A stretch of 64,000 nucleotides of DNA, taken from NCBI GenBank assembly GCA_963556255.1, contig OY744607.1, positions 37,950,722 through 38,014,721 of the forward strand, written 5' to 3'. The translations under genes and the position numbers were made by a program. Source of the stretch: Allolobophora icterica (lineage: Eukaryota > Annelida > Clitellata > Crassiclitellata > Lumbricidae). Below the pieces are notes generated by a model. That model ran no database searches and had not been told where the DNA came from. It worked only from the letters and a program-made list of their open reading frames with translations. Numbering within the stretch: the first letter of the stretch is position 1; every line of letters begins with the position of its first letter. Shown here one piece after another: positions 1 to 64,000 of the stretch.

Positions 1-220
1 AGATCGCAAGTTTTCAATTTGTTCTATGCATACTCAGAAATTTTTAGCTTCATTTGGCAGTCAAGAGAGATGTGCAAATCATGGGAGAATGTATGTGGAA
101 AGGTAGTGTTTTCAGTTTGGAGTGGAAGACCAGTGCAGAGGTAGCAAGGAGTGATGGTTTGGTAAAGTTAGACACGTTGAGATGTTCTGTGTGAATACTT
201 TGATTAGGAAATAACTGGAA

Positions 221-395
221 ATCGCCTCGGCAAATACTGTACACACAAATAGTTTCAAGTAAAATTTTTAAACTTATTCATTAATAAAGTACAAAAAACA
301 TCAACATAATGGAAGTCAAGTTCATTTCATTAACTATTTATTTCTAAAATTCAAATGTATTGAATTAGTTATTTGTTACAAGTACACAGATTTAC
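221..395. repeat. Dispersed repeat, partial copy of the element at 21503-21961
   Basis: The stretch from 'cgcctcggcaaatactgtac' through 'tatttatttctaaaattcaa' to 'ttacaagtacacaga' matches the interior of the hAT-like element at 21503-21961 (around 21591-21812), with small gaps. The diagnostic TAGGGGTCAGCCGG ends of that element are absent here, so this is a truncated copy. It lies upstream of the first visible POLR3E exon, presumably in an intron. Confidence 0.6.
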
Positions 396-447
396 ATGGA
401 TCTGGAATGTCAAACCCACCGATTATTAACAGTTGTTTTTTAGACAT

Positions 448-525
448 TGACCTGATTACGGCTTGGTTTTGGTGTGCCATCCTTTGATGCCTTGAGCATT
501 AGACACAAGTGCAATGGAAGTTATA
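448..525 (+). repeat. Dispersed repeat with copies near 22810 and 60600
   Basis: The string 'gattacggcttggttttggtg' followed by 'atgccttgagcattagacac' and 'gaagttataaatta' recurs, diverged, at about 22808-22868 on the same strand and as the reverse complement at about 60597-60675. It is a low-copy interspersed repeat with no coding content. Class unknown. Confidence 0.5.
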
Positions 526-626
526 AATTACCATTTCTTTTATCTGTTCAGGCTTTGAGTTTGTCAGTACCGCATTTGTTCATGAATCATTTCTATAATA
601 TGTCGAGTTCTCTGCATTTATTTCAG

Positions 627-997
627 ACGTTGATCGCCATTCTAAGTCAATGGCGCATGGGTCAAAGGTTGTGCAAGTGAACTCTGGAAAGCGACCTCAT
701 GAGGTCGAGGTGTTTGACGTCGACGATCTCATCAATGAAGTTGTTGCTCATGACTCGAAACGGCCAAAGTTAGGTCCAAGTGAAACAGGTATGACAGCTT
801 CTTATCTTGTTAACTGTTTTCTTATCTATTTGTAAGTTTTATTTAAAATTGTTCTTTTGTCGTTTCTTATCTTTTTAGCAGCTTTCCCACTGTCTAATGG
901 CATGGCTATACAAATATCATTGCAACATAAAAATTTAAACAGTGGCTTGAACCTCCACAGTTTTGTGTTTAACCATTCATGAACCATGTTACTATTT

Positions 998-1047
<50 letters not shown>

Positions 1048-1905
1048 AGTATATATTTATATATATATATAAATGGCTCTTTATACAGCACCGTTTTGGA
1101 ATCCCATTACTCTCTTACTCGCACATGCAGGTATTTTTTTTGGTCCGTACTGCACATTTGCTCCTCAGTGGCGCAGAAGTAAACGTTTGAAATAGTTTTT
1201 ATAGTTGCAGATATGTGTGACACTGTGTGTACATTTTTACGAAATTGCTGTAGACAAATGGTTGTAAAGTAGCTGCTTGCACCTTCTTGAAACTGATCAT
1301 AAATGCATAAACAAACGATTGTTTAGTTGTAAATATGTTTGCAAAGTTCTCGTTAAGTGATGTGACTTCGTTACGTTTTTCCAGATGGACTTCCAGTTCC
1401 CGTGTCCTGCATCAAGACGGAGCCGCATCGCGATGTGGATGGTGTGGTTCCATCAGCCGAGCTTCGTGAGGCATTGACGAATTTTGTCCAAAAACAACTG
1501 CATGAAATAACCGTTCTCTGGCTGAGCATGCTTCGTCTACGTCTCCAGAAACACCTCACCGGCCTCCCCCCAGGACATGTCCTCGGTCGGGGCGGAATCT
1601 CCGACCCTGCCCTTGAACAGTCACTTGTTGAGGCCGGCGGCCTTCGCACGTCATCCTCAACAGTGGATGGGGAACCGGTGTACGTTCTTCCAAAGCGCGA
1701 TGATGGAAGGGACGGAGTGCGGACAGCCATCTTGGAGCTCCTGAATGGAAAGTCGTCATTGAAGATCGGGTCACTACGCAAGAAACTAACAGATGCAAAT
1801 GGTATCACGCCAAATGACAATGAACTGAAAAAAGTGCTGAAAGAATTCTGCGAAACACGCGGAGGCTGTTGGCACCTACGTGGCACTATCGGAACAGAAC
1901 ATTAG
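627..1905 (+). CDS. POLR3E: RNA polymerase III subunit RPC5, C-terminal part (two last coding exons)
   Basis: Coding exons are 627-788 and 1385-1905, and upstream exons lie outside the window. The exons join CAG|GTATGA to CCAG|ATGG, making a Gly-Asp junction (GAT) in frame with no stop until TAG at 1903-1905. The first exon gives a charged linker with an NLS-like KRPK. The second gives about 170 residues beginning GLPVPVSCIKTEP, an acidic/Lys motif, then a helical segment ending LPPGHVLGRGG, and a C-terminal winged-helix-like domain ending LKEFCETRGGCWHLRGT. Recalled RPC5 proteins share the LPPGH...RG segment and the terminal K-x-C-x3-GG-x-W-x-L-[KR]-G-T signature. RPC5 pairs with RPC4 in the TFIIF-like heterodimer of nuclear Pol III, and its tandem winged helices form the metazoan C-terminal extension. 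The call rests on remembered family features and could be tested by alignment. The gene is tail to tail with AGPAT. Confidence 0.75.
1001..1075. repeat. (TA)n microsatellite
   Basis: About 21 uninterrupted TA units, an interruption 'ccag', then imperfect TA repeats. It sits in the last POLR3E intron (789-1384). Confidence 0.95.
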
Positions 1906-4143
1906 CACAAACTTTGTATGTCGACTTAGAAATTGTGTGCCACATTTCTGCCTTCCAGCGGCAAAAGGAAGCAAGCAACTGGCCTGGTTAGCTACGTTGG
2001 TTAGGAGTTTACTTCAAGATATCTCTGTAGGATGCGAGGATACCGATTTGCTTACCAATGGTGGCAGATTTGATTTGAATTTAGGGCTAGCACAGTCCAT
2101 ACGTAGGGACCTTAAAAGATGTGACACCCATCCAAATGTGCAGTGATGGTAAAGGATCTCACCCAGTCAATTCATTGAAAAATTAGCAGGGTTGGGGCCA
2201 TCCAGTCGCTATAGGAAAAGTGTACATTTACATTTTGACATAGCTCTAAAACAGTCCATATAAATCCCAATTTTGATCAATAGAACCGAGTTTCTGTAGT
2301 GTAAATGTGGTGTAATTGAACACCATTTCAAAGGAACCTCCTCAATGACAGTCTGGACGTCAATACACCCTCAAAAGGGTTTGAAATGGAGGCAGGTGAT
2401 AGCATGAGAGTGCGTCTATAATTCCAATTTCTTGATCATCTAGCTCACATCCTACAGTTGATGCCAGCGTGCATAGCTTGCTTACTTTTGTTGTTGCGAG
2501 GCAGAGTAGTTTGATTTTGCCGAAGATTACCTATCCATCTAGCATTGTTATCATGATGTAAAAACGTTAATTGCCTTGAAATTGGAATCTGTATTTCAGT
2601 ACGTGTTGAAGGCATTTGGGCATGCACAACAGGCTAGTGATCAAGAAGTCAGGTGTTCAAACTGCCACAAGGGCAAACATTTGTTCTGAGATTTCAGCTC
2701 CACTTGCACCCCATAGCCCCAACTCATCTATAATGAGTACACTGTCCATGATGGGATCAGGCAGCAAGGGAGAGGATTATGGCAGGAATTAAATGTATGG
2801 GCAAACTATCTTTGGTGTGAGATGTCCAAACCAAGCAAAGGGCAAAATGCTTGGAGAAAATGCATTGTATATCTTCAGTCGGAGATCAAAACAAAACCCA
2901 CATTCAGTTTGCGCTGCTTTAAAAATGACAGGCAGTGTAACAAATTACATTTAATGTAAGAACCCTAAAAGCTCAAGCAAAGCCAGCAATAATAATAATA
3001 TAATTATCGTTCAAGTCTACACACGCTGCCAATCAAAGTATCAGACACATGTTTAAGGCCTACCGAAATGATCTGATTTATGTAATCCTCTGATATGATA
3101 GAAACAAGATGTTATGTTGGGTTTGAAATGTGAGATTACCACCCAGAGTTACTCTCAAGTGTTTTTTTGTGTTTCTTTACTTCTACATACATGAAAATAA
3201 CAGCACTTGGTAGCAAGCAGTTGCCAGTAATTCTAAACAACCCACCGTCATTTCACGGTTTGAGGGTGAATGAGACAGTGGTTTACTACTCCACAGCCTC
3301 AGACTCCTAGCCAAAGCAATATTCGGAAGTGTATATTTACACAACTCTCAGAGTTTCTCCGTCACTGGTCCAAAGCTTTGGAATTAGCCGTCCAATTCAG
3401 TTTCTTCCGTCGATTCTTTCGTGTCACTCAGGTCCAAACTTAAGACTCGTCTCTTTCAACTTTCATACCCACCATAGACCGACTTCTAGTTTCTTTGACC
3501 AGTCAGATTTCTATCTGCCTTCTCCAACAGAGTATGATTTCTTATTATGATTTCATTTGCAGTGACCATCGACTGATGGCTTGGGCTTTATGATAACGGC
3601 GTTAAAGAAGTCGTTGGACTAGATACACAGTGACACAAAAAACTACACTACTACAAAAACATAAATACTAAAGTACTAAACATCAGATACTGAAAACTCA
3701 ATATTGCTACAGGTTGTAATACTTTTCTTGTGTTTGACTGTAGTGCTTGAGTCGTAGTATTTTACAAGTATCTATTACGACACTTCTAGTACATCACAAA
3801 AGCTTTGATTTGATACACAATATGCAGTCCATAGTATTTGATTGCACAAACAAAGCATGAACACTTTAATGATGTGCTGCATCGGTTTCCCAGTCGCTTT
3901 TAGCAAACTCTCGTCATTGAAGTGTCAAATTACGGTATATTTACTGGTAGTACCTTTTACTATCAAGTACTTATAACGAAATTTAAGTACCACATACTTT
4001 TATCCACCATTTAGTACTTGACAGCGACACTGAAGTATTAGACAACGAAAACAGTAAATAGCAAGTAGGTCATGTGACATCACAGTATACGTAAAGCAAG
4101 GCAAGGGAGTGTTTTTTTACATCTTCTGAATCAAGAGTTGTCA
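1906..4143. other. Intergenic stretch between POLR3E and AGPAT (tail to tail)
   Basis: It contains the 3' untranslated regions of both convergent genes, which I cannot delimit because no clear AATAAA is placed well for either. It also holds a degraded tRNA-derived SINE at about 2620-2790, and between 3630 and 4040 an AT-rich stretch full of 'agtact'/'agtatt' words. No open frame here resembles a protein family I know. Confidence 0.6.
2620..2795 (+). repeat. Degraded tRNA-derived SINE (same family as 4371-4615)
   Basis: 'caggtgttcaaactgcc' resembles a Pol III B box. The downstream 'gtacactgtccatgatgggat', 'cagcaagggagaggattatgg' and 'aggaattaaatgtatg' words match the body and ATGT-type tail of the copy at 4371-4615 and of the fragment at 6480-6540. 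It is too diverged for a firm 5' end. Confidence 0.45.
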
Positions 4144-7100
4144 CTAATTATCAGAGTCCTTGATGATCGAGGTTCCGTCTTTGACCGTCTGTTCATGCCG
4201 TTCATTGGATATTGCTTCAAAGGCTGCTTCCATTGCCAGATAGGTCTTCTCCGTGAGACTGGGAACGTCGTCCATTGTGAGGCCCTCAGTTGGGATCATC
4301 GGTAAACAGTTGACGATCACCTTACCTGAAATGTAATGTATCATAACAGTATTGTAACAGTGCATGAGTCTAGTTTTTAGCACGCTGAACTGCCGACCGA
4401 GAGGTCAGGGGTTCAAATTCCCACCAGAGCAGAAATTTGTTTCGAGACCTGTGCCTCCTGGTCAACTCAGCTTAGTACACTGTCAGTGGGAAGATAAGAC
4501 AGCAAGGGAAAGGACTGACCACCTGTCCCATATGCCGAGGCTAGGAAAAGGCTATGAAGTTGCTAGCACTTCATACCCATGGCTGCCTCAGGGCTAGCTT
4601 AAAGGACTGCTCTTCTTTTCTAGTATTTCAAGACTTGGTGAGGTGGACGTGCCGTATAAATTAAACGATAAGATTTGACGAACAAATTAAATGCAATACA
4701 ATGCAAAGAAGATGAATCGTATGATCTTGGGAGGTTCAGTTTCAGTCATGCACAGGCTCCTGTATGTATACCAGTACATACATAGTTACATACACAGTAT
4801 CAGCTCAAAAGTCCAGACATTTTATGGGTACTTTTACAGTCATACAAATCAAGGTATGTATGATTTCTGCCCCACCCCAAGAGCTGGAAGAGATCATTCA
4901 GATGGATAATGCTCACATGGAGGCAGATCTCCGCCCACTGAACTTCTGGCTACACTCAGCCTGGAGACAAGGCCAAGATGATTGACGAAGAATCATGGAA
5001 AAGGCAACACTTCAAGAAGGGCACGCCATTGATGATGATGTATGTATGTAAGTGTGTGTATGTATGTAAATGCATGTAGGTATGTATGCATGCATATATT
5101 ATTAACATATCACCTCGTTCAAGAAAAATACACAAACGAGAAAGATTCACTGGAAAAAGATTCCAGAGGAAAACTAAAATAAAAATGATATCGTACCCGG
5201 GTTGAGTATCTTTCGTTTCTTGCACAAGAAATCACGGTACGACGAAAAAACGATTGGAAATATGGGAACCTGTGAAAAAAATTCAAACTGTAATATGGAA
5301 AACCCACAATCGAGGTATTCGATCCTTTATGACATAAAACACACGTACATAAAGTCACTGCATAGCAACAGTCAGCGCTTGTGAATAAGCTGGTGCTTTG
5401 TGCTCAGCTTTAAAGTACCGCCTTAGAAATTTGGAGTTTACGATTACGAACATACAACACAAAGTAACATAACCAGTGCTTCCTTGATATATGTATGTTA
5501 CGGCACTATACCAGTACCAGTCCCAAGACTGGATGAAGGAAAAGGGCGACACTAATTATCTTCGAATGTTATGACACAGTGTCGTTACACAGAAACTATT
5601 CTGCTCTTAGCAATACTTGAAGCAATTGAAGTGTTTGCAAAAAGAAGTAGCAAACCTTTGCCTGCACTGCCAGATTGAACGCTCCTTTCTTGAACTTCAA
5701 CAAGTGACCATCGTAATTTCTCCTTCCCTCCGGATAAATCCAGATGCTGACCTAACGAAAACACAATAGGCATCAGAACAAGTTCCATACCCTGGTTGAG
5801 CCTGAATTTCTGCAGTTACATTATAAATAACACCACGATAAATGTCTCACCTGTCCACTGGAAATTGTATAACAAGTGACCACTAATAAATACGTAACAC
5901 TGGACTGGAATTATGTAACACTCACTGCTCATAATTACTAATACTTGACCACTAATAAAGAAAGTACCACCTGATCACTAGTAATTATGTAACACTGACT
6001 AATAATTATTAACATCTGACTACTAATAAATATGCAACACCTGACCACTAGTAAGTAATCAAGTAGCAGCTGGCCAGTAGCAGTTAGCGTGATACCTGTC
6101 GTTCGTGCATGATCTCGGCCGTTCTTTCCAAGGTCTCGTGGGCTTTCTTGGGATTACTACGATCCACAAATATGATTCCCGACAGCCAGCATGCAATGCC
6201 AAACGGACCGGCATAGATGAGTTCCTTCTTGGCAAGAGCCGTTGTACGCGGTGGCATCACCTCCATCATCGCTAGACAAATAAGGAGCAGTTTGAATGTA
6301 ACTGTAAACTCCAAATGTCTAAAGCGCTATTCCAAAGCTAAGCATAGGGAACCAGCTTATACAGGAGCGCTGCATCATGTCAGAGGGGTTGTCCAGAGAT
6401 GTCCAATGGAGCTATGAGTCTGATTCACAGAGAGAAAAGACAGGAGGCAGAGGAGCTACTAAGCCTAGGCAGGTTTTGTTGAGGATGAGAATGCATGGAA
6501 GACGGAGGATTAGAGTAGGAATTAAATGTATGTATGTAACTCGATACTTCCTAAAGTGCCAATTAAGTAGCTCCTAAGGCCACTGCCTGTACCTAGATGG
6601 TTTGAAGACATTACGAACAAAGAGTTATTCAATAACTGAATGCTCAGAGAACAAAAGTGTGAACTCAATACCCACTCTTCGTTCATGTACTGTAATGTAA
6701 TCACCATGGGCACACGCAGGCTTAAAAAAATTGGACGCAGTCGCACACCCCTCCCATCCTCTGTCCGTCGCTCGTAGTCATACACTGAAATGACTCCGAG
6801 TCACTCATAAAAGTACAGTATAACATATGCATATGATTTTTCGCGAATATCGTGTTTTTTCTTATCAGTCATGACTCATTATCGACCTTGTCACTAACAA
6901 CAGTGCAATGATAGTTGCTCGTAAAAAAACAATATGCCACTTGCCCGCTTTTGCTATCATAGATATAAGTAAGAAAATTGAAATAGCTGCCATAGAGATA
7001 GATTAGTGACAAGCGTAAAAAAATTTAATTTAGATAACATCTAATGCTTTAACATGCCTTATTGCGGTTTAAAAAAAATCGATGCAGTGTCTATTCCTTG

Positions 7101-10100
7101 TGTGAATTTGATTTGGTGGTGGAGCCACGTGCAGTCATGCATCTAGTGTGTCCGCCTGTGGGTGCCCCGGGTAATCACGGATTTATATAGCGCCTCTTCC
7201 AGAGAAACTCATCAGAGGCGCTCTTGAACTAAACAGGATCGAACAAAATGGTTTTCACTTACGTAACAGAGGTAAACAAATACCAAGAAGCTCATGTTGT
7301 AAGATGCTATGACCCTATTCCAGAAAGTTGGACTACTCATAACAAAGCTTCTGTGCTGTTCTGGTTTGGGGACTAACCAGGCCACCCTGCACAGCAGAGT
7401 GAAGAGACCTACGGCCCGGAATGGATGAGACTGAGACAAATAACTCCCCAAGACAAGATGGAGCACAGTCCACAAGGCATAAGCATTATGACCTTATACT
7501 CTATGCATCTGTGCAACAGCAGCTAATGCAATTCTGCACATGCTGTAGCATAAGGCACTCACAGTTGCTCAGTCATCAATGTTCTGTCATATGGTCACGT
7601 GTGACCTTTTGAACTTTGGAAGGAGGGCTGTATGAATACTTTGTACTGTACTGTAAATACAGAACTTTGTACTATATTATAAACACAGCTCTGTATTGCA
7701 TGTTCCCCGACAAATTCACGTTAACGAGTCCAGGCTGCAGTTTCCTATCTTAGTCTCAGCATACATAGGGGCATTGTTGTCCTCCTCAACACACCACCTC
7801 ATCTTCCATCCGTCACATTACAGCTACTGCACGCAGCTAACAGTCGAGTTCCGTAGATCAGCGGTTCCCAAACTTCTCTGGGTCGCGACCCACTTGTGAA
7901 TATCTTGACATTCTCGGAACCCACTGTGTAAAATTGAGCATTGTGTACTAAAATTTGCTTCGTAAATTGGCATTGAAATATGCGGATTAACGTACAGCGG
8001 TTAGAAATTTAAATCACTTTAGGGAACTTAGGTGAAAACAGCTTACAATTTATTGCAATCCAGCTATAGGCCTAGCTATAGCCCAATCATAGCCAAATGT
8101 TGTTGCTGCAATAAAAATAAATGTTTATCGAAAAAATTTGGCGACCCACTTGCCAGAGCTTCCGCGACCCACTTTTGGGTCGCGACCCACAGTTTGGGAA
8201 ACTCTGCCGTAGATGATGCTACATTCTTTAAATATCAAACTCTCCTGGCAGGGATTTGAACCCCAACCTCTGGGCTGAAAGTCCAGCTGGTTAATCAAAC
8301 ACCAGACACTTAAGATTAGATATGATTAGAGAAAATACCAAAAAGATCGAGGAAACTCTGGGGATGGCAGACTATCAGTCTAATAACTACGGACCTAATA
8401 TTAGATAATAACAGAAGGAATACCGATAAGATCGAGGGAGCTCTGGTGATTGGAGACTATAATGCGTGGCTTGTCGTAATTCAGGTCTTGAGTATTTCGT
8501 AATTCGAGTGTCAATCCAAAGACTCCTAGTGTCTTACGCCACAGCCACTGGATGTAACTGGAAAACAGATCAAACGATAAATCAGCACATTTAAACAATT
8601 ACGAATGTTACGGTAAGCAACTACATGACATACAACTAATGTTACTCAGCTGCTGGAGTATTGTATTGTATTGTATTTCAAAACTTATAAAGCAATGTTT
8701 CCTCTAAGCTAAGGATTTAGGTGCTATGAGAATTTTTTTTCTTCGTGAGCAATTTGTTTCCATGTATTCATTTGTGAGCACCAATTCAACGTAAACTGTT
8801 TAAATTTCTATAACACAAATTTTATTGCCCCAGTTTTGTGATACACTTGAAAAACCCAAAAAACACATAGAATATGAACACATATCTCACATTTATTAAA
8901 CTACAACTGCCTTATCTTACAAATTCTATGCAATTTCTCTTGAAATACAATGCAGTGGATGGAGGACATGTGGGGCAGGTCCTTAGCCAGCCACCCGTCC
9001 TTTGGACGGGTGAAAATTATTTTGGACGGGTATAAATTCTGCGTGGATGGGTTGCCGAGATGTGAACTGGGGTGGGTAAAACCCCATTTTAGCATCGGAA
9101 ATTATTTTCAAGAGATGCACTTCCATTCAAGTAACTAATAAATGATACAATAATCATCGTTCATCCAACTACTAGTTTCAGTTATATTTTCATCGATGAT
9201 CCGGCTTCTAGTTTTAGCTATACTTTTATCGCTCATCCAACTTCTATTTTCTGTTTAAGTATAAACAGATGTTTTCATCGCTCATCGACGGAGATAATTT
9301 CAGCACTAAAACGATATATTGTTATCGCAATTCCAACTTCTAGTTTGACTTTTATTATGTAATATATTCATGATCCAGCTTCTAGTTTCAGTAATATTTT
9401 AATCAATAATCCAACTTCTAGCTTCAGTTTTGCTATGAAATGTTTTCATCGCTCGTGCAGCGTAAATAATTTCCTACGTTAAAATGGGGTTTAACCCTGG
9501 GGCGATGTGAACTACCATAAACGGTTTGTTCTAAGAATAACAGCCACTGTGTTTTGAACTTTGCGGTTTAGAATACGAATGCGAGCACATCAAACACTGA
9601 AGAAGTATTCAGGTTCGAATGCTTTCCGCCACGGAAGTAATATTTTTCTATCTAGTGCGGCGGAATATTCCACCACAGAAGATTTATCCTATTTTTAAAG
9701 TTGTCACGTGTTCTGTGTTCGTGAATATCTATGCAAAAACGTCATTTTGCCCTTACAAAAATTTTGCCCCCAACCAAAATTTTACCCACCTACAAAAATT
9801 CCTGCGGACACCGGTGCAAACATGTCTGAATTCGGTAATTGCGAAGACTGAGTGCCTTCCTATAGAAACAATATGGTTGCCACAGAATTCGCTCCAATAT
9901 TATATATATAAAAATGCTACCTACCAGGAACATCCCACAATGCAATGTGCTAAGTAAGCAAGTAAAACGAACACTGACATTACAAACACAACTGAATGAT
10001 TTTGTTTATATCTAACAGATTAAACCATTTCTTAAGATGGATGCATATAGTTCAATTTTCAATCAAATTAAAGTTCGTTTTACTTCAAGTGTGCATTTGA

Positions 10101-10827
10101 CTTCAAGTGTTCGTTTTACTTACTTACCTAGCGCATTGCATTGTGGGATCTGGCTAGTAGGCAGCAGCGCTCTACTGGAGCGGAGTCGGTGGCAACCATA
10201 TTGTTTATATAGGAGGCACTCAGTCTTCGCAATTACCCTGAATTCTAACTAATCACATAAATTTCTAAAGCACAACTCTAAAGCTAAGCGCAGGGAACCA
10301 GCTTGTTCAAGCGCTGCGTCGTGTCATAGAGTTTGTCCAGACACTACGCGTTTAAATCAACTCGTAATTTACTGTAAAATGTAATACCACACTTTGATAT
10401 GAATCTTAGTCGTTTTCTGAAATTCGTTGGGTGTGGAGGGTTATTTTTTACAGGTAGCTGCATTGCTACTAATTTATTTACTCTCCATCTCGTCCTGTCT
10501 CTTGAACTCGAGCGACCTACTTATTTACATCCGCCACTTGCTTCGCCTCTAAACACTTTTAAAAGCACAGAATTTCTACTTGTTTAACAATGACCACGTA
10601 ACTCCTAATCTTAACACGGTGCAACATAATACAAAATCTTACCCAACGTTAGCGACGTTGTTCGGTTTGAAAGCGGCAAACGGAATGATTAAAGCGGCGC
10701 TCAACATTATCCATAGCTGAAACAGAATGCTCTTAACGTAGTATCTCAGGACATGACTCGAATGCCAAAATACTGGAAAAATCAGCAGAAAAACGACCAG
10801 AGCGCATTCGGCCCAGCTCAAAGCCAT
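4144..10827 (-). CDS. AGPAT: 1-acyl-sn-glycerol-3-phosphate acyltransferase, AGPAT1/2 type, complete, 6 exons
   Basis: Exons on the minus strand, in transcript order: 10827-10643, 8557-8424, 6271-6096, 5751-5656, 5269-5197, 4325-4144. All have GT-AG borders, phases match at every junction, and the total is 846 nt (281 aa), the usual AGPAT1/2 size. The protein transfers an acyl chain from acyl-CoA to lysophosphatidic acid, giving phosphatidic acid at the ER membrane. Visible features are hydrophobic N-terminal membrane segments in exon 1 (residues about 1-60), motif I NHQSSLD (98-104, catalytic HX4D), motif [10 protein letters not shown] (137-144), motif [11 protein letters not shown] (170-177) and motif IV VPIFPIV (198-204). 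The start is ATG at 10827, because the upstream in-frame triplet is only GTG. Odd point: motif III reads EGRR where the family normally has EGTR. The introns carry several mobile elements. The gene diverges from RPL23A. Confidence 0.93.
4371..4615 (+). repeat. tRNA-derived SINE in AGPAT intron 5
   Basis: 'tagcacgctgaactgccg' followed by 'aggggttcaaattcccacc' resembles Pol III A and B boxes. The non-tRNA body with 'gtacactgtcagtgggaag', 'cagcaagggaaaggactgac' and 'gctatgaagttgctagcact' shares words with the fragment at 2620-2795. The intron is 4326-5196. Confidence 0.55.
4811..5060 (+). mobile_element. 3' end of a non-LTR retrotransposon (RTE-like), decayed
   Basis: In frame from about 4880 the sequence reads [20 protein letters not shown], a stop, then [18 protein letters not shown]. 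This is the Arg/Trp-rich C-terminal block with an Asp tail, encoded by GAT repeats, that typically ends RTE-like polyproteins. A 'gatgatgatgtatgtatgta' tail follows. Only the terminal fragment is present, antisense to AGPAT in intron 5. Confidence 0.55.
5375..5600. repeat. SINE-derived fragments in AGPAT intron 4
   Basis: Two recognisable pieces are present. 'aagctggtgctttgtgctc' to 'aaatttggagtttacgatta' (about 5387-5455) belongs to a family also seen at 6295-6370, 10258-10320, 11058-11105 and 61305-61370. 'cgacactaattatcttcg' to 'tatgacacagtgtcgtta' (about 5548-5588) matches 'gacgctaatcttctctg' to 'tatgacacagcgtcgttaaa' at about 49632-49670. Confidence 0.5.
5865..6065. repeat. Degenerate minisatellite in AGPAT intron 3
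   Basis: Seven or so diverged repeats of a roughly 28-bp unit of the form 'cctgaccactaataaatatgtaacac'. The units are recognisable by 'gaccactaataaa', 'gatcactagtaatta' and 'gaccactagtaag'. The tract fills most of the 344-bp intron. Confidence 0.7.
6295..6545 (+). repeat. Interspersed repeat fragment in AGPAT intron 2
   Basis: It begins with the 'gtaaactccaaatgtctaaagcgct' family also present near 5387, 10258, 11058 and 61305. It ends with 'gaggattagagtaggaatta', 'atgtatgtatgtaa', like the tails of the SINE fragments at 2620 and 4371. The Arg/Glu-rich readable stretch between them may be a degraded retroelement C-terminus. No intact frame. Confidence 0.45.
7859..8206. mobile_element. hAT (Charlie-like) MITE with perfect 8-bp TSD
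   Basis: The element is 348 bp. It begins CAGCGGTTCCCAAACTT and ends AGTTTGGGAAACTCTG, giving imperfect inverted termini of the CAGNGGTTCCCAAACTT type. It is flanked on both sides by CCGTAGAT (7851-7858 and 8207-8214). Subterminal 'gggtcgcgacccac' palindromes occur near both ends. There is no transposase frame. It lies in AGPAT intron 2. Confidence 0.93.
8226..8312 (-). repeat. tRNA-like pseudogene or SINE head, Glu-like
   Basis: On the minus strand it reads 'tggtgtttgattaaccagc', an anticodon-arm-like 'ctggactttcagcccag' (a TTC anticodon in the expected place) and a T-arm-like 'gggttcaaatccctgcc'. The stems contain mismatches and the 5' acceptor half does not pair fully, so it is not an intact tRNA gene. 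It is likely a SINE head or pseudo-tRNA. Confidence 0.45.
8995..9050. repeat. Short tandem repeat with a 20-bp ggacggg unit, also at 41343-41400
   Basis: Units of 'tttggacgggtgaaaattat' are repeated two to three times here and again at 41345-41400 in the TRIB gene. The two loci share the wider context 'ggacgggyataaattbtg', so they are copies of one interspersed repeat. Confidence 0.6.
9069..9503. mobile_element. Inverted-repeat transposon with 10-bp TSD (Mutator-like size) and internal minisatellite
   Basis: The termini contain 'aaaccccattttagc' at the left and its inverted counterpart 'acgttaaaatggggttt' at the right, with 'aattatttt' and 'aataattt' further in. The flanks are GATGTGAACT on both sides (9059-9068 and 9504-9513). 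The interior (about 9150-9475) is a degenerate tandem array of 'catccaacttctagtttcag' with 'ttatcgctcatc'-type spacers. It lies in AGPAT intron 1. Superfamily assignment is by TSD length only. Confidence 0.65.
9834..10237. mobile_element. Foldback-type element with long inverted repeats and 8-bp TSD
   Basis: The element is 404 bp. The left end starts GGTAATTGCGAAGACTGAG and the right end is its inverse, with inverted similarity running about 130 bp inward (shared 'aacaatatggttgcca', 'cccacaatgcaatg', 'agtaaaacgaac'). It is flanked by CTGAATTC on both sides (9826-9833 and 10238-10245). A shorter relative without a visible TSD is at 39889-40022. There is no coding content. It lies in AGPAT intron 1. 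Confidence 0.9.
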
Positions 10828-11221
10828 GTTCACTTTTTTAAACTGAAAAATCGAGTCACATTTACGACTGAGTCACATTTACACCGCGCTGAGCCTTGGC
10901 CCCAGTTGTGTTGTCTTCTCAGCAACGCCCCATCAATCGCTCGAGCAATGTTGTATTTGAAAACTATATTGACCTAAGCGATGCCTTCAGCGCTTTTTTG
11001 ATAACTGCACGCGTGGTCCATTTAAACCGGTCGTGTTGGTTTCAGCTGATATCGTAATCACAAACTCCAAACTTCTAAAGCGCCACTTTGGCCAAGCGCA
11101 GGTAGGTATGTACTTAAAATTTATGAACTGCAATACTGAACAATTAACATCTATGGAATAAAACTCGCCTTGAAGAAATTACCTTGATTTTATTTAACAT
11201 CTAATTGATTTAACATTTAAT

Positions 11222-11252
11222 CTGGGATTAAGATTAGTAATCTTAATCCCAG
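11222..11252. repeat. 31-bp perfect palindrome flanked by 7-bp direct repeat
   Basis: CTGGGATTAAGATTA, a single G, then TAATCTTAATCCCAG form a perfect inverted repeat, and three more flanking bases each side also pair (11219-11255). The flanks are ATTTAAT at 11215-11221 and again at 11253-11259. The same arm sequence with a longer spacer occurs at 58924-58961. No known function is recognised. Confidence 0.85.
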
Positions 11253-11456
11253 ATTTAATTGATAAACCCAATCTCCAAAGTTCCTCGTCCTTCCTCTCCA
11301 AATTACTTCAGGCCAATCTCTGTAGTTCCTGTTCTCTCTAGAGTCGTCGAACGTGTCATCGTACACAGACACCTACGCCCAGCCTTCGACTCTCCTCCTA
11401 TCCAAGATATGCTCAAAGACCAATTCGCATTCAGACCTACTGGATCAACCACAGCC
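11250..11456 (+). mobile_element. Non-LTR retrotransposon reverse transcriptase fragment
   Basis: Translation gives INPISKVPRPSSPNYFRPIS, then VVPVLSRVVERVIVHRHLRP and DQFAFRPTGSTTA. These are the first conserved blocks (RPIS and QFAFRPTGSTTA) of CR1/Jockey-like reverse transcriptases. The fragment is cut by the hAT-like element starting at 11457. It has no catalytic motif (YADD) and is not functional. Confidence 0.8.
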
Positions 11457-11800
11457 ATGGGCGGCGATCATGGGGGGGGGACGAGGGAACATGTCCCCCC
11501 ACCTTTAAGAGTGGGGGACACGCCATACATTTGCCCCACCCCAATTTTGAAGAAACACCAAAAAAGGCGGAGAAATGTAATTGCGCGTGAGGGTTTTCGC
11601 TGCCTTTTTGACCAGATGAGGTAAAAACTCAATTTTTAGCAGAAGTGTCCCCCCCAAAAAATTTTCAGAAAGAAGAAGAAATTCGTAAAAGAAGCAGTCT
11701 AAAAAGTTTAGGGCGATGAATTTGTAAGAAAAGGTTTTCAATTTTGTAGAAGAATTGTAAACGAATTCCTAAAAAAAGAAAAGAAGGTCATCAACTTTTT
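11457..11800 (+). mobile_element. Truncated GGCGGCGATC-family hAT-like MITE
   Basis: It starts CATGGGCGGCGATC, like the complete copy at 55169-55632, and shares 'aagagtgggggacacgccat', 'gaaacaccaaaaaaggcgga' and 'agcagaagtgtcccccc' with it. The matching right terminus (GATCGCCGCCACTG) is missing, so the element is 3'-truncated. The right boundary is approximate. Confidence 0.75.
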
Positions 11801-12221
11801 ACGGAGGGTCTGGGACTGGGACCCACACATATGCAAAGAAAAATTTCAATTGTTTTATAATTAATAGTAAAAATGAGCAAAAAAACTCAGAGCAAATTAT
11901 TCATTATAATATACAAAAGTACACAACTTTCGCATAATATAATAGACGAATATGTTGATTCGTTGAATATAGCACGTTTTATGTGTCCTTTGTTGTAATT
12001 CTGTGGGGCTGGGGCCCACAGTTTTACCACAGAATAGATAAAGCGTATTTTTTTTATGTAACTTAACTGAACATTTTCACAACGCCTTATTAATAGCCTT
12101 CGACAGCGCCGTTGTGATACAATGTGATCTAGCTTATTGTAATGCGTAGACTATTAAGATGTTGCTCCATTCCGTTAAAGGCGCTATAAAATAAGATGTT
12201 TACACTATAACTTCCGCTTAT

Positions 12222-12258
12222 TCACGTGGTTTTCAGCTAGACAACTTGATTTCTTTCC
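12222..12258 (+). promoter_or_regulatory. Probable RPL23A core promoter and 5' TOP start
   Basis: Just before the start codon lie an E-box CACGTG and the pyrimidine tract CTTTCC (12253-12258), a plausible terminal-oligopyrimidine initiation site about 20 nt upstream of the ATG. Ribosomal protein mRNAs generally start with such a tract. The transcription start itself is inferred. Confidence 0.5.
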
Positions 12259-12273
12259 GGTCCCGTTGCCGTC

Positions 12274-15200
12274 ATGTCGCCTGCTAAGTCTAGTGGAAGT
12301 AAGGAAAACCCGTAAAAATATCTGCTATAACGGCGTTTGACGTAATTTATCATTCTCTATTTTATTTTACTTTTATTTGTATAACAATTACTCTAATATG
12401 GGGTGAATAAAAGTGACAATAACGTTAAGATTGTTTTGTTTGTATGCAGACATTTTCACGTGGTCATGGTTCAACAGCTTTTCCCTTTAAGTTCTGGAAT
12501 ACACAAAGTGTAATAAAATATGACGATCTGGCGATCCTCCATTACCTGTTGTATCAATTTGCGTAGTGTGTAATCCAAAACGAAGTGAAAAGTGACATGC
12601 ATGCAATTCAAACGGGCAGCATCTATAGGTGAAAGATCGGGGAACGGACATTATCCCCCCGGACAAAAGCCCCCTGGACAAAAGCCCCCCCGGACAGAAA
12701 CCCCCCCCGATTTTAGCTAGGACAAAAGCCCCCCCGGACAAAATCCCCCCTCTGTGTGATAAGCCTATATCTACATTTAATTGAGAAACTTTAATAGCCC
12801 TGTTGCCCTCGTGTCAGCTTGTTAATGATGTAAACGTATAGACTAAAGACTTGTTAGTGTCATTCAGGTGTAAAAATAAGACTTGTTAGTCGCCTAGTTC
12901 TTAACTTAAGGCTTGTTAATGTCAGGATTCGCGAGGTCCGCTCCCCAAAAAGCGGGTCAGGCACAGCGCCAAGCAGCTACAGGACCGTCTGCTGCAGTTG
13001 TGCCAAGATCGGCGTGATGGAAAGAAATCCATCGAAGATACCCTCCATGGATTAGGACATAACATTCGCCTGTAGGTTTTTTAGTTTTACTAAAACAGCG
13101 TTAGAGACAAATTTTGGACCATTATAGTCTTATAAACTTTTACGTTGGTCTGTAATCATTCTTCGAATTAAACAAACTGTAAATATATATTTCTTCTTAT
13201 TAAACAAATTGAAATATATTCCGACTTATGTTGAGGTGTATGTATGTATTTATGTATGTATATATGCATATATATGTAGGTATATATGTATATATGTATA
13301 TTATGCATGTATGTATATATGTTTGTATGTATATATGTATTTTATGCGTGTATGTATATATGTATGTTTGATATATATGTGTGAAATATAGGTTATTATT
13401 TCCTAGCCGGGGGGGATTTTGTCCTACCCCGGGGGGGTTTCCGTCCTACCCCGGGGGGGTTTCTGTCCGGGGGGGCTTTTGTCCGGGGGGTTAATGTCCT
13501 ACACTCGAAAGATCTCGTCCGATCAATTCATTGAAAAGTGAGGAGGGTCGAGGCCATACGGTCGCCATAGAAAAATGTGTACACTCTACAATAACGTTTT
13601 TAAAGTAAATATCCACAAGCATTAAATTCCTGTCCGTAGGTTGTAAAGCTGCAGTGTGAAATTAATACCATTGACACCAACTAAAAAAACCGTAATTTAA
13701 CATGTACACGCGTAGCTGCTTTATTGAGCAGATTAGTAGTTCAAGAATGGTTCTTTAATGATTGATTTGTAGTAACTGGCAATACAAGACTCATTCTGGC
13801 CTATATGAAATGGTAACCCATCCAAGTACTAATCACCCAAGAGGTGAAGCTAAATCAACTGTACTTAAAGGCTGGGATTACACTGAGTTCATATAACGTT
13901 AATATACATTCAGTTCAGCATTTATATTGGTTGACCCTTCAGTTTCCCTTAGGTAATATATTTTCTTTGTGTTGAGGACATCATTAGTTTTTTTTAGGAA
14001 CACCTGTGTAATAGTAAATATTTGTTAAGAACACAATTGTTAGCACTTCCAGGGTTCAATTAAAGTTTTTTTACTGAAATATATACATGACCACAGCAGT
14101 TTAACAAGAGAACGAATAAGCATCTTAATCTCTATGGGAAATAAAAGAAAACTGTAGTAAATGTGAACTTTTATAAATTTTAGAGACCAAGGAAGCTGCT
14201 AAGCCCAAGGAGGCTCCAGCTGCCAAGTCCAAGGAGGCTCCCAAAGCCAAGGAAGCAGCCAAGCCTAAGGATGCTGCTCCACCGAAGGCAAAAGAGGCTG
14301 CAGCCCCAAAGGCACCCAAACCAGCTGTTCCAAAGCCAGTCAAGTCAAAGGAGCCAAAGTTGAAGGAAGCTGTGAAGGATAAAGCTTTGAAAGCCAAGAA
14401 GGCGGTTAAGAAGGGTGCGAATGACAAGCGTGGAAGGAAGGTCCGCACTTCTGTTAAATTCCGTCGTCCGAGAACCCTGCGCCTTCCGAGAGCACCCAAA
14501 TATCCACGAACCAGTGTTCCAAAGAGACCTCGGTACGTTGTTTTTTAAGTGTGAATAAATTGAAATATAAGAATCAAGAGCATTTACATCAAATATAAAA
14601 CAGATTCAGTCACCTCACAGGTTTATGTTAATAGAAGCATGATTTTCTCAATTGCCATAATTGGTTACATGTGTAGCATGCATGATTGGTAATCAAAAGA
14701 TTAACATGCTAGATATCAGACCATAAGTGGAGGCATTGCTGGTTCTCTGAATGATACAATGAACAGCTTACTTGTCTCTGCCACCAAGGAAAAGTGTGGT
14801 ACCAGCATAACCGGAGATGTAAACAGTCAGTCCAGTAAATCACCGGTTTTGTGTCGAGGACCCTGTCATTTATCAATTTTCCTGGCTGAAGATTCTAAGA
14901 GGAGAAGACAGCACCTGCTCTCTGTTCCTCTAGGACAGCAGTTCTTAAAGTGGTCTGCAGAGCTCTGGTCACCCGGTCCATGAAATAGTCCATAAAATTA
15001 ATAATTTATTCGCGAAAATGTATAATAAACAGTTTAAATTGACAACAATAACAACAATATAGTTGTTATAAACCAGTGTTTTTTTCAGCCGGAATGGCGT
15101 TCCAGCACCTTTTTTCAGCTACTAAAAAATAATTTATTTATTTTAACAGTAAAGACAATAATTTAGTTATTTTAATATAATTTCAGTGTTGTGAACTGTT

Positions 15201-17432
15201 TCCAGTGTTCATTGAGACCCATGCAAACCCCCAATCCCATTTTTATTGGGATTTTGTTCAGTTCTGGAACCTTTTTTCTAAAAAAAAGCACTGTTATAAA
15301 CAGTGACAATGTTACATGAAATCTAATTTTTAATATAAGGGGCCATCCATATATTACGTATGCAAAAATCCGGGGAAAATTGGGCCCCACCCTGTTCGCA
15401 CACATACTTTTTTCCACCCCTCCCCCCGCGTACGTACAGTTGCCGCACCCCCTCCCCCCAAGACCAGCTGCAGAATGTGTCAGTTACACAGGTTCAGACA
15501 GCGACTGTCTGCACTTTAGGCCAGGTTGAAGGATGAGTAATCCACGGACTCACTGTTGAGTTGTGTGATAGTTTAATAGCGTTCAGAGGTAAGGTGGCAT
15601 ACAAGTGACACCTCTCCCACAGTCCTACTTCCTCTGGTGGTACCAGATGGCTGGAAGGACTGAACTCTAGCTCACTTGAAGGCCAATCAATTTGCGTACG
15701 TACATTATCAGTAGACCCCCCCCCCATTCGCAAGCATACGTAATATATGGATGGCCCCTAACATGTCAAACATGTAAGCTGAAGTTTAAAAGCAGTGGTC
15801 CGCAAAATGCCTGGTAAAGCAATCACCGGTCCGCAGCATCCGAAAGTTTAAGAAACACTGCTCTAGGAGACGTGCATCTTTACATAAAAGATGCATTATT
15901 AAACAATTATTGTTTTGCATTTATTTTCTGCAGTCAGTATTAGTTACATATAAATACATCAGAACATGTAACATGAATTCTTATGTAAGTTTTCTTGGGA
16001 GATGGCTAAAAAGTTAGTTCAGCTATAGAAGATAAACTCATTTTGGGATGATTATCATGTCGTTCTAAGGCAGCTATTGACATGACCCTAAACACAGCAT
16101 TACAATGAGTTCCTGGTGTATTTTGCTTACCTGCAACTATAAAATTTATGGTTGTAATGTGTTTTAGTATTGCTTTCTCTATTTTTAGATTGGATCAACA
16201 CAAGGTTATTGTGTTTCCACTCACAACAGAGTCGGCCATGAAGAAGATCGAAGACAATAACACCCTCGTCTTCCTTGTGGATAAGCTAGCAAACAAGCCT
16301 CAAATCAAGTGGGCTGTCAAGCAACTATACAACATCAAAGTGGCTAAAGTGAACACCTTGATACGGTAATATATTTTCTTTGTAGCATAATTCGTAAATT
16401 TGTAAAAAATAAAAACTTGGTTTTGCATATGTAGATGTACTCTCATTTCAGTTTCAAAGTTGATATGCTTGTGAAGAAAAGTTTTTAAGGTGTAAAACAA
16501 TGTTTTCAGCATTTGTGCGTTAAGGTGTAAAACAATGTTTTCAGCATTTGTGCAACATTATTGCTAGGGTATGAGTTAATCTGTATAACCTTAAACTTAG
16601 GAACAGATGCACTGTTTTATGCTTACTCATTGAAATTATTATTTTGATGGGGCACTAGTTGCTTTTATAAATGTATCTGAAATATAGTTTGTTAGTATGC
16701 ATTGCTTGTATTGGAAAGTCCTTAGTTCCCTTCGTTGAATGTAATTTCAGGCCTGATGGTCAGAAGAAGGCGTATGTTCGACTCGCTCCAGATTATGATG
16801 CGTTGGATGTCGCTAACAAGGTTAATTTATTTGATGTTCTTTTCTATTCAAACCATTCTTAAACTCCAGTTCCTGATATGGTAGGATTAGTTGTTTGCTG
16901 AGAGTGAAAAGTACTTAAGAAGTCACAGTTAGCATTATGGTTTAAGTGTTGACAACCGAACATTAGGTCTGCTAATTATTGTAGTCAAGAAGTGACTGGT
17001 TTGATTCACAACCGAGACAGAAATTCTATTTTGTTGCCATTGTGCTTAGAAATTGACTTTTACAAATGTAATTATTAATTCGCCTATCTGTATATTAGAA
17101 ATATAATTACCTTGGTTGGTTCTGTACTTTTAATAATAATTATACAGACAATTTGAATAGCGCCATAGCACAGCCGAGGCCAAAGTTAACTCAAGTCTCT
17201 CATTTGTGCAGTAGAACAGCAATAAAATGGGCCATGTAATTGTTAGACAGTGTTGTGTTGACATTCTTTGTAATGTTTAAGAATGTTAATGCTATTTAAA
17301 TATACAAGTTAGATCGTTGTTTTTTTTTAAATTTATAGTTGTTATCACATATAATGTGGTTTTTCTTATAACTGTTGTATGATTCTGAATATTGTTTTCT
17401 TTTGTTTCTTTGAATAGATCGGCATCATCTAA
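12274..17432 (+). CDS. RPL23A: 60S ribosomal protein L23a (uL23) with long Lys/Ala/Pro N-terminal extension, complete, 5 exons
   Basis: Exons are 12274-12298, 14184-14532, 16189-16365, 16751-16820 and 17418-17432. All are GT-AG, the phases agree, and the total is 636 nt (211 aa). uL23 binds 25S/28S rRNA domain III at the exit of the peptide tunnel of the large subunit. The conserved core begins near residue 90 ([13 protein letters not shown]). It continues with [20 protein letters not shown], then [31 protein letters not shown] and the universal IGII C-terminus, whose four codons are a separate 15-nt exon. Vertebrate L23a is about 156 aa, and the extra 55 or so residues (about 9-75) are Lys/Ala/Pro/Glu repeats (KEAPAAK, KAKEAAK, KPKDAAP) like a histone H1 tail. 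The start is ATG at 12274 after a TOP-like tract. The introns hold hAT elements. Confidence 0.96.
12639..13506. mobile_element. hAT-like element with inverted ggacaaaagcccccc arrays
   Basis: The element is 868 bp, in RPL23A intron 1. It is flanked by GAAAGATC on both sides (12631-12638 and 13507-13514). Each end carries an inverted array: 'ggacattatccccccggac', 'aaaagcccccccggacag' and 'aaaccccccc' on the left, and the inverse on the right (13403-13500). Inside, about 12935-13075 reads as a short open frame ([20 protein letters not shown]) that may be residual coding sequence, followed by a (GTAT)n tract at 13233-13385. Confidence 0.85.
13233..13385. repeat. (GTAT)n/(ATAT)n microsatellite
   Basis: Imperfect 'tatgtatgtatatatg' repeats inside the hAT-like element of RPL23A intron 1. 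Confidence 0.9.
15074..15293. mobile_element. 220-bp hAT MITE nested in 14936-15860
   Basis: It starts CAGTGTTTTTTTCAGCC and ends 'cttttttctaaaaaaaagcactg'-like (CAGTG/CACTG termini). The flanks are TTATAAAC on both sides (15066-15073 and 15294-15301). No coding potential. Confidence 0.92.
15339..15758. mobile_element. PIF/Harbinger-like MITE with TAA duplication, nested
   Basis: It is 420 bp with perfect inverted termini of at least 20 bp (GGGGCCATCCATATATTACG... and its inverse), flanked by TAA on each side (15336-15338 and 15759-15761). A 3-bp TWA duplication with GGGG termini fits PIF/Harbinger. The interior has C-rich and G-rich blocks and no frame. Confidence 0.85.
16488..16557. repeat. 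35-bp tandem duplication in RPL23A intron 3
   Basis: 'aaggtgtaaaacaatgtttt' followed by 'cagcatttgtgcgtt' occurs twice back to back with almost no divergence, so the duplication is recent. Confidence 0.9.
16930..17065 (+). repeat. Degraded tRNA-derived SINE in RPL23A intron 4
   Basis: 'actggtttgattcacaaccg' followed by 'agacagaaattctattttg' parallels the B-box region and following body of the SINE at 4371-4615 ('ggggttcaaattcccacc', 'agagcagaaatttgttt'). Old and diverged. Confidence 0.45.
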
Positions 17433-17553
17433 ACTGGTAACAGGAATAGAGGACAGATACAAGTCTACCATCAAATATATTTACTATGAAATTCTTCTCA
17501 CAAACTGTAATCAGGCAATAGTAAATTTGTTAAGTGATAATTTAATTGAAAAC

Positions 17554-17559
17554 AATAAA
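17554..17559 (+). terminator. RPL23A polyadenylation signal AATAAA
   Basis: Canonical AATAAA about 120 nt after the stop codon, followed by T/G-rich sequence 'gttatacgtgtgttgggctt'. It is the only hexamer well placed for this short mRNA. Confidence 0.65.
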
Positions 17560-18974
17560 ACGTTATACGTGTGTTGGGCTTACGTGCATATTGATTTCTT
17601 TGAATGAATGTCTATGAATAAGCCAATTTCCATGACGTGGCTCCCATTGATGCTTTAGAAATCCTGGGATTGCGATGAGGATCAGTCACCTGCCCATTAT
17701 CTTGACCTACCCACTATTACAGTTCTGTCTGTCTCTAGCACTGCACGAGTAAGAAGTTCAGACATTAGTCAATGGTCGCAGTTAAGAATTCAAATTCCTC
17801 ACTATTTTGATCCACTAACTTTGTCCAATACATCGACCTTCCCAACCAATTTTACATGAAGAACCACAGAGATGGCTACTCATGGCTATATTTGTTACTA
17901 GTGGTCTCCACCGCCTCATCGGAGATTCTGCTGGGAGCAGCAAGTCGAGCCTGACCCACAACAGCTTTGATTGGCTGAATCAGCTGATGCAGTATATGCA
18001 TGTAGCAGACAACCATAATCTGCTTCCATATGACCAAATGGCTAAACTAAGACCATAGGTCAGTGTGCTGGATTTGAAGTTTATAGAGCCTTTTCCAGTT
18101 ACATGTACCATGATCAGAGAGCAGAGGAGGGTGCGATATAAATACTCGGGACATTCATGCTCTGTACATTTGTAGCGCCTTTTCAAGAATCTCTTAACAC
18201 ATGCTAAAACATCCCGAGGCATTTCTTATATATTGCTGAATATGATTCTTGTGCATCAGCTGGAGCAGAAAAGATTTTTAACAAAGTATTCCTCCAAAAT
18301 GTCCAATGTATGAGAAAATGTGCCCTTCAAAATTTGCACCAGACAGCTAGGTGCATGGTGTTTACTCTGAAGTCTGAATGGCACATTATTGTGCTTAGAC
18401 ATGTTTGGCTTGGCATTATGTCTGCCACATTGAATTGGAACAAGTTTTCATTTTAATGCATTATTGAAAACACAACAAGTGCATTAAACAAAATGTGGAC
18501 CAACATAAAGAGCACAGTTGTAAACATTAGTCAAAAACATAATTTCGGCCCAGAGACTTGAGATTTGGGCATAAAGAAAAACAGTGGCAAGTTTCTCTTG
18601 CTAATCATGATGGTACTGACACTATTTTGAAATAGATCTTGTGTTGCATTTATCTGAAATATTTTTAATGGGTAAATGTCCTGTTATTTAGTAAATGTTG
18701 CAATGAACAGAATGTGCTGCAATCAACTAAGCAGATTAGTGTGAGCATGGCTGCTATAAGCAGACCTAGAGACAAAATCGCTGTCAGAAATAGCCTAATA
18801 GGTCATTTGTTCACGACAACCAGACTGCTATTATAACAGTTAAGCAATATTCACCACCATAAGCCCCAAAATTGCTGCCCCAATCCATTCTTAAAATCAT
18901 CAAATGCAAAAAAGAATTATTATTAGAGAATTAATTAATGATTAGCTAACTGGGATGAGAAAGATTAGAAGGTA
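17560..18974. other. Intergenic sequence downstream of RPL23A, nothing recognised
   Basis: No frame, RNA gene or delimitable transposon was found. A 'cgccttttcaagaatctctt'-like word at about 18175-18200 may be a remnant of a SINE tail. Confidence 0.5.
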
Positions 18975-20390
18975 GCCTATGTAATGTAGATCTCGGTTCT
19001 GCTTTAATAATTCTTTTTTTTATCTTACTTTAGTATTGTCCAAATTCTGACCCATATTGGAGAACTGGTTGAATCAGCGTCTTGCATGTTAGTTTCTTAA
19101 TTTTTTGTTATTTCTCTGCTTCTTCATATCCTGTTATTTTTCCTAGTGCTTGTATGTCTTTTTCACTGCAGCCACCTCCAGTACTGTTGTTAGTCTTCAA
19201 ATTAGTGTAGATCTTGGTCATGGTGATTTATTTGGTCTTGTTCATTATGGTCCTGACAGTGTGAGAATTGTAGAAAAAAGACTGGGTGGGGGTCAGACTT
19301 GGATGAGTTTGATGATCCACGTGGAGTTGAATATTTTATCCATAATTTGCAAACCGAGAAAGTTCACAAATGCAATCGAAAGCTTAACTCCTTAAAGTGA
19401 TGACATCACCAAATTTATTAGTATACAATTCACACGGTCACAAATCTCACAGTAAACCAGAGCATTACTTTATTAGTTACCCACTAAGTGAATTGTGAAA
19501 GAAAATGTTAAAATATATGCACAGTATAATCACACTGGCATAACTGCGAGGGTTGGAAACGACCCACCTGGGGTGTGTTGTGAAGTCTTAACTGGGGTCA
19601 TAAGAAAGACTAGCGGGTTGAGCCCCAACATTTCTCACCCTGGGTCCCGATGTGTTGGTTACTGTAACAATTGAGTCACTGTATACTGTATAGTATGAGC
19701 CTATGTAATGCAAATCTCAGTTCTGCTTTAATAATTCTTTTTTTTATCTCACTTTAGTATTGTCCAAATTCTGATCCATATTGGAGAACTGGTTGAATCA
19801 GCATATCGCATGTTAGTTTCTTAGCTTTTTTGTTATTTCTCTGCCTCTTCATATCCTGTTATTTTCCCTAGTGCTTGTATGTCTTTTTCGCCTCAGCTAC
19901 CTCCAGTACTGTTGTTAGTCTTCCAATTAGTGTAGACCTTGGTTATGATGATTTATTGCTCTCGTTCATTATGGTCCTGACAGTGTGAGAATTGTAGAAA
20001 AAAGACTGGGGTGGGGGTCAGACTTGGATGAGTTTGATGATCCATGGAAAGTTGAATATTTTATCCATAATTTGCAAACTGAGAAAGTTCGCAAATGCAA
20101 TAGAAAGCTTAACTCCTTAAAGCGATGACATCACCAAATTTATTAGTATACAATTCACACCGTCACAAATCTCACAATAAACCAGAGCATTACTTTATTA
20201 GTTACCCACACAGTGAATTGTGAAAGAAGATGTTAAAATATATGCACAGTATAATCACACTGGCACAACTGAGGGGGTTGGAAACGACCCCCTGGGGTGT
20301 GCCATGAAGTCTTAACGGGGTCCTAAGAAAGACTAGGAGTTGAACCGACACTTCTCAGTTACTGTAACGATCGAGACACTGTATAGTATT
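18975..20390. repeat. Direct duplication of about 724 bp containing antisense retroelement sequence
   Basis: Copy 1 runs from 'gcctatgtaatgtagatctc' (18975) to about 19698, and copy 2 from 'gcctatgtaatgcaaatctc' (19699) to about 20390. They share almost every block in order with only scattered changes. On the minus strand both copies encode a decayed non-LTR reverse-transcriptase C-terminal block (KTLIQPVLQYGSEFG-like, preceded by a GGCSEKDIQA-like segment) with several stops. Confidence 0.8.
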
Positions 20391-20685
20391 GCAGTTGGAA
20401 ATTCATATAGGCCCTAGTGCTATTCAGGGCCCTCGTTACGAGAACAAAATACAATAACTTTAGCGGTTGTTCTTTGTTACATAATATTTGATTATAATCA
20501 ACGGTTATATAATATTCATCATACATCGTTTGATTATAATCAAAAGCTGCAAAACTAAGTTTTACGACAAAGGATGCATGGATGCTCAGTACTTTCAGTC
20601 AATCGCATGGCTACGCAGTTTTTGTATGTCGTCATAAAAATAATAGTATGTCTATTTCTATAATTAATCCTTGGCATGGAGCGAA

Positions 20686-20693
20686 TTTCCCGC
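20686..20693 (+). promoter_or_regulatory. E2F-like site upstream of MCMBP
   Basis: TTTCCCGC lies 91 bp before the MCMBP start codon within 'gcgaatttcccgcgtttta', the only GC-rich patch in an AT-rich upstream region. It matches the E2F consensus TTTSSCGC. MCMBP is a replication factor, so cell-cycle control through E2F is plausible, but binding is inferred. Confidence 0.5.
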
Positions 20694-20783
20694 GTTTTAA
20701 CCTGAATAAGTTGCGTTATTTAAAGAACAGTAAATTTAAATACAAGTTTAATATTTTATAATAAGTTGCTAATTGCAGAAGCC

Positions 20784-23700
20784 ATGTCTTACGTTAGAGA
20801 TTGCGCTGCCAATCCACTTGGCATAATCGATCAGTTATTTGGTATGTATGACTTGGATTACGATTGATGATGAGTGCTTTATGCCATCTGGGGATGAGAT
20901 GAGGTGGTTTTGCCGTTGCCTTCCTCACAGACAATTGTAGGTGAGCAGTTTGTCTAAGGTCGCTACGCAGTGGCTTGAACATGCGACCCTCCGGTTACAA
21001 GGCACAAAACATACCGTTATACCACGGCGTCCCATTACGATTGGCTTTATTCCTGTAATCATAATGTAGCGGTTTCTACAGTGCCCACAAAATTAAGCGA
21101 AGCCGTGGGAATTGTCATGTAAAAACAGATTCGGTAGAATCTGGCCGTTTCGGATTCGCCGCAGCTTCTCTATATACAGATTTGCCAAGTTTAGGTCTAA
21201 CCATATATGGGATCATCGGTTCCATACGACCCTCGTATTGACTGGTCGTGTACAGTGTTCCCATACAACCCTTGTATGGACATGCTGGTCGTTTACAGAG
21301 TCACGCCACATGCCACAGATACAAATTCATCAGAATTGGCTGCCAGCAACAGATTTGCTGAATTCCTGAAAATTATGAAAGATATTGTGTGCTGACATGC
21401 CCATAACGATGTTTTTGTATGACCCAAATGATTAATATAGGGGTGTTGTATGGCAATGTCAGTCCCATACTGCTCTCATATGGGAGACATGAGCACTGGT
21501 AGTAGGGGTCAGCCGGAAATCGCCTTGGACATTTGCCTCAGCCGAATATCCCGTTTTTCTGCACTATTCGGAAGTATTCGCCTCGGCAAATACTGTACAC
21601 GCAAATAGTTGCTTGTCTGCCTCACAAGCCAGAATTTGTAGGCTCATAATATCAGCTTTGAGCTTCATCTAGCATTCTAGCATATTCATTTTGAAGAAGA
21701 AAAGTACAAAAAACACCTTGAATACCAGAAGTCCACAACGAAAGTCAAGTCCATTTCACTGATTATTTATTTCTAAAATTCAAAATGTATTAGTCAGTTA
21801 TTACAAGTACAGAAATTTATTTAGATAGTTTTTCATTACATGAATGTGAAGCTTTGCATACAGAACAAATGGTACTCGGTTCGTACCCGGATCCGTCAAA
21901 TAGTACATCCAAATACTCGGATTCGGTACTCGGTGGAAAATGTCTACCCGGCTGACCCCTAACTGGTAGTAGTCCCCGGAGTCAGTCACTGAGAAATTAC
22001 CGACTGAGTTACTGAGTTAGCGATGGTCTTAACGACTTAGTCGACTGGCTGTAGAGGTTGAAACCAATCTATTTCAACGTGACGTTTTCTTGTATGAACA
22101 GACACCTTTTCGATTTAATCGATTTAGGTGAAATCGATGCATACAGTGTAACAGACACCGCTCAGGCAGCTAGTAAGTAAAGAACTGGTGATCTGACATC
22201 GACTGATTGTTAGACAGTTAGTCTGTTAAACTGTGACTCATAATACTTATATAAGCAAGTATAGGCTCCTCTCCTACTGCTGATTTGTTGGTCAAATTGA
22301 AATTCTGGAACCACAGTTAAGACAACGAGCCAAGTATTAAGTGAGTGACGTCACTAGGAGTTGGTAGTTTAGGGACTTGTTTCAACTTGCGGGCTTAAAG
22401 ACAGCGAATGGCGGCAGTTCCATGGACTAGCTGGTAGGCTGTTTTTGTAGAGTTTCAGGAATAGGACAAATCTGTATTTCAAAATCTGTTGCTGGCTACT
22501 GTTTCTGTGGAAAATGTTTGATTTTTGCAATTGTAAGCAACCAGCGATCCCCATATGAGGGTTGCATGGGACCAGTTTGCCATATGGCACCCATATAAGT
22601 TCCATATGGGTCATATAAACTGTTATGCACTATTTGTTGCTGTAGCATTTTCAGGAACTGGACGAATCTGTTGCTGGCTGCCGATTCTGACAAATGTATC
22701 ATTTTATCTGTTGCATGTCATAACAGTCAGATGTTGGTGAATATGTAAATAAGAGAAAATCTGTTGGCTGGATGGTGTCAAAAGACACTTCTCAAGTGCC
22801 AATATTGATCTGATCACAGCTTGATTGATGCCTTGTGCATTATGTGCTAGTGCTATAGCAGTTGTAATAATAAAGGATATTTATATAGCACCTTGTGATG
22901 CTATCATCGTCTTAAGAGCACAGAGACCATCAGTAGAAATATGCTTAGCAATTACAAGCTATTAGAAAATTGTGAAATTTGAGTTGTTTATTGCAGAAGA
23001 AAGTGAGAATGAAGTCACCTGTGAAACTGTCCGAGACTATTTCTCAAAGTTGCTTGAAGACAGGGAATCCCTAATAAAGGTAGTCTGAGTGTGTTATGGG
23101 TGTGGTGTAAATTAAGTTTTTTTGTGATTTTGATTAAATTTGGCTGTTGAATGATAGATTTTCTTCAGTTACTTGAGATGGGTGAAGTTGTGGTCTGACA
23201 CACGGAATGTGTCGTCATGAAACAGAGGGCAGGGAAATGGGATGAGGTTGTGTTGGATGGAGAGAAGAAAGAGGGCGGCATTGATATCGGTAACAGATGT
23301 ATGGTAGATAACACTCGGTGCAAGGGTTTTCAAAGAGACAGACACTGTCAGACAGACAGAGACATACTGGGTCAGGTCAATTCATAGAAAACTGGATAGA
23401 CCTGTATGTTGAATATGAATTTTCTCTTCGGCTAAATCTTTGGTGCCTTTGGACATGGAATCTCATCGTGTGATCCATCATTGAAATTTAACGCACAGAG
23501 CCGCAGATGACTAAAATATGTCTTTAAACAACTTATTTTGTCCCCTATTTTGCCGCCTCTTGGACAGTGCTGCCCGAGGCAGTCGCACCACTTTTCACTA
23601 CCCCAATTACATCATTTCTTCAGTTACTTGAAATGGGTGAAATTGTGGTCTGACACACGGAATGTGTGTTTGTCTTTTGACCAGATTTTGAACCTAGGCA

Positions 23701-25797
23701 TAGCTGTTTCCTTAAATCTGTGGCTTTTTCTGTCACGTTTTAGATTCCTTCACTGAATGATGTTGCTTCTCACGATCTTCAGAGTGGCTGCCTTGTCCGT
23801 TTTCGATGTATGATACAGGATATGTTTGATCCAGAATTCTTTCTTAGCAGATTTACAATCCAGCAGAAAGTAAATGGAGACAGACGAGTGTGCTGTGGAC
23901 TGTTCCGAGATATCATCTCTTCGGAGGTATTTTCAGCTGTTCTTAACCTGTATATGTGTGTAAATGTATGAATGTATTGTATTATGGATCTAAGCCAGTG
24001 TTTACCAAAGTGGGTTATGCAGAACCCTAGGGTTCCATGAGGTGAAGACAAGGGTTCCGTGATGCAGTTGGATACATGTTGTTTGAATGTGTTGGTATAG
24101 ACCCCTATTATAAATCAGACTCCGAGGTGTAGACAAAGGTTCCGTGGAGAAATTTCATTTAAAACAATTTCTAATCTGATTTTTATCGATTAAAACTGTA
24201 CATACCACGATCGCTGTTTAAAATATTGTACCAGCTTATGTTGTATTTAGGTCGGGGTTCCGTAAACAAAATTTTCAAGTCAGAAGGGTTCCATAGCCCA
24301 AAAAAATTTGGGAATCAGTGATCTAAGCACTATGTAGTGCCTTTTAAGAAACCTTGAAAGTGTTTCATGCCAGTGTAACTGACTTTAAAGCTTTTGAACA
24401 CTGGACACCCCTTTTTGCCAACATCCATTATGGATGACCCCTATCTGTTTAGACCTTTAGATATATTTGATTAAATTTTGCCTATTTTTGTCTAAACCCA
24501 GAGTGTTCTTTTTCTTTGCTTGTGACAGAATGAAGAAGAAATTGACTTTGATGCACCAGGTAATAAAACTCTGGATCGACAGATTCTGTACTGCATTCCA
24601 ATCCATGGAGAAAATGTTTGGGCAAAAGAAATATCCTTTTTCGTGATTCAGTCAGTTTCATGATTCATTACGTGTATACACAGATTTCATCTGTCTACGG
24701 CTAGATGGTTTGAAAGTATTGATGTCTGGCATTTGGTATAATCCTATTTTGAAGCTTGTATATTGCTGTTATATACACAGAACAGTTTAGTTGAATATTT
24801 CAGTTAAAACGTGTGCTTTAAGAGACTTTAAATCCTTGTAATATACTAACTTTCCTTGTAATTTAGTTACCTTAGCTTGTTGTGTAATGCAGTAGCTTTT
24901 GCTTATAGCTACCTTTGCTTGTAATGTAGTTGGAAGCTTGTGTAGTACCTAACTGCACATTTTAGGACCATAAAAGTAAACATTTAGATTTGGGTCAAGA
25001 TTCTGCTGTGGGTTTTATGACTTCCTTGACCAGTCATTTTAACGCTTATTCTAAAATGTATCCAAAGGAGTTGACAGCATCCTCGGCTGCTTCAGTGAGC
25101 CGACCAAAGAGAAGTCTTGGTGAGGGCGATGATGTTGGATGTGAGACGTCAGTGACACGATCTGATCAAGAGACTATGGACACAGAAGATGCCTCAGAAA
25201 GCAGCACGAAACGTTCCAAATGCTCATCATCTGATGGTAAGTTAGTTATTCAGTTTTTGAGACCACCGAGAAAATTGTCATGAGTTTAAATTAATTAAGG
25301 AGAATATTAAGGACTAATTTCAAGGAGAAATTAATTGGATTTTAGGCACAAGTATGAAGGAACACACAACAGTGTTTAAAAACAGCTGTGTTTGACTTAT
25401 TTCTGTCAGGAGTACATCTAAGGTGCTCTTTGGGGTATTATATAATTGCTTACTTTACAGTGCATTAACTGATTTATTCTAACCTATTACACTCCTAGAT
25501 CTTTCTCTGCCTTTTATATGCTTAGAATGCGTATTTCCATAAGCATTCTAAACTGTTGTGTGGTCTTGCATTTTCAGATTGGGAGCACTTCAGAAGAGTT
25601 TCTGACTAAACAAATTTATGATTACAGTTACAATTGCTGGTATATTTATTCATTGTGGAAATTATGCATAACTGAAAATGATATTTCTGTTTTTTTCTAG
25701 TGAACACCACCATCAAATCATCAGTACTAGACAAACATATGCCCGTGTCATCGGAGCAAGGGACTGCCTGCATTTTGAAGGTATTTCACAGGAATCT

Positions 25798-25862
<65 letters not shown>

Positions 25863-28800
25863 ATTATGTTTGTATACTTACACACTCGCTGTAACATACA
25901 TTGATATAACGCGAATTCGGTTACAATGCGGTCGCAACTATGGATCCCAAAGTTTAATTAATGCATATGTGTAATCAATGGAACAAAATATTCCTCACAT
26001 ATAGTCTCTGTGTGCTGATCTATTTTCATAATTTGCCAAGGTGATAGTTGGTGAAATGGCCATGTAGTGTACTGAGTTAGCTTCTACAGCACGTTGACAT
26101 CGTATCTGTAAATGATTTTTGCTAGTAGAGAACTCTCCCAAGAGACTCAGTCTATCACCATCGCTGTTAGCGTAGCGCTGTTAGCGTAGCTGTTTCGCCA
26201 AAATAATTTTTATATATATACACTGCCATGGAACCAGAGCATAGCCAAATTGGATGATGTTATTGCCATGGATGACTGATCTTTTTTCTCTCTTTTGCAC
26301 TGACATTTTTGGGATTTTTTACCCATGGAATCTTTATGTTTTCATTTAAGGTTTGTGTTGCCTTGTTTTGTTGGCGTTTAGGTTTACGATCTTTCACATG
26401 AACTGAAGCTTAATGATATGATCGAGGTTATTGGAGTTCTTTCTGTTGATCCTGCTTTGGCGTTCATCAATGAACGACGGTCAGTTACTGGTTCTGACAA
26501 TTATTGTTATTATTAGGTATTAATTATGCTTATATTTGTGAAATGAGATATGAGAAAGAGAAAGAAATGAGAAAGAAATAACACACGAAGCCAGCTATAG
26601 TGAATTCCATGGACCAATGTGTGAAAAACATGGAAACCACAAGTCTTTCCTTTGTAGGAGGAGACAAAAAGTTGGAGAGTAGAAGCCCATCTTTGGTTTG
26701 TCATGGTAGGATTGAAGTCGCTGATTAGAAAATAGCTTATCAATCTGTCACTTTCTTTGTTCCACAAGTGCTTGAAGTCTGTTCTGTTTGATGTTTTGTG
26801 CTCCTTGCTTGGTCAGGAGCGCTGGTGATGAGTTTTTCTTGAAGTTACGCTTTACAAGTTTTCACTTACCGTATTTTGCAGAATATTTGTCAGTCCATTG
26901 TATGAGCCACAGCCACGAAAAAAATGGCACCATTTTTGTGAGATCAATACGTGGGTCGCACTGGCAGGCAGATACAGTGCGCCCATACACACAGTCAAAC
27001 ATGTGTAAGCTCGTGTTGTCGACAGCCGTAAATATATGGCCGTCATTAGTAAATACTTGCTAAAGAACCTTTTGTTAAGTTGAATTATTTGCACTTTTGA
27101 AATACTGTTTTTTTCAACATTTGGTGTTTGTTGTGGTATTATGGTAGTTTTAGTTATTTTGAAATTAAAGATTAAAACCTTTGCTGTTTGTTATGGTAAG
27201 TACTCAGTTCTATACCTGAAGTAGCTGAAAGGATCCAAGGACAATATATTGACTGATTGAGCTGCAGTTAGATATTCAACACATTAATCAGTTCAGCACC
27301 TTTATTTAAGACGCTACCTGTGACTCTTGTGAAAAAAACGGCGACTTATAGTCCGAAAAATATGGTATGTTATGTTATGAAGTCATTGACCTGTATACAA
27401 GGACAGCAACTGTATGCTGGACTTGAGCCAGAAAAGAAAACCTGTGTTATTTTGAAGACATTAAAAATCATTAAAATTGGACATAAAAAATTAAAAGTGA
27501 AGAAGCTCTTAATAGAAACTTTGTAGTATCCACCACTATGGTAAGTAATTAAGTATATTCTTTTATTGTACCAGTTGCACATGCACCCGCACTCTGGTGT
27601 ACATGCATCGATGATTAATGCCTACTGCCTGGTTAATTTTGAGTTCTCCCTTTGATGCATATTGATGTGAACTTGATTGTGTGTAAAATTTGTCAGCTTT
27701 TGGTGATCAATAGTGACCTCTCCTACTACTAGTATTACTACTATTACTAAGAAAAGCCATATCGACTTTTCACTGTTGATGATATTTTCCGTGATTGTGA
27801 ATCTCAGAATTTTGGTTGATGTGTTTGATCTGAGTTGGTGAATTTAGTCTGCATTATTGTATTTTGTTTTTGTCATTGCTTTGTGCTGTTTTTAGGGAAG
27901 AGTCATCACTTCTGTCTGCTGAGCCTATGATGGACTTTGCTGAAGAGCAGGAAGCAAGAAATCCTCCTCCTTCTTTGGTTCCCCGTATTCATGCTATTCT
28001 TGTAAATCACTTGAGCCACAACAATCCGCACCTTCCGCCGAATGTAGCAGCTGATGACGATAGTATGTATATAATTTGAGAGTATTATGGAAATATGCCA
28101 TAAGTTAATTAGTGATAATGGTAATTAGTGATGTTCCTGATTTCTTGCTGTTGTTTACTTCTGCTGATGTTCTGAATTTCATCGGAAGAAGTCTGATTTT
28201 CCAGAGATTTTCATGTTTGTATGTATGAAAAGGTTTAAATTTTTTTTAAATATATTTATAATGAAATTGAGGCTTAAAATATAAAAAAAATAAATGACTT
28301 GTAACAGAATTGAAAAGAATGGCTTTGTTGTGAAATTAATAACTTTTACTTTGCACTTGTTTTTTTTAGCTGAAGCGGCTTCCGAAGCTGTTCGAGAGAA
28401 GCTGCTTGCCATTTTGGAGCAGATGCTACTTGGAGATCGTCTAGCAGCTGAATATCTGCTCTGCCATCTTATCTCGACTGTGTATGACGTCTGAATTAGT
28501 GATTCCACCTTTCAGAACAATCAGTCAAAATGTCTGCACTCTCATCTGCTCTAACATCTCGTTTCTGTGCTTCATTATTCTGTAAATTAGGGCTATTTTA
28601 CATCTCTAGATACTTCTTGAAAATTGTTACAGCATGTCCTATTTTCCCTACTTTTCATTTAGATTGCTTTCAAATGTACTGTTTCTAAATTTGAAAAAAC
28701 TGTGTATTGTAAATCTTCAATGTAAAAGTATTTTAAATCCAATTCAATTTCTACACTATGCCACTAGGAACTATTGTTTTTAGTGATTTATTTTAATTTT

Positions 28801-31800
28801 AGCTAATCAGTTTGCTTGTTAGCACTGATAAATGAAATTTTGACATTTGTTTTAAAAGTCTAGATCATCCTTAAACAAAATTGAAATTCTGTCTCAATTT
28901 GATTCTCCTGTGAATATTGTCATCAGGTACAGAAGGCAAGATGTTGTGGCGCTGGGCAAGTTTTCCTTAAATTTGAGCAATTGTCCAAATGACTCACTTT
29001 TCATCGCACAGATCTACAAAGTCATCTCACTTCTGGTTGCCAAGGCAAGTTTGATTTTCATATTTCTTGCTTTATGGCAGAGTACCGAGTAGCAGACATA
29101 TCTTTGATTTATTCCTCTAGTTAAATATGATACTGGTTTGTGGACTATTTATTTAATTGCCAAGCAAGCAGTAAGCTGTGTGTGTGGGCAAGGGAAGATG
29201 TATTCTATTGCTGTCTCAAATTTAATACTGTGAGCTACTGACTTAGGGTAAATAGCTATTGGGATTAAGTGACAAATCATATGGCTTGACAGGTGACTGT
29301 CATTTCTAAATGATGCCCTGGGATCTGAGGATAGAAGATATTTGGTTAATAAGGCAGAGGCTGAAGAAATATGTGACTGGACAGAGTTGAATGCAAAAGT
29401 CTATATAATATACAGCCAAAGGAGATAACTAAAAAGTTGAGTAAAACAGAAAAACACAGTTACAATATGTTGAAGAAGCAAAACATGTCATAAGCCAGTT
29501 TGCAATTCTGCAGAAAGATTGCTCAACATTGCACCAAGCTTCTGAAGAGCTTTCGTTGAAGGTAAAGAAAAGAAGTTGGGTGATTTTGAAAAGTCTAATG
29601 AAGAAGCAAAAAATGACTTGACCAGAGTTGGCTTTGGTGTGCAAAATATTGGTTAGAAGTAGTCCTCCAGAAAGGTGTCAGCAAATTAAGAAACGAATAC
29701 ACTTAGAGGCAATTCATGTAAAATACGATTGGTTGCAATCTAGCTCTTGACTGCTTTCTGTTGTCTGTGTGTAGAAAATTTAATGTTTTGACCTAACAAG
29801 ACCTGCTAGCATTTACCTGTGCCTTTTGTTTTCAGTCACATCTGCTGTCACTGACCCTCTCCAACATAAATACACTGAACTTTGTTCCGCGTAAAGACTA
29901 CAAACTGAATCGTCTTCAGATGGGAATATTGCAGATGTGTGCACGGACTCACTTGGTCGTTGATGAGACAGCACTGGAACCTGGTCATCTGGATGCCAGT
30001 GGTCAGTTCTTTGCTACATTTTAGACTAGAAGCCGATTATAATGCTGTCTTTGGGAACCATATCAGGAACCATCTTATAACAATGTCTACTTATAGCAAG
30101 TTTACTTTCTGTAGGGGAATTTATTTGGGATCCGCATACCCAACTGCATTCTATCGGAATTCATGTTATAACGAAGGGTGTTGTAACAGGTTTTCGGTGT
30201 AGTTAAGGAGCTCTAAAGATTCTTGTTATGTAAGAGCTATGGATTATGCAACTGAAGGAGATGAGGAGCTAAATGCACTGATCTGACACATCAAATTTTC
30301 TTGTTATCTGTATCCTGGCAGGAAACATGAACACTCAAGTGTTAATGCATGGACTTAAGATGCATTTGCACTGACTGGCTTACTGACTGGCAGAGTAATG
30401 CACGGTTAGTCACTGTAGGAGTAAGCGGTACACTGGAAATGAGGCTTTATACAATACAACTGTATTTGAAATTGCCCTCCTGTAGTCGTGTGCTCGCTGC
30501 ATTACAGGCTGAGCGCTCTAACCAGTTGGCCACCATGCCTTTGCCACACCTGTTAGGTGACCATTTCTAAAAATTTGTTGCTTTATGGTTTTTTATAATT
30601 TGCCTGATGGATGAATGAACATGGATAATTTAATTAATAACAACGGTAATAAGAATAATTGAGGGTATGTGAAAATTTTATTTTGCTGTGATTTGAGAAT
30701 GATGTTTTCTGTGTCATTGTTTAGGGGTGAACAATATGACAGCTCTTGGCAACGTGATTACGTGGCAGAGACTTGATTATGACTTCGATTTCCATAAACA
30801 AGCCTTTCCAACAGATGTTGTGGCTTTGATGCTCTCAGAGGGAAAATCAATGCTGACAGTGAGTCAACTGTATTTCATTCATCCCGTATGTATATACCAA
30901 AGACATTTAAAACATTTGAGAACTTACTTGAAAGTGTATGTTTGTTTGTTTGTGTGTCTGTTTTGTATGCATGCATGATCTACTCACTTGATAAAGCACC
31001 TTTTATGCAGGGCCTAATAATAATAATAACACGGACAATTTCTAGAGCGCCATAACGCGACCATGCTGCTACAAGGGCACTGAAATAACACGTTTCCTGA
31101 CACAAAGTGTGCAACTGACTTGTGTGCGATGTGTAGTATGAATTGAGAGATTAGCTCAAGTCAACTATACACGATTTCATTCCAATGCCTGAAATTTTCT
31201 TACCAGTTGTAGTTGTAGTACAGTTTGACATTTGAGGAAGAGTGTGCATTTGACATTTTTAAGTTTTAGGCACTGCTTTTACTGTAAGAATTTGGCTTTC
31301 TAACTGGTCTAAGCAGTGCACCTTAAAGTTGAAATTTATGCTGAGCAGGGTCAAATTAAATAGTACATAAATGCAGGAGAATTATATTTACCATTTTGTA
31401 GAAGACTGGGAGTTCAGTTAGGGCAGTTTGATATCTCATTGACTTGAGAGTTCCTTTTTAACTTATCTACAGGCATTTTAATGTGTATATTTTGAACATT
31501 TTTGTGTCTGTATAGTTTACTTTTGTGAGGCCAATAGTAATTCTTGTCTTTCAGTGCGACTGTCACATTCCAATCGAGGGGCAGAGTTCCAGCAGCCGGC
31601 GAGACGAACTCTTCAACGGCATATTTGCTTATTTAACGCCAGCGTTACTAGAACAGATACGAACCTACCTGGGAAAAGCACAACTATCCGCATACAACGT
31701 CAGCACTGACATGCAGAAGGTAAAGTCACCTTACTAACTGAATTGAAACTTGGTCACACCAGCAGTACTTGACCAAAAGTGTCACATCGTAAGGTTAAAT

Positions 31801-33509
31801 CAGTGTTTAATCTAGTCCCCCTCTTCTGGGAGGGGAAACAAGGTTTCTGGGGAGCAAAGAATTGACACAAGACTTTTTCAGCCATCTTTACAAAGTTTAG
31901 GACTTTTCCTAATTTCATCTTCAAAAGAGTTGACTTTTTTTAGTCCTTTGTCCGATTTGTAACTTTTTATACAGCAATTACTCTCTCAAAAAAGGTCGAT
32001 GACCTTTTTTTTAGGAATTCATCTCTTTGGCGGGGGAAACCATGTATCCACATGTATCGTGGGGGGGGGGATTTTCCTCCCCTAAAGGTCTCTACATTGT
32101 AATATTGCTGGCCTGTGGGGGGAAACATCAATCCTGGGGGGGCACCCACCAAAGATGTCTAGATTAACACTGGGTTTAAATGTAACTCAATTTACTGCTT
32201 CATGTGATTTGTGAAAATTGATTTTCCCTTGAAGTAATATGGTAATCATAATAATATGGTAATAAATAATGTAAATTATCCTCTTGTGGTAATCACTGGC
32301 CAACTGTGAAGATTTGCTAATTTGTTGTAAATTGTGTTGAAACTTTTGAGGTGAAAAGGGGCTTTACTTACAAGTGAAACTCGGATTGTCCTGTCTTTAC
32401 TACGACTTATTTGCATCATCGAAGTTTCATATTTATGTCAATGAAAGCGTAAAAGTTGATCCTTTGCCTCGAGTTGAGCATCTGCATGTTTTCCCAATCA
32501 ACAAGACTTGCCAGAAGTAACTCACATGTATGCTCAGAAAAGATGATTCAGACAAGTCACTTCAAAGGTGGCCTGACAACATGCTTTAAGCAAATGCATG
32601 CATGGATTTTATTTGAAACTTGCAGAATGTGGCTGATTGTTGGTGTGCATTCTTTTTCACCCATCAATAGCAGTGTGATTTCAATTGTAGTTGAATTTGA
32701 ATCATATGTATTTTGTTGACAGTTTCTTGAGAATGACTTTGTTGGAACAAGGAAGGATGATGCCAAAGCCATGACGGTCGACGACTTCCACACGTTGCTT
32801 ACACTAACCCGGTATGAGTTTTTGGTCAATGCTCTCATTTTCTGTTTCACGGCAGTTTGTTCTGCCAGTGTTTTGCTATTCACCGTTTGAGTTAGAAAAA
32901 CCAGTTCTTTGCTAGAGGCCATTACAATCATCACCTTGTAAATTCATGATTTTAACATGGAGTTCAGCATTCCCCACAATGTTCATTAGCAAAATCAACA
33001 ATGCCTCGTCATATTGCCCAAGATAGTGTCCCATTAGGTTTGAACTTTAAACGGTATGTAAACAGACAAACCACAGGAACAGACTATATTAAATTGTATG
33101 GTGAGCAGTCTATGTAAATGAGACGTACTTAACTCTAATGACGAGCGTGTACTAAACTGCATGGAAAACTAATCCCTCGCGTCGTTGAAGGATTAAAGAC
33201 ATCACATTTAGTGTTGAGATATGTACAGGCACAAATGCATTTGTTATACCTCCCCGAAACGTTTACTTGTACTGTTTAGGTAGTCTTCAAACCATGGAAT
33301 GACAATTTTGACGAGTTTTGACAGAGGCACACGTAACTTAACCTTTTTATACTTTTTGGCAATAGGTCAAAAATGTAAGTGTGAAACCATTTGTGGTTTA
33401 CAGGTTGCTGTCGTTGAGTCATGGCAAGAAGAGTCCTACTGAGGAGATGTGGATCAAAGCAAAGGCCATGGAACACGATCGAAAGCACAGGATCATTAGT
33501 CAGCACTAG
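20784..33509 (+). CDS. MCMBP: MCM-binding protein (mini-chromosome maintenance complex-binding protein), complete, 15 exons
   Basis: Exons: 20784-20841, 22997-23079, 23744-23926, 24529-24630, 24966-25236, 25701-25780, 26382-26479, 27896-28062, 28370-28481, 28927-29044, 29836-30001, 30725-30858, 31555-31719, 32723-32811, 33404-33509. Phases match throughout and the total is 1932 nt (643 aa, close to the vertebrate length). MCMBP binds MCM3-7 in the nucleus, chaperones newly made MCM complexes and can unload MCM2-7. Visible conserved blocks are NPLGIIDQLF near the N-terminus, CLVRFRCMIQDMFDPEFF, SLVPRIHAILVNHL, GDRLAAEYLLCHLISTVY, ALGKFSLNLSNCP, NFVPRKDYKLNRLQMG, NVITWQRLDYDF and a basic C-terminus. 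Exon 5 is a low-complexity linker with an NLS-like RPKR. Intron 4 is U12-type (AT start) and intron 10 starts GC. The ATG at 20784 is the first in frame. Confidence 0.95.
20864..21034 (-). repeat. tRNA-derived SINE, minus strand, MCMBP intron 1
   Basis: Read on the minus strand it begins 'gggacgccgtggtataacgg' (A-box-like) and continues to 'gagggtcgcatgttcaagcc' (B-box-like), then a unique body with 'gaggaaggcaacggcaaaac'. It is related in layout to the SINE at 41980-42225. Confidence 0.6.
21503..21961. mobile_element. hAT-like MITE, TIR TAGGGGTCAGCCGG, perfect TSD
   Basis: The element is 459 bp with perfect 14-bp terminal inverted repeats TAGGGGTCAGCCGG. ACTGGTAG flanks both sides (21495-21502 and 21962-21969). 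The interior contains paired 'attcgcctcggcaaatac' and 'aaatactcggattcggtac' words near opposite ends. A truncated relative lies at 221-395. MCMBP intron 1. Confidence 0.93.
21975..22400. repeat. Interspersed repeat rich in gactgac/ttagcgact words
   Basis: 'gtccccggagtcagtcactg' and the succeeding 'ttaccgactgagttactgag', 'gacttagtcgactgg' match 50335-50490. The tail region 'aagtattaagtgagtgacgt' to 'acttgcgggcttaaagacag' resembles 52710-52780. It is probably two ends of one diverged element type whose full structure I cannot define. Confidence 0.45.
23157..23672. repeat. Pair of 55-bp direct repeats in MCMBP intron 2
   Basis: 'tcttcagttacttgagatgg' with 'gtgaagttgtggtctgacac' and 'acggaatgtgt' at 23160-23213 recurs at 23616-23668 with two or three substitutions. 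This leaves about 400 bp between copies, so either a segmental copy or the ends of an unrecognised insertion. Confidence 0.75.
23996..24320. mobile_element. hAT MITE with perfect 8-bp TSD, MCMBP intron 3
   Basis: It is 325 bp and starts CAGTGTTTACCAAAGTGGG. The right end 'aatttgggaatcagtg' has inverse CACTGATTCCCAAATT, giving imperfect inverted termini. ATCTAAGC flanks both sides (23988-23995 and 24321-24328). Internal 'gggttcc' motifs recur every 60-100 bp. No frame. Confidence 0.9.
24631..24965 (+). other. U12-type (minor spliceosome) intron, AT start, in MCMBP
   Basis: Exon 4 ends GCAAAAGAA and the intron begins ATATCCTTT, an exact match to the U12 5' splice-site consensus (RTATCCTTT). 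No usable GT donor lies in phase nearby. At the 3' end 'gtacctaact' (24946-24955) resembles the U12 branch site TTCCTTAACT, about 13 nt before 'attttag|gac'. Splicing at that AG keeps phase 0 (AT-AG). Splicing three bases later at 'ggac|cat' would give AT-AC and also keeps frame. Confidence 0.85.
25798..25854. repeat. (TA)n microsatellite
   Basis: About 28 TA units in MCMBP intron 6, ending in a short CA run. Confidence 0.97.
26867..27367. mobile_element. Tc1/mariner-like MITE bounded by TA
   Basis: The left end is TACCGTATTTTGCAGAATAT and the right end 'cttatagtccgaaaaatatggta' has inverse TACCATATTTTTCGGACTAT, giving imperfect inverted termini that start at TA. Termini of this form are common in animal MITEs. 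The two-base TA is the expected duplication but is weak evidence by itself. MCMBP intron 7. Confidence 0.55.
29045..29835 (+). other. GC-AG intron in MCMBP (intron 10)
   Basis: The donor is AAG|GCAAGT, the strong consensus for GC donors, and the acceptor is TTTTCAG|TCA. Both are phase 0 and the joined protein reads LLVAK|SHLLSL. The nearest alternative GT (GCAA|GTTTGA) would break the frame. Confidence 0.85.
30355..30555 (-). repeat. tRNA-derived SINE, minus strand, MCMBP intron 11
   Basis: The minus strand reads 'ggcatggtggccaactggtt' then 'agagcgctcagcctgtaatg', an A-box-bearing tRNA-like head. The B box is degraded. Confidence 0.5.
31130..31285 (+). repeat. Interspersed repeat shared with 61673-61840
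   Basis: Blocks 'gattagctcaagtcaactat', 'acgatttcattccaatg', 'cctgaaattttcttacc', 'cagtttgacatttgagg' and 'tttttaagttttaggcactg' occur in the same order at 61690-61835. Diverged copies. Class unknown. MCMBP intron 12. Confidence 0.7.
31801..32172. mobile_element. CAGTGTTTAATCTAG-family element with 9-bp TSD (imperfect)
   Basis: It is 372 bp with inverted termini CAGTGTTTAATCTAG and CTAGATTAACACTG (one base shorter). The flanks AGGTTAAAT and GGTTTAAAT match at 7 of 9 positions. It shares interior blocks ('ccccctcttctgggagggg', 'tttttagtc', 'ggggggaaacatcaatcctgg') with 47446-47770. MCMBP intron 13. Confidence 0.8.
33015..33105 (+). repeat. Interspersed repeat shared with 35275-35350
   Basis: 'attgcccaagatagtgtccc' and 'aggtttgaactttaaa' recur at about 35278-35325 with intervening changes. 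MCMBP intron 14. Class unknown. Confidence 0.55.
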
Positions 33510-36500
33510 ACAAGATCATGCGATAAATCGGTTTCCTTTGATTAGCCTTAAGAGACATGCTCAGTCGAATTTCTAATTGACAATGCTGCACATTAGTTGG
33601 CAGAAGATGGCTTTTGTCCTATCATGAAGCCGCTTGCTCGCCCCGACTTGTTTATCTGCAGCAATCAGTTAACCTACGGACAATTTTCAGGTCGGACTTT
33701 GCCGGGTCATGCTTTGTGGATTTAAATATATCATATTTGCTGTACATGCGTAGTTATTTGCAATCAGTGGAGCATGTGCTTTGGATCGTGTTTAAATTTT
33801 GTAAACATCTGTAGACTCGGCAGAAAGCAAGCTCCCACATTCCATGTGGAATGTAGGGGGGAGATGCTCATTTCCTTTCGTGGCATTTCCTTGTCGTGGG
33901 CTCTCAATGGATCACAGGTCCTGGATACCAGGCCAGTGATATTGCAGGACTTGATGTTTACTTCACAGCTTATGCTAGTACCAAATGATATGGCTTGTGA
34001 CAGAGGCATGCGTGTGCAGACAACTTGCTCAGGGTCGTTACACGGAGTTGAACCCACAACCACATGATCCATGAGCAAGCTTATTATCGATAGACCACCG
34101 TTCCACCAATCAGCAGAAAGGAACAGGACAAACACTGCACAGCACACCAGTAAAGTCATCTGTAATTTTTAAGTGTAATTAGAAATTTGTATAGCTTCGC
34201 TACAAAAGTAACCAAGTGGAGATGCTCTCTGTGCTAATCTAAACGATGAGAAATGTCGAAAGAACAGAATATTATTCATCAGTTAGCAAACATTGTTCAG
34301 ATAATTAGAAGAGTTGCAGGTAATTAGACGAGTTGCAGGTGGCAGGCTCATGCGCACATGCAGGGCCCAACCAACCAACCGATTAGACATGTTCAGAGTC
34401 CTGATATACAAACTGGCAGCCTATTTGGACATGTTACGCATCCAGGTCAATTGTTACTGTACAGATATCATCACATCCTGCCTTAAGAACCAGGACACTG
34501 GTATTTGTTTTCAAATTGCTGCAGTTTCAACAAGAACTGCAATGTATTTAATGTAATCGAATCGGACGAGGCGGTCCTATTACATGCCTCATCTGGCCAA
34601 TAACAGATGTGCCCGAAAGCTTTCAAAATATGAATCACACAGCTGGTGGTTATTGGTTTTTCTGCCTCGTCTTTTGACACAACCAGCAACTTGTCCCTGG
34701 ATCATATCACCCAACACTTGACGGCAAGTATGATACATAAAACATTTTCAGCATTCACTCCTCGCTGGGTCTTGATTGTGACCCATGATGAAGCTGGTCA
34801 TCCTAATGCAGCACAAAAGTAGCTTTTGTTTAAACTTTCCTTGCCTTAGTTTACATTATATTGCCAAATACGAAATCGGATTCTTTGTACATCAATAATT
34901 CCACTGGACTACACAAGACTGTTCATCATGTTAAACATCATCTGTTCCTTTCCAGTTATTCATTCAGTCACTGAATTTCACAGATGTCTGCAATATCAGA
35001 GAATGCCCCAAAGCACTGCATACATGGCTAACATAAAACAGATCTCTAACAGGACTGCAGTCTCTTACTAAGTGTTGTAGAGATGCATCAGAAATTCCAT
35101 TCAATGTCTGTAATCTACACCGGACCCTTCATTGCGTGTGAATCACTGCAACACGAATTCCAATACAATGCAGATGGGTAATGTACTTTAATCCCGCTTT
35201 AGATTACAAGCTCATCATAATGCAACCTGGTTATGACCATACTGTTATAGGCTTCCAGAGGTAACCAGGTTCCAGCATATTGCCCAAGATATAATGTGTT
35301 CATCAGGTTTGAACTTTAAATAAAGGAAACATGTAAATGGAATGAATTCAACAGGAAAGTATGTCTAATGCACGGTCATTTTCCTTCGAAGATGTTTACC
35401 ACCTGTACGAAACAGAAACAACCTTAACTGTATACAGAAAATTAGATGTGAATACCGAAATGCTCATTGATTTAAAAGTGACCATGGTCATTTCCAGCCA
35501 GTAGCCACAACTTAACCAAGACGTATTTCATTAGCCAGTCGTTCACTTACTTTCCCTCTGATTTAACAGACTTCACTGACTTCCATTCCACCATCCTTAG
35601 GAATGCCACACATTGCCATTAATCCAATGATCTGCTAGCAGCTTAACTAGGAACAAAACTGCATCTACTGATCTTGCAGCAGACTTAAAATTACCTTGTC
35701 TTATTTCAATTTCTAGATTATCTACATGTACCGGTCTCAATGTTCAAAACTAAAAACTGCAACTATTCCTCCTGAGGTTTACCAATACACCTCTATGAAC
35801 TTGGACTAAACAAGCTAAACTAATCCTCACAAGCACATCTCGATCCAACAAGTAACCGAAATGGACTGAATTATTTGGCAGCTACATCAACATCCTCAAC
35901 ACATGCTCCGGTTCTACGAACATAACATTACTGTGCCATTACCAGTTTCACTAGTATGGTCATTACAGTTATAAAGCAGGTGATCCAAATGAGCACTCGG
36001 TTCTGCTATAAAATTCGCCAACAAAACAGTTTTAGACATATGCAGCAAGTCATTCACTTCTGTAGGTAATGAATTTCTGCTTTAACATATATCTAGTTTT
36101 CAGTCCGCATTTGGCATACGGTTAGCATGTGCTAACTGCTATCATCTTGAAATAGGGTAATCAGATGGTCCAACCAACAGTCCTGAAAGCTCAGCAATTT
36201 CACAGCACAAATTTTTGGAACTAAGCAACTATCCGATTCTAACAGCAAGTCAGTGTAAGCCCAAAAAGGTATACGATAATTTATTAATTATAAACTTGTA
36301 GAACTGATGGCCAGCCCATCTTTAAACGATGGGCAATGACCATAATAAAGTCCAAAACAGATTGGCAGCTGACTTTGGTCATCAGTTTTATGACAGAATT
36401 TGAGTGAATTATGTAAATTAGACGATTAACATTTGTTACCTAAAAATACATTATTTAAAAATCAATTAATTTTCAAGTCGTGTGCACAAAGTGAAACAAG

Positions 36501-36580
36501 CAGCCCACTTCTGACGGCTGGAAACAACCAATTTCCGGTTCTACAACGTTTTATTTCTAGAATTTTTTGTAGTCCTAAAC
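33510..36580. other. Convergent intergenic region MCMBP-TRIB, includes both 3' UTRs
   Basis: No further gene is seen. A minus-strand tRNA-derived SINE is at about 33840-34110. A TTTATT at 36550 (AATAAA on the minus strand) is only about 25 nt beyond the TRIB stop, and another (36279-36284) about 300 nt beyond is a better TRIB polyadenylation candidate. The rest is AT-rich unique sequence. Confidence 0.5.
33840..34110 (-). repeat. tRNA-derived SINE, minus strand
   Basis: The minus strand begins 'ggtggaacggtggtctatcg' and has a clear B box 'gtgggttcaactccgtg'. The body then runs to about 33840. It lies just beyond the MCMBP stop codon, possibly within its 3' UTR. Confidence 0.6.
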
Positions 36581-39500
36581 TTAATCTTTAAGCTCTGTGA
36601 CAGACTTATGAAACAGGTCACCGAATAAATCACCATCATCCACTTCGATCCTGATTTCAGGAACTCTCTGATCCTGCTCCGTGATGGTTACGTCGCTCCT
36701 CGGCGGAGCGGCGATTTTCAGACGGCAACTAGTGAACCAGGGATGAGTGGAAATTTCGGCAATCGACAGACGTTCCGAGGGTTTCGTTCGTAGGATGTTC
36801 TTTATCAGGCATTTGGCCCGAGGTGATATGCTATCTGGGATACTGTAGTATCCGTGCCGAATTTTTTTGAATAGGATGCCCACATCGGTGTCATGGAAAG
36901 GATACTGGCCGATTAGCATCGTGTAGAGGACAACCCCAAGGCTCCAGACGTCGGCTGCTTTGCCAGAATAACCATGTGTGGAGTAGAGAATTTCGGGGCT
37001 GACATAGGCTGGACATCCGTGCTTATCTGTCATCTGATCATCATCCGGATCATTCAGTACATGCGCTTCTTCAAGACCATTCAACAAGAGATGCGTTCTA
37101 CAACAAAAATATTTTTAGTTTTAGGAAGAAATTAGCCATATCTGCAACACTTCTAACAGGACAGCGGGTCCAGCAATGATAGTCACAGCAATGCAGCCTA
37201 GTGTTTGGAATACTACATTGCCAGGGTCAGTGTGTATGAGGAGGTCACAAACTAGTTGGTCGTAAACGGCTTTTCCGGACCAAGTAGGCTGTGACTAGCG
37301 GCCAATGGTGTGCATGAACTTAGTTTAAGAGCGGGCCTAGCTAGTCAGAGACCGAAATGGGCATGGTCAAACTAAAATTGATGTGGTAAACTCTGGCCAG
37401 CATCAATAGTTATGTGGTTGTGGGCGATCACACATGCGCAAATGTATTTATAGGATTTTTATGCCCGTTCTGTATGACTTGATATGGGTCTGATTTTAAT
37501 CTACCTTGATCAACCAAGTTCCATCTTAGACTTCTCTATGGTACATGTGCGTCCCTAATTAAGCGGGACATTGGTCCCTTTATTGCATATTGTGTTATTG
37601 CTTGCTTTTCTTCATTGATTGTTTTAAACAATAAATTGAATGGAATTGAAATTGTCAAAACATGCTGACATTGTCCGAGAACGAGCTGAGTGGATTTCGG
37701 CGATCCCTGTTTACGGACTGTCGAAATCCTCTCTAACTTCTTCTAACCCGATGAACCACAGCCTCCGCCATCTTCCTGCTCGTACTACGCCAGACTAGTC
37801 AATTTACGTCTGGCTGTCCAGTGGCGTAGCCTTGGTCTGGACCAAGCTCACTAAGACGTCGACATGCATGCCGATCTTATCTGTTAGTCAGGCTTAGAGC
37901 CAAAACTGGCTTGGGCTAGAACTTGCGACCTGCTCATACATGCGGCCCCAGGAGTACTGCCAATTTAATCATTCTTATGCAGTGCAAACAGACATTTCAT
38001 AACTTTCCATGGGAGTATAGCAAGGGATGCAAAGTCTAAACAATGAAGCAGTCACAACTTTTTACCAAATGTCACCTCAAGGATAACAGATGGAATTGGT
38101 CTGTTATCATAACAATAAAAAGCCTAACACTAAACCTTGAAACATACTGTTTGACCAGGTTCATACAACATCGCAAAAATCACACTACGCAAGTGTTTCC
38201 ACAACTATTTCCACAACAATGAACTAATCGTCATCAGCAGCAACAAAACAAGTCTGGCATTTCACAGCCGTGCCAAGCACGTCTGCAAACTAATTAATCA
38301 CAAATCCACTCAGCCTGAAGCTTTGCCAATCTGCTGCCACTGGAAATAATGTCATATTCAATTTACACAGCGTTGGAAAACAATCCAACACAATGCTGCA
38401 AAACAGATCCAGAGAAAAACAAAACCTCCCCCAGCCTACATATCCTCTGAGTCACAAAGGCAGGTGATATGACATCAGCCTATTTAAATTGTTTCTATGT
38501 TGGGTGAATGCCTGATCAGTGCCCTATTATAATTCTGAGACATAATAGTACTAGCTGATCCCATCAGAGGCTGAAAACAGTCAGCAAATTCCAAAGTGCA
38601 CTGTTTATGTTGCCACCCAAAACAAGCCACCCAGTTTTGTAGCTGTAGTTCTAGTTGAAATTCTGAGAAACCAAAACACATTGATAAAATAAATATTGCC
38701 TTTAAACACAGCCTTCTCAGAAGGATAGCAAGCCAGTACCACCCATCCAAGAGTCTAGGCATATTTAGCATTCTATCAGTTAAGCAAAGTCATTCGTCAC
38801 AAAGTTTGACACGTAATTAAATTTCTAAGACTAGTCCTTGCTCAAGCTCAGGGCTAATTCAAACTGCTTGCCCTGAACTGATGCAGATCAAGAACTTCCT
38901 GGCAAAAATCAAGTTTCTGTGTTTTCATCTCTCTCAAGCGTTCTGGAAGCCTATTGGCAAGCCAGAGGTTATCAGAAAGGAAACAGAACTTCAAACAATC
39001 CTACAAGGTCATTGGGTTAACACTCCACACTCCTATCAGGGTTGGCTAATAATGGCTGTGAATGAAAAAATTTGCTCTCAAGTCTTCTGAATCAAGTTGC
39101 CTTGAAAATGTAGACACAGAGCTAATGTTTACTGGAAAACTATAAGCAAAACAGAAGTAAATATGTAATGGAAATAATATCCCAGTCCCACAATAGAGGC
39201 GGCATGATTGCTAGCTCCAGACAAGAAACAAGAAATGTAATAAACCTGTCTGTCACCATGACAGAGTTGTATGGTCTCGAGACTCAGTCTCGGTCTCGAG
39301 ACGTCTCGAGATAGGTTTTTTAATGTCTCAGTCTCGTCTCAGTCTCGGGAACCCACTGTCTCGTCTCGGTCTCGGTCTCGAAGCAATTTCTCGAATTTTT
39401 AGAAACTGTCTTGAAGCGAAAGTCTTGTTCTGTCTCGAACAAGCGGTCTCTATAAGTCTTGCGACAAATGTCTTTATTTCTAGCGCTATAAAAATGTCCT

Positions 39501-42500
39501 GGGTCGATATGAGCAGATAACTCGGAAGTCAGATGTGCCAATCAAACCGGAAGTTCTGAAAAACGGTCTTTCTAGAAACTCTGGTGAACTTGAAATCGGC
39601 TATTGGAAAGATCATTTTGTAATTCATTTCAAGTTAGAAAGAAAGTGCAAGAAAATGTCTCATACAGAACCTGAAGTAGTCAAGTACGCAATGTGGTCAT
39701 GGACAAAGAAAAGAAATGGCATGCCGTTTATCGCTGGCGTGAAGTCACCATAAAGATCCTCAAGCATAAACTCGATGTTGTTCCCATCGTTTCGATGGGA
39801 ACAACATCGAGTTTATGCTTGAGGATCTTGTATTCATAGACGTAATGGTATTTAAGAATAGCGGGGAAACTGCATGAATTTTTATCGCGGTAAATGCGAC
39901 GACTGAGTGCCTGTGTATATAAACAATATGGCCACCACTGACTTCGCACCAATAGAGCGCTGCTAGCTATATGATGACTTGTCTCATAGTGCATACACAG
40001 GCACTCAGTCTTCGCATTTACCATACTGTAGTAAATGCCAATAATGTCTTGTACTGTCTTGGACCTCGTGTCTTGGTCTCGGTCTCGGTCTCGGCACCTC
40101 ATTGTCTTGGTCTCGTCTCGGTCTCGGCACCTCATTGTCTTGGTCTCGTCTCGGTCTCGGCACCTCATTGTCTCGGTCTCGTCTCGGTCTCGAAGTTTAA
40201 AGTCTTGCATACAACACTGCACCATGAAGCCTCTGAACATCAGAGCTGCATTTACAGTGAATCAAAAATCCATATGGTTTTTAAATTTGGCAGCATTCCA
40301 CTAGCAAACCAACCTGTTTTTACAGGGTTTTGACATACTGTCTGTAACGAAAGGATGCCAAGAAGCCTGGACACTGCTAACTGTAATTTCACACCCCCTG
40401 TTGGCAGATGGTGCTGCAAAGTTCCTCTTGCATATTTTGATAAGGGTGCTACAGATTCCCAGGTCAAGGATGCTTCAACTTACATAATCTTTAAGTTACC
40501 TCTGTTAATAGCTTTGGTAGACCACACTAACAATCCATGATGATATTAAAAATGAGGCAAACAGGTATATTAACTAAAATCTTCACATTTCATTAACACG
40601 CTGCACTAGACATCTTTTTTCATCCGGATTTACAGACACATTCTTCAAAAGTGAAGTCCACAAACAGCAGAAAATGAGGGGGTAAGAATCTTGAAGACAT
40701 CACAGCAGTTCCAATCCAGTATGGTCCTACACAAAACTTTTTACGTCTGTTAGATATAGATATTTTTCTGCACAATTTAATACTCCGCATATTTGAGAGG
40801 CTCCTAAAAGGCGCCATATACATATCCTGATACAAAGGTCACAGTAATTGATCTACCTACTGATAGTATTATGTATATAAACATTCTCTCTCCACAATAA
40901 TATCCGCCAAATATGATCCACAAGTTTTTTAAGCTACTAAAATCTTAATTTATTCATAATATACGCAGCAACTGCTTTCCCATTAAGCATCGACTCAATT
41001 CTCTTATATTTACCTTCCAGAATCTTTGAAAACAAACTTTCTCAGTTTAAGATCTCGTATGATCACTCCGCTCTGATGACAGTGATCGACAGCAGAAACG
41101 ATCTGACTGAAAAGATCATTAGCCTCCGACTCGCGCAACCGACGCTGGCGTCGGATGTACGAATGAAGATCCTCGAACTGGCGTTGGAATATCACATAAG
41201 CACTGCTACTGTCCAGCAGGATCTCCTCGATGTTGCTGATGTTCGGATGGTAACCTACTGCCCAGTAGGGTGCAAGGATCTCACGATATTTGTTCAGTGG
41301 TATGATCTGTAAGACAGAATAAAAATAACATGAGCCAACAGGCCCTTTGGACGGTGAAAATTATTTTGGACGGGTGAAAATGATTCTGGACGGGCATAAA
41401 TTGTGTAAGATTCTCTTGCAGCACCATCCAGTTCCTTCTCTAAAGCCACTGCCAGCGTTCAGATGACAATTCTGTAAGGAGTAGAGGTTGATATTAGGCT
41501 CTGTAAACAGCATACGGGCACTGCAGTCAGACTCGTAGGGCAACCGGACTGGCGGTTGTGACTTCGTACGCTCACTGCATCAGGCGATCACGACTTTGAT
41601 GCTTTTGGACTGTAGGCAACTCTGTATTTCTGGATAAGGGCCTGTGAGCCAATCATGGGGACATGTCAAGCATGTGTACTGTACAGAATCATAAAAATTT
41701 TCTGATATCCTGTACAACCCTCATGTGGGGCTCAAAATACCGTTTCTGACCATCAGCAAAGCGAAAAAATACAACAAAAGCAATTTAAAAAGCGACACAA
41801 TAATGATGCATCCTGCATATACAGCAGATTTATCAGTTATACTTTCATAATCAGTGGTTAGTAGCGTCATAACCAGCCTTAGTCTGCTTTATGGTTGAAT
41901 CCATACTGCTAAACATTGCCATCTACACATCAACCCTGACTATATTCTTATCATTATTTAAAATCATTAAAAGCTTTACAATATTTATTTATTTATTTAT
42001 TCCGGATATTTCTATAGCGCCTCTTCAAGTCAACTACTACTTCTACTCAGAGGCGCTCCCAACTACAGCATTGATACTGTGCCGGAGTTTTCACGCCGAA
42101 GCGCCATGAGCAATTGCGAGTGAAGGACTTGCCCAAGGTCCGTACGCAGCGGCTAGAGTGGGATTCGAACCTGCAACCCTCCGGTCACAAGGCGCCGAAC
42201 TTACCACTGAGCCACCACGCCCCAATAAACTAAACCAAACAAATGTCAATAACCTAAACAGTAGTGCAGGCCTCCAATCAAGTTTAAGGAAATTAAAAAC
42301 CAGTTTCAGACAATACTTTAAAGGTCTATGTGTAGTTAGATCAAGTATACAAACATTGTCATCAATCTTTCAAAATTCTACTTTTCCAGGTAACTACAGT
42401 TGAAATATTATTGTCTCCATTTACTCAGCACATTTTAACTCAGGGCTGAAAATAGCCAAAATAATTACGTAGGCACATGATTCACTTGAATCCATTAAAC

Positions 42501-43178
42501 ATCTGTGAAACCTTTACAAATTTTTGGGATTAACAAAATAATCCATAACACCAGTTCAAAGAAATTTTAATTCAGAAACCTCTACCTGGATTCATCACAT
42601 GGGAACGATCTATAGTCTATTGTCTTAGCACTCTGCTAATAATCTGCATAGGGTGAGCAGTTAAGGAGTTACAAGGTCATTTAAATACAGTTAAGTTTAG
42701 AATATTGGCAAATATCCATATGAATTCATATTACAATTTAATTATCATGGATCAACAGCAATGGGTAACAAATTTATTAATACTAAATCCTCCCCCATAT
42801 ATCTGTTTCTATCTCATTACCGAAACAAAAGAGCATCATGCAGTGCAAAATTGCTTCCTAGTAGAAGCGCAAGAGCACACACACAAAATTTCAGAATTTC
42901 ACCTTGCAGACAAATTCTTCTTGCGTTTCAACATGAAATGCTGTACATTGCTGAAAGGGTCCTGTCTGTTCGGGTTCTCCGAACAGCAGGTATTTGGCGA
43001 TTCTTTTAACCGATGAAGCTGTCGACGTGCTTGCCGAGAAATCAGGCGGACAGTTTGACCGAATATCCGGACTGAGAGAACCACAGCCTGCGGTGACATT
43101 CGCTGGAAGAAAACTCAGTTCTCGCTTTACCAACGGAATATCCACTGACGGTCTCTGCCTAGACCGTGGAGGACTCAT
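36581..43178 (-). CDS. TRIB: Tribbles pseudokinase, complete, 3 exons
   Basis: Exons in transcript order: 43178-42903, 41306-41014, 37097-36581. GT-AG borders, phases match, 1086 nt (361 aa), and the same three-exon layout as vertebrate TRIB genes. Tribbles proteins are scaffolds that bring substrates to the COP1 ubiquitin ligase and bind MEK1. Visible features are a kinase-like N-lobe with the ATP-site Lys in EEFVCK (K92), the diagnostic catalytic loop IIRDLKLRKFVFKD (174-187; the usual His of HRD is Ile), no DFG (NGLEEAH in its place), the tribbles signature DKHGCPAYVSPEIL, KAADVWSLGVVLYTML, HPWF, and a C-terminal COP1 motif DQRVPE (332-337). The start is ATG at 43178. The next upstream in-frame codons run to a stop without another ATG. 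Paralogue (TRIB1, 2 or 3) not assignable. Intron 2 contains a 958-bp hAT element. Confidence 0.95.
39753..39829. repeat. Perfect hairpin, 37-bp arms, 3-nt loop
   Basis: The left arm AAGATCCTCAAGCATAAAC... (39753-39789) is exactly complementary to 39793-39829, with loop TTT. No mismatch in 37 pairs. No flanking duplication seen. Confidence 0.95.
39889..40022. mobile_element. Short foldback element related to 9834-10237
   Basis: It begins GGTAAATGCGACGACTGAG and ends with the near-inverse, with inverted arms of about 30 bp. It shares 'aacaatatgg', 'gagcgctgct' and the terminal 'gactgagtgcct' with the larger copy in AGPAT intron 1. No target duplication visible. Confidence 0.75.
41980..42225 (-). 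repeat. tRNA-derived SINE, minus strand, with (AAAT)n tail
   Basis: From 42225 leftwards the minus strand reads 'gggcgtggtggctcagtgg' (A box) and 'ggttgcaggttcgaatccca' (B box), then a body with 'cttgggcaagtccttcactc' and 'agaggcgctatagaaatatc', ending in (AAAT)n at 41980-42000. It is the best preserved SINE of the window and lies in TRIB intron 1 (41307-42902). Confidence 0.85.
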
Positions 43179-44817
43179 AGAGACCCCTGCTGCAGAACAA
43201 ATGCTGATCGCAATAATTTGATTAATCTGAAGACATTAACAATGTCCGTGCAGCTCCAGAAATAAACACTTGATTGAGTTCGATGAAAAGGCTCGAAAAA
43301 TTGGTAGCTTTGGCCAAACTGCAGAATTGAAACACCGAGTCAAGATCTATATCACAGATATAAGCTATGCTGCCGTAGAAAGAATAACTGAAAGCGTTTA
43401 CGCTGATTATGACATCAGAAATCTAGATCGTTCCTTTGTCAGGAATCTGGTAATCTGACGAGTCGAGTCCTCCCGGCATGAACTGCGAAACCTCGTTTAA
43501 CAGACACGAAGAATATTCGCCGTAATTCTTCCTCCTTCGAACTAAGTAGTTGTATCCAGCATGACCATTTCGCTAAATCTACTTTCGGATCTCAGTCCCG
43601 TTCAGAAATTCAACAATCAGACATGAAACGCACTTCCCTTAGTGGACCAAGGCCTCTGTCGCGCCATCCCTAGTGTCGCGTAGTCCGCGATACCGCAAGT
43701 CTTTCAGACTCCACGAGTACGACGCACAAGATTGTCCCAGTCAGCAAAATAGGCCACTCCTAACTACGCAGTTAGAGGCGAGCGATGGGTGGAGGGTCTA
43801 ACTACGCACTTCCAAGGCTCTGTCTGTCCGTTCGACTGGCAAGCCCTCGATCCCGACCGTTAACAGACGGTCGTTCCTCCCGGCGGGTTCCTTTCGTCCC
43901 TCTTGGAAGGGTTCAACCAGCACCCTTCCCCAGGTCTCAGCTTCTCCTGACAATCCAAACCCTACCCTTCTCGACTCACTGCCATTGTCCGACGACGTCG
44001 ACGTCAATGAGTCAGTCCTCGTCCGTTCAGTAGTACATGTTACCTAAAATGCACCAAGTGTCGTAAGCATGTCAATGTCCTTGGGAACTGCAAATGAAGT
44101 AATCACGACCGCTTTTACCGCTTGGATGCAGCGCTTCTACCCGCACCAAGTGCAAGATTCTTTATCTGCTTAGTAGGCGCGACTGCAACACGACGATTAC
44201 TGAATGTGAAGCGCGCAACACTTTTGTAGCGCATAGCATATATACAATTTGTTGCTGAAACAGGTGATCACTACATTTATTGCCTAGCTAAAAATTATGC
44301 CAAGTCACAGATTATTAATTTCAACACAAAGCGAATTGTTATTTAGCGTACTTTTCGCCAAATGATTGTGAATATCTGATGACGACAAATAACGCGTTGC
44401 TCTAAAGAATATTAGTCGCAGCTATGAGGAAAACCCCGTCAAGGTAAGCGACCTGCGCAGGCCTACGAAAAATGTATGCTCAAGCCGACATCAGCAGGAT
44501 GTGACTACAAGTAATGCCGTTAGCCAATACTTGAGCATTTTTAAAGATCGTGTGACTAGATGTGGGCTACCAAAGTCATCATCATCATCATCCTCTGCCA
44601 GAATGCCACATGGAGCCCGTAGAACGTACGTCCCATACAACTCTGTGAGAGAGTACGCGCGGGACCTTACATGGCGTGCGCCAATTCAAACGGGCATCTG
44701 ATCAATTCTTTGAAAAATGAACAGGATCGAGGTATACTGTCGCTATATAAAAACGTAGCTCCCATCTAATGCCCATGGAAATTCTGGAAGGTTCATCTTC
44801 ACTGTCTTTATCATAAT

Positions 44818-44908
44818 CATCATCGTCGTTGTTGTTGTTGTCCTCATCGTCGTTATTGTTATCGTCGTCGTCGTCATTTATTTATTGTTATCATCATCGT
44901 AGTCGTCG

Positions 44909-44942
<34 letters not shown>

Positions 44943-45081
44943 ATGGCGTGCCCCTTTCAACAATTGACTGCCAATCGTCCCGATCATGGGCTCGTCTCCA
45001 TGGCTGTGTGTAGGCCTTACACAGAGGTGTCTCGAGTGAAGATCCGCTTCGCCCATCCTGGTTCAAAACTTCAGATTTCAT
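44818..45081 (-). mobile_element. Non-LTR retrotransposon C-terminus with GAT tail
   Basis: The minus strand reads LCKAYTQPWRRAHDRDDW, then QSIVERGTPLDDDDDD. This is the same terminal block as the fragment at 4811-5060, where the poly-Asp is encoded by (GAT)n. The GAT-type microsatellite (44818-44942 on the plus strand as ATC/GTC) is thus the tail of an RTE-like element. Confidence 0.65.
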
Positions 45082-45509
45082 AAGGCGTGCGATAGTTGGT
45101 GATCTTGCCTTTCACACGTACATGATCAGTAACGTTTGGACAGTGCGTAACAACATGCGACTAATTGGAATAAACCATAATTTATAATAGGCTTCAGTGT
45201 AATTAATTCGGCTTGCTGCCTGAGCCCATAAGAACAATTACATGTTTGTAACTGCAGACCTAATTATCTGTGTCCTTTCATCTATGCGGCATTATATGAT
45301 TGTAACCGTAATTTAATTTACATTTGTTCAGTCCAAAATTACATTAGGCTAGTTACCAAGTCTCCAGAGAATTTTCACTCTAACTCTAAGCTTCCCAAGT
45401 TTTAAGACCCAAAGTCACCAATATTTCTGAAATTTCCTGCAATTATCAGCCTATATGCATGTTAGGCCTACTTGTAAGTGTAAAACCTAAATTTATCAGC
45501 GCCTCGCAG

Positions 45510-46121
45510 TGACCACGTCAGGGAGGCCAACTTCTTCTCCAGTACTACACTAAATCAAGTCCGCAAGAGCCAGATTTGTGGATCAGTTTCGGTGCCAGAT
45601 TAGAATCCGGGGGTCAGGCCGTAGAGACAGCGCTGCGTGGTGCTGGCCTGCTGAGGTGGAAAGCACTGGCGGTGATCTTGTATGACAGGTTGAGGACACG
45701 GGACACTTTTGAACTGATCTGGTCAAAAAAGGGTGGAACACATTATTTTGTTGGGCATTTTTGGCGTTTCTTCAAAATTTAGGGGGACAACTGTGTAGGC
45801 CTACTGTGTCCGCAGTGACCACGTCAGGGAGACCAACTTATTCTCCAGTACTACACTAAATCAAGTCCGCAAGAGCCAGATTTGTGGATCAGTTTCGGTG
45901 CCAGATTAGAATCCGGGGGTCAGGCCGTAGAGACAGCGCTGCGTGGTGCTGGCCTGCTGAGGTGGAAAGCACTGGCGGTGATCTTGTATGACAGGTTGAG
46001 GACACGGGACACTTTTGAACTGATCTGGTCAAAAAAGGGTGGAACACATTATTTTGTTGGGCATTTTTGGCGTTTCTTCAAAATTTAGGGGGACAACTGT
46101 GTAGGCCTACTGTGTCCACTG
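45510..46121 (+). repeat. 306-bp direct tandem duplication
   Basis: 'gtgaccacgtcagggaggcc' to 'gtgtaggcctactgtgtccgc' (about 45510-45815) is repeated at 45816-46121 with almost no change, and the 68-codon frame inside each copy is identical. The duplicated unit spans the left boundary of the hAT-like element starting at 45664, so the duplication followed that insertion. Confidence 0.92.
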
Positions 46122-46181
46122 TCCACCCACTCTTAAAGGTGGGGGTCTAGTCTCCCTCGATCCCCGGGATCGCCGCCCATG
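45664..46181 (-). mobile_element. GGCGGCGATC-family hAT-like MITE, partly duplicated
   Basis: The left end CACTGGCGGTGATCTTG and right end GATCGCCGCCCATG match the family termini. GTGGAAAG lies directly before 45664 and directly after 46181. Because of the tandem duplication a second left end, with its own GTGGAAAG, is at 45970, so the original element was about 212 bp. Confidence 0.8.
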
Positions 46182-47445
46182 GTGGAAAGCGATTGTGGTT
46201 GCAACGGTGGTCGTAGAATTGTGCAGAATCGGATGAAGGATAGATCAGTTTGAAAAAGTTCGCTTTTCAGTCTGGAATGAAACGCTTCAGAGGACAAGGC
46301 AGGCGGAGGAAAAGTACATATTTACAGATGAAAATGGAGGATTAGCCTGCCAGAATACCCGTATGGAGCCCACATAGGACCCATGCATGTTCCCATATGT
46401 GACCCCCAGGGCTGTAGTCGAAATATACGCGGGTATACAGCGTATAGGCTACTTACCTCTAGCGAAATTTGAGAGCGTATACTCAGCGCTCTAGACGAGG
46501 GTATACGCGGGTATACAGCGTATACTTACCTCTGTAGAGACCTGAGTAATGAAATTTTGAGGAAAAAGAGAGGTTTTGACAGGTTTTTTGAGGTTTTTAG
46601 GGCGAATGACTAAAAAAAAAGGTCATCAACTTTTTCAGAGACGAAATCGTAAAAGTCATAAAATTTTAAGGGAATTTGTTAAAAGTCTGAAATTTTTCTT
46701 AGACGAATTCCTAAAAAAGGTCTTCACATTTTTTTACGCCGCTGGTCACCGGCAGGGCCTACTATCCCCCCCTGTAAGCTGGAAGCAATCCCCCCTTACT
46801 GTAAACCTCCCCTATCTCCCATCCCTTCTTCCACTACACCTCCCCACTCCCTTCCTCCCCCTTTCCCCTCCAAATCCACACCCTCTCCCTTCCCCTCCTG
46901 TACATTCCCCCTCTCCCTCCCCTCCCCCTTGAAGTGGGGGTCCGGGGGCCCTCCCCCGGAAAAAATTTGGATTTCTACATTGCCGTAGGTGAGTTTTAGC
47001 GCATTTTTTGGAGCAAGAAAACTGGCTTTGGAAAACTACATTTTAGTTCAACTGAACTGTTGAATTAATTTCTGCAGGTCTCCCAGTGCACTGTAAAAAT
47101 TTTATGGGACAAGCTGTAATAAATATGGCACAGAATTTCAGTGCTACAATTATTGTTGTGTAGTGCAGTGAAAATGAGATTATCAGGTCTTGAAAATATT
47201 CCTGCAAAATAATTGTCGGCTGGATAACACTGTAGTAGGCAGGGATGGAGCCTTTTACCGCTGCATATAACACCAGAAATGTGCAATCGTTAAAATCCCC
47301 ATATATTTGCTAAACAGTGTCCTATATTGCCAAATATTTTAACATGTGTCCCATATTTTGGAAATTTCTAAATCAACAATCAATTTTTTAAATACTTTTT
47401 GCATCTTTCATCAACAAACAATGGCAGAACATAATGGCCAATAGC

Positions 47446-47770
47446 CAGTGTTTAATCTAGTCCCCCTCTTCTGGGAGGGGAAACCAGGTTTCTGGGGGGG
47501 GGACAAGCCAATTTTCCAGACTTTTTCAACTTTCGTCCGTCCAGACTTTTTCAAGTTTCATCTTTAAAAAAGTTGATGACCCTTTTTTTAGTCATTCGTT
47601 TATTTCATGACCTTTTTTAGGAATACGTCTCTCTGGGGGGAACCATATATCACCATGTATCCTGGGGGGAAGCTCTCAACATTATAATATTGCCGGCCTC
47701 TGGGGGGGGAAACATCAATCCTGGGGGGACATTTACCCCCCCCCCCCAAAGACGTCTAGATTAAACACTG
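47446..47770. mobile_element. CAGTGTTTAATCTAG-family element, inner level, 9-bp TSD
   Basis: It is 325 bp with perfect inverted termini CAGTGTTTAATCTAG...CTAGATTAAACACTG and GCCAATAGC on both sides (47437-47445 and 47771-47779). A 9-bp duplication is more like Mutator-type than hAT. Its relative is at 31801-32172. Confidence 0.92.
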
Positions 47771-47947
47771 GCCAATAGCTAAAGAAAAACAAGTAATAAT
47801 GATACACGACAATACTGCTTAGACACTGTATGGTAACCTCAGCAAATATTGCATGGCCCATAATACTGATATATCACAATACAATACTTTAAGAATCATT
47901 AGTAATTAGTCACTTTATTAGTCACTAATTAGTAGACATTAGTGACT

Positions 47948-47981
47948 GTGCCAGGGGGGGAAACTTTTCCCCCCCTGGCAC
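47948..47981. repeat. 13-bp-arm hairpin
   Basis: GTGCCAGGGGGGG, an 8-nt loop, then CCCCCCCTGGCAC. It lies near the right end of the middle nested element and may be a short insertion or a subterminal structure. Confidence 0.85.
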
Positions 47982-48623
47982 AAATTGGAAGCAGTCTGAT
48001 TCCTTCCCCCCCTACGTAGTAGGCCCTGGTCACCGGTAGCGTATACTCACCTCAAATTTTACCACTACAGCCCTGGTGCCCCTCTAATGCCCACGACACT
48101 GCTGGTAGGATATTGAATGATAGGGCCTATAGCAGCGACCAGGCCACTCAAAACGAGACAACGTTTGCTGGATCAGCTGCTTTCATCAACACGAGTTCAG
48201 CGACTCGAGATTTTTACATTGCTTCTTCCGCATTCACGCGTCCCAATCATCAACATCCGGGAGTGGGCTCTGGTCTCTGTTATTATACCTCCAGAAGAAC
48301 TGTCTAATAGGTCAAAATTCGGGTATTTCCATCCATCATGAGCAGACCGTACTGAGCGTAGGCTGTTCAGATTATTGTTGTGGGCCCAACAGACATTTAT
48401 GAAGCCTCACTTCCTGTTATATTAGCGAGGAATGGGCTTCGGACCAATGGCCCAGACGGGCATAAAATATATCTTTCGTGGCTTGGTAACTGTGTTGGAT
48501 TTATGATATTTATCATGGATTGGGTTTCATATTAAGAAAACCTCTTCCTGGTCAAATCATCAGTATTCTGGTAACATTATATGCTAAATCTCCTCAGTTT
48601 CTGAGCGCCACACAAGCTGCGTC

Positions 48624-48751
<128 letters not shown>

Positions 48752-49318
48752 CAGTGGCAGCGATCTTGTCTGAGAGGTGGGGGGGGACAAAGTCGGCCAC
48801 GGTCTCGTCGATGACCGTTTTTGGAAAATGTTGTCCCAAAATAAAAAATTTCTGCCACTTCATCTCCGAAAAATTTCGCTTTCATCTCCCAAAAAACTTG
48901 ATGACTTTTTCTTACACTCTCCTTTTACCTTTTATCTTCCCCACTTCTTCACTCTTTTCCCCACTTTCATTTTTACCAATTCATCTCTGCAAAATATCGA
49001 TTTCGTCTCGAAAAAACTTTAATGACCTTTTTTAGTTATTCGCCACGTTTTACAACTTTTTCCCGTCTCCCAACAATAACCTCATAACCCTTTTCTTTTT
49101 TTGATTGAATTCCTTCTTCTTTCTCATAATTTTTTGGGGGGACACTTCTGCTCAAAAAATTTATTTTTACCTCGTCTGGTCAGAAACGCTGCGAAATCCC
49201 TCACGCGCAGTTACATTTCTCCGCCTTTTTTGGTGTTTCTTCAAAATGTGGGGGGACAAATATATGGAGTGTCCCCCACTCTTAAAGGTCCCCCCATACC
49301 CCTAGATCGCCGCCCATG
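48752..49318 (-). mobile_element. GGCGGCGATC-family hAT-like MITE inserted in a microsatellite
   Basis: It is 567 bp. The left end is CAGTGGCAGCGATCTTGTC and the right end GATCGCCGCCCATG. AGACAGAC flanks both sides (48744-48751 and 49319-49326). It is the opposite orientation to the copy at 55169-55632, with which it shares most of its length. Confidence 0.9.
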
Positions 49319-49488
<170 letters not shown>

Positions 49489-49837
49489 TTATTACAACAG
49501 CGCTATATCACTTCAAGTACACAAGAGCCAGGTTGTTTTGCCAGTTTCGGTGCTAGGTTGGTCGCAGTTTCCCACTTGTGCCTGATCGTACTCGGGCTGT
49601 GCCAGTTCCAAGCCTTTACAAAGGAGGATGGTGACGCTAATCTTCTCTGTTATGACACAGCGTCGTTAAACAACAACTTTAAGTTCACAAGAGCCAGCTT
49701 GCGGCCTGCTTTAGGCTTTAGGCTTAGGCCTACTTTTGGAAGCATCGCATGAACGACTGTGAATGAGCTGGTCTACCTGACGTGCATGGCTTTTGTGCTG
49801 CAGCGGCACTGAGAAATTTCTGAGATTTATAACATTA

Positions 49838-50150
49838 CTAGCAGGTTTACCCGGCGTTGCCTGGGGTTATAAGCCACCACCACCACCACCACCACCACCA
49901 CCACCACCACCACCACCACCACCACCACCACCACCACCACCACCAGAAGTGGGGTTTGGGAGGTTTTCGCCCGTTTCACCATGGAAGCGGTGAAAACGGG
50001 GGACGCGAAGCCTCACACTGGGTGTGTAATGCCCACCCCGAGACAGTAGTGAAGGTTTGGAGTGAAAAGCTCGAAAGCTGTAGAAATGCATCGCGGTCAA
50101 AGATCTGTGACAGACAGACAGAGTTTCTTCTTTATATATATTTAGATATA
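49838..50150. repeat. Retroelement-like 3' repeat with (CAC)n
   Basis: It starts 'actagcaggtttacccggcg' with 'ttgcctgggg', a motif common in animal interspersed repeats, followed by about 24 CAC units (49874-49944). A unique body follows, then 'gatctgtgacagacagacag' and 'tttatatatatttagatata', a typical end of such repeats. Exact class uncertain. Confidence 0.5.
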
Positions 50151-50334
50151 GATATTACATAATATTATCCCAAGTTAGGCACCGTGGAGGATAAGCCGTT
50201 ATAGGGCCGCTTAAAATTGGATCTAATTGAATAGTTTATGCTGCTTACTGCCTCAGCAGCCTGACCCGGCTAGTCTTTAGGCATGCTTCGACTTCCCAAA
50301 GTTTACACAATACAATTACAGCTTTAAATAGTAC

Positions 50335-50490
50335 CCGGAGTCAGTCACTAAGGAGTTACCGACTGACTTGATGAGTTAGCGACTGACTTAGCGACTCAGT
50401 CGACTAAGTCGAATGCTTATCAACTGACTAAGTCACTTAGACTTATCGACTGACTTAGCGAATTGCTAACGACTTCTCATGTAATCAGGT
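50335..50490. repeat. gactgacttagcgact repeat
   Basis: Irregular tandem repeats of 'gactgacttagcgactcagt'-type words, matching 21975-22080. They form overlapping short palindromes such as GTCGACTAAGTCGA. Confidence 0.7.
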
Positions 50491-50642
50491 CTGTCTATTG
50501 GACATACCTCATTAACATACCTGATTACCTAACAACATAATGCATTTTACCGCATACTGCATACTGAGGGTGCCATCATTTCCATGGGCATTGGATGGGA
50601 CCCATACGAATTCTATACGGGTCCAATACGGGAATGTGTGCC

Positions 50643-52243
50643 TAGAGCCCTGCGCCGGCCGCGCCGCGCCGCCGCCGCCGACATTTTGTGGGCGCCGCCG
50701 CCGCCGATTTTTGTTTGTCGGCGCGCCGCCGCCACCGCCGCCGACAATCTGTCGGCGCGCCGCCGATGCCAGTTTGATATGCTTAATTGTTATTGTTGCA
50801 TTTTTCTTGTTTTGCATGATATTGCAAAAATAAGCAAACTATTCTCAGAAATGGCACTTTGATTGGTAGGAACTCGTGTGTTAATGAAGAAGATAAAGAG
50901 TAAACATTGTGGTCTTTATCTTGATATCAAGAATGCATTGTCTTCCTGACTAAATTTGTTTTCCATATACTTTGATGATCTTGTCTTTGTGCCACGATAC
51001 ACACAGTCATTTTAAGCGATATCTTGATACAAGTAGCCAGTGTTGTGATACTGCTGCTCCTATTGCCATTTCCTTAATACCTTGACAACAAAAGCAATAT
51101 GCAATGCATGTCTTTGTATGTGTACTACTGTAACAGTACTACAGTTATCACTCATTCGTTACCTTCATGTTGGATAGCTTCTATAACATTGATTGTAGTC
51201 TTTGAAGTCTGTGGTCTTATTACAATGGTGTAAATTTTTGGCTTAATGTTGTAAGATTAGAGGAGTTTATGAGTGCTATTAATATCAAGATATGCCATTT
51301 AAGTAATAATCTTGCAGAAGCGAAGGTATAATTGATTAATACTTTTGGCTGGAATCTATTAACAGTATCAGTTGACACAGGTTTTGACTTAGTACGTATA
51401 GTATCGAGAATGGTCCTTTTCAGTTTAGTCTGATACAAACAATGGTCTATATGCGGAAACTTTAAATGATGTGGCACCAATTCAAAGAGGCAGCAGACCA
51501 CTTGATAAATTCTTTGAAAAATTTACAGAAGTGAGGCCACTCGGCCAGTGTATTACCATAGGAAAACGTATATATTTACATTTCACTTCATGGCTTCAGC
51601 AGTTCTCTTACTGGGAGAATGCTGTTATCCAGCATCTGCCATGTGACTTGGTGTGTAAGCCTACACTGTATCAGTGCATATATGCAGGTGTATTCATGCA
51701 ATATGCAAATGCATGTTGCTTCATCTGATTACAATTTGCCAATACCTATACACAGTATACAGATATGCAGTGCAATTAAGGATTTTCATATTTGTAAGGC
51801 AAATGTCTGAAGGTGTCTTCTCTTTCAGTCCTTTTATATGTAGTTGAGCTTCAGTGTGATCGAGTGGCTTGAGAGAACTTGGCCCTTTGACTGGTCACAG
51901 GACCAACGGTTGTTCAACTCTCATAGTGACTCACATATGGGTGTCCGGAGAGGGAAGGAGGATTTGCCCTCCTGGATTGGTGAATAGATTTTCCATGCAG
52001 AAACGTAACTTTGCCCTCTGGAAAAATTTAGCCCCTTAGAAAAATTTTATCCCCCTCCGGAAAAATTCCTGCGGATGCCCATGGTGACTCATGTTTCTGA
52101 CTAGGGCACGCCGCGCCGCGCCGCGCCGACGCCGACATTTTGTGGGCGCCGCCGCCGCCGATTTTTGTTCGTCGGCGCGCCGCCGCCGACCAAAAATGAC
52201 CGGCGCGCCGCCGCCGACACTATGACGTCGGCGCAGGGCTCTA
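50643..52243. mobile_element. 1.6-kb hAT-like element with GCC-rich ends and perfect TSD
   Basis: Perfect 15-bp inverted termini TAGAGCCCTGCGCCG, with TGTGTGCC on both sides (50635-50642 and 52244-52251). The left 120 bp and right 140 bp carry the same GCC-rich block in the same orientation ('cgacattttgtgggcgcc', 'gatttttgttygtcggcg'). The middle is AT-rich with no transposase frame. Confidence 0.85.
52104..52243. repeat. GCC-rich 140-bp unit at the right end of the 1.6-kb element
   Basis: It starts TAGGGCACGCCGCG, a decayed version of the TAGAGCCCTGCGCCG terminus, and ends in a perfect terminus, so it looks like a complete mini-element. Its own left flank does not match the right duplication, whereas the outer pair does. 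Confidence 0.65.
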
Positions 52244-54715
52244 TGTGTGCCCTACAATGTCTCCACTCCAAGTGGACATGCTGACAGGGGACAGACCGAT
52301 GGTTGTGAAAATTAGCCTAATGTTAATGTGAACTTGTGAAGCATTTTTTGAGTGTTTATAAAAGGAATAAAGCATACCACTAAGTCCAAGCCAGTGATAT
52401 TTAAATTTTTTAAATAATTACAGTTTCAGTTTTAATTCAGTTTTGGGTTCGTAACTTCTATCTCAGTTCAAGTTTCAGTTTTTAAATAATTTCGGTTTTA
52501 TTACAGTTTCAGTTCTGAAATAATTTCCATTTTCGTTTCAGTTACTGGAAAATATCAGATTCAGTTTCTACATAGATATATTATTTGCATTGCTAGACAA
52601 AAACATGGACGTACAATTGATTAAGCTTATATGTTATCAGCTGTTAACTATAGTAGAAGCACTGTTTTGTCATTGTTTACTTGGAAACCGCGATTAAAGC
52701 AACAAGCAAAATTTTAAGTGAACGAAGTCGCTAGTAGTCGATAGATTAGCGACTGGTTTCGACTTGAGGGCTTAGCGGCGGCGGCGCCGGAGACTTACAG
52801 CTGCACTATAGACTTATAATGTGAATATCCTGTTTTATATACTGAGCAGCTGCGCGCCAAATATATACCCTATATTAAGCCGCTGAGGCCTGATTAGCTG
52901 GAAACCAAGGACACGTACGTTTCTTGGTTGGAAAGGATACATGATATCGTCCAAAGAGGTCCTGGAGGCCTACTTTTGTTATGTAACGCAGACGCGTACA
53001 CAACTGTCGTAACCTCAGTACAATTAGTTCAGTGCCTTCGTCGACCGAAGAGGGAACTTGGACCTACATCTTGATCTCGTTATAGCCTATACGTGGGTCC
53101 TGTAGATCTGTTTATTTTCTCTGGGCTTCGTAGAATCTCCCCGCTCTTCAAGCATTCCAGCGGGTAGAAATTCCTAGAATCGCTCCCTAGTTTTGTGTTT
53201 GGATGGAGTTTATAACTTTATAGCTTCATTGTTCATCTAGTTTACTAGGTATAGACTGAACACACGTCCATTTATCGATAGCCTATAACTCTGCCGTCTG
53301 ACTTTATTTACTAAAACCATCATTAATAATATAAACAAACAGAAATGTCATCAAGTGTGTCAGGGTGTGTCACTGTTGTAAAACACAACAAATGTAGGCC
53401 TAACGCTCCCCTCACATGGCTACAATGACGTCACAATGACCAGTGACGTCACAAACGGGACGATCACTTCGTTCAAAGTAAATTTCAATATACCGTAAAG
53501 GCGTAAACGGCTGCTCTTTTAAACTAACGGCTTAAACTGCGCTTAGTGACTTTATATGATTCAGCGCCGATAAATAATACCCTCTGTACAATTGGAAAAT
53601 AATATTTTTCAAATTTCCTTTACCGTATTAGGACGGGCAAACATCTATAGTGCCTTATAATTTCACACAGTCCTAAGCTCTCAAAGCCTCAGGCCTTTGT
53701 ATTCATCGATATCTATATTTAAATATAGATATCGATGTTTGTATTATGCGATTAATGATGACGTCATAACGATGTTACGTCACGAGCTCTGACGACTGAT
53801 GAGCAACGACCTCCTATGTATAAGAGATGAGAGCAGAATAATACACATTATCATGAATAAAATTATTAGCGAGTATGGATATTAACTTCTGACTTATGAA
53901 TAGTGTCGTGAATAATTTGCAAAATTTCTCAGCGCGACAGAAAAAACGCCAGCAATAATTAATTCACCGAATAGGCCTATAATATTCGTAGGCCAATTCA
54001 AGATGCATATGAAGCCAACGTTCATCTTTTCAAAGAATCTATGCACTAATTATCTATCATTCGATGGTAAGCGGTCGGGTGGAATGCAATAAGTGGCCAT
54101 ACGAGGAAATACTTAACATGGGATGATAGCCTAGGCTACTGTGATCACCTAATGATGCGCAGTACCGCGGTGTATCCGCAGCCTAGAGGACTGATTTACA
54201 CGCTCAGTGAAAGCATAAACAGGCCTTAACCCACTGTTTGTGTTTTGTACCCAGTGCATTTGAAACTATGGGCCCAGATGTTTCTTCCGGGGCAGACATT
54301 CAAGGTTGAATCAGCTAGGAGCCAGACGAGGCTTTGTGCGCCTTTCCATCCACATGAAGCACCATAGTGCCGCTATATTCAGAGGAACTTTACAACGGAT
54401 CACGAGGCCTCATAATCCAAGACACTTACCTTGAGCTGCTTATGCCTAAACAATTGTTAAATGATGCCTATCTTTTCGTCTCTTTGTTACGTTACCATTA
54501 CGTCACTCTCTCTTTTGTACCCGCTCTCTTTCCTTCTGTTTGTTACGTCACTGATCTATCTGACTCTTTCTGTCTTTCTCCTTGGTTCCTCGACCTTTCC
54601 TTCTGTTCCTTAGGCAGCAGGCTTATGTCACTACTCACTCTCTGGTATCCACTGTTTTTCCTTCTGTTTGTTACGTCACTGCTCTCTCTCTCTTTCTGTC
54701 TGTGTCTGTCTGTCT

Positions 54716-55023
<308 letters not shown>

Positions 55024-55168
55024 GTTACGTCACTGCTCTGTCTGTCTCTGTCTTTCTAGCGTCGTAGAAGTAACCAGATTAGATTAGGTTATCGGATAAT
55101 AAAAAAATCGGTTGAATATGACGCAGTTATCGCATCAATCGCTATGCCGACTCACGGAACGCAGAATG

Positions 55169-55632
55169 CATGGGCGGCGATCCCGGGGGGTCGAGGGGGA
55201 CAAGACCCCCCCACCTTTAGGAGTGGGGGGGACACGCCATGCATCGGACCCCCCCCCACAAATTTTGAAGATACACCAAAAAAGGTCAACAAATGCAGCT
55301 GTGTGTGAGGGCGAAAACGAGTTTTCAGTGCCATTTTGACCAGAAAAGTAGTCTTTTAGCAGAAGTGTCCCATTGTGTAAGAGAAGAAAAAAAAGGAAAA
55401 AAGGAAGAGAATCCAAAATATTTTTGTAGAGATGAATTCGGAAAAGATAAAGTTGTTGACATCAGGAAGGGTGATTCAGGAAAAAGTGACGAAGGTAAGG
55501 TTGAGGACTAAAAAAAAAAGATGAAGTGTGAAAAAAAATTTGGGGGACAAGATTTTAAAAAAAACGGTCGTCGACGAGATCGTGGCCGACTTTGTCCCCC
55601 CCCCCACCTCTCAGACAAGATCGCCGCCACTG
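55169..55632 (+). mobile_element. GGCGGCGATC-family hAT-like MITE, complete, perfect TSD
   Basis: It is 464 bp. The left end is CATGGGCGGCGATC and the right end GATCGCCGCCACTG (inverse CAGTGGCGGCGATC). GCAGAATG flanks both sides (55161-55168 and 55633-55640). Best reference copy of the family. Confidence 0.93.
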
Positions 55633-56364
55633 GCAGAATGCAAACAAGAAAGTGCCAACTACAGTATAGGGCTATAGGCCTAGCTACTGCTTACAGCCAT
55701 TAATGAGATGGGATAGTCCGATCTAGCTATAATACATAGCTACATTAGTAGTAGGTCTAATATTGCTAGTGACCATTAATTTTCAGATAGGCCTAGCTTT
55801 GACAACAATTAAAGTGAAGAACTCAGAACTGCGCGGTTAGAAAACATCGAACATCTAGCCTTTAATTCGTTTCGCTGACATAAGCGCCACCTGCAGGGCC
55901 CATACACGTAGGCGTAGGCCTATCGGGCTATGCAGGCTTGTATAGGGCAGATCTTTCAAGTCCACAATCGCCTAATGCGCAGTTTAACAGGCGTTGTCAC
56001 GTCAGACAGGCGTCACTCAACGCGCAGACGACCAGCCTTGTTGTTTCAGATGACATAAGCAAAAGTTGGTCGCATATTAATATGCTTTCAATGGGTTCAA
56101 GGTCATTCGCTAGCCCCGTTTTAGGATCGTTGGATTTCTGAAATATTTGCCAGGGTGGGGTCAAAATTTAGTAAATGAGATTGCACTTGTAATGCGGTCT
56201 GCAGGAACGCATAGTTCAACAGGGTGAAGGGGCACGATGGAAACGCTTTAATTGTTTCCAACTAGAGTTCTAGCGTTATAATAATTAATGTAATGTAAAT
56301 TAATATCCGAAATATCTCAGCTCACACAAAAGCCATGTCAGAGGACCAGCTTAATGCTTGCGCT

Positions 56365-56475
56365 ATATCAAATCAAGTCCGCAATAGCCAGGTTATTTGT
56401 TCCGTTTCGGTGCCAGGTCAGAATCAGAGAGGTCAAGTCGAGGAGACATCTTATATGGTGCTAGTTAGTCTAGAT
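56365..56475 (+). repeat. Dispersed repeat (also 45548-45650, 45854-45956, 49500-49570)
   Basis: Shared blocks 'caaatcaagtccgcaatagc', 'cagg', 'tttcggtgccaggtcagaat' and 'gtcaagtcgaggagaca'. Class unknown. Confidence 0.7.
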
Positions 56476-56502
56476 CCGGCCTGCATCGATATTAGACTGC
56501 AG

Positions 56503-58308
56503 GGTGAGTTCGGATAAAGTGAACCAACGGGTTGAGTGAACCAATTCTGGTAGGAAGCGTATGTACAGCAAGCTGTTAATATCACGTGCGCGTGTGCTCT
56601 ATTTTTACATACTATTGCCATTTGGCTACTCATTTAGCGGGTTATTTGAAAATTACCTAGCAGCTGCATGTTTTGAGAGGCGACGAGATGTGGGATGTCG
56701 AAGAAACTTCCAAAAATTTAAGTGTCCTACTTTTTAACTGAGGTGTAACAAAAGTCAGTTTTTCATGTAAATGCCTTACACTATGCAGCCGAATTTTTTC
56801 AGTATTAATTTGTAGGTTTTATGGTATAGAAAAACATTGTTGAAATGTCGAAATGAACGAATACACGCTCTATAAATAGAAATTTATCGTATGGTTCGCT
56901 TTACCTGTACGTGCTGGTAAAGTGAACCATGCAAGTTCAACTAAAGTGAACCAGTGGTTCACTTTTACTGATAGGCTCCTATAGCTTTGGCGAGCCTGGT
57001 AAATGAAATAGGCATATGAGTAGGCCTAGATGTAGGCCCCTAATATCAGTTATTGCTATAATACAAAAAACTTGCATTGTAAACAAAATTTAATGAATAC
57101 AAGTAAAATTTTTATTTTCTAAGAACTACACATTATGTTTTTAAGGTTTAAGTTAGAGATTTATTTGCACCACCATGGGTAGATTCCACCATCATGGAAC
57201 AAGACATAGAAATAAAGGAAAGACCAAGATTCCATCCTTTCTGTTGGTCTAAGTAATCGTAATGTTCAACTTGAAGAAGTATATGGCCTAAACCTAGCCA
57301 GCAGTGTTGAGACTCGGCCACTGTCTGATCCAGTTTCACCTAGTGGTGTTGAGAGTGCATCACTTCCCAGGCTCAGTTCATCCACTGGCATTGATACTAG
57401 ATCAACAGTGAGTCACCCCTGTTCTCCCAGTAAAGCTGAGCCTGCTCAACAGATGACCGCACCTAGCATTCAGTTGATCAGGAACTTGGTCTTTGCTACA
57501 TAAAATGAGACTAAATCTTCCTTGAGCAAGACCCGAAAGAACGAAGGCGAGACTGCAAAGCAACATCTTCGAAAAACGCCAGCACTGCAGGCAAAGGTAT
57601 TCCTGTCTTGTGTGTGGCGAGGACTATGATGAATCATGGATTCAGTGTAGAAAGTGTTAAGACTGAGCACATGAGGATTGTGCTAACCGACAAGGATTAC
57701 TATTATTGCCACATTTGTATTATTCATTAGGCTAACTGCACGGCACTAGGTTTGGACTAGTTTTAGAAAAAGGAGTCCATTTGAAGTGTTCAATAGCTTC
57801 AAGTGTTGTTATTCTTCTGTGCAATGATATAGACTTACTATTAGTACTGTGCTGCAAGGGTTCTTGCATCTTTTGTAGATCGATTAATACTTTTGTTGAA
57901 CACCATAACTAAGTGTTCTTAAGATTGACGTTTGTAGTTCAATTTAGGTTGGAATTATTAAAACCAGTGCAATTGTTTACCTAATACTGTGATTTATCTA
58001 TGTCTTTAAGCTATGTTTATGTTGGTTCACTTTAGGGAATATATTTTTATACTGGTAAAATCTGGTTCACTTTATCATAGAACACTGGTTCACTATATCT
58101 GAAAAGTCAGGTAAAGTGAACCGTTTGACAACACAACTTTCAAAGGCTATTTTACATACTTAACCTGAATATAACTTCAGTTTTACTGTATATCCTTTTA
58201 GAGCAATGAATGATCTATAAGATAGTGTATTTAGATCTTTGACGTGCCACACCTGAAAGCGGCAAAGTGGCCCGATATGAAAATTGGTTCACTTTATCCG
58301 AACTCACC
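56503..58308. mobile_element. 1.8-kb decayed DNA transposon with GGTTCACTTTA subterminal repeats and PHD-like remnant
   Basis: Perfect 25-bp inverted termini beginning GGTGAGTTCGGATAAAG. About ten copies of GGTTCACTTTA in both orientations lie within 500 bp of either end (for example 56514, 56887, 56915, 56943, 58023, 58060, 58087, 58113). The central region reads CLVCGEDYDESWIQCRKC, then two stops around D, then AHEDCAN, a PHD-like zinc finger of the kind found at the C-terminus of pogo/Tigger-like DDE transposases. No complete transposase and no clear TSD. Confidence 0.75.
57596..57725 (+). pseudogene. PHD-like zinc-finger remnant of a transposase
   Basis: The Cys/His spacing C-x2-C ... 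W-x2-C-x2-C ... H-x3-C, with a later CHIC-like pair in another frame, is preserved despite in-frame TAA and TGA where Lys and Trp would be expected. It lies centrally in the 56503-58308 element. Confidence 0.6.
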
Positions 58309-58923
58309 ACACTTTCTATCGAATATTTGAATTATTTACGGTCATTTGCGTGAAAAGCTTTCGGGGACTTTGGAGAACTTTCAAACTGGCACCTCACAAT
58401 GTCATGCCCTGAACTAAATAATAGATTTTTTCACAAATGGAATGACATAGGCCTAACAATGAGCCTCTATAGTCATTTCTAACACCCTATAGTCATGGTC
58501 AGGTGAACGATCATTAGGCCTATCTTCCATGCGTGATGTAGTGTCTTTACTCTTTAGTTAAGTTAATAGTTAAGATGTTTCTTTTACTGTTGATATTTTG
58601 TCTACCATACGTGTGCATGATGTAGTATCCTTGATTATGTTAATGTTTTTTCGTTTACTTTTGACACTTTTGCCTACGAACAATTTAGGCCATCCCTTTC
58701 CTGTAATATACTACTATGGTGGCCCCATCTAGCGGGGTATGCGATCCCTTCGGGGTCTCCAGTGTAACCCAGAACATACTGTTTCGTTAAGTATTATTGT
58801 TTCGATGTATTTTTGTTTCTCTGGATGGTTACCGAATAAAAAACTGAACTGAACTGAACTGAAAAAAATTGTCTAAAGTTAAACTTAATAACAGTAGACT
58901 TTTTCATAGCTGAAGTGACGTAG

Positions 58924-58961
58924 CTGGGATTAAGATTAGTAGGCCCTAATCTTAATCCCAG
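58924..58961. repeat. 38-bp palindrome, second copy, inserted in minisatellite unit
   Basis: CTGGGATTAAGATTAG, spacer TAGGCC, CTAATCTTAATCCCAG. The flanks are GACGTAG (58917-58923) and AACGTAG (58962-58968). Sister units read 'gaagtgacgtaacaaagg' without interruption, so the palindrome is an insertion with a 6-7-bp duplication. Confidence 0.88.
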
Positions 58962-59537
58962 AACGTAGCAAAGACCTTTATTCTCTAAAATAATGTAAAC
59001 TTATAATGACGATGCACTTTTCTATAGCCTAATTGAAGTGACGTAACAAAGGCTTTTATTCTATGAATCTACTAAATACTGTGTTTCATAGGCCTAATTG
59101 AAATGACGTAACAATTGGCCTTTGTTCTAGGCCTATAATTCGAAAAATGACTAAATAATGCGTTTATAAATGAAGTGACGCAACAAAGGCCTTTATTCTA
59201 TAAATCTAAAAATGACTAAATAATGTGTTTATAATGAAGTGACGTAACAAAGGCCTTTAGAAATTAGGCCTACTAAGTAATGTGTTTCATGTTTGAAGTG
59301 ACGCAACAATAGGTTTTCGGTTTAAAATCTATACATATAGCCTAGTTTCCTTATATGCAAATTTGTCCTGGTATAACGCTACGTCACAAAGCCTTTCTGT
59401 TCTATTGTGAAACCGTTTGTGACGTCACTATACTGTCGTCTTGACGACGGTCGTCTTGACGACGGCGTTAAGAACATTTTAACCAACGTCATAATTATGA
59501 CGGGAAAATACACTAGTTAAAACATAAGGAATACAAT

Positions 59538-59764
59538 CAGGGCTGTAGTCGAGGGTATACGCAGGTATAGGGCCTACAGCGTATAGGCCTACTCAGCTCT
59601 AGAGGCCGTATACTCACCTCACAAAATATTTATATTTATTTATATTAAAATACTGTAGCGTATACTCACAAAATGCTGTAGTGTATAGGCTACTCACCTC
59701 TAATTTGTTTCGGAAAACTAACCGGTAGCGTATACTCACCTCTAATTTTACCACTACAGCCCTG
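59538..59764. mobile_element. hAT-like MITE (CAGGGCTGTAGTCGA family)
   Basis: It is 227 bp with termini CAGGGCTGTAGTCGAGGGTA and 'accactacagccctg'. The flanks AATACAAT and CCTACAAT match at 6 of 8. It is inserted in the minisatellite region. Confidence 0.85.
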
Positions 59765-59884
59765 CCTACAATATACATGTTTCATAATTAAAGTGACGTA
59801 AAAAGGTCATTTTTCTTAACATTTAAATTTACTAACAAAAAACGTATTTCAAAATTGAAATGATGTAACAATAGGCCTTTATTC

Positions 59885-60377
<493 letters not shown>

Positions 60378-60700
60378 GGTAAGGAGCTGTTTGAATTCAA
60401 ACCCTTCCACCGTATCAAGAAATACTGAAGAGCAATTATATATGGCTACACCAAAACGAATATTCTTGTCACCCATAATAACAGTAAATAGGGCCTAACT
60501 GTTTCAGATGGGGGAAGGAAATGCAATATTCAAGTATAGTGACTAAATTTCGCTCAGAAGGCAGTTTAAGGAGAAATCAAAATTTAAATGTAATTTATAA
60601 CTTCTATACTGCGTCGGTGTCTAATGCATGAGGCATCAGCCGATGGCGCACCAAAACCAAGCTGTAATAAGGTTAAGCGATACCTGCTGTTACCAAAACC

Positions 60701-61243
60701 CAGGGGCGTAACTTTGGTCAAAAGTGGGGGTACCGATTTCTTAGATACACGAAGCAAGGCGGAGACTGCGATCTCCGGGAAGGCACAATAATAAAATTTT
60801 GATTGGCATCGTTATGAAAGTGGGGGGGTACGCAGGGCTGTAGTCGAGCGTATACGCGGGTATACAGCGTATACTTACCTCTAGAGAAATTTGAGAGCAT
60901 ATACTCATGGCTGTAGACGAGGGTATACAGCGTATACTTACCTCTGGGAACGAAAATTTAAAAAAAGAGAGGTTTTTAAAGGTTTTTAGGGCGAATGACT
61001 AAAAAAAAAAAAAAAAGGTCATCAACTTTTTCAGAGACAAAATCGTAAAAAGTCTGAAAATTTTCTGAGAATTGGTGAAAAGTCACAAATTTTTCCTAAA
61101 AAAAGGTCTTCACATTTTTTTTTACGCCGCTGGTCACCGGTAGCGTATACTCACCTCAAATTTTACCACTACAGCCCTGGGGGTACGGTACTCAGTCCAA
61201 AAAGTCGGCGGTACCCCTCGTACCCCCACAAATTACGCCTATG
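60701..61243. repeat. CAGGGGCGTAACTTTG family, copy 2, split by a hAT MITE
   Basis: It starts 'caggggcgtaactttggtca' and ends 'tcgtacccccacaaattacg', 'cctatg'. The hAT MITE 60833-61179 interrupts it between 'gggggtacg' and 'gtactcagtcc'. Without it the copy is about 190 bp. Confidence 0.65.
60833..61179. mobile_element. hAT-like MITE (CAGGGCTGTAGTCGA family), perfect TSD
   Basis: It is 347 bp with termini CAGGGCTGTAGTCGAGCGTA and 'accactacagccctg'. GGGGTACG flanks both sides exactly (60825-60832 and 61180-61187). Reference copy for the family. It reads through the site where the 46753-48028 element entered its sister. Confidence 0.94.
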
Positions 61244-61304
61244 CGTCTAGGCCTACTTGTGCGCAAACGAATGCTGGAAGTTGATGGCTAGAGGTAACGC
61301 TCGT

Positions 61305-61370
61305 AAATAAGCTAGTGCCCAGCGCTTCGGTTTCAAGTGGCGCTGTAGAAATGTGGAGTTTACCTGTTTA
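61305..61370 (-). repeat. Interspersed repeat fragment (gtaaactccaaatttctaaagcg family)
   Basis: 'aataagctagtgcccagcgc' to 'tagaaatgtggagtttacc' is the inverse orientation of the fragment at 6295-6370. It is the most distant of five copies. Confidence 0.6.
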
Positions 61371-61672
61371 CGTGTTAAAACCGCCGACTTGAACTTTTCG
61401 ATTAGGACTGAATTTTTACTTGTGATGGTTGAATAGTCTGCAGAGCGTTTGCGACATAGTTCGGCAAAATATCCCTTCCGTAGCTTCCGTAGAAAATGCG
61501 CGAAAGCGCTTACCAAAAGCCGTCTCGATTTTGAGCTTTATTCTCATAGTATTCGCCAGATGGCGGCAGCGTTCGCAATCGCATTCGCCAAAGCCTTCGA
61601 ACCAGGTCCGAAAATATAATTTATTATAGTGTGTTTTCTGCCAGCGTGCTGTTGACTTGTATGGAGTGTGCA

Positions 61673-61840
61673 GAGTGAATTAATTTTGAAGATTAGCTCA
61701 AGTCAGCTACAGACGATTTCATTTTAATATCTGAAATTTTACCTTCCAGTTCAAGTAGGCCTAAGACCTAGAGTTTGACAGTTTGAGAAATAATGTGCAG
61801 TTGACATTTCTTAGTATTTTTGGCACTGCTTCAAACCGTA
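61673..61840 (+). repeat. Interspersed repeat shared with 31130-31285
   Basis: Same block order as in MCMBP intron 12 ('gattagctcaagtcagctac', 'acgatttcattttaat', 'ctgaaattttaccttcc', 'cagttgacatttcttagta'). Confidence 0.7.
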
Positions 61841-62639
61841 TCTTTTAAACATAACTGCTTAAAAGTTATTTTTAGTTTCTAAGCAAATACCTTGATCTAA
61901 ATTTGTTTCGTTCAAGCCTGACAATCTTGACTTACTGACCCATAGGTGATTGAAACTTCCAACGATGTCCAGTAAACTAGTCTTGCCGCTAAAGGACTGT
62001 ACATTGATTGCAGCACGTGATGCCACGTTATGTATTCAGCTCAGTTAAACAACACTGGTATACTTACTATTACTAAGCATACATTATCTTCTTTAGATTG
62101 GGGACATGAGGACAACTGTACTAACTAATTAAGCTAGTACTGCTTAACATCATGAATGCAAAGCACCAGTGAAGCCACCAAGTCCATACTCTCAAATCAA
62201 AATTAGTACAAACTTTGCAGACAACAACTGTACATCAGTCAGTTTATTTTCCATAAATACTGAGACACATTTATATAGCAAAATTACTCAATACTCTAAT
62301 AAAAATGTATAATATGTACTATTTGTACATCGTTTTGAGTAAATCTTTGAAACAATATTAAACCAATGCAGCAACAAATGATACAGGGCAGATTTCAACT
62401 GTAACTGTGGTGACATTTTCAGTTTAAACTATTGCTAAAATGGAAACAAGTATTTGGTTTGAATTCAGCAGAAAAATAAATAAAAAAACAACAAATTAAT
62501 ATACCACCAGAAGAACAAATTGCACGGCGGTTATGCATTCTAAAGTGGCACATTTTTTAATCTTGTACACTAAATTTCAGCATTTTGATTTTAACTTTGT
62601 AGAGTTTTCAAATTTTCAACACACAGCAACACTGATACT

Positions 62640-63020
62640 ATTCTAGACAGAATGAAGATGTATCAATGAAGATAAAAAATTATATATCAATTAAGGTATC
62701 ACTCAAAAGATAGGGAATAAAGATATACCAATGAAGATAAAGGATATATTTGATGAGGAGATAGGGAATAGAGATGTAGACTTGAGATATATCAGTGAAT
62801 AGATACAGAATAAAGATGTATAAATGAAGATTCAAAATAAAGATTTATTAATTAAGATAAAGAATGAAGATATAACAATGTATGCATATGCAGAATTATG
62901 ATATATCAATGTGAAGATACACAGGATATATATATTCAAATATAAAATGAAGATATATCAATGAAGACAAGAAATGAAGATATATCAATGAAGACAAGAA
63001 ATGAAGATATATCAAAAGGA
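62640..63020. repeat. AT-rich minisatellite (aatgaagatatatcaatgaag)
   Basis: Some fifteen diverged 20-27-bp units of 'aatgaagatatatcaatgaa' with 'gataaag' or 'gacaaga' spacers. The last units (62945-63010) are almost identical, indicating recent expansion. Confidence 0.9.
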
Positions 63021-64000
63021 ACAGTGACAGTATAGGTCAGAGCACAACAGAAATCGAAAAAGCAGCAAGCCACTAGAAACGCATAAAGCAGAGTAGATTC
63101 TGGCTAACAAAACACTATCCGTTAAACTTCATTTTCCACATAAAAATACACTGGCATGAAAATTACCTGCAAGAGCTACACAGGGACACTCACATGTAAC
63201 TGCTGGGTAAAAGAGTCCAGACTTATTCTACCGTCCAATCGAATAGACAATAAAGCTAGGATCATCACAATCATACATCAGCAGAAGACTAGTAACAAAC
63301 GACGTTCAACCGAGGTTTTGTTGTAAATGGTTGGAAGCACTTCTAATGTATTTCTCTTGAAAAGGCTCTTTATAAATCTACAATCACAATTATACCATGA
63401 ATGCTACAGTCATTTCTCAGCCTGGTTATCACCAACAGTTGCATAAAAACTTATTTCATTGAAAACAAAACAGCATATGGAACTCTGAAACTTGTTTTGG
63501 TGTTGCACCCTGCAGTTCCACAAAAATGGTATTTCATTCATAAAAACAATATGTGGAACTCTGGAACTTTTTAGTCAGTATAGCACCCTGCTGATCCAGA
63601 AGAAAAAAAGTGAAACAAATCTAAATAATCTCATCACAAACGTTTTTTCCTCTAAAGCATCCTTTATTAAATTCATACTAAATATTAAGTTACTTAATTT
63701 CACGAACAGCAGTCAAGTAATTCAGCAGATGTTTTTAAACAATTACTGGTTTATTGTACCGCAACCTTTTCTCAGTTTGTCATCATTTGCGTACCTCGAG
63801 GCTCTTTTCTTGTCCTGGAATCTGACAAAACTGAGATTGTCTGAATTTCGGGAAACAGTTGAACAGAATGCTTACTTAAAGCATAATGATCAAACAACAA
63901 CACACAGCAAAACACGAAGATCATAAGTTTAACACTGCAAAAGCTAATACAACATTTAACCCTGATCAGACCAAGCTATAGACCACAGAGGTCAACCTGG
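63020..64000. other. AT-rich terminal stretch, nothing recognised
   Basis: A 144-codon open frame on the plus strand (63492-63926) is rich in Phe, Leu, Asn and Ser. It has no domain and no exon-like borders, and is treated as chance. The direct repeat 'tttcattcataaaaacaata' with 'tggaactct' near 63455-63560 suggests a small local duplication. A UTR of a gene beyond the window cannot be excluded. Confidence 0.45.

Follow-up and report, generated by a model that had tools for sequence, protein, structure and literature searches.

A 38-bp palindrome in an annelid minisatellite, very probably the scar of an excised P-superfamily transposon

A palindrome of 38 bp that breaks one unit of a minisatellite, in the 64,000-nucleotide stretch of Allolobophora icterica DNA analysed here (the window), is very probably the footprint left by excision of a DNA transposon of the P superfamily, and probably not a self-contained mobile element. 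Its arms match the ends of a long transposon of the same genome, and palindromes of the same construction recur across that genome between short direct repeats. These scars represent a known kind of footprint, of which newly seen members are described here that are well preserved and repeated across the genome. Among the papers listed in literature searches, judged by titles and abstract openings, none gives a genome-wide description of such scars in this kind of animal.

The interrupted minisatellite unit

The palindrome (58924-58961) consists of 16-nt arms around a 6-nt centre, TAGGCC, and the order at 58912-58973 reads gaagtgacgtag-CTGGGATTAAGATTAG-TAGGCC-CTAATCTTAATCCCAG-aacgtagcaaag. An earlier note on this DNA had described a palindrome inserted in one unit with the empty site visible in sister units, and the sequence is as described: all five neighbouring units aligned show a 45-bp gap at this position, equal to the 38 bp plus a 7-bp duplication. 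The duplication proposed there, ACGTAG, holds as a 6-bp core. The direct repeat is better taken as 7 bp, GACGTAG on the left and AACGTAG on the right, with one substitution. At the position of its first base all five sister units have G, so that the left copy is probably the original one and the substitution probably arose on the right.

The window was scanned for inverted arms (11 nt or longer) lying between direct repeats (6 bp or longer), which gave three matches (at 11222, 53704 and 58924; Table 1), against none in ten windows shuffled in 500-bp blocks. A chance association of palindrome and duplication is unlikely. The match at 11222-11252 carries the arm of the 58924 palindrome, with ATTTAAT on both sides. 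Adjoining it, the segment 11259-11621 gives a weak match to reverse transcriptase (E 0.045, below cut-off) and is possibly an old retroelement.

Several other features of the window were noted. A 457-bp segment at 21505-21961, with inverted ends GGGGTCAGCCGG, lies between ACTGGTAGTA copies at 21495-21504 and 21962-21971, and has the appearance of a further DNA transposon whose target duplication is long. A perfect inverted repeat at 39753-39829 (37-nt arms, 3-nt loop), a perfect palindrome at 47947-47982 (TGTGCCAGGGGGGGAAA...) and an inverted repeat at 20487-20544 gave no match in the duplication scan. At 45505-46117, a 306-bp unit is present in two head-to-tail copies that are 99% alike. Neither an Rfam nor a tRNA scan gave a match in the window.

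Table 1. Scars, duplications and empty sites in the window
Feature	Position	Strand	Basis or family
Left target-site duplication GACGTAG	58917..58923	+	sequence, fixed-position flanks, sister-unit alignment
Probable excision scar: 31-bp end-to-end join of two transposon ends plus a further 7-bp insertion	58924..58961	.	
GGCCCTA, 7 bp gained within the scar (central TA to TAGGCCCTA)	58942..58948	.	difference from the 31-bp class
Right target-site duplication AACGTAG, first base unlike the left copy	58962..58968	+	
Five sister minisatellite units with empty site	59030..59330	+	alignment
Left target-site duplication TTTGTATT	53696..53703	+	second P-type family
Probable scar of 34 bp, arms CATCGATATCTATATTT	53704..53737	.	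second P-type family
Right target-site duplication TTTGTATT	53738..53745	+	
Left target-site duplication ATTTAAT	11215..11221	+	
Second probable scar, plain 31-bp form	11222..11252	.	family of the 58924 scar
Right target-site duplication ATTTAAT	11253..11259	+	

Source elements and genome-wide copies

The genome comprises 1.118 Gb in 328 contigs, and its size, microsatellites and gene content appear to be those of an animal. It was searched for the 15-nt arm CTGGGATTAAGATTA, which occurs 280 and 283 times on the two strands, against 6 and 9 times for the reversed control. The search suggested in the earlier note, for the arm facing its inverse, gave 61 places genome-wide with a gap of at most 30 bp, and none for the control. 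Long elements with the same termini, which the note also proposed to look for, are present in the form of an element of 9,859 bp and of derivatives of 424-469 bp. These long elements share termini and duplication length with the palindromes, and the idea of end-to-end remains of a larger element was thus right in outline.

The 9,859-bp element, on contig C1, lies between two copies of ATACAAC, and its inverted ends match perfectly over 33 bp. It contains an 815-aa frame that matches the Pfam families TNP-like_GBD (1e-19), TNP-like_RNaseH_N (6e-19) and TNP-like_RNaseH_C (2.2e-8), with PF21787, PF21788 and PF21789 each above cut-off, and that aligns with the solved Drosophila P transposase 6p5a (phmmer, E 8e-16). 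Tnp_P_element stays below cut-off in the same frame (0.031), a point against the excision model, and no THAP domain was matched at E 0.1 within this frame, the one examined. A protein search with the frame returned 48 relatives, the best of them unnamed (62% identity over 97%); those named at NCBI include proteins designated THAP9 in Mytilus (34-52%) and, from Ptychodera flava, a protein listed as uncharacterised (42%). On its predicted transposase, inverted ends and 7-bp duplication, the element is classed in the P superfamily. Two extra frames of this element (locus L034) run opposite to the transposase: one at 309-662, whose weak match to a C2H2 zinc finger stays below cut-off, and one of 380 aa at 1811-2950 without Pfam match.

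Genome matches to the 815-aa frame (55 scored among 336 candidates) include some with internal stops. The short derivatives compared, six of six, are 438-460 bp long and correspond to element positions 1-171 and 9547-9859 at 79-89% identity, each between identical 7-bp flanks. One derivative is present in 40 copies at about 100% identity over the full 460 bp (40 scored of 419 candidates), and the family therefore appears to have moved recently.

A locus table was built from the window's two copies, L002 and places from the arm listing, 63 loci in all; it does not include the 9,859-bp pair or six additional long pairs, whose outer ends lie 424-462 bp apart. Lengths form two peaks: 12 of the 63 loci measure 424-469 bp and 42 are short (24-42 bp), while nine are without a clear end. 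No locus among the 54 of measured length lies between 60 and 424 bp. L017 is tabulated as 60 through the choice of a second match; inspected by eye, it retains about 20 nt, on one side only. Inspection by eye of the loci without a clear end gave two scars with worn duplications (L005, L057) and a one-sided scar (L061); single ends without partner (L021, L070, L075), which speak against the excision model; and apparent chance matches (L069, L072, L074).

The junctions were analysed in 50 listed palindromes of the 61. The pattern demands both 15-nt arms intact and detects palindromes of up to 60 bp; shorter remnants, such as those of 24-27 bp in the locus table (L012, L055, L056, L062), are absent from the set for that reason. 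All 50 fit a partial left end followed by a partial right end. They fall into 21 sequence classes, a variability typical of end joining, and a single 31-bp sequence makes up 22 of the 50. Once the TA insertion present in four of them is set aside, the two ends overlap by 3 nt in 25 and by 2 nt in seven, meet without overlap in 12, and are separated by 1-3 extra nt in six. The 31-bp class is the product predicted by a 3-nt match, TAA/TTA, in which a tail ending ...CTAA anneals at GATTA within the other tail. Retained ends measure 15-22 nt, with a mode of 19; the floor of 15 nt is set by the search pattern, whereas the ceiling of 22 nt is informative, since palindromes of up to 60 bp would be caught. 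Ends of 21-22 nt (4 of 100) sit less well with the excision model, but depend in part on how a variable A run is counted.

The earlier note had also asked whether genome-wide copies lack flanking duplications. Read at fixed positions, the flanks form an exact 7-bp duplication in 44 of the 50 and agree at six of seven bases in four, including the 58924 copy; the remaining two are L095, with an 8-bp duplication, and L108, with five of seven. At least six of seven bases thus match in 48 of 50, against at most six in 50 (mean 1.2) in a mismatched-pair control. We relied on this fixed-position count because the TSD finder, which allows at most one mismatch, is biased. Six of the 50 are further copies in duplicated DNA, leaving 44 independent loci. 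Base counts of the duplications, combined with their reverse, give a target preference of GTTNAAC.

The scar at 53704 would be a like scar left by a second family, P-type by its HTH domain alone. Its 16-nt arm occurs 401 and 388 times in the genome, against 0 and 2 for the control. Among 100 listed places there are 12 close pairs, one pair of 127 bp and 16 pairs separated by 2.4-6.1 kb, in 14 cases by 3.3-3.9 kb. The 8-bp duplication is exact in all 12 close pairs, and there is none at the 127-bp pair. A 261-aa frame inside one 3.5-kb pair matches Tnp_P_element, the P-type HTH domain, above cut-off (1.5e-9); within the PDB set it matches no P transposase, and it does not match the 815-aa frame of the first family. 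A single second-family end (CATCGATATCTATATTTAGACC) was also seen, in an alignment read by eye, inside a 469-bp first-family derivative (L071).

Excision and alternative origins of the scars

The proposed sequence of events begins with an element with ends CTGGGATTAAGATTACTAAAAGGG... that would have entered the minisatellite and duplicated 7 bp, a step legible in the sequence itself. The transposase would then have released the element by widely staggered cuts some 19-20 nt in from each end, a distance suggested by the retained length and by the comparable 17-nt stagger in Drosophila P. The donor would thus be left with two 3' tails bearing the first 19-20 nt of each inverted end. Joined via the 3-nt match TAA/TTA, these tails would yield the 31-bp palindrome, the commonest scar; the join is read from the sequence, and the end-joining pathway is the presumed route. 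A later, second event would have turned the central TA into TAGGCCCTA, an insertion evident by comparison whose agent we infer. The retained lengths of 15-22 nt, with their mode at 19, are consistent with a long staggered cut such as the 17-nt cut of Drosophila. A comparison of 48 scar loci with 13 elements by their 90-bp flanks brought up no pair of loci of which one holds the element and the other the scar, a point against the model.

Drosophila P offers the closest parallel. Its excision leaves 17-nt 3' tails (PMC2895639; stagger also in PMC7776569), and the repair junctions of the P{w-a} assay, as given in Table 1 of PMC2895639, retain the duplications and parts of both ends, joined through 2-3-nt microhomology, bluntly or with short inserts. 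The architecture of the footprints is the same here, and the remark in the earlier note that it knew of no described family of this size and sequence accordingly fails in mechanism, the tabulated Drosophila scars being of the same design (PMC2895639). The two systems differ in that Drosophila P has 17-nt tails and an 8-bp duplication, whereas about 19-20 nt are apparently retained here with a 7-bp duplication; and in that the Drosophila junctions are assay products, while the present scars are natural and genome-wide. Long-microhomology joins in the same Drosophila table lose nearly all of both ends, and the 15-nt pattern used here would miss such products.

Other members of the superfamily resemble this family in part, on the features reported in the sources cited. 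The element 1360 of Drosophila makes a 7-bp duplication at the target motif GTTNAAC (PMC3276498); the same duplication length and motif preference are found here, and the likeness is drawn from these two traits alone. Galileo, also from Drosophila, makes 7- or 8-bp duplications with the consensus GTATTAC (PMC4168063), and is likened by duplication alone, of 7 bp here. Zebrafish Pdre2/THAP9 has 13-bp ends CATACCTGTCAAC and 8-bp duplications, and its excision in Drosophila cells gives larger donor deletions (PMC10983969). The present family is like it in having a P-type transposase of a non-insect animal, direct duplications and internally deleted copies, and unlike it in its 33-bp ends and 7-bp duplications.

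Among other origins for the palindromes, internal deletion through interrupted gap repair, in which copying from the sister chromatid after excision is broken off and followed by joining, is common in the Drosophila assay reported in PMC2895639 and a plausible route to the 424-469-bp derivatives. As an account of the short palindromes we consider it improbable, since it would spread lengths, whereas the interval from 60 to 424 bp is empty among the 54 measured loci, and retained ends stop at 22 nt though the pattern allowed palindromes of 60 bp. A minimal mobile palindrome, one of the two readings offered in the earlier note, would be a unit of 31-38 bp moved in trans by a P-type transposase with duplication of 7 bp. 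The single 31-bp sequence shared by 22 of the 50 listed copies and the duplications at nearly all of them could be read that way. Yet the other 28, in 20 further classes, are different joins, each explained by end joining, and the 31-bp class is already predicted by the 3-nt match; on general grounds, moreover, the unit seems too short for both ends to be paired in one complex. The short forms being 21 classes of end joins and no single copied sequence, this reading finds no support, and we hold it to be very improbable. A local hairpin-forming variant of the minisatellite, named in the earlier note as a refuting alternative and here taken as a product of replication slippage, would suit the position within a repeat array but is refuted by the 60 other copies in the genome, one of them at 11222 outside the array, and may be set aside almost entirely.

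Insertions at the central TA

Under the excision model, the 58924 palindrome corresponds to the most frequent scar, of 31 bp, in which TAGGCCCTA has taken the place of the central TA. Two other loci are 31-bp scars with TAGGCCTA and TAGGCCCCTA, and one is a 38-bp scar with TAGGCCTA. The same insertion at TA is present in the derivative L008, in contrast to eleven other aligned derivatives that are without it, and alignments of paralogues oppose TA to TAGGGCCTA, TAGGCTA and TAGGCCTA. Of 370 gap events of 3-10 nt, 19 are such paralogue insertions; they fall at seven listed places that are not all independent and of which window 46110 is doubtful. A precise insertion at TA, with TA duplicated, is seen in the four scars, in L008, in L060 compared with L041, and at window 46447 and 59130.

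In 213 kb made up of the window and the neighbourhoods of scars and elements, a non-random sample, TAGGCCTA occurs 125 times against 2.45 expected, an excess of about 50-fold, and its distinct contexts number 106; when flanked by AT, CG or GC instead, this core occurs 5, 1 and 1 times. Within the window, TAGGCCTA is crowded in the last third, with 18 of 19 sites at 45463-61756.

The centre of the palindrome may bear the mark of a second, separate and far more abundant process of precise micro-insertion, TA to TA-GGCC-TA, acting in many unrelated contexts, a proposal that we consider about as likely as not. Footprints of Tc1/mariner elements are located at TA. These elements leave small footprints, reported as 2-4 bp (PMC7913693), for which reason the likeliest origin of the central change is the footprint of another transposon, one specific for TA. 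The centre TA-GGCCC-TA resembles such footprints in being a small insertion at TA, and departs from them in its core of 3-6 nt and its abundance, and in that the 213 kb searched yielded no element whose ends match.

The alternative for the centre, that TAGGCCC is filler from the joining of the ends with no later TA-specific insertion, has in its favour that end joining often adds a few nucleotides. We regard it as unlikely: removal of the G's, the C's and one TA restores an observed scar exactly in four of the four listed palindromes with this centre (three of the 31-bp and one of the 38-bp class), and the same TA insertion is found away from scars, in L008 and in the paralogue alignments. The nearest case to an irreducible centre is L061, which would need two insertions (TAGGCCTA and TAGCCTA).

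A source with ends matching the inserted bases was sought as inverted pairs TAGG...CCTA (threshold 14 of 18) in the 213 kb, and among the ten pairs obtained, sorted by eye, no TA-flanked GG...CC element was identified. Three share a common C-rich start (window 12718), five have the octamer TAGGCCTA as their very start (L036 holds four of them and L060 one) and one, in L001, scores 14 of 18; none of these was judged a source. The tenth, at window 21503, looks real and is the best non-repetitive pair. It corresponds to the element at 21505-21961, which is not plainly TA-specific because it lies between two 10-bp ACTGGTAGTA copies and not TA alone, and it was not taken as the source. A literature search for the letters of TAGGCCTA gave none on transposons by title among the matches listed. 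If the process is real, its marks, with a core of G's followed by C's, would rank among the densest left by insertion in an animal-like genome.

The scars caution against taking every short perfect palindrome between duplications for a mobile unit. They would also provide clean, short test sites that expose a second, TA-specific micro-insertion process. As a natural record of the repair of breaks with long 3' tails, whose starting ends are known, they may allow the cut position and the joining rules of P-type transposition to be read outside insects, with a cut at an estimated 19-20 nt or so as against 17.
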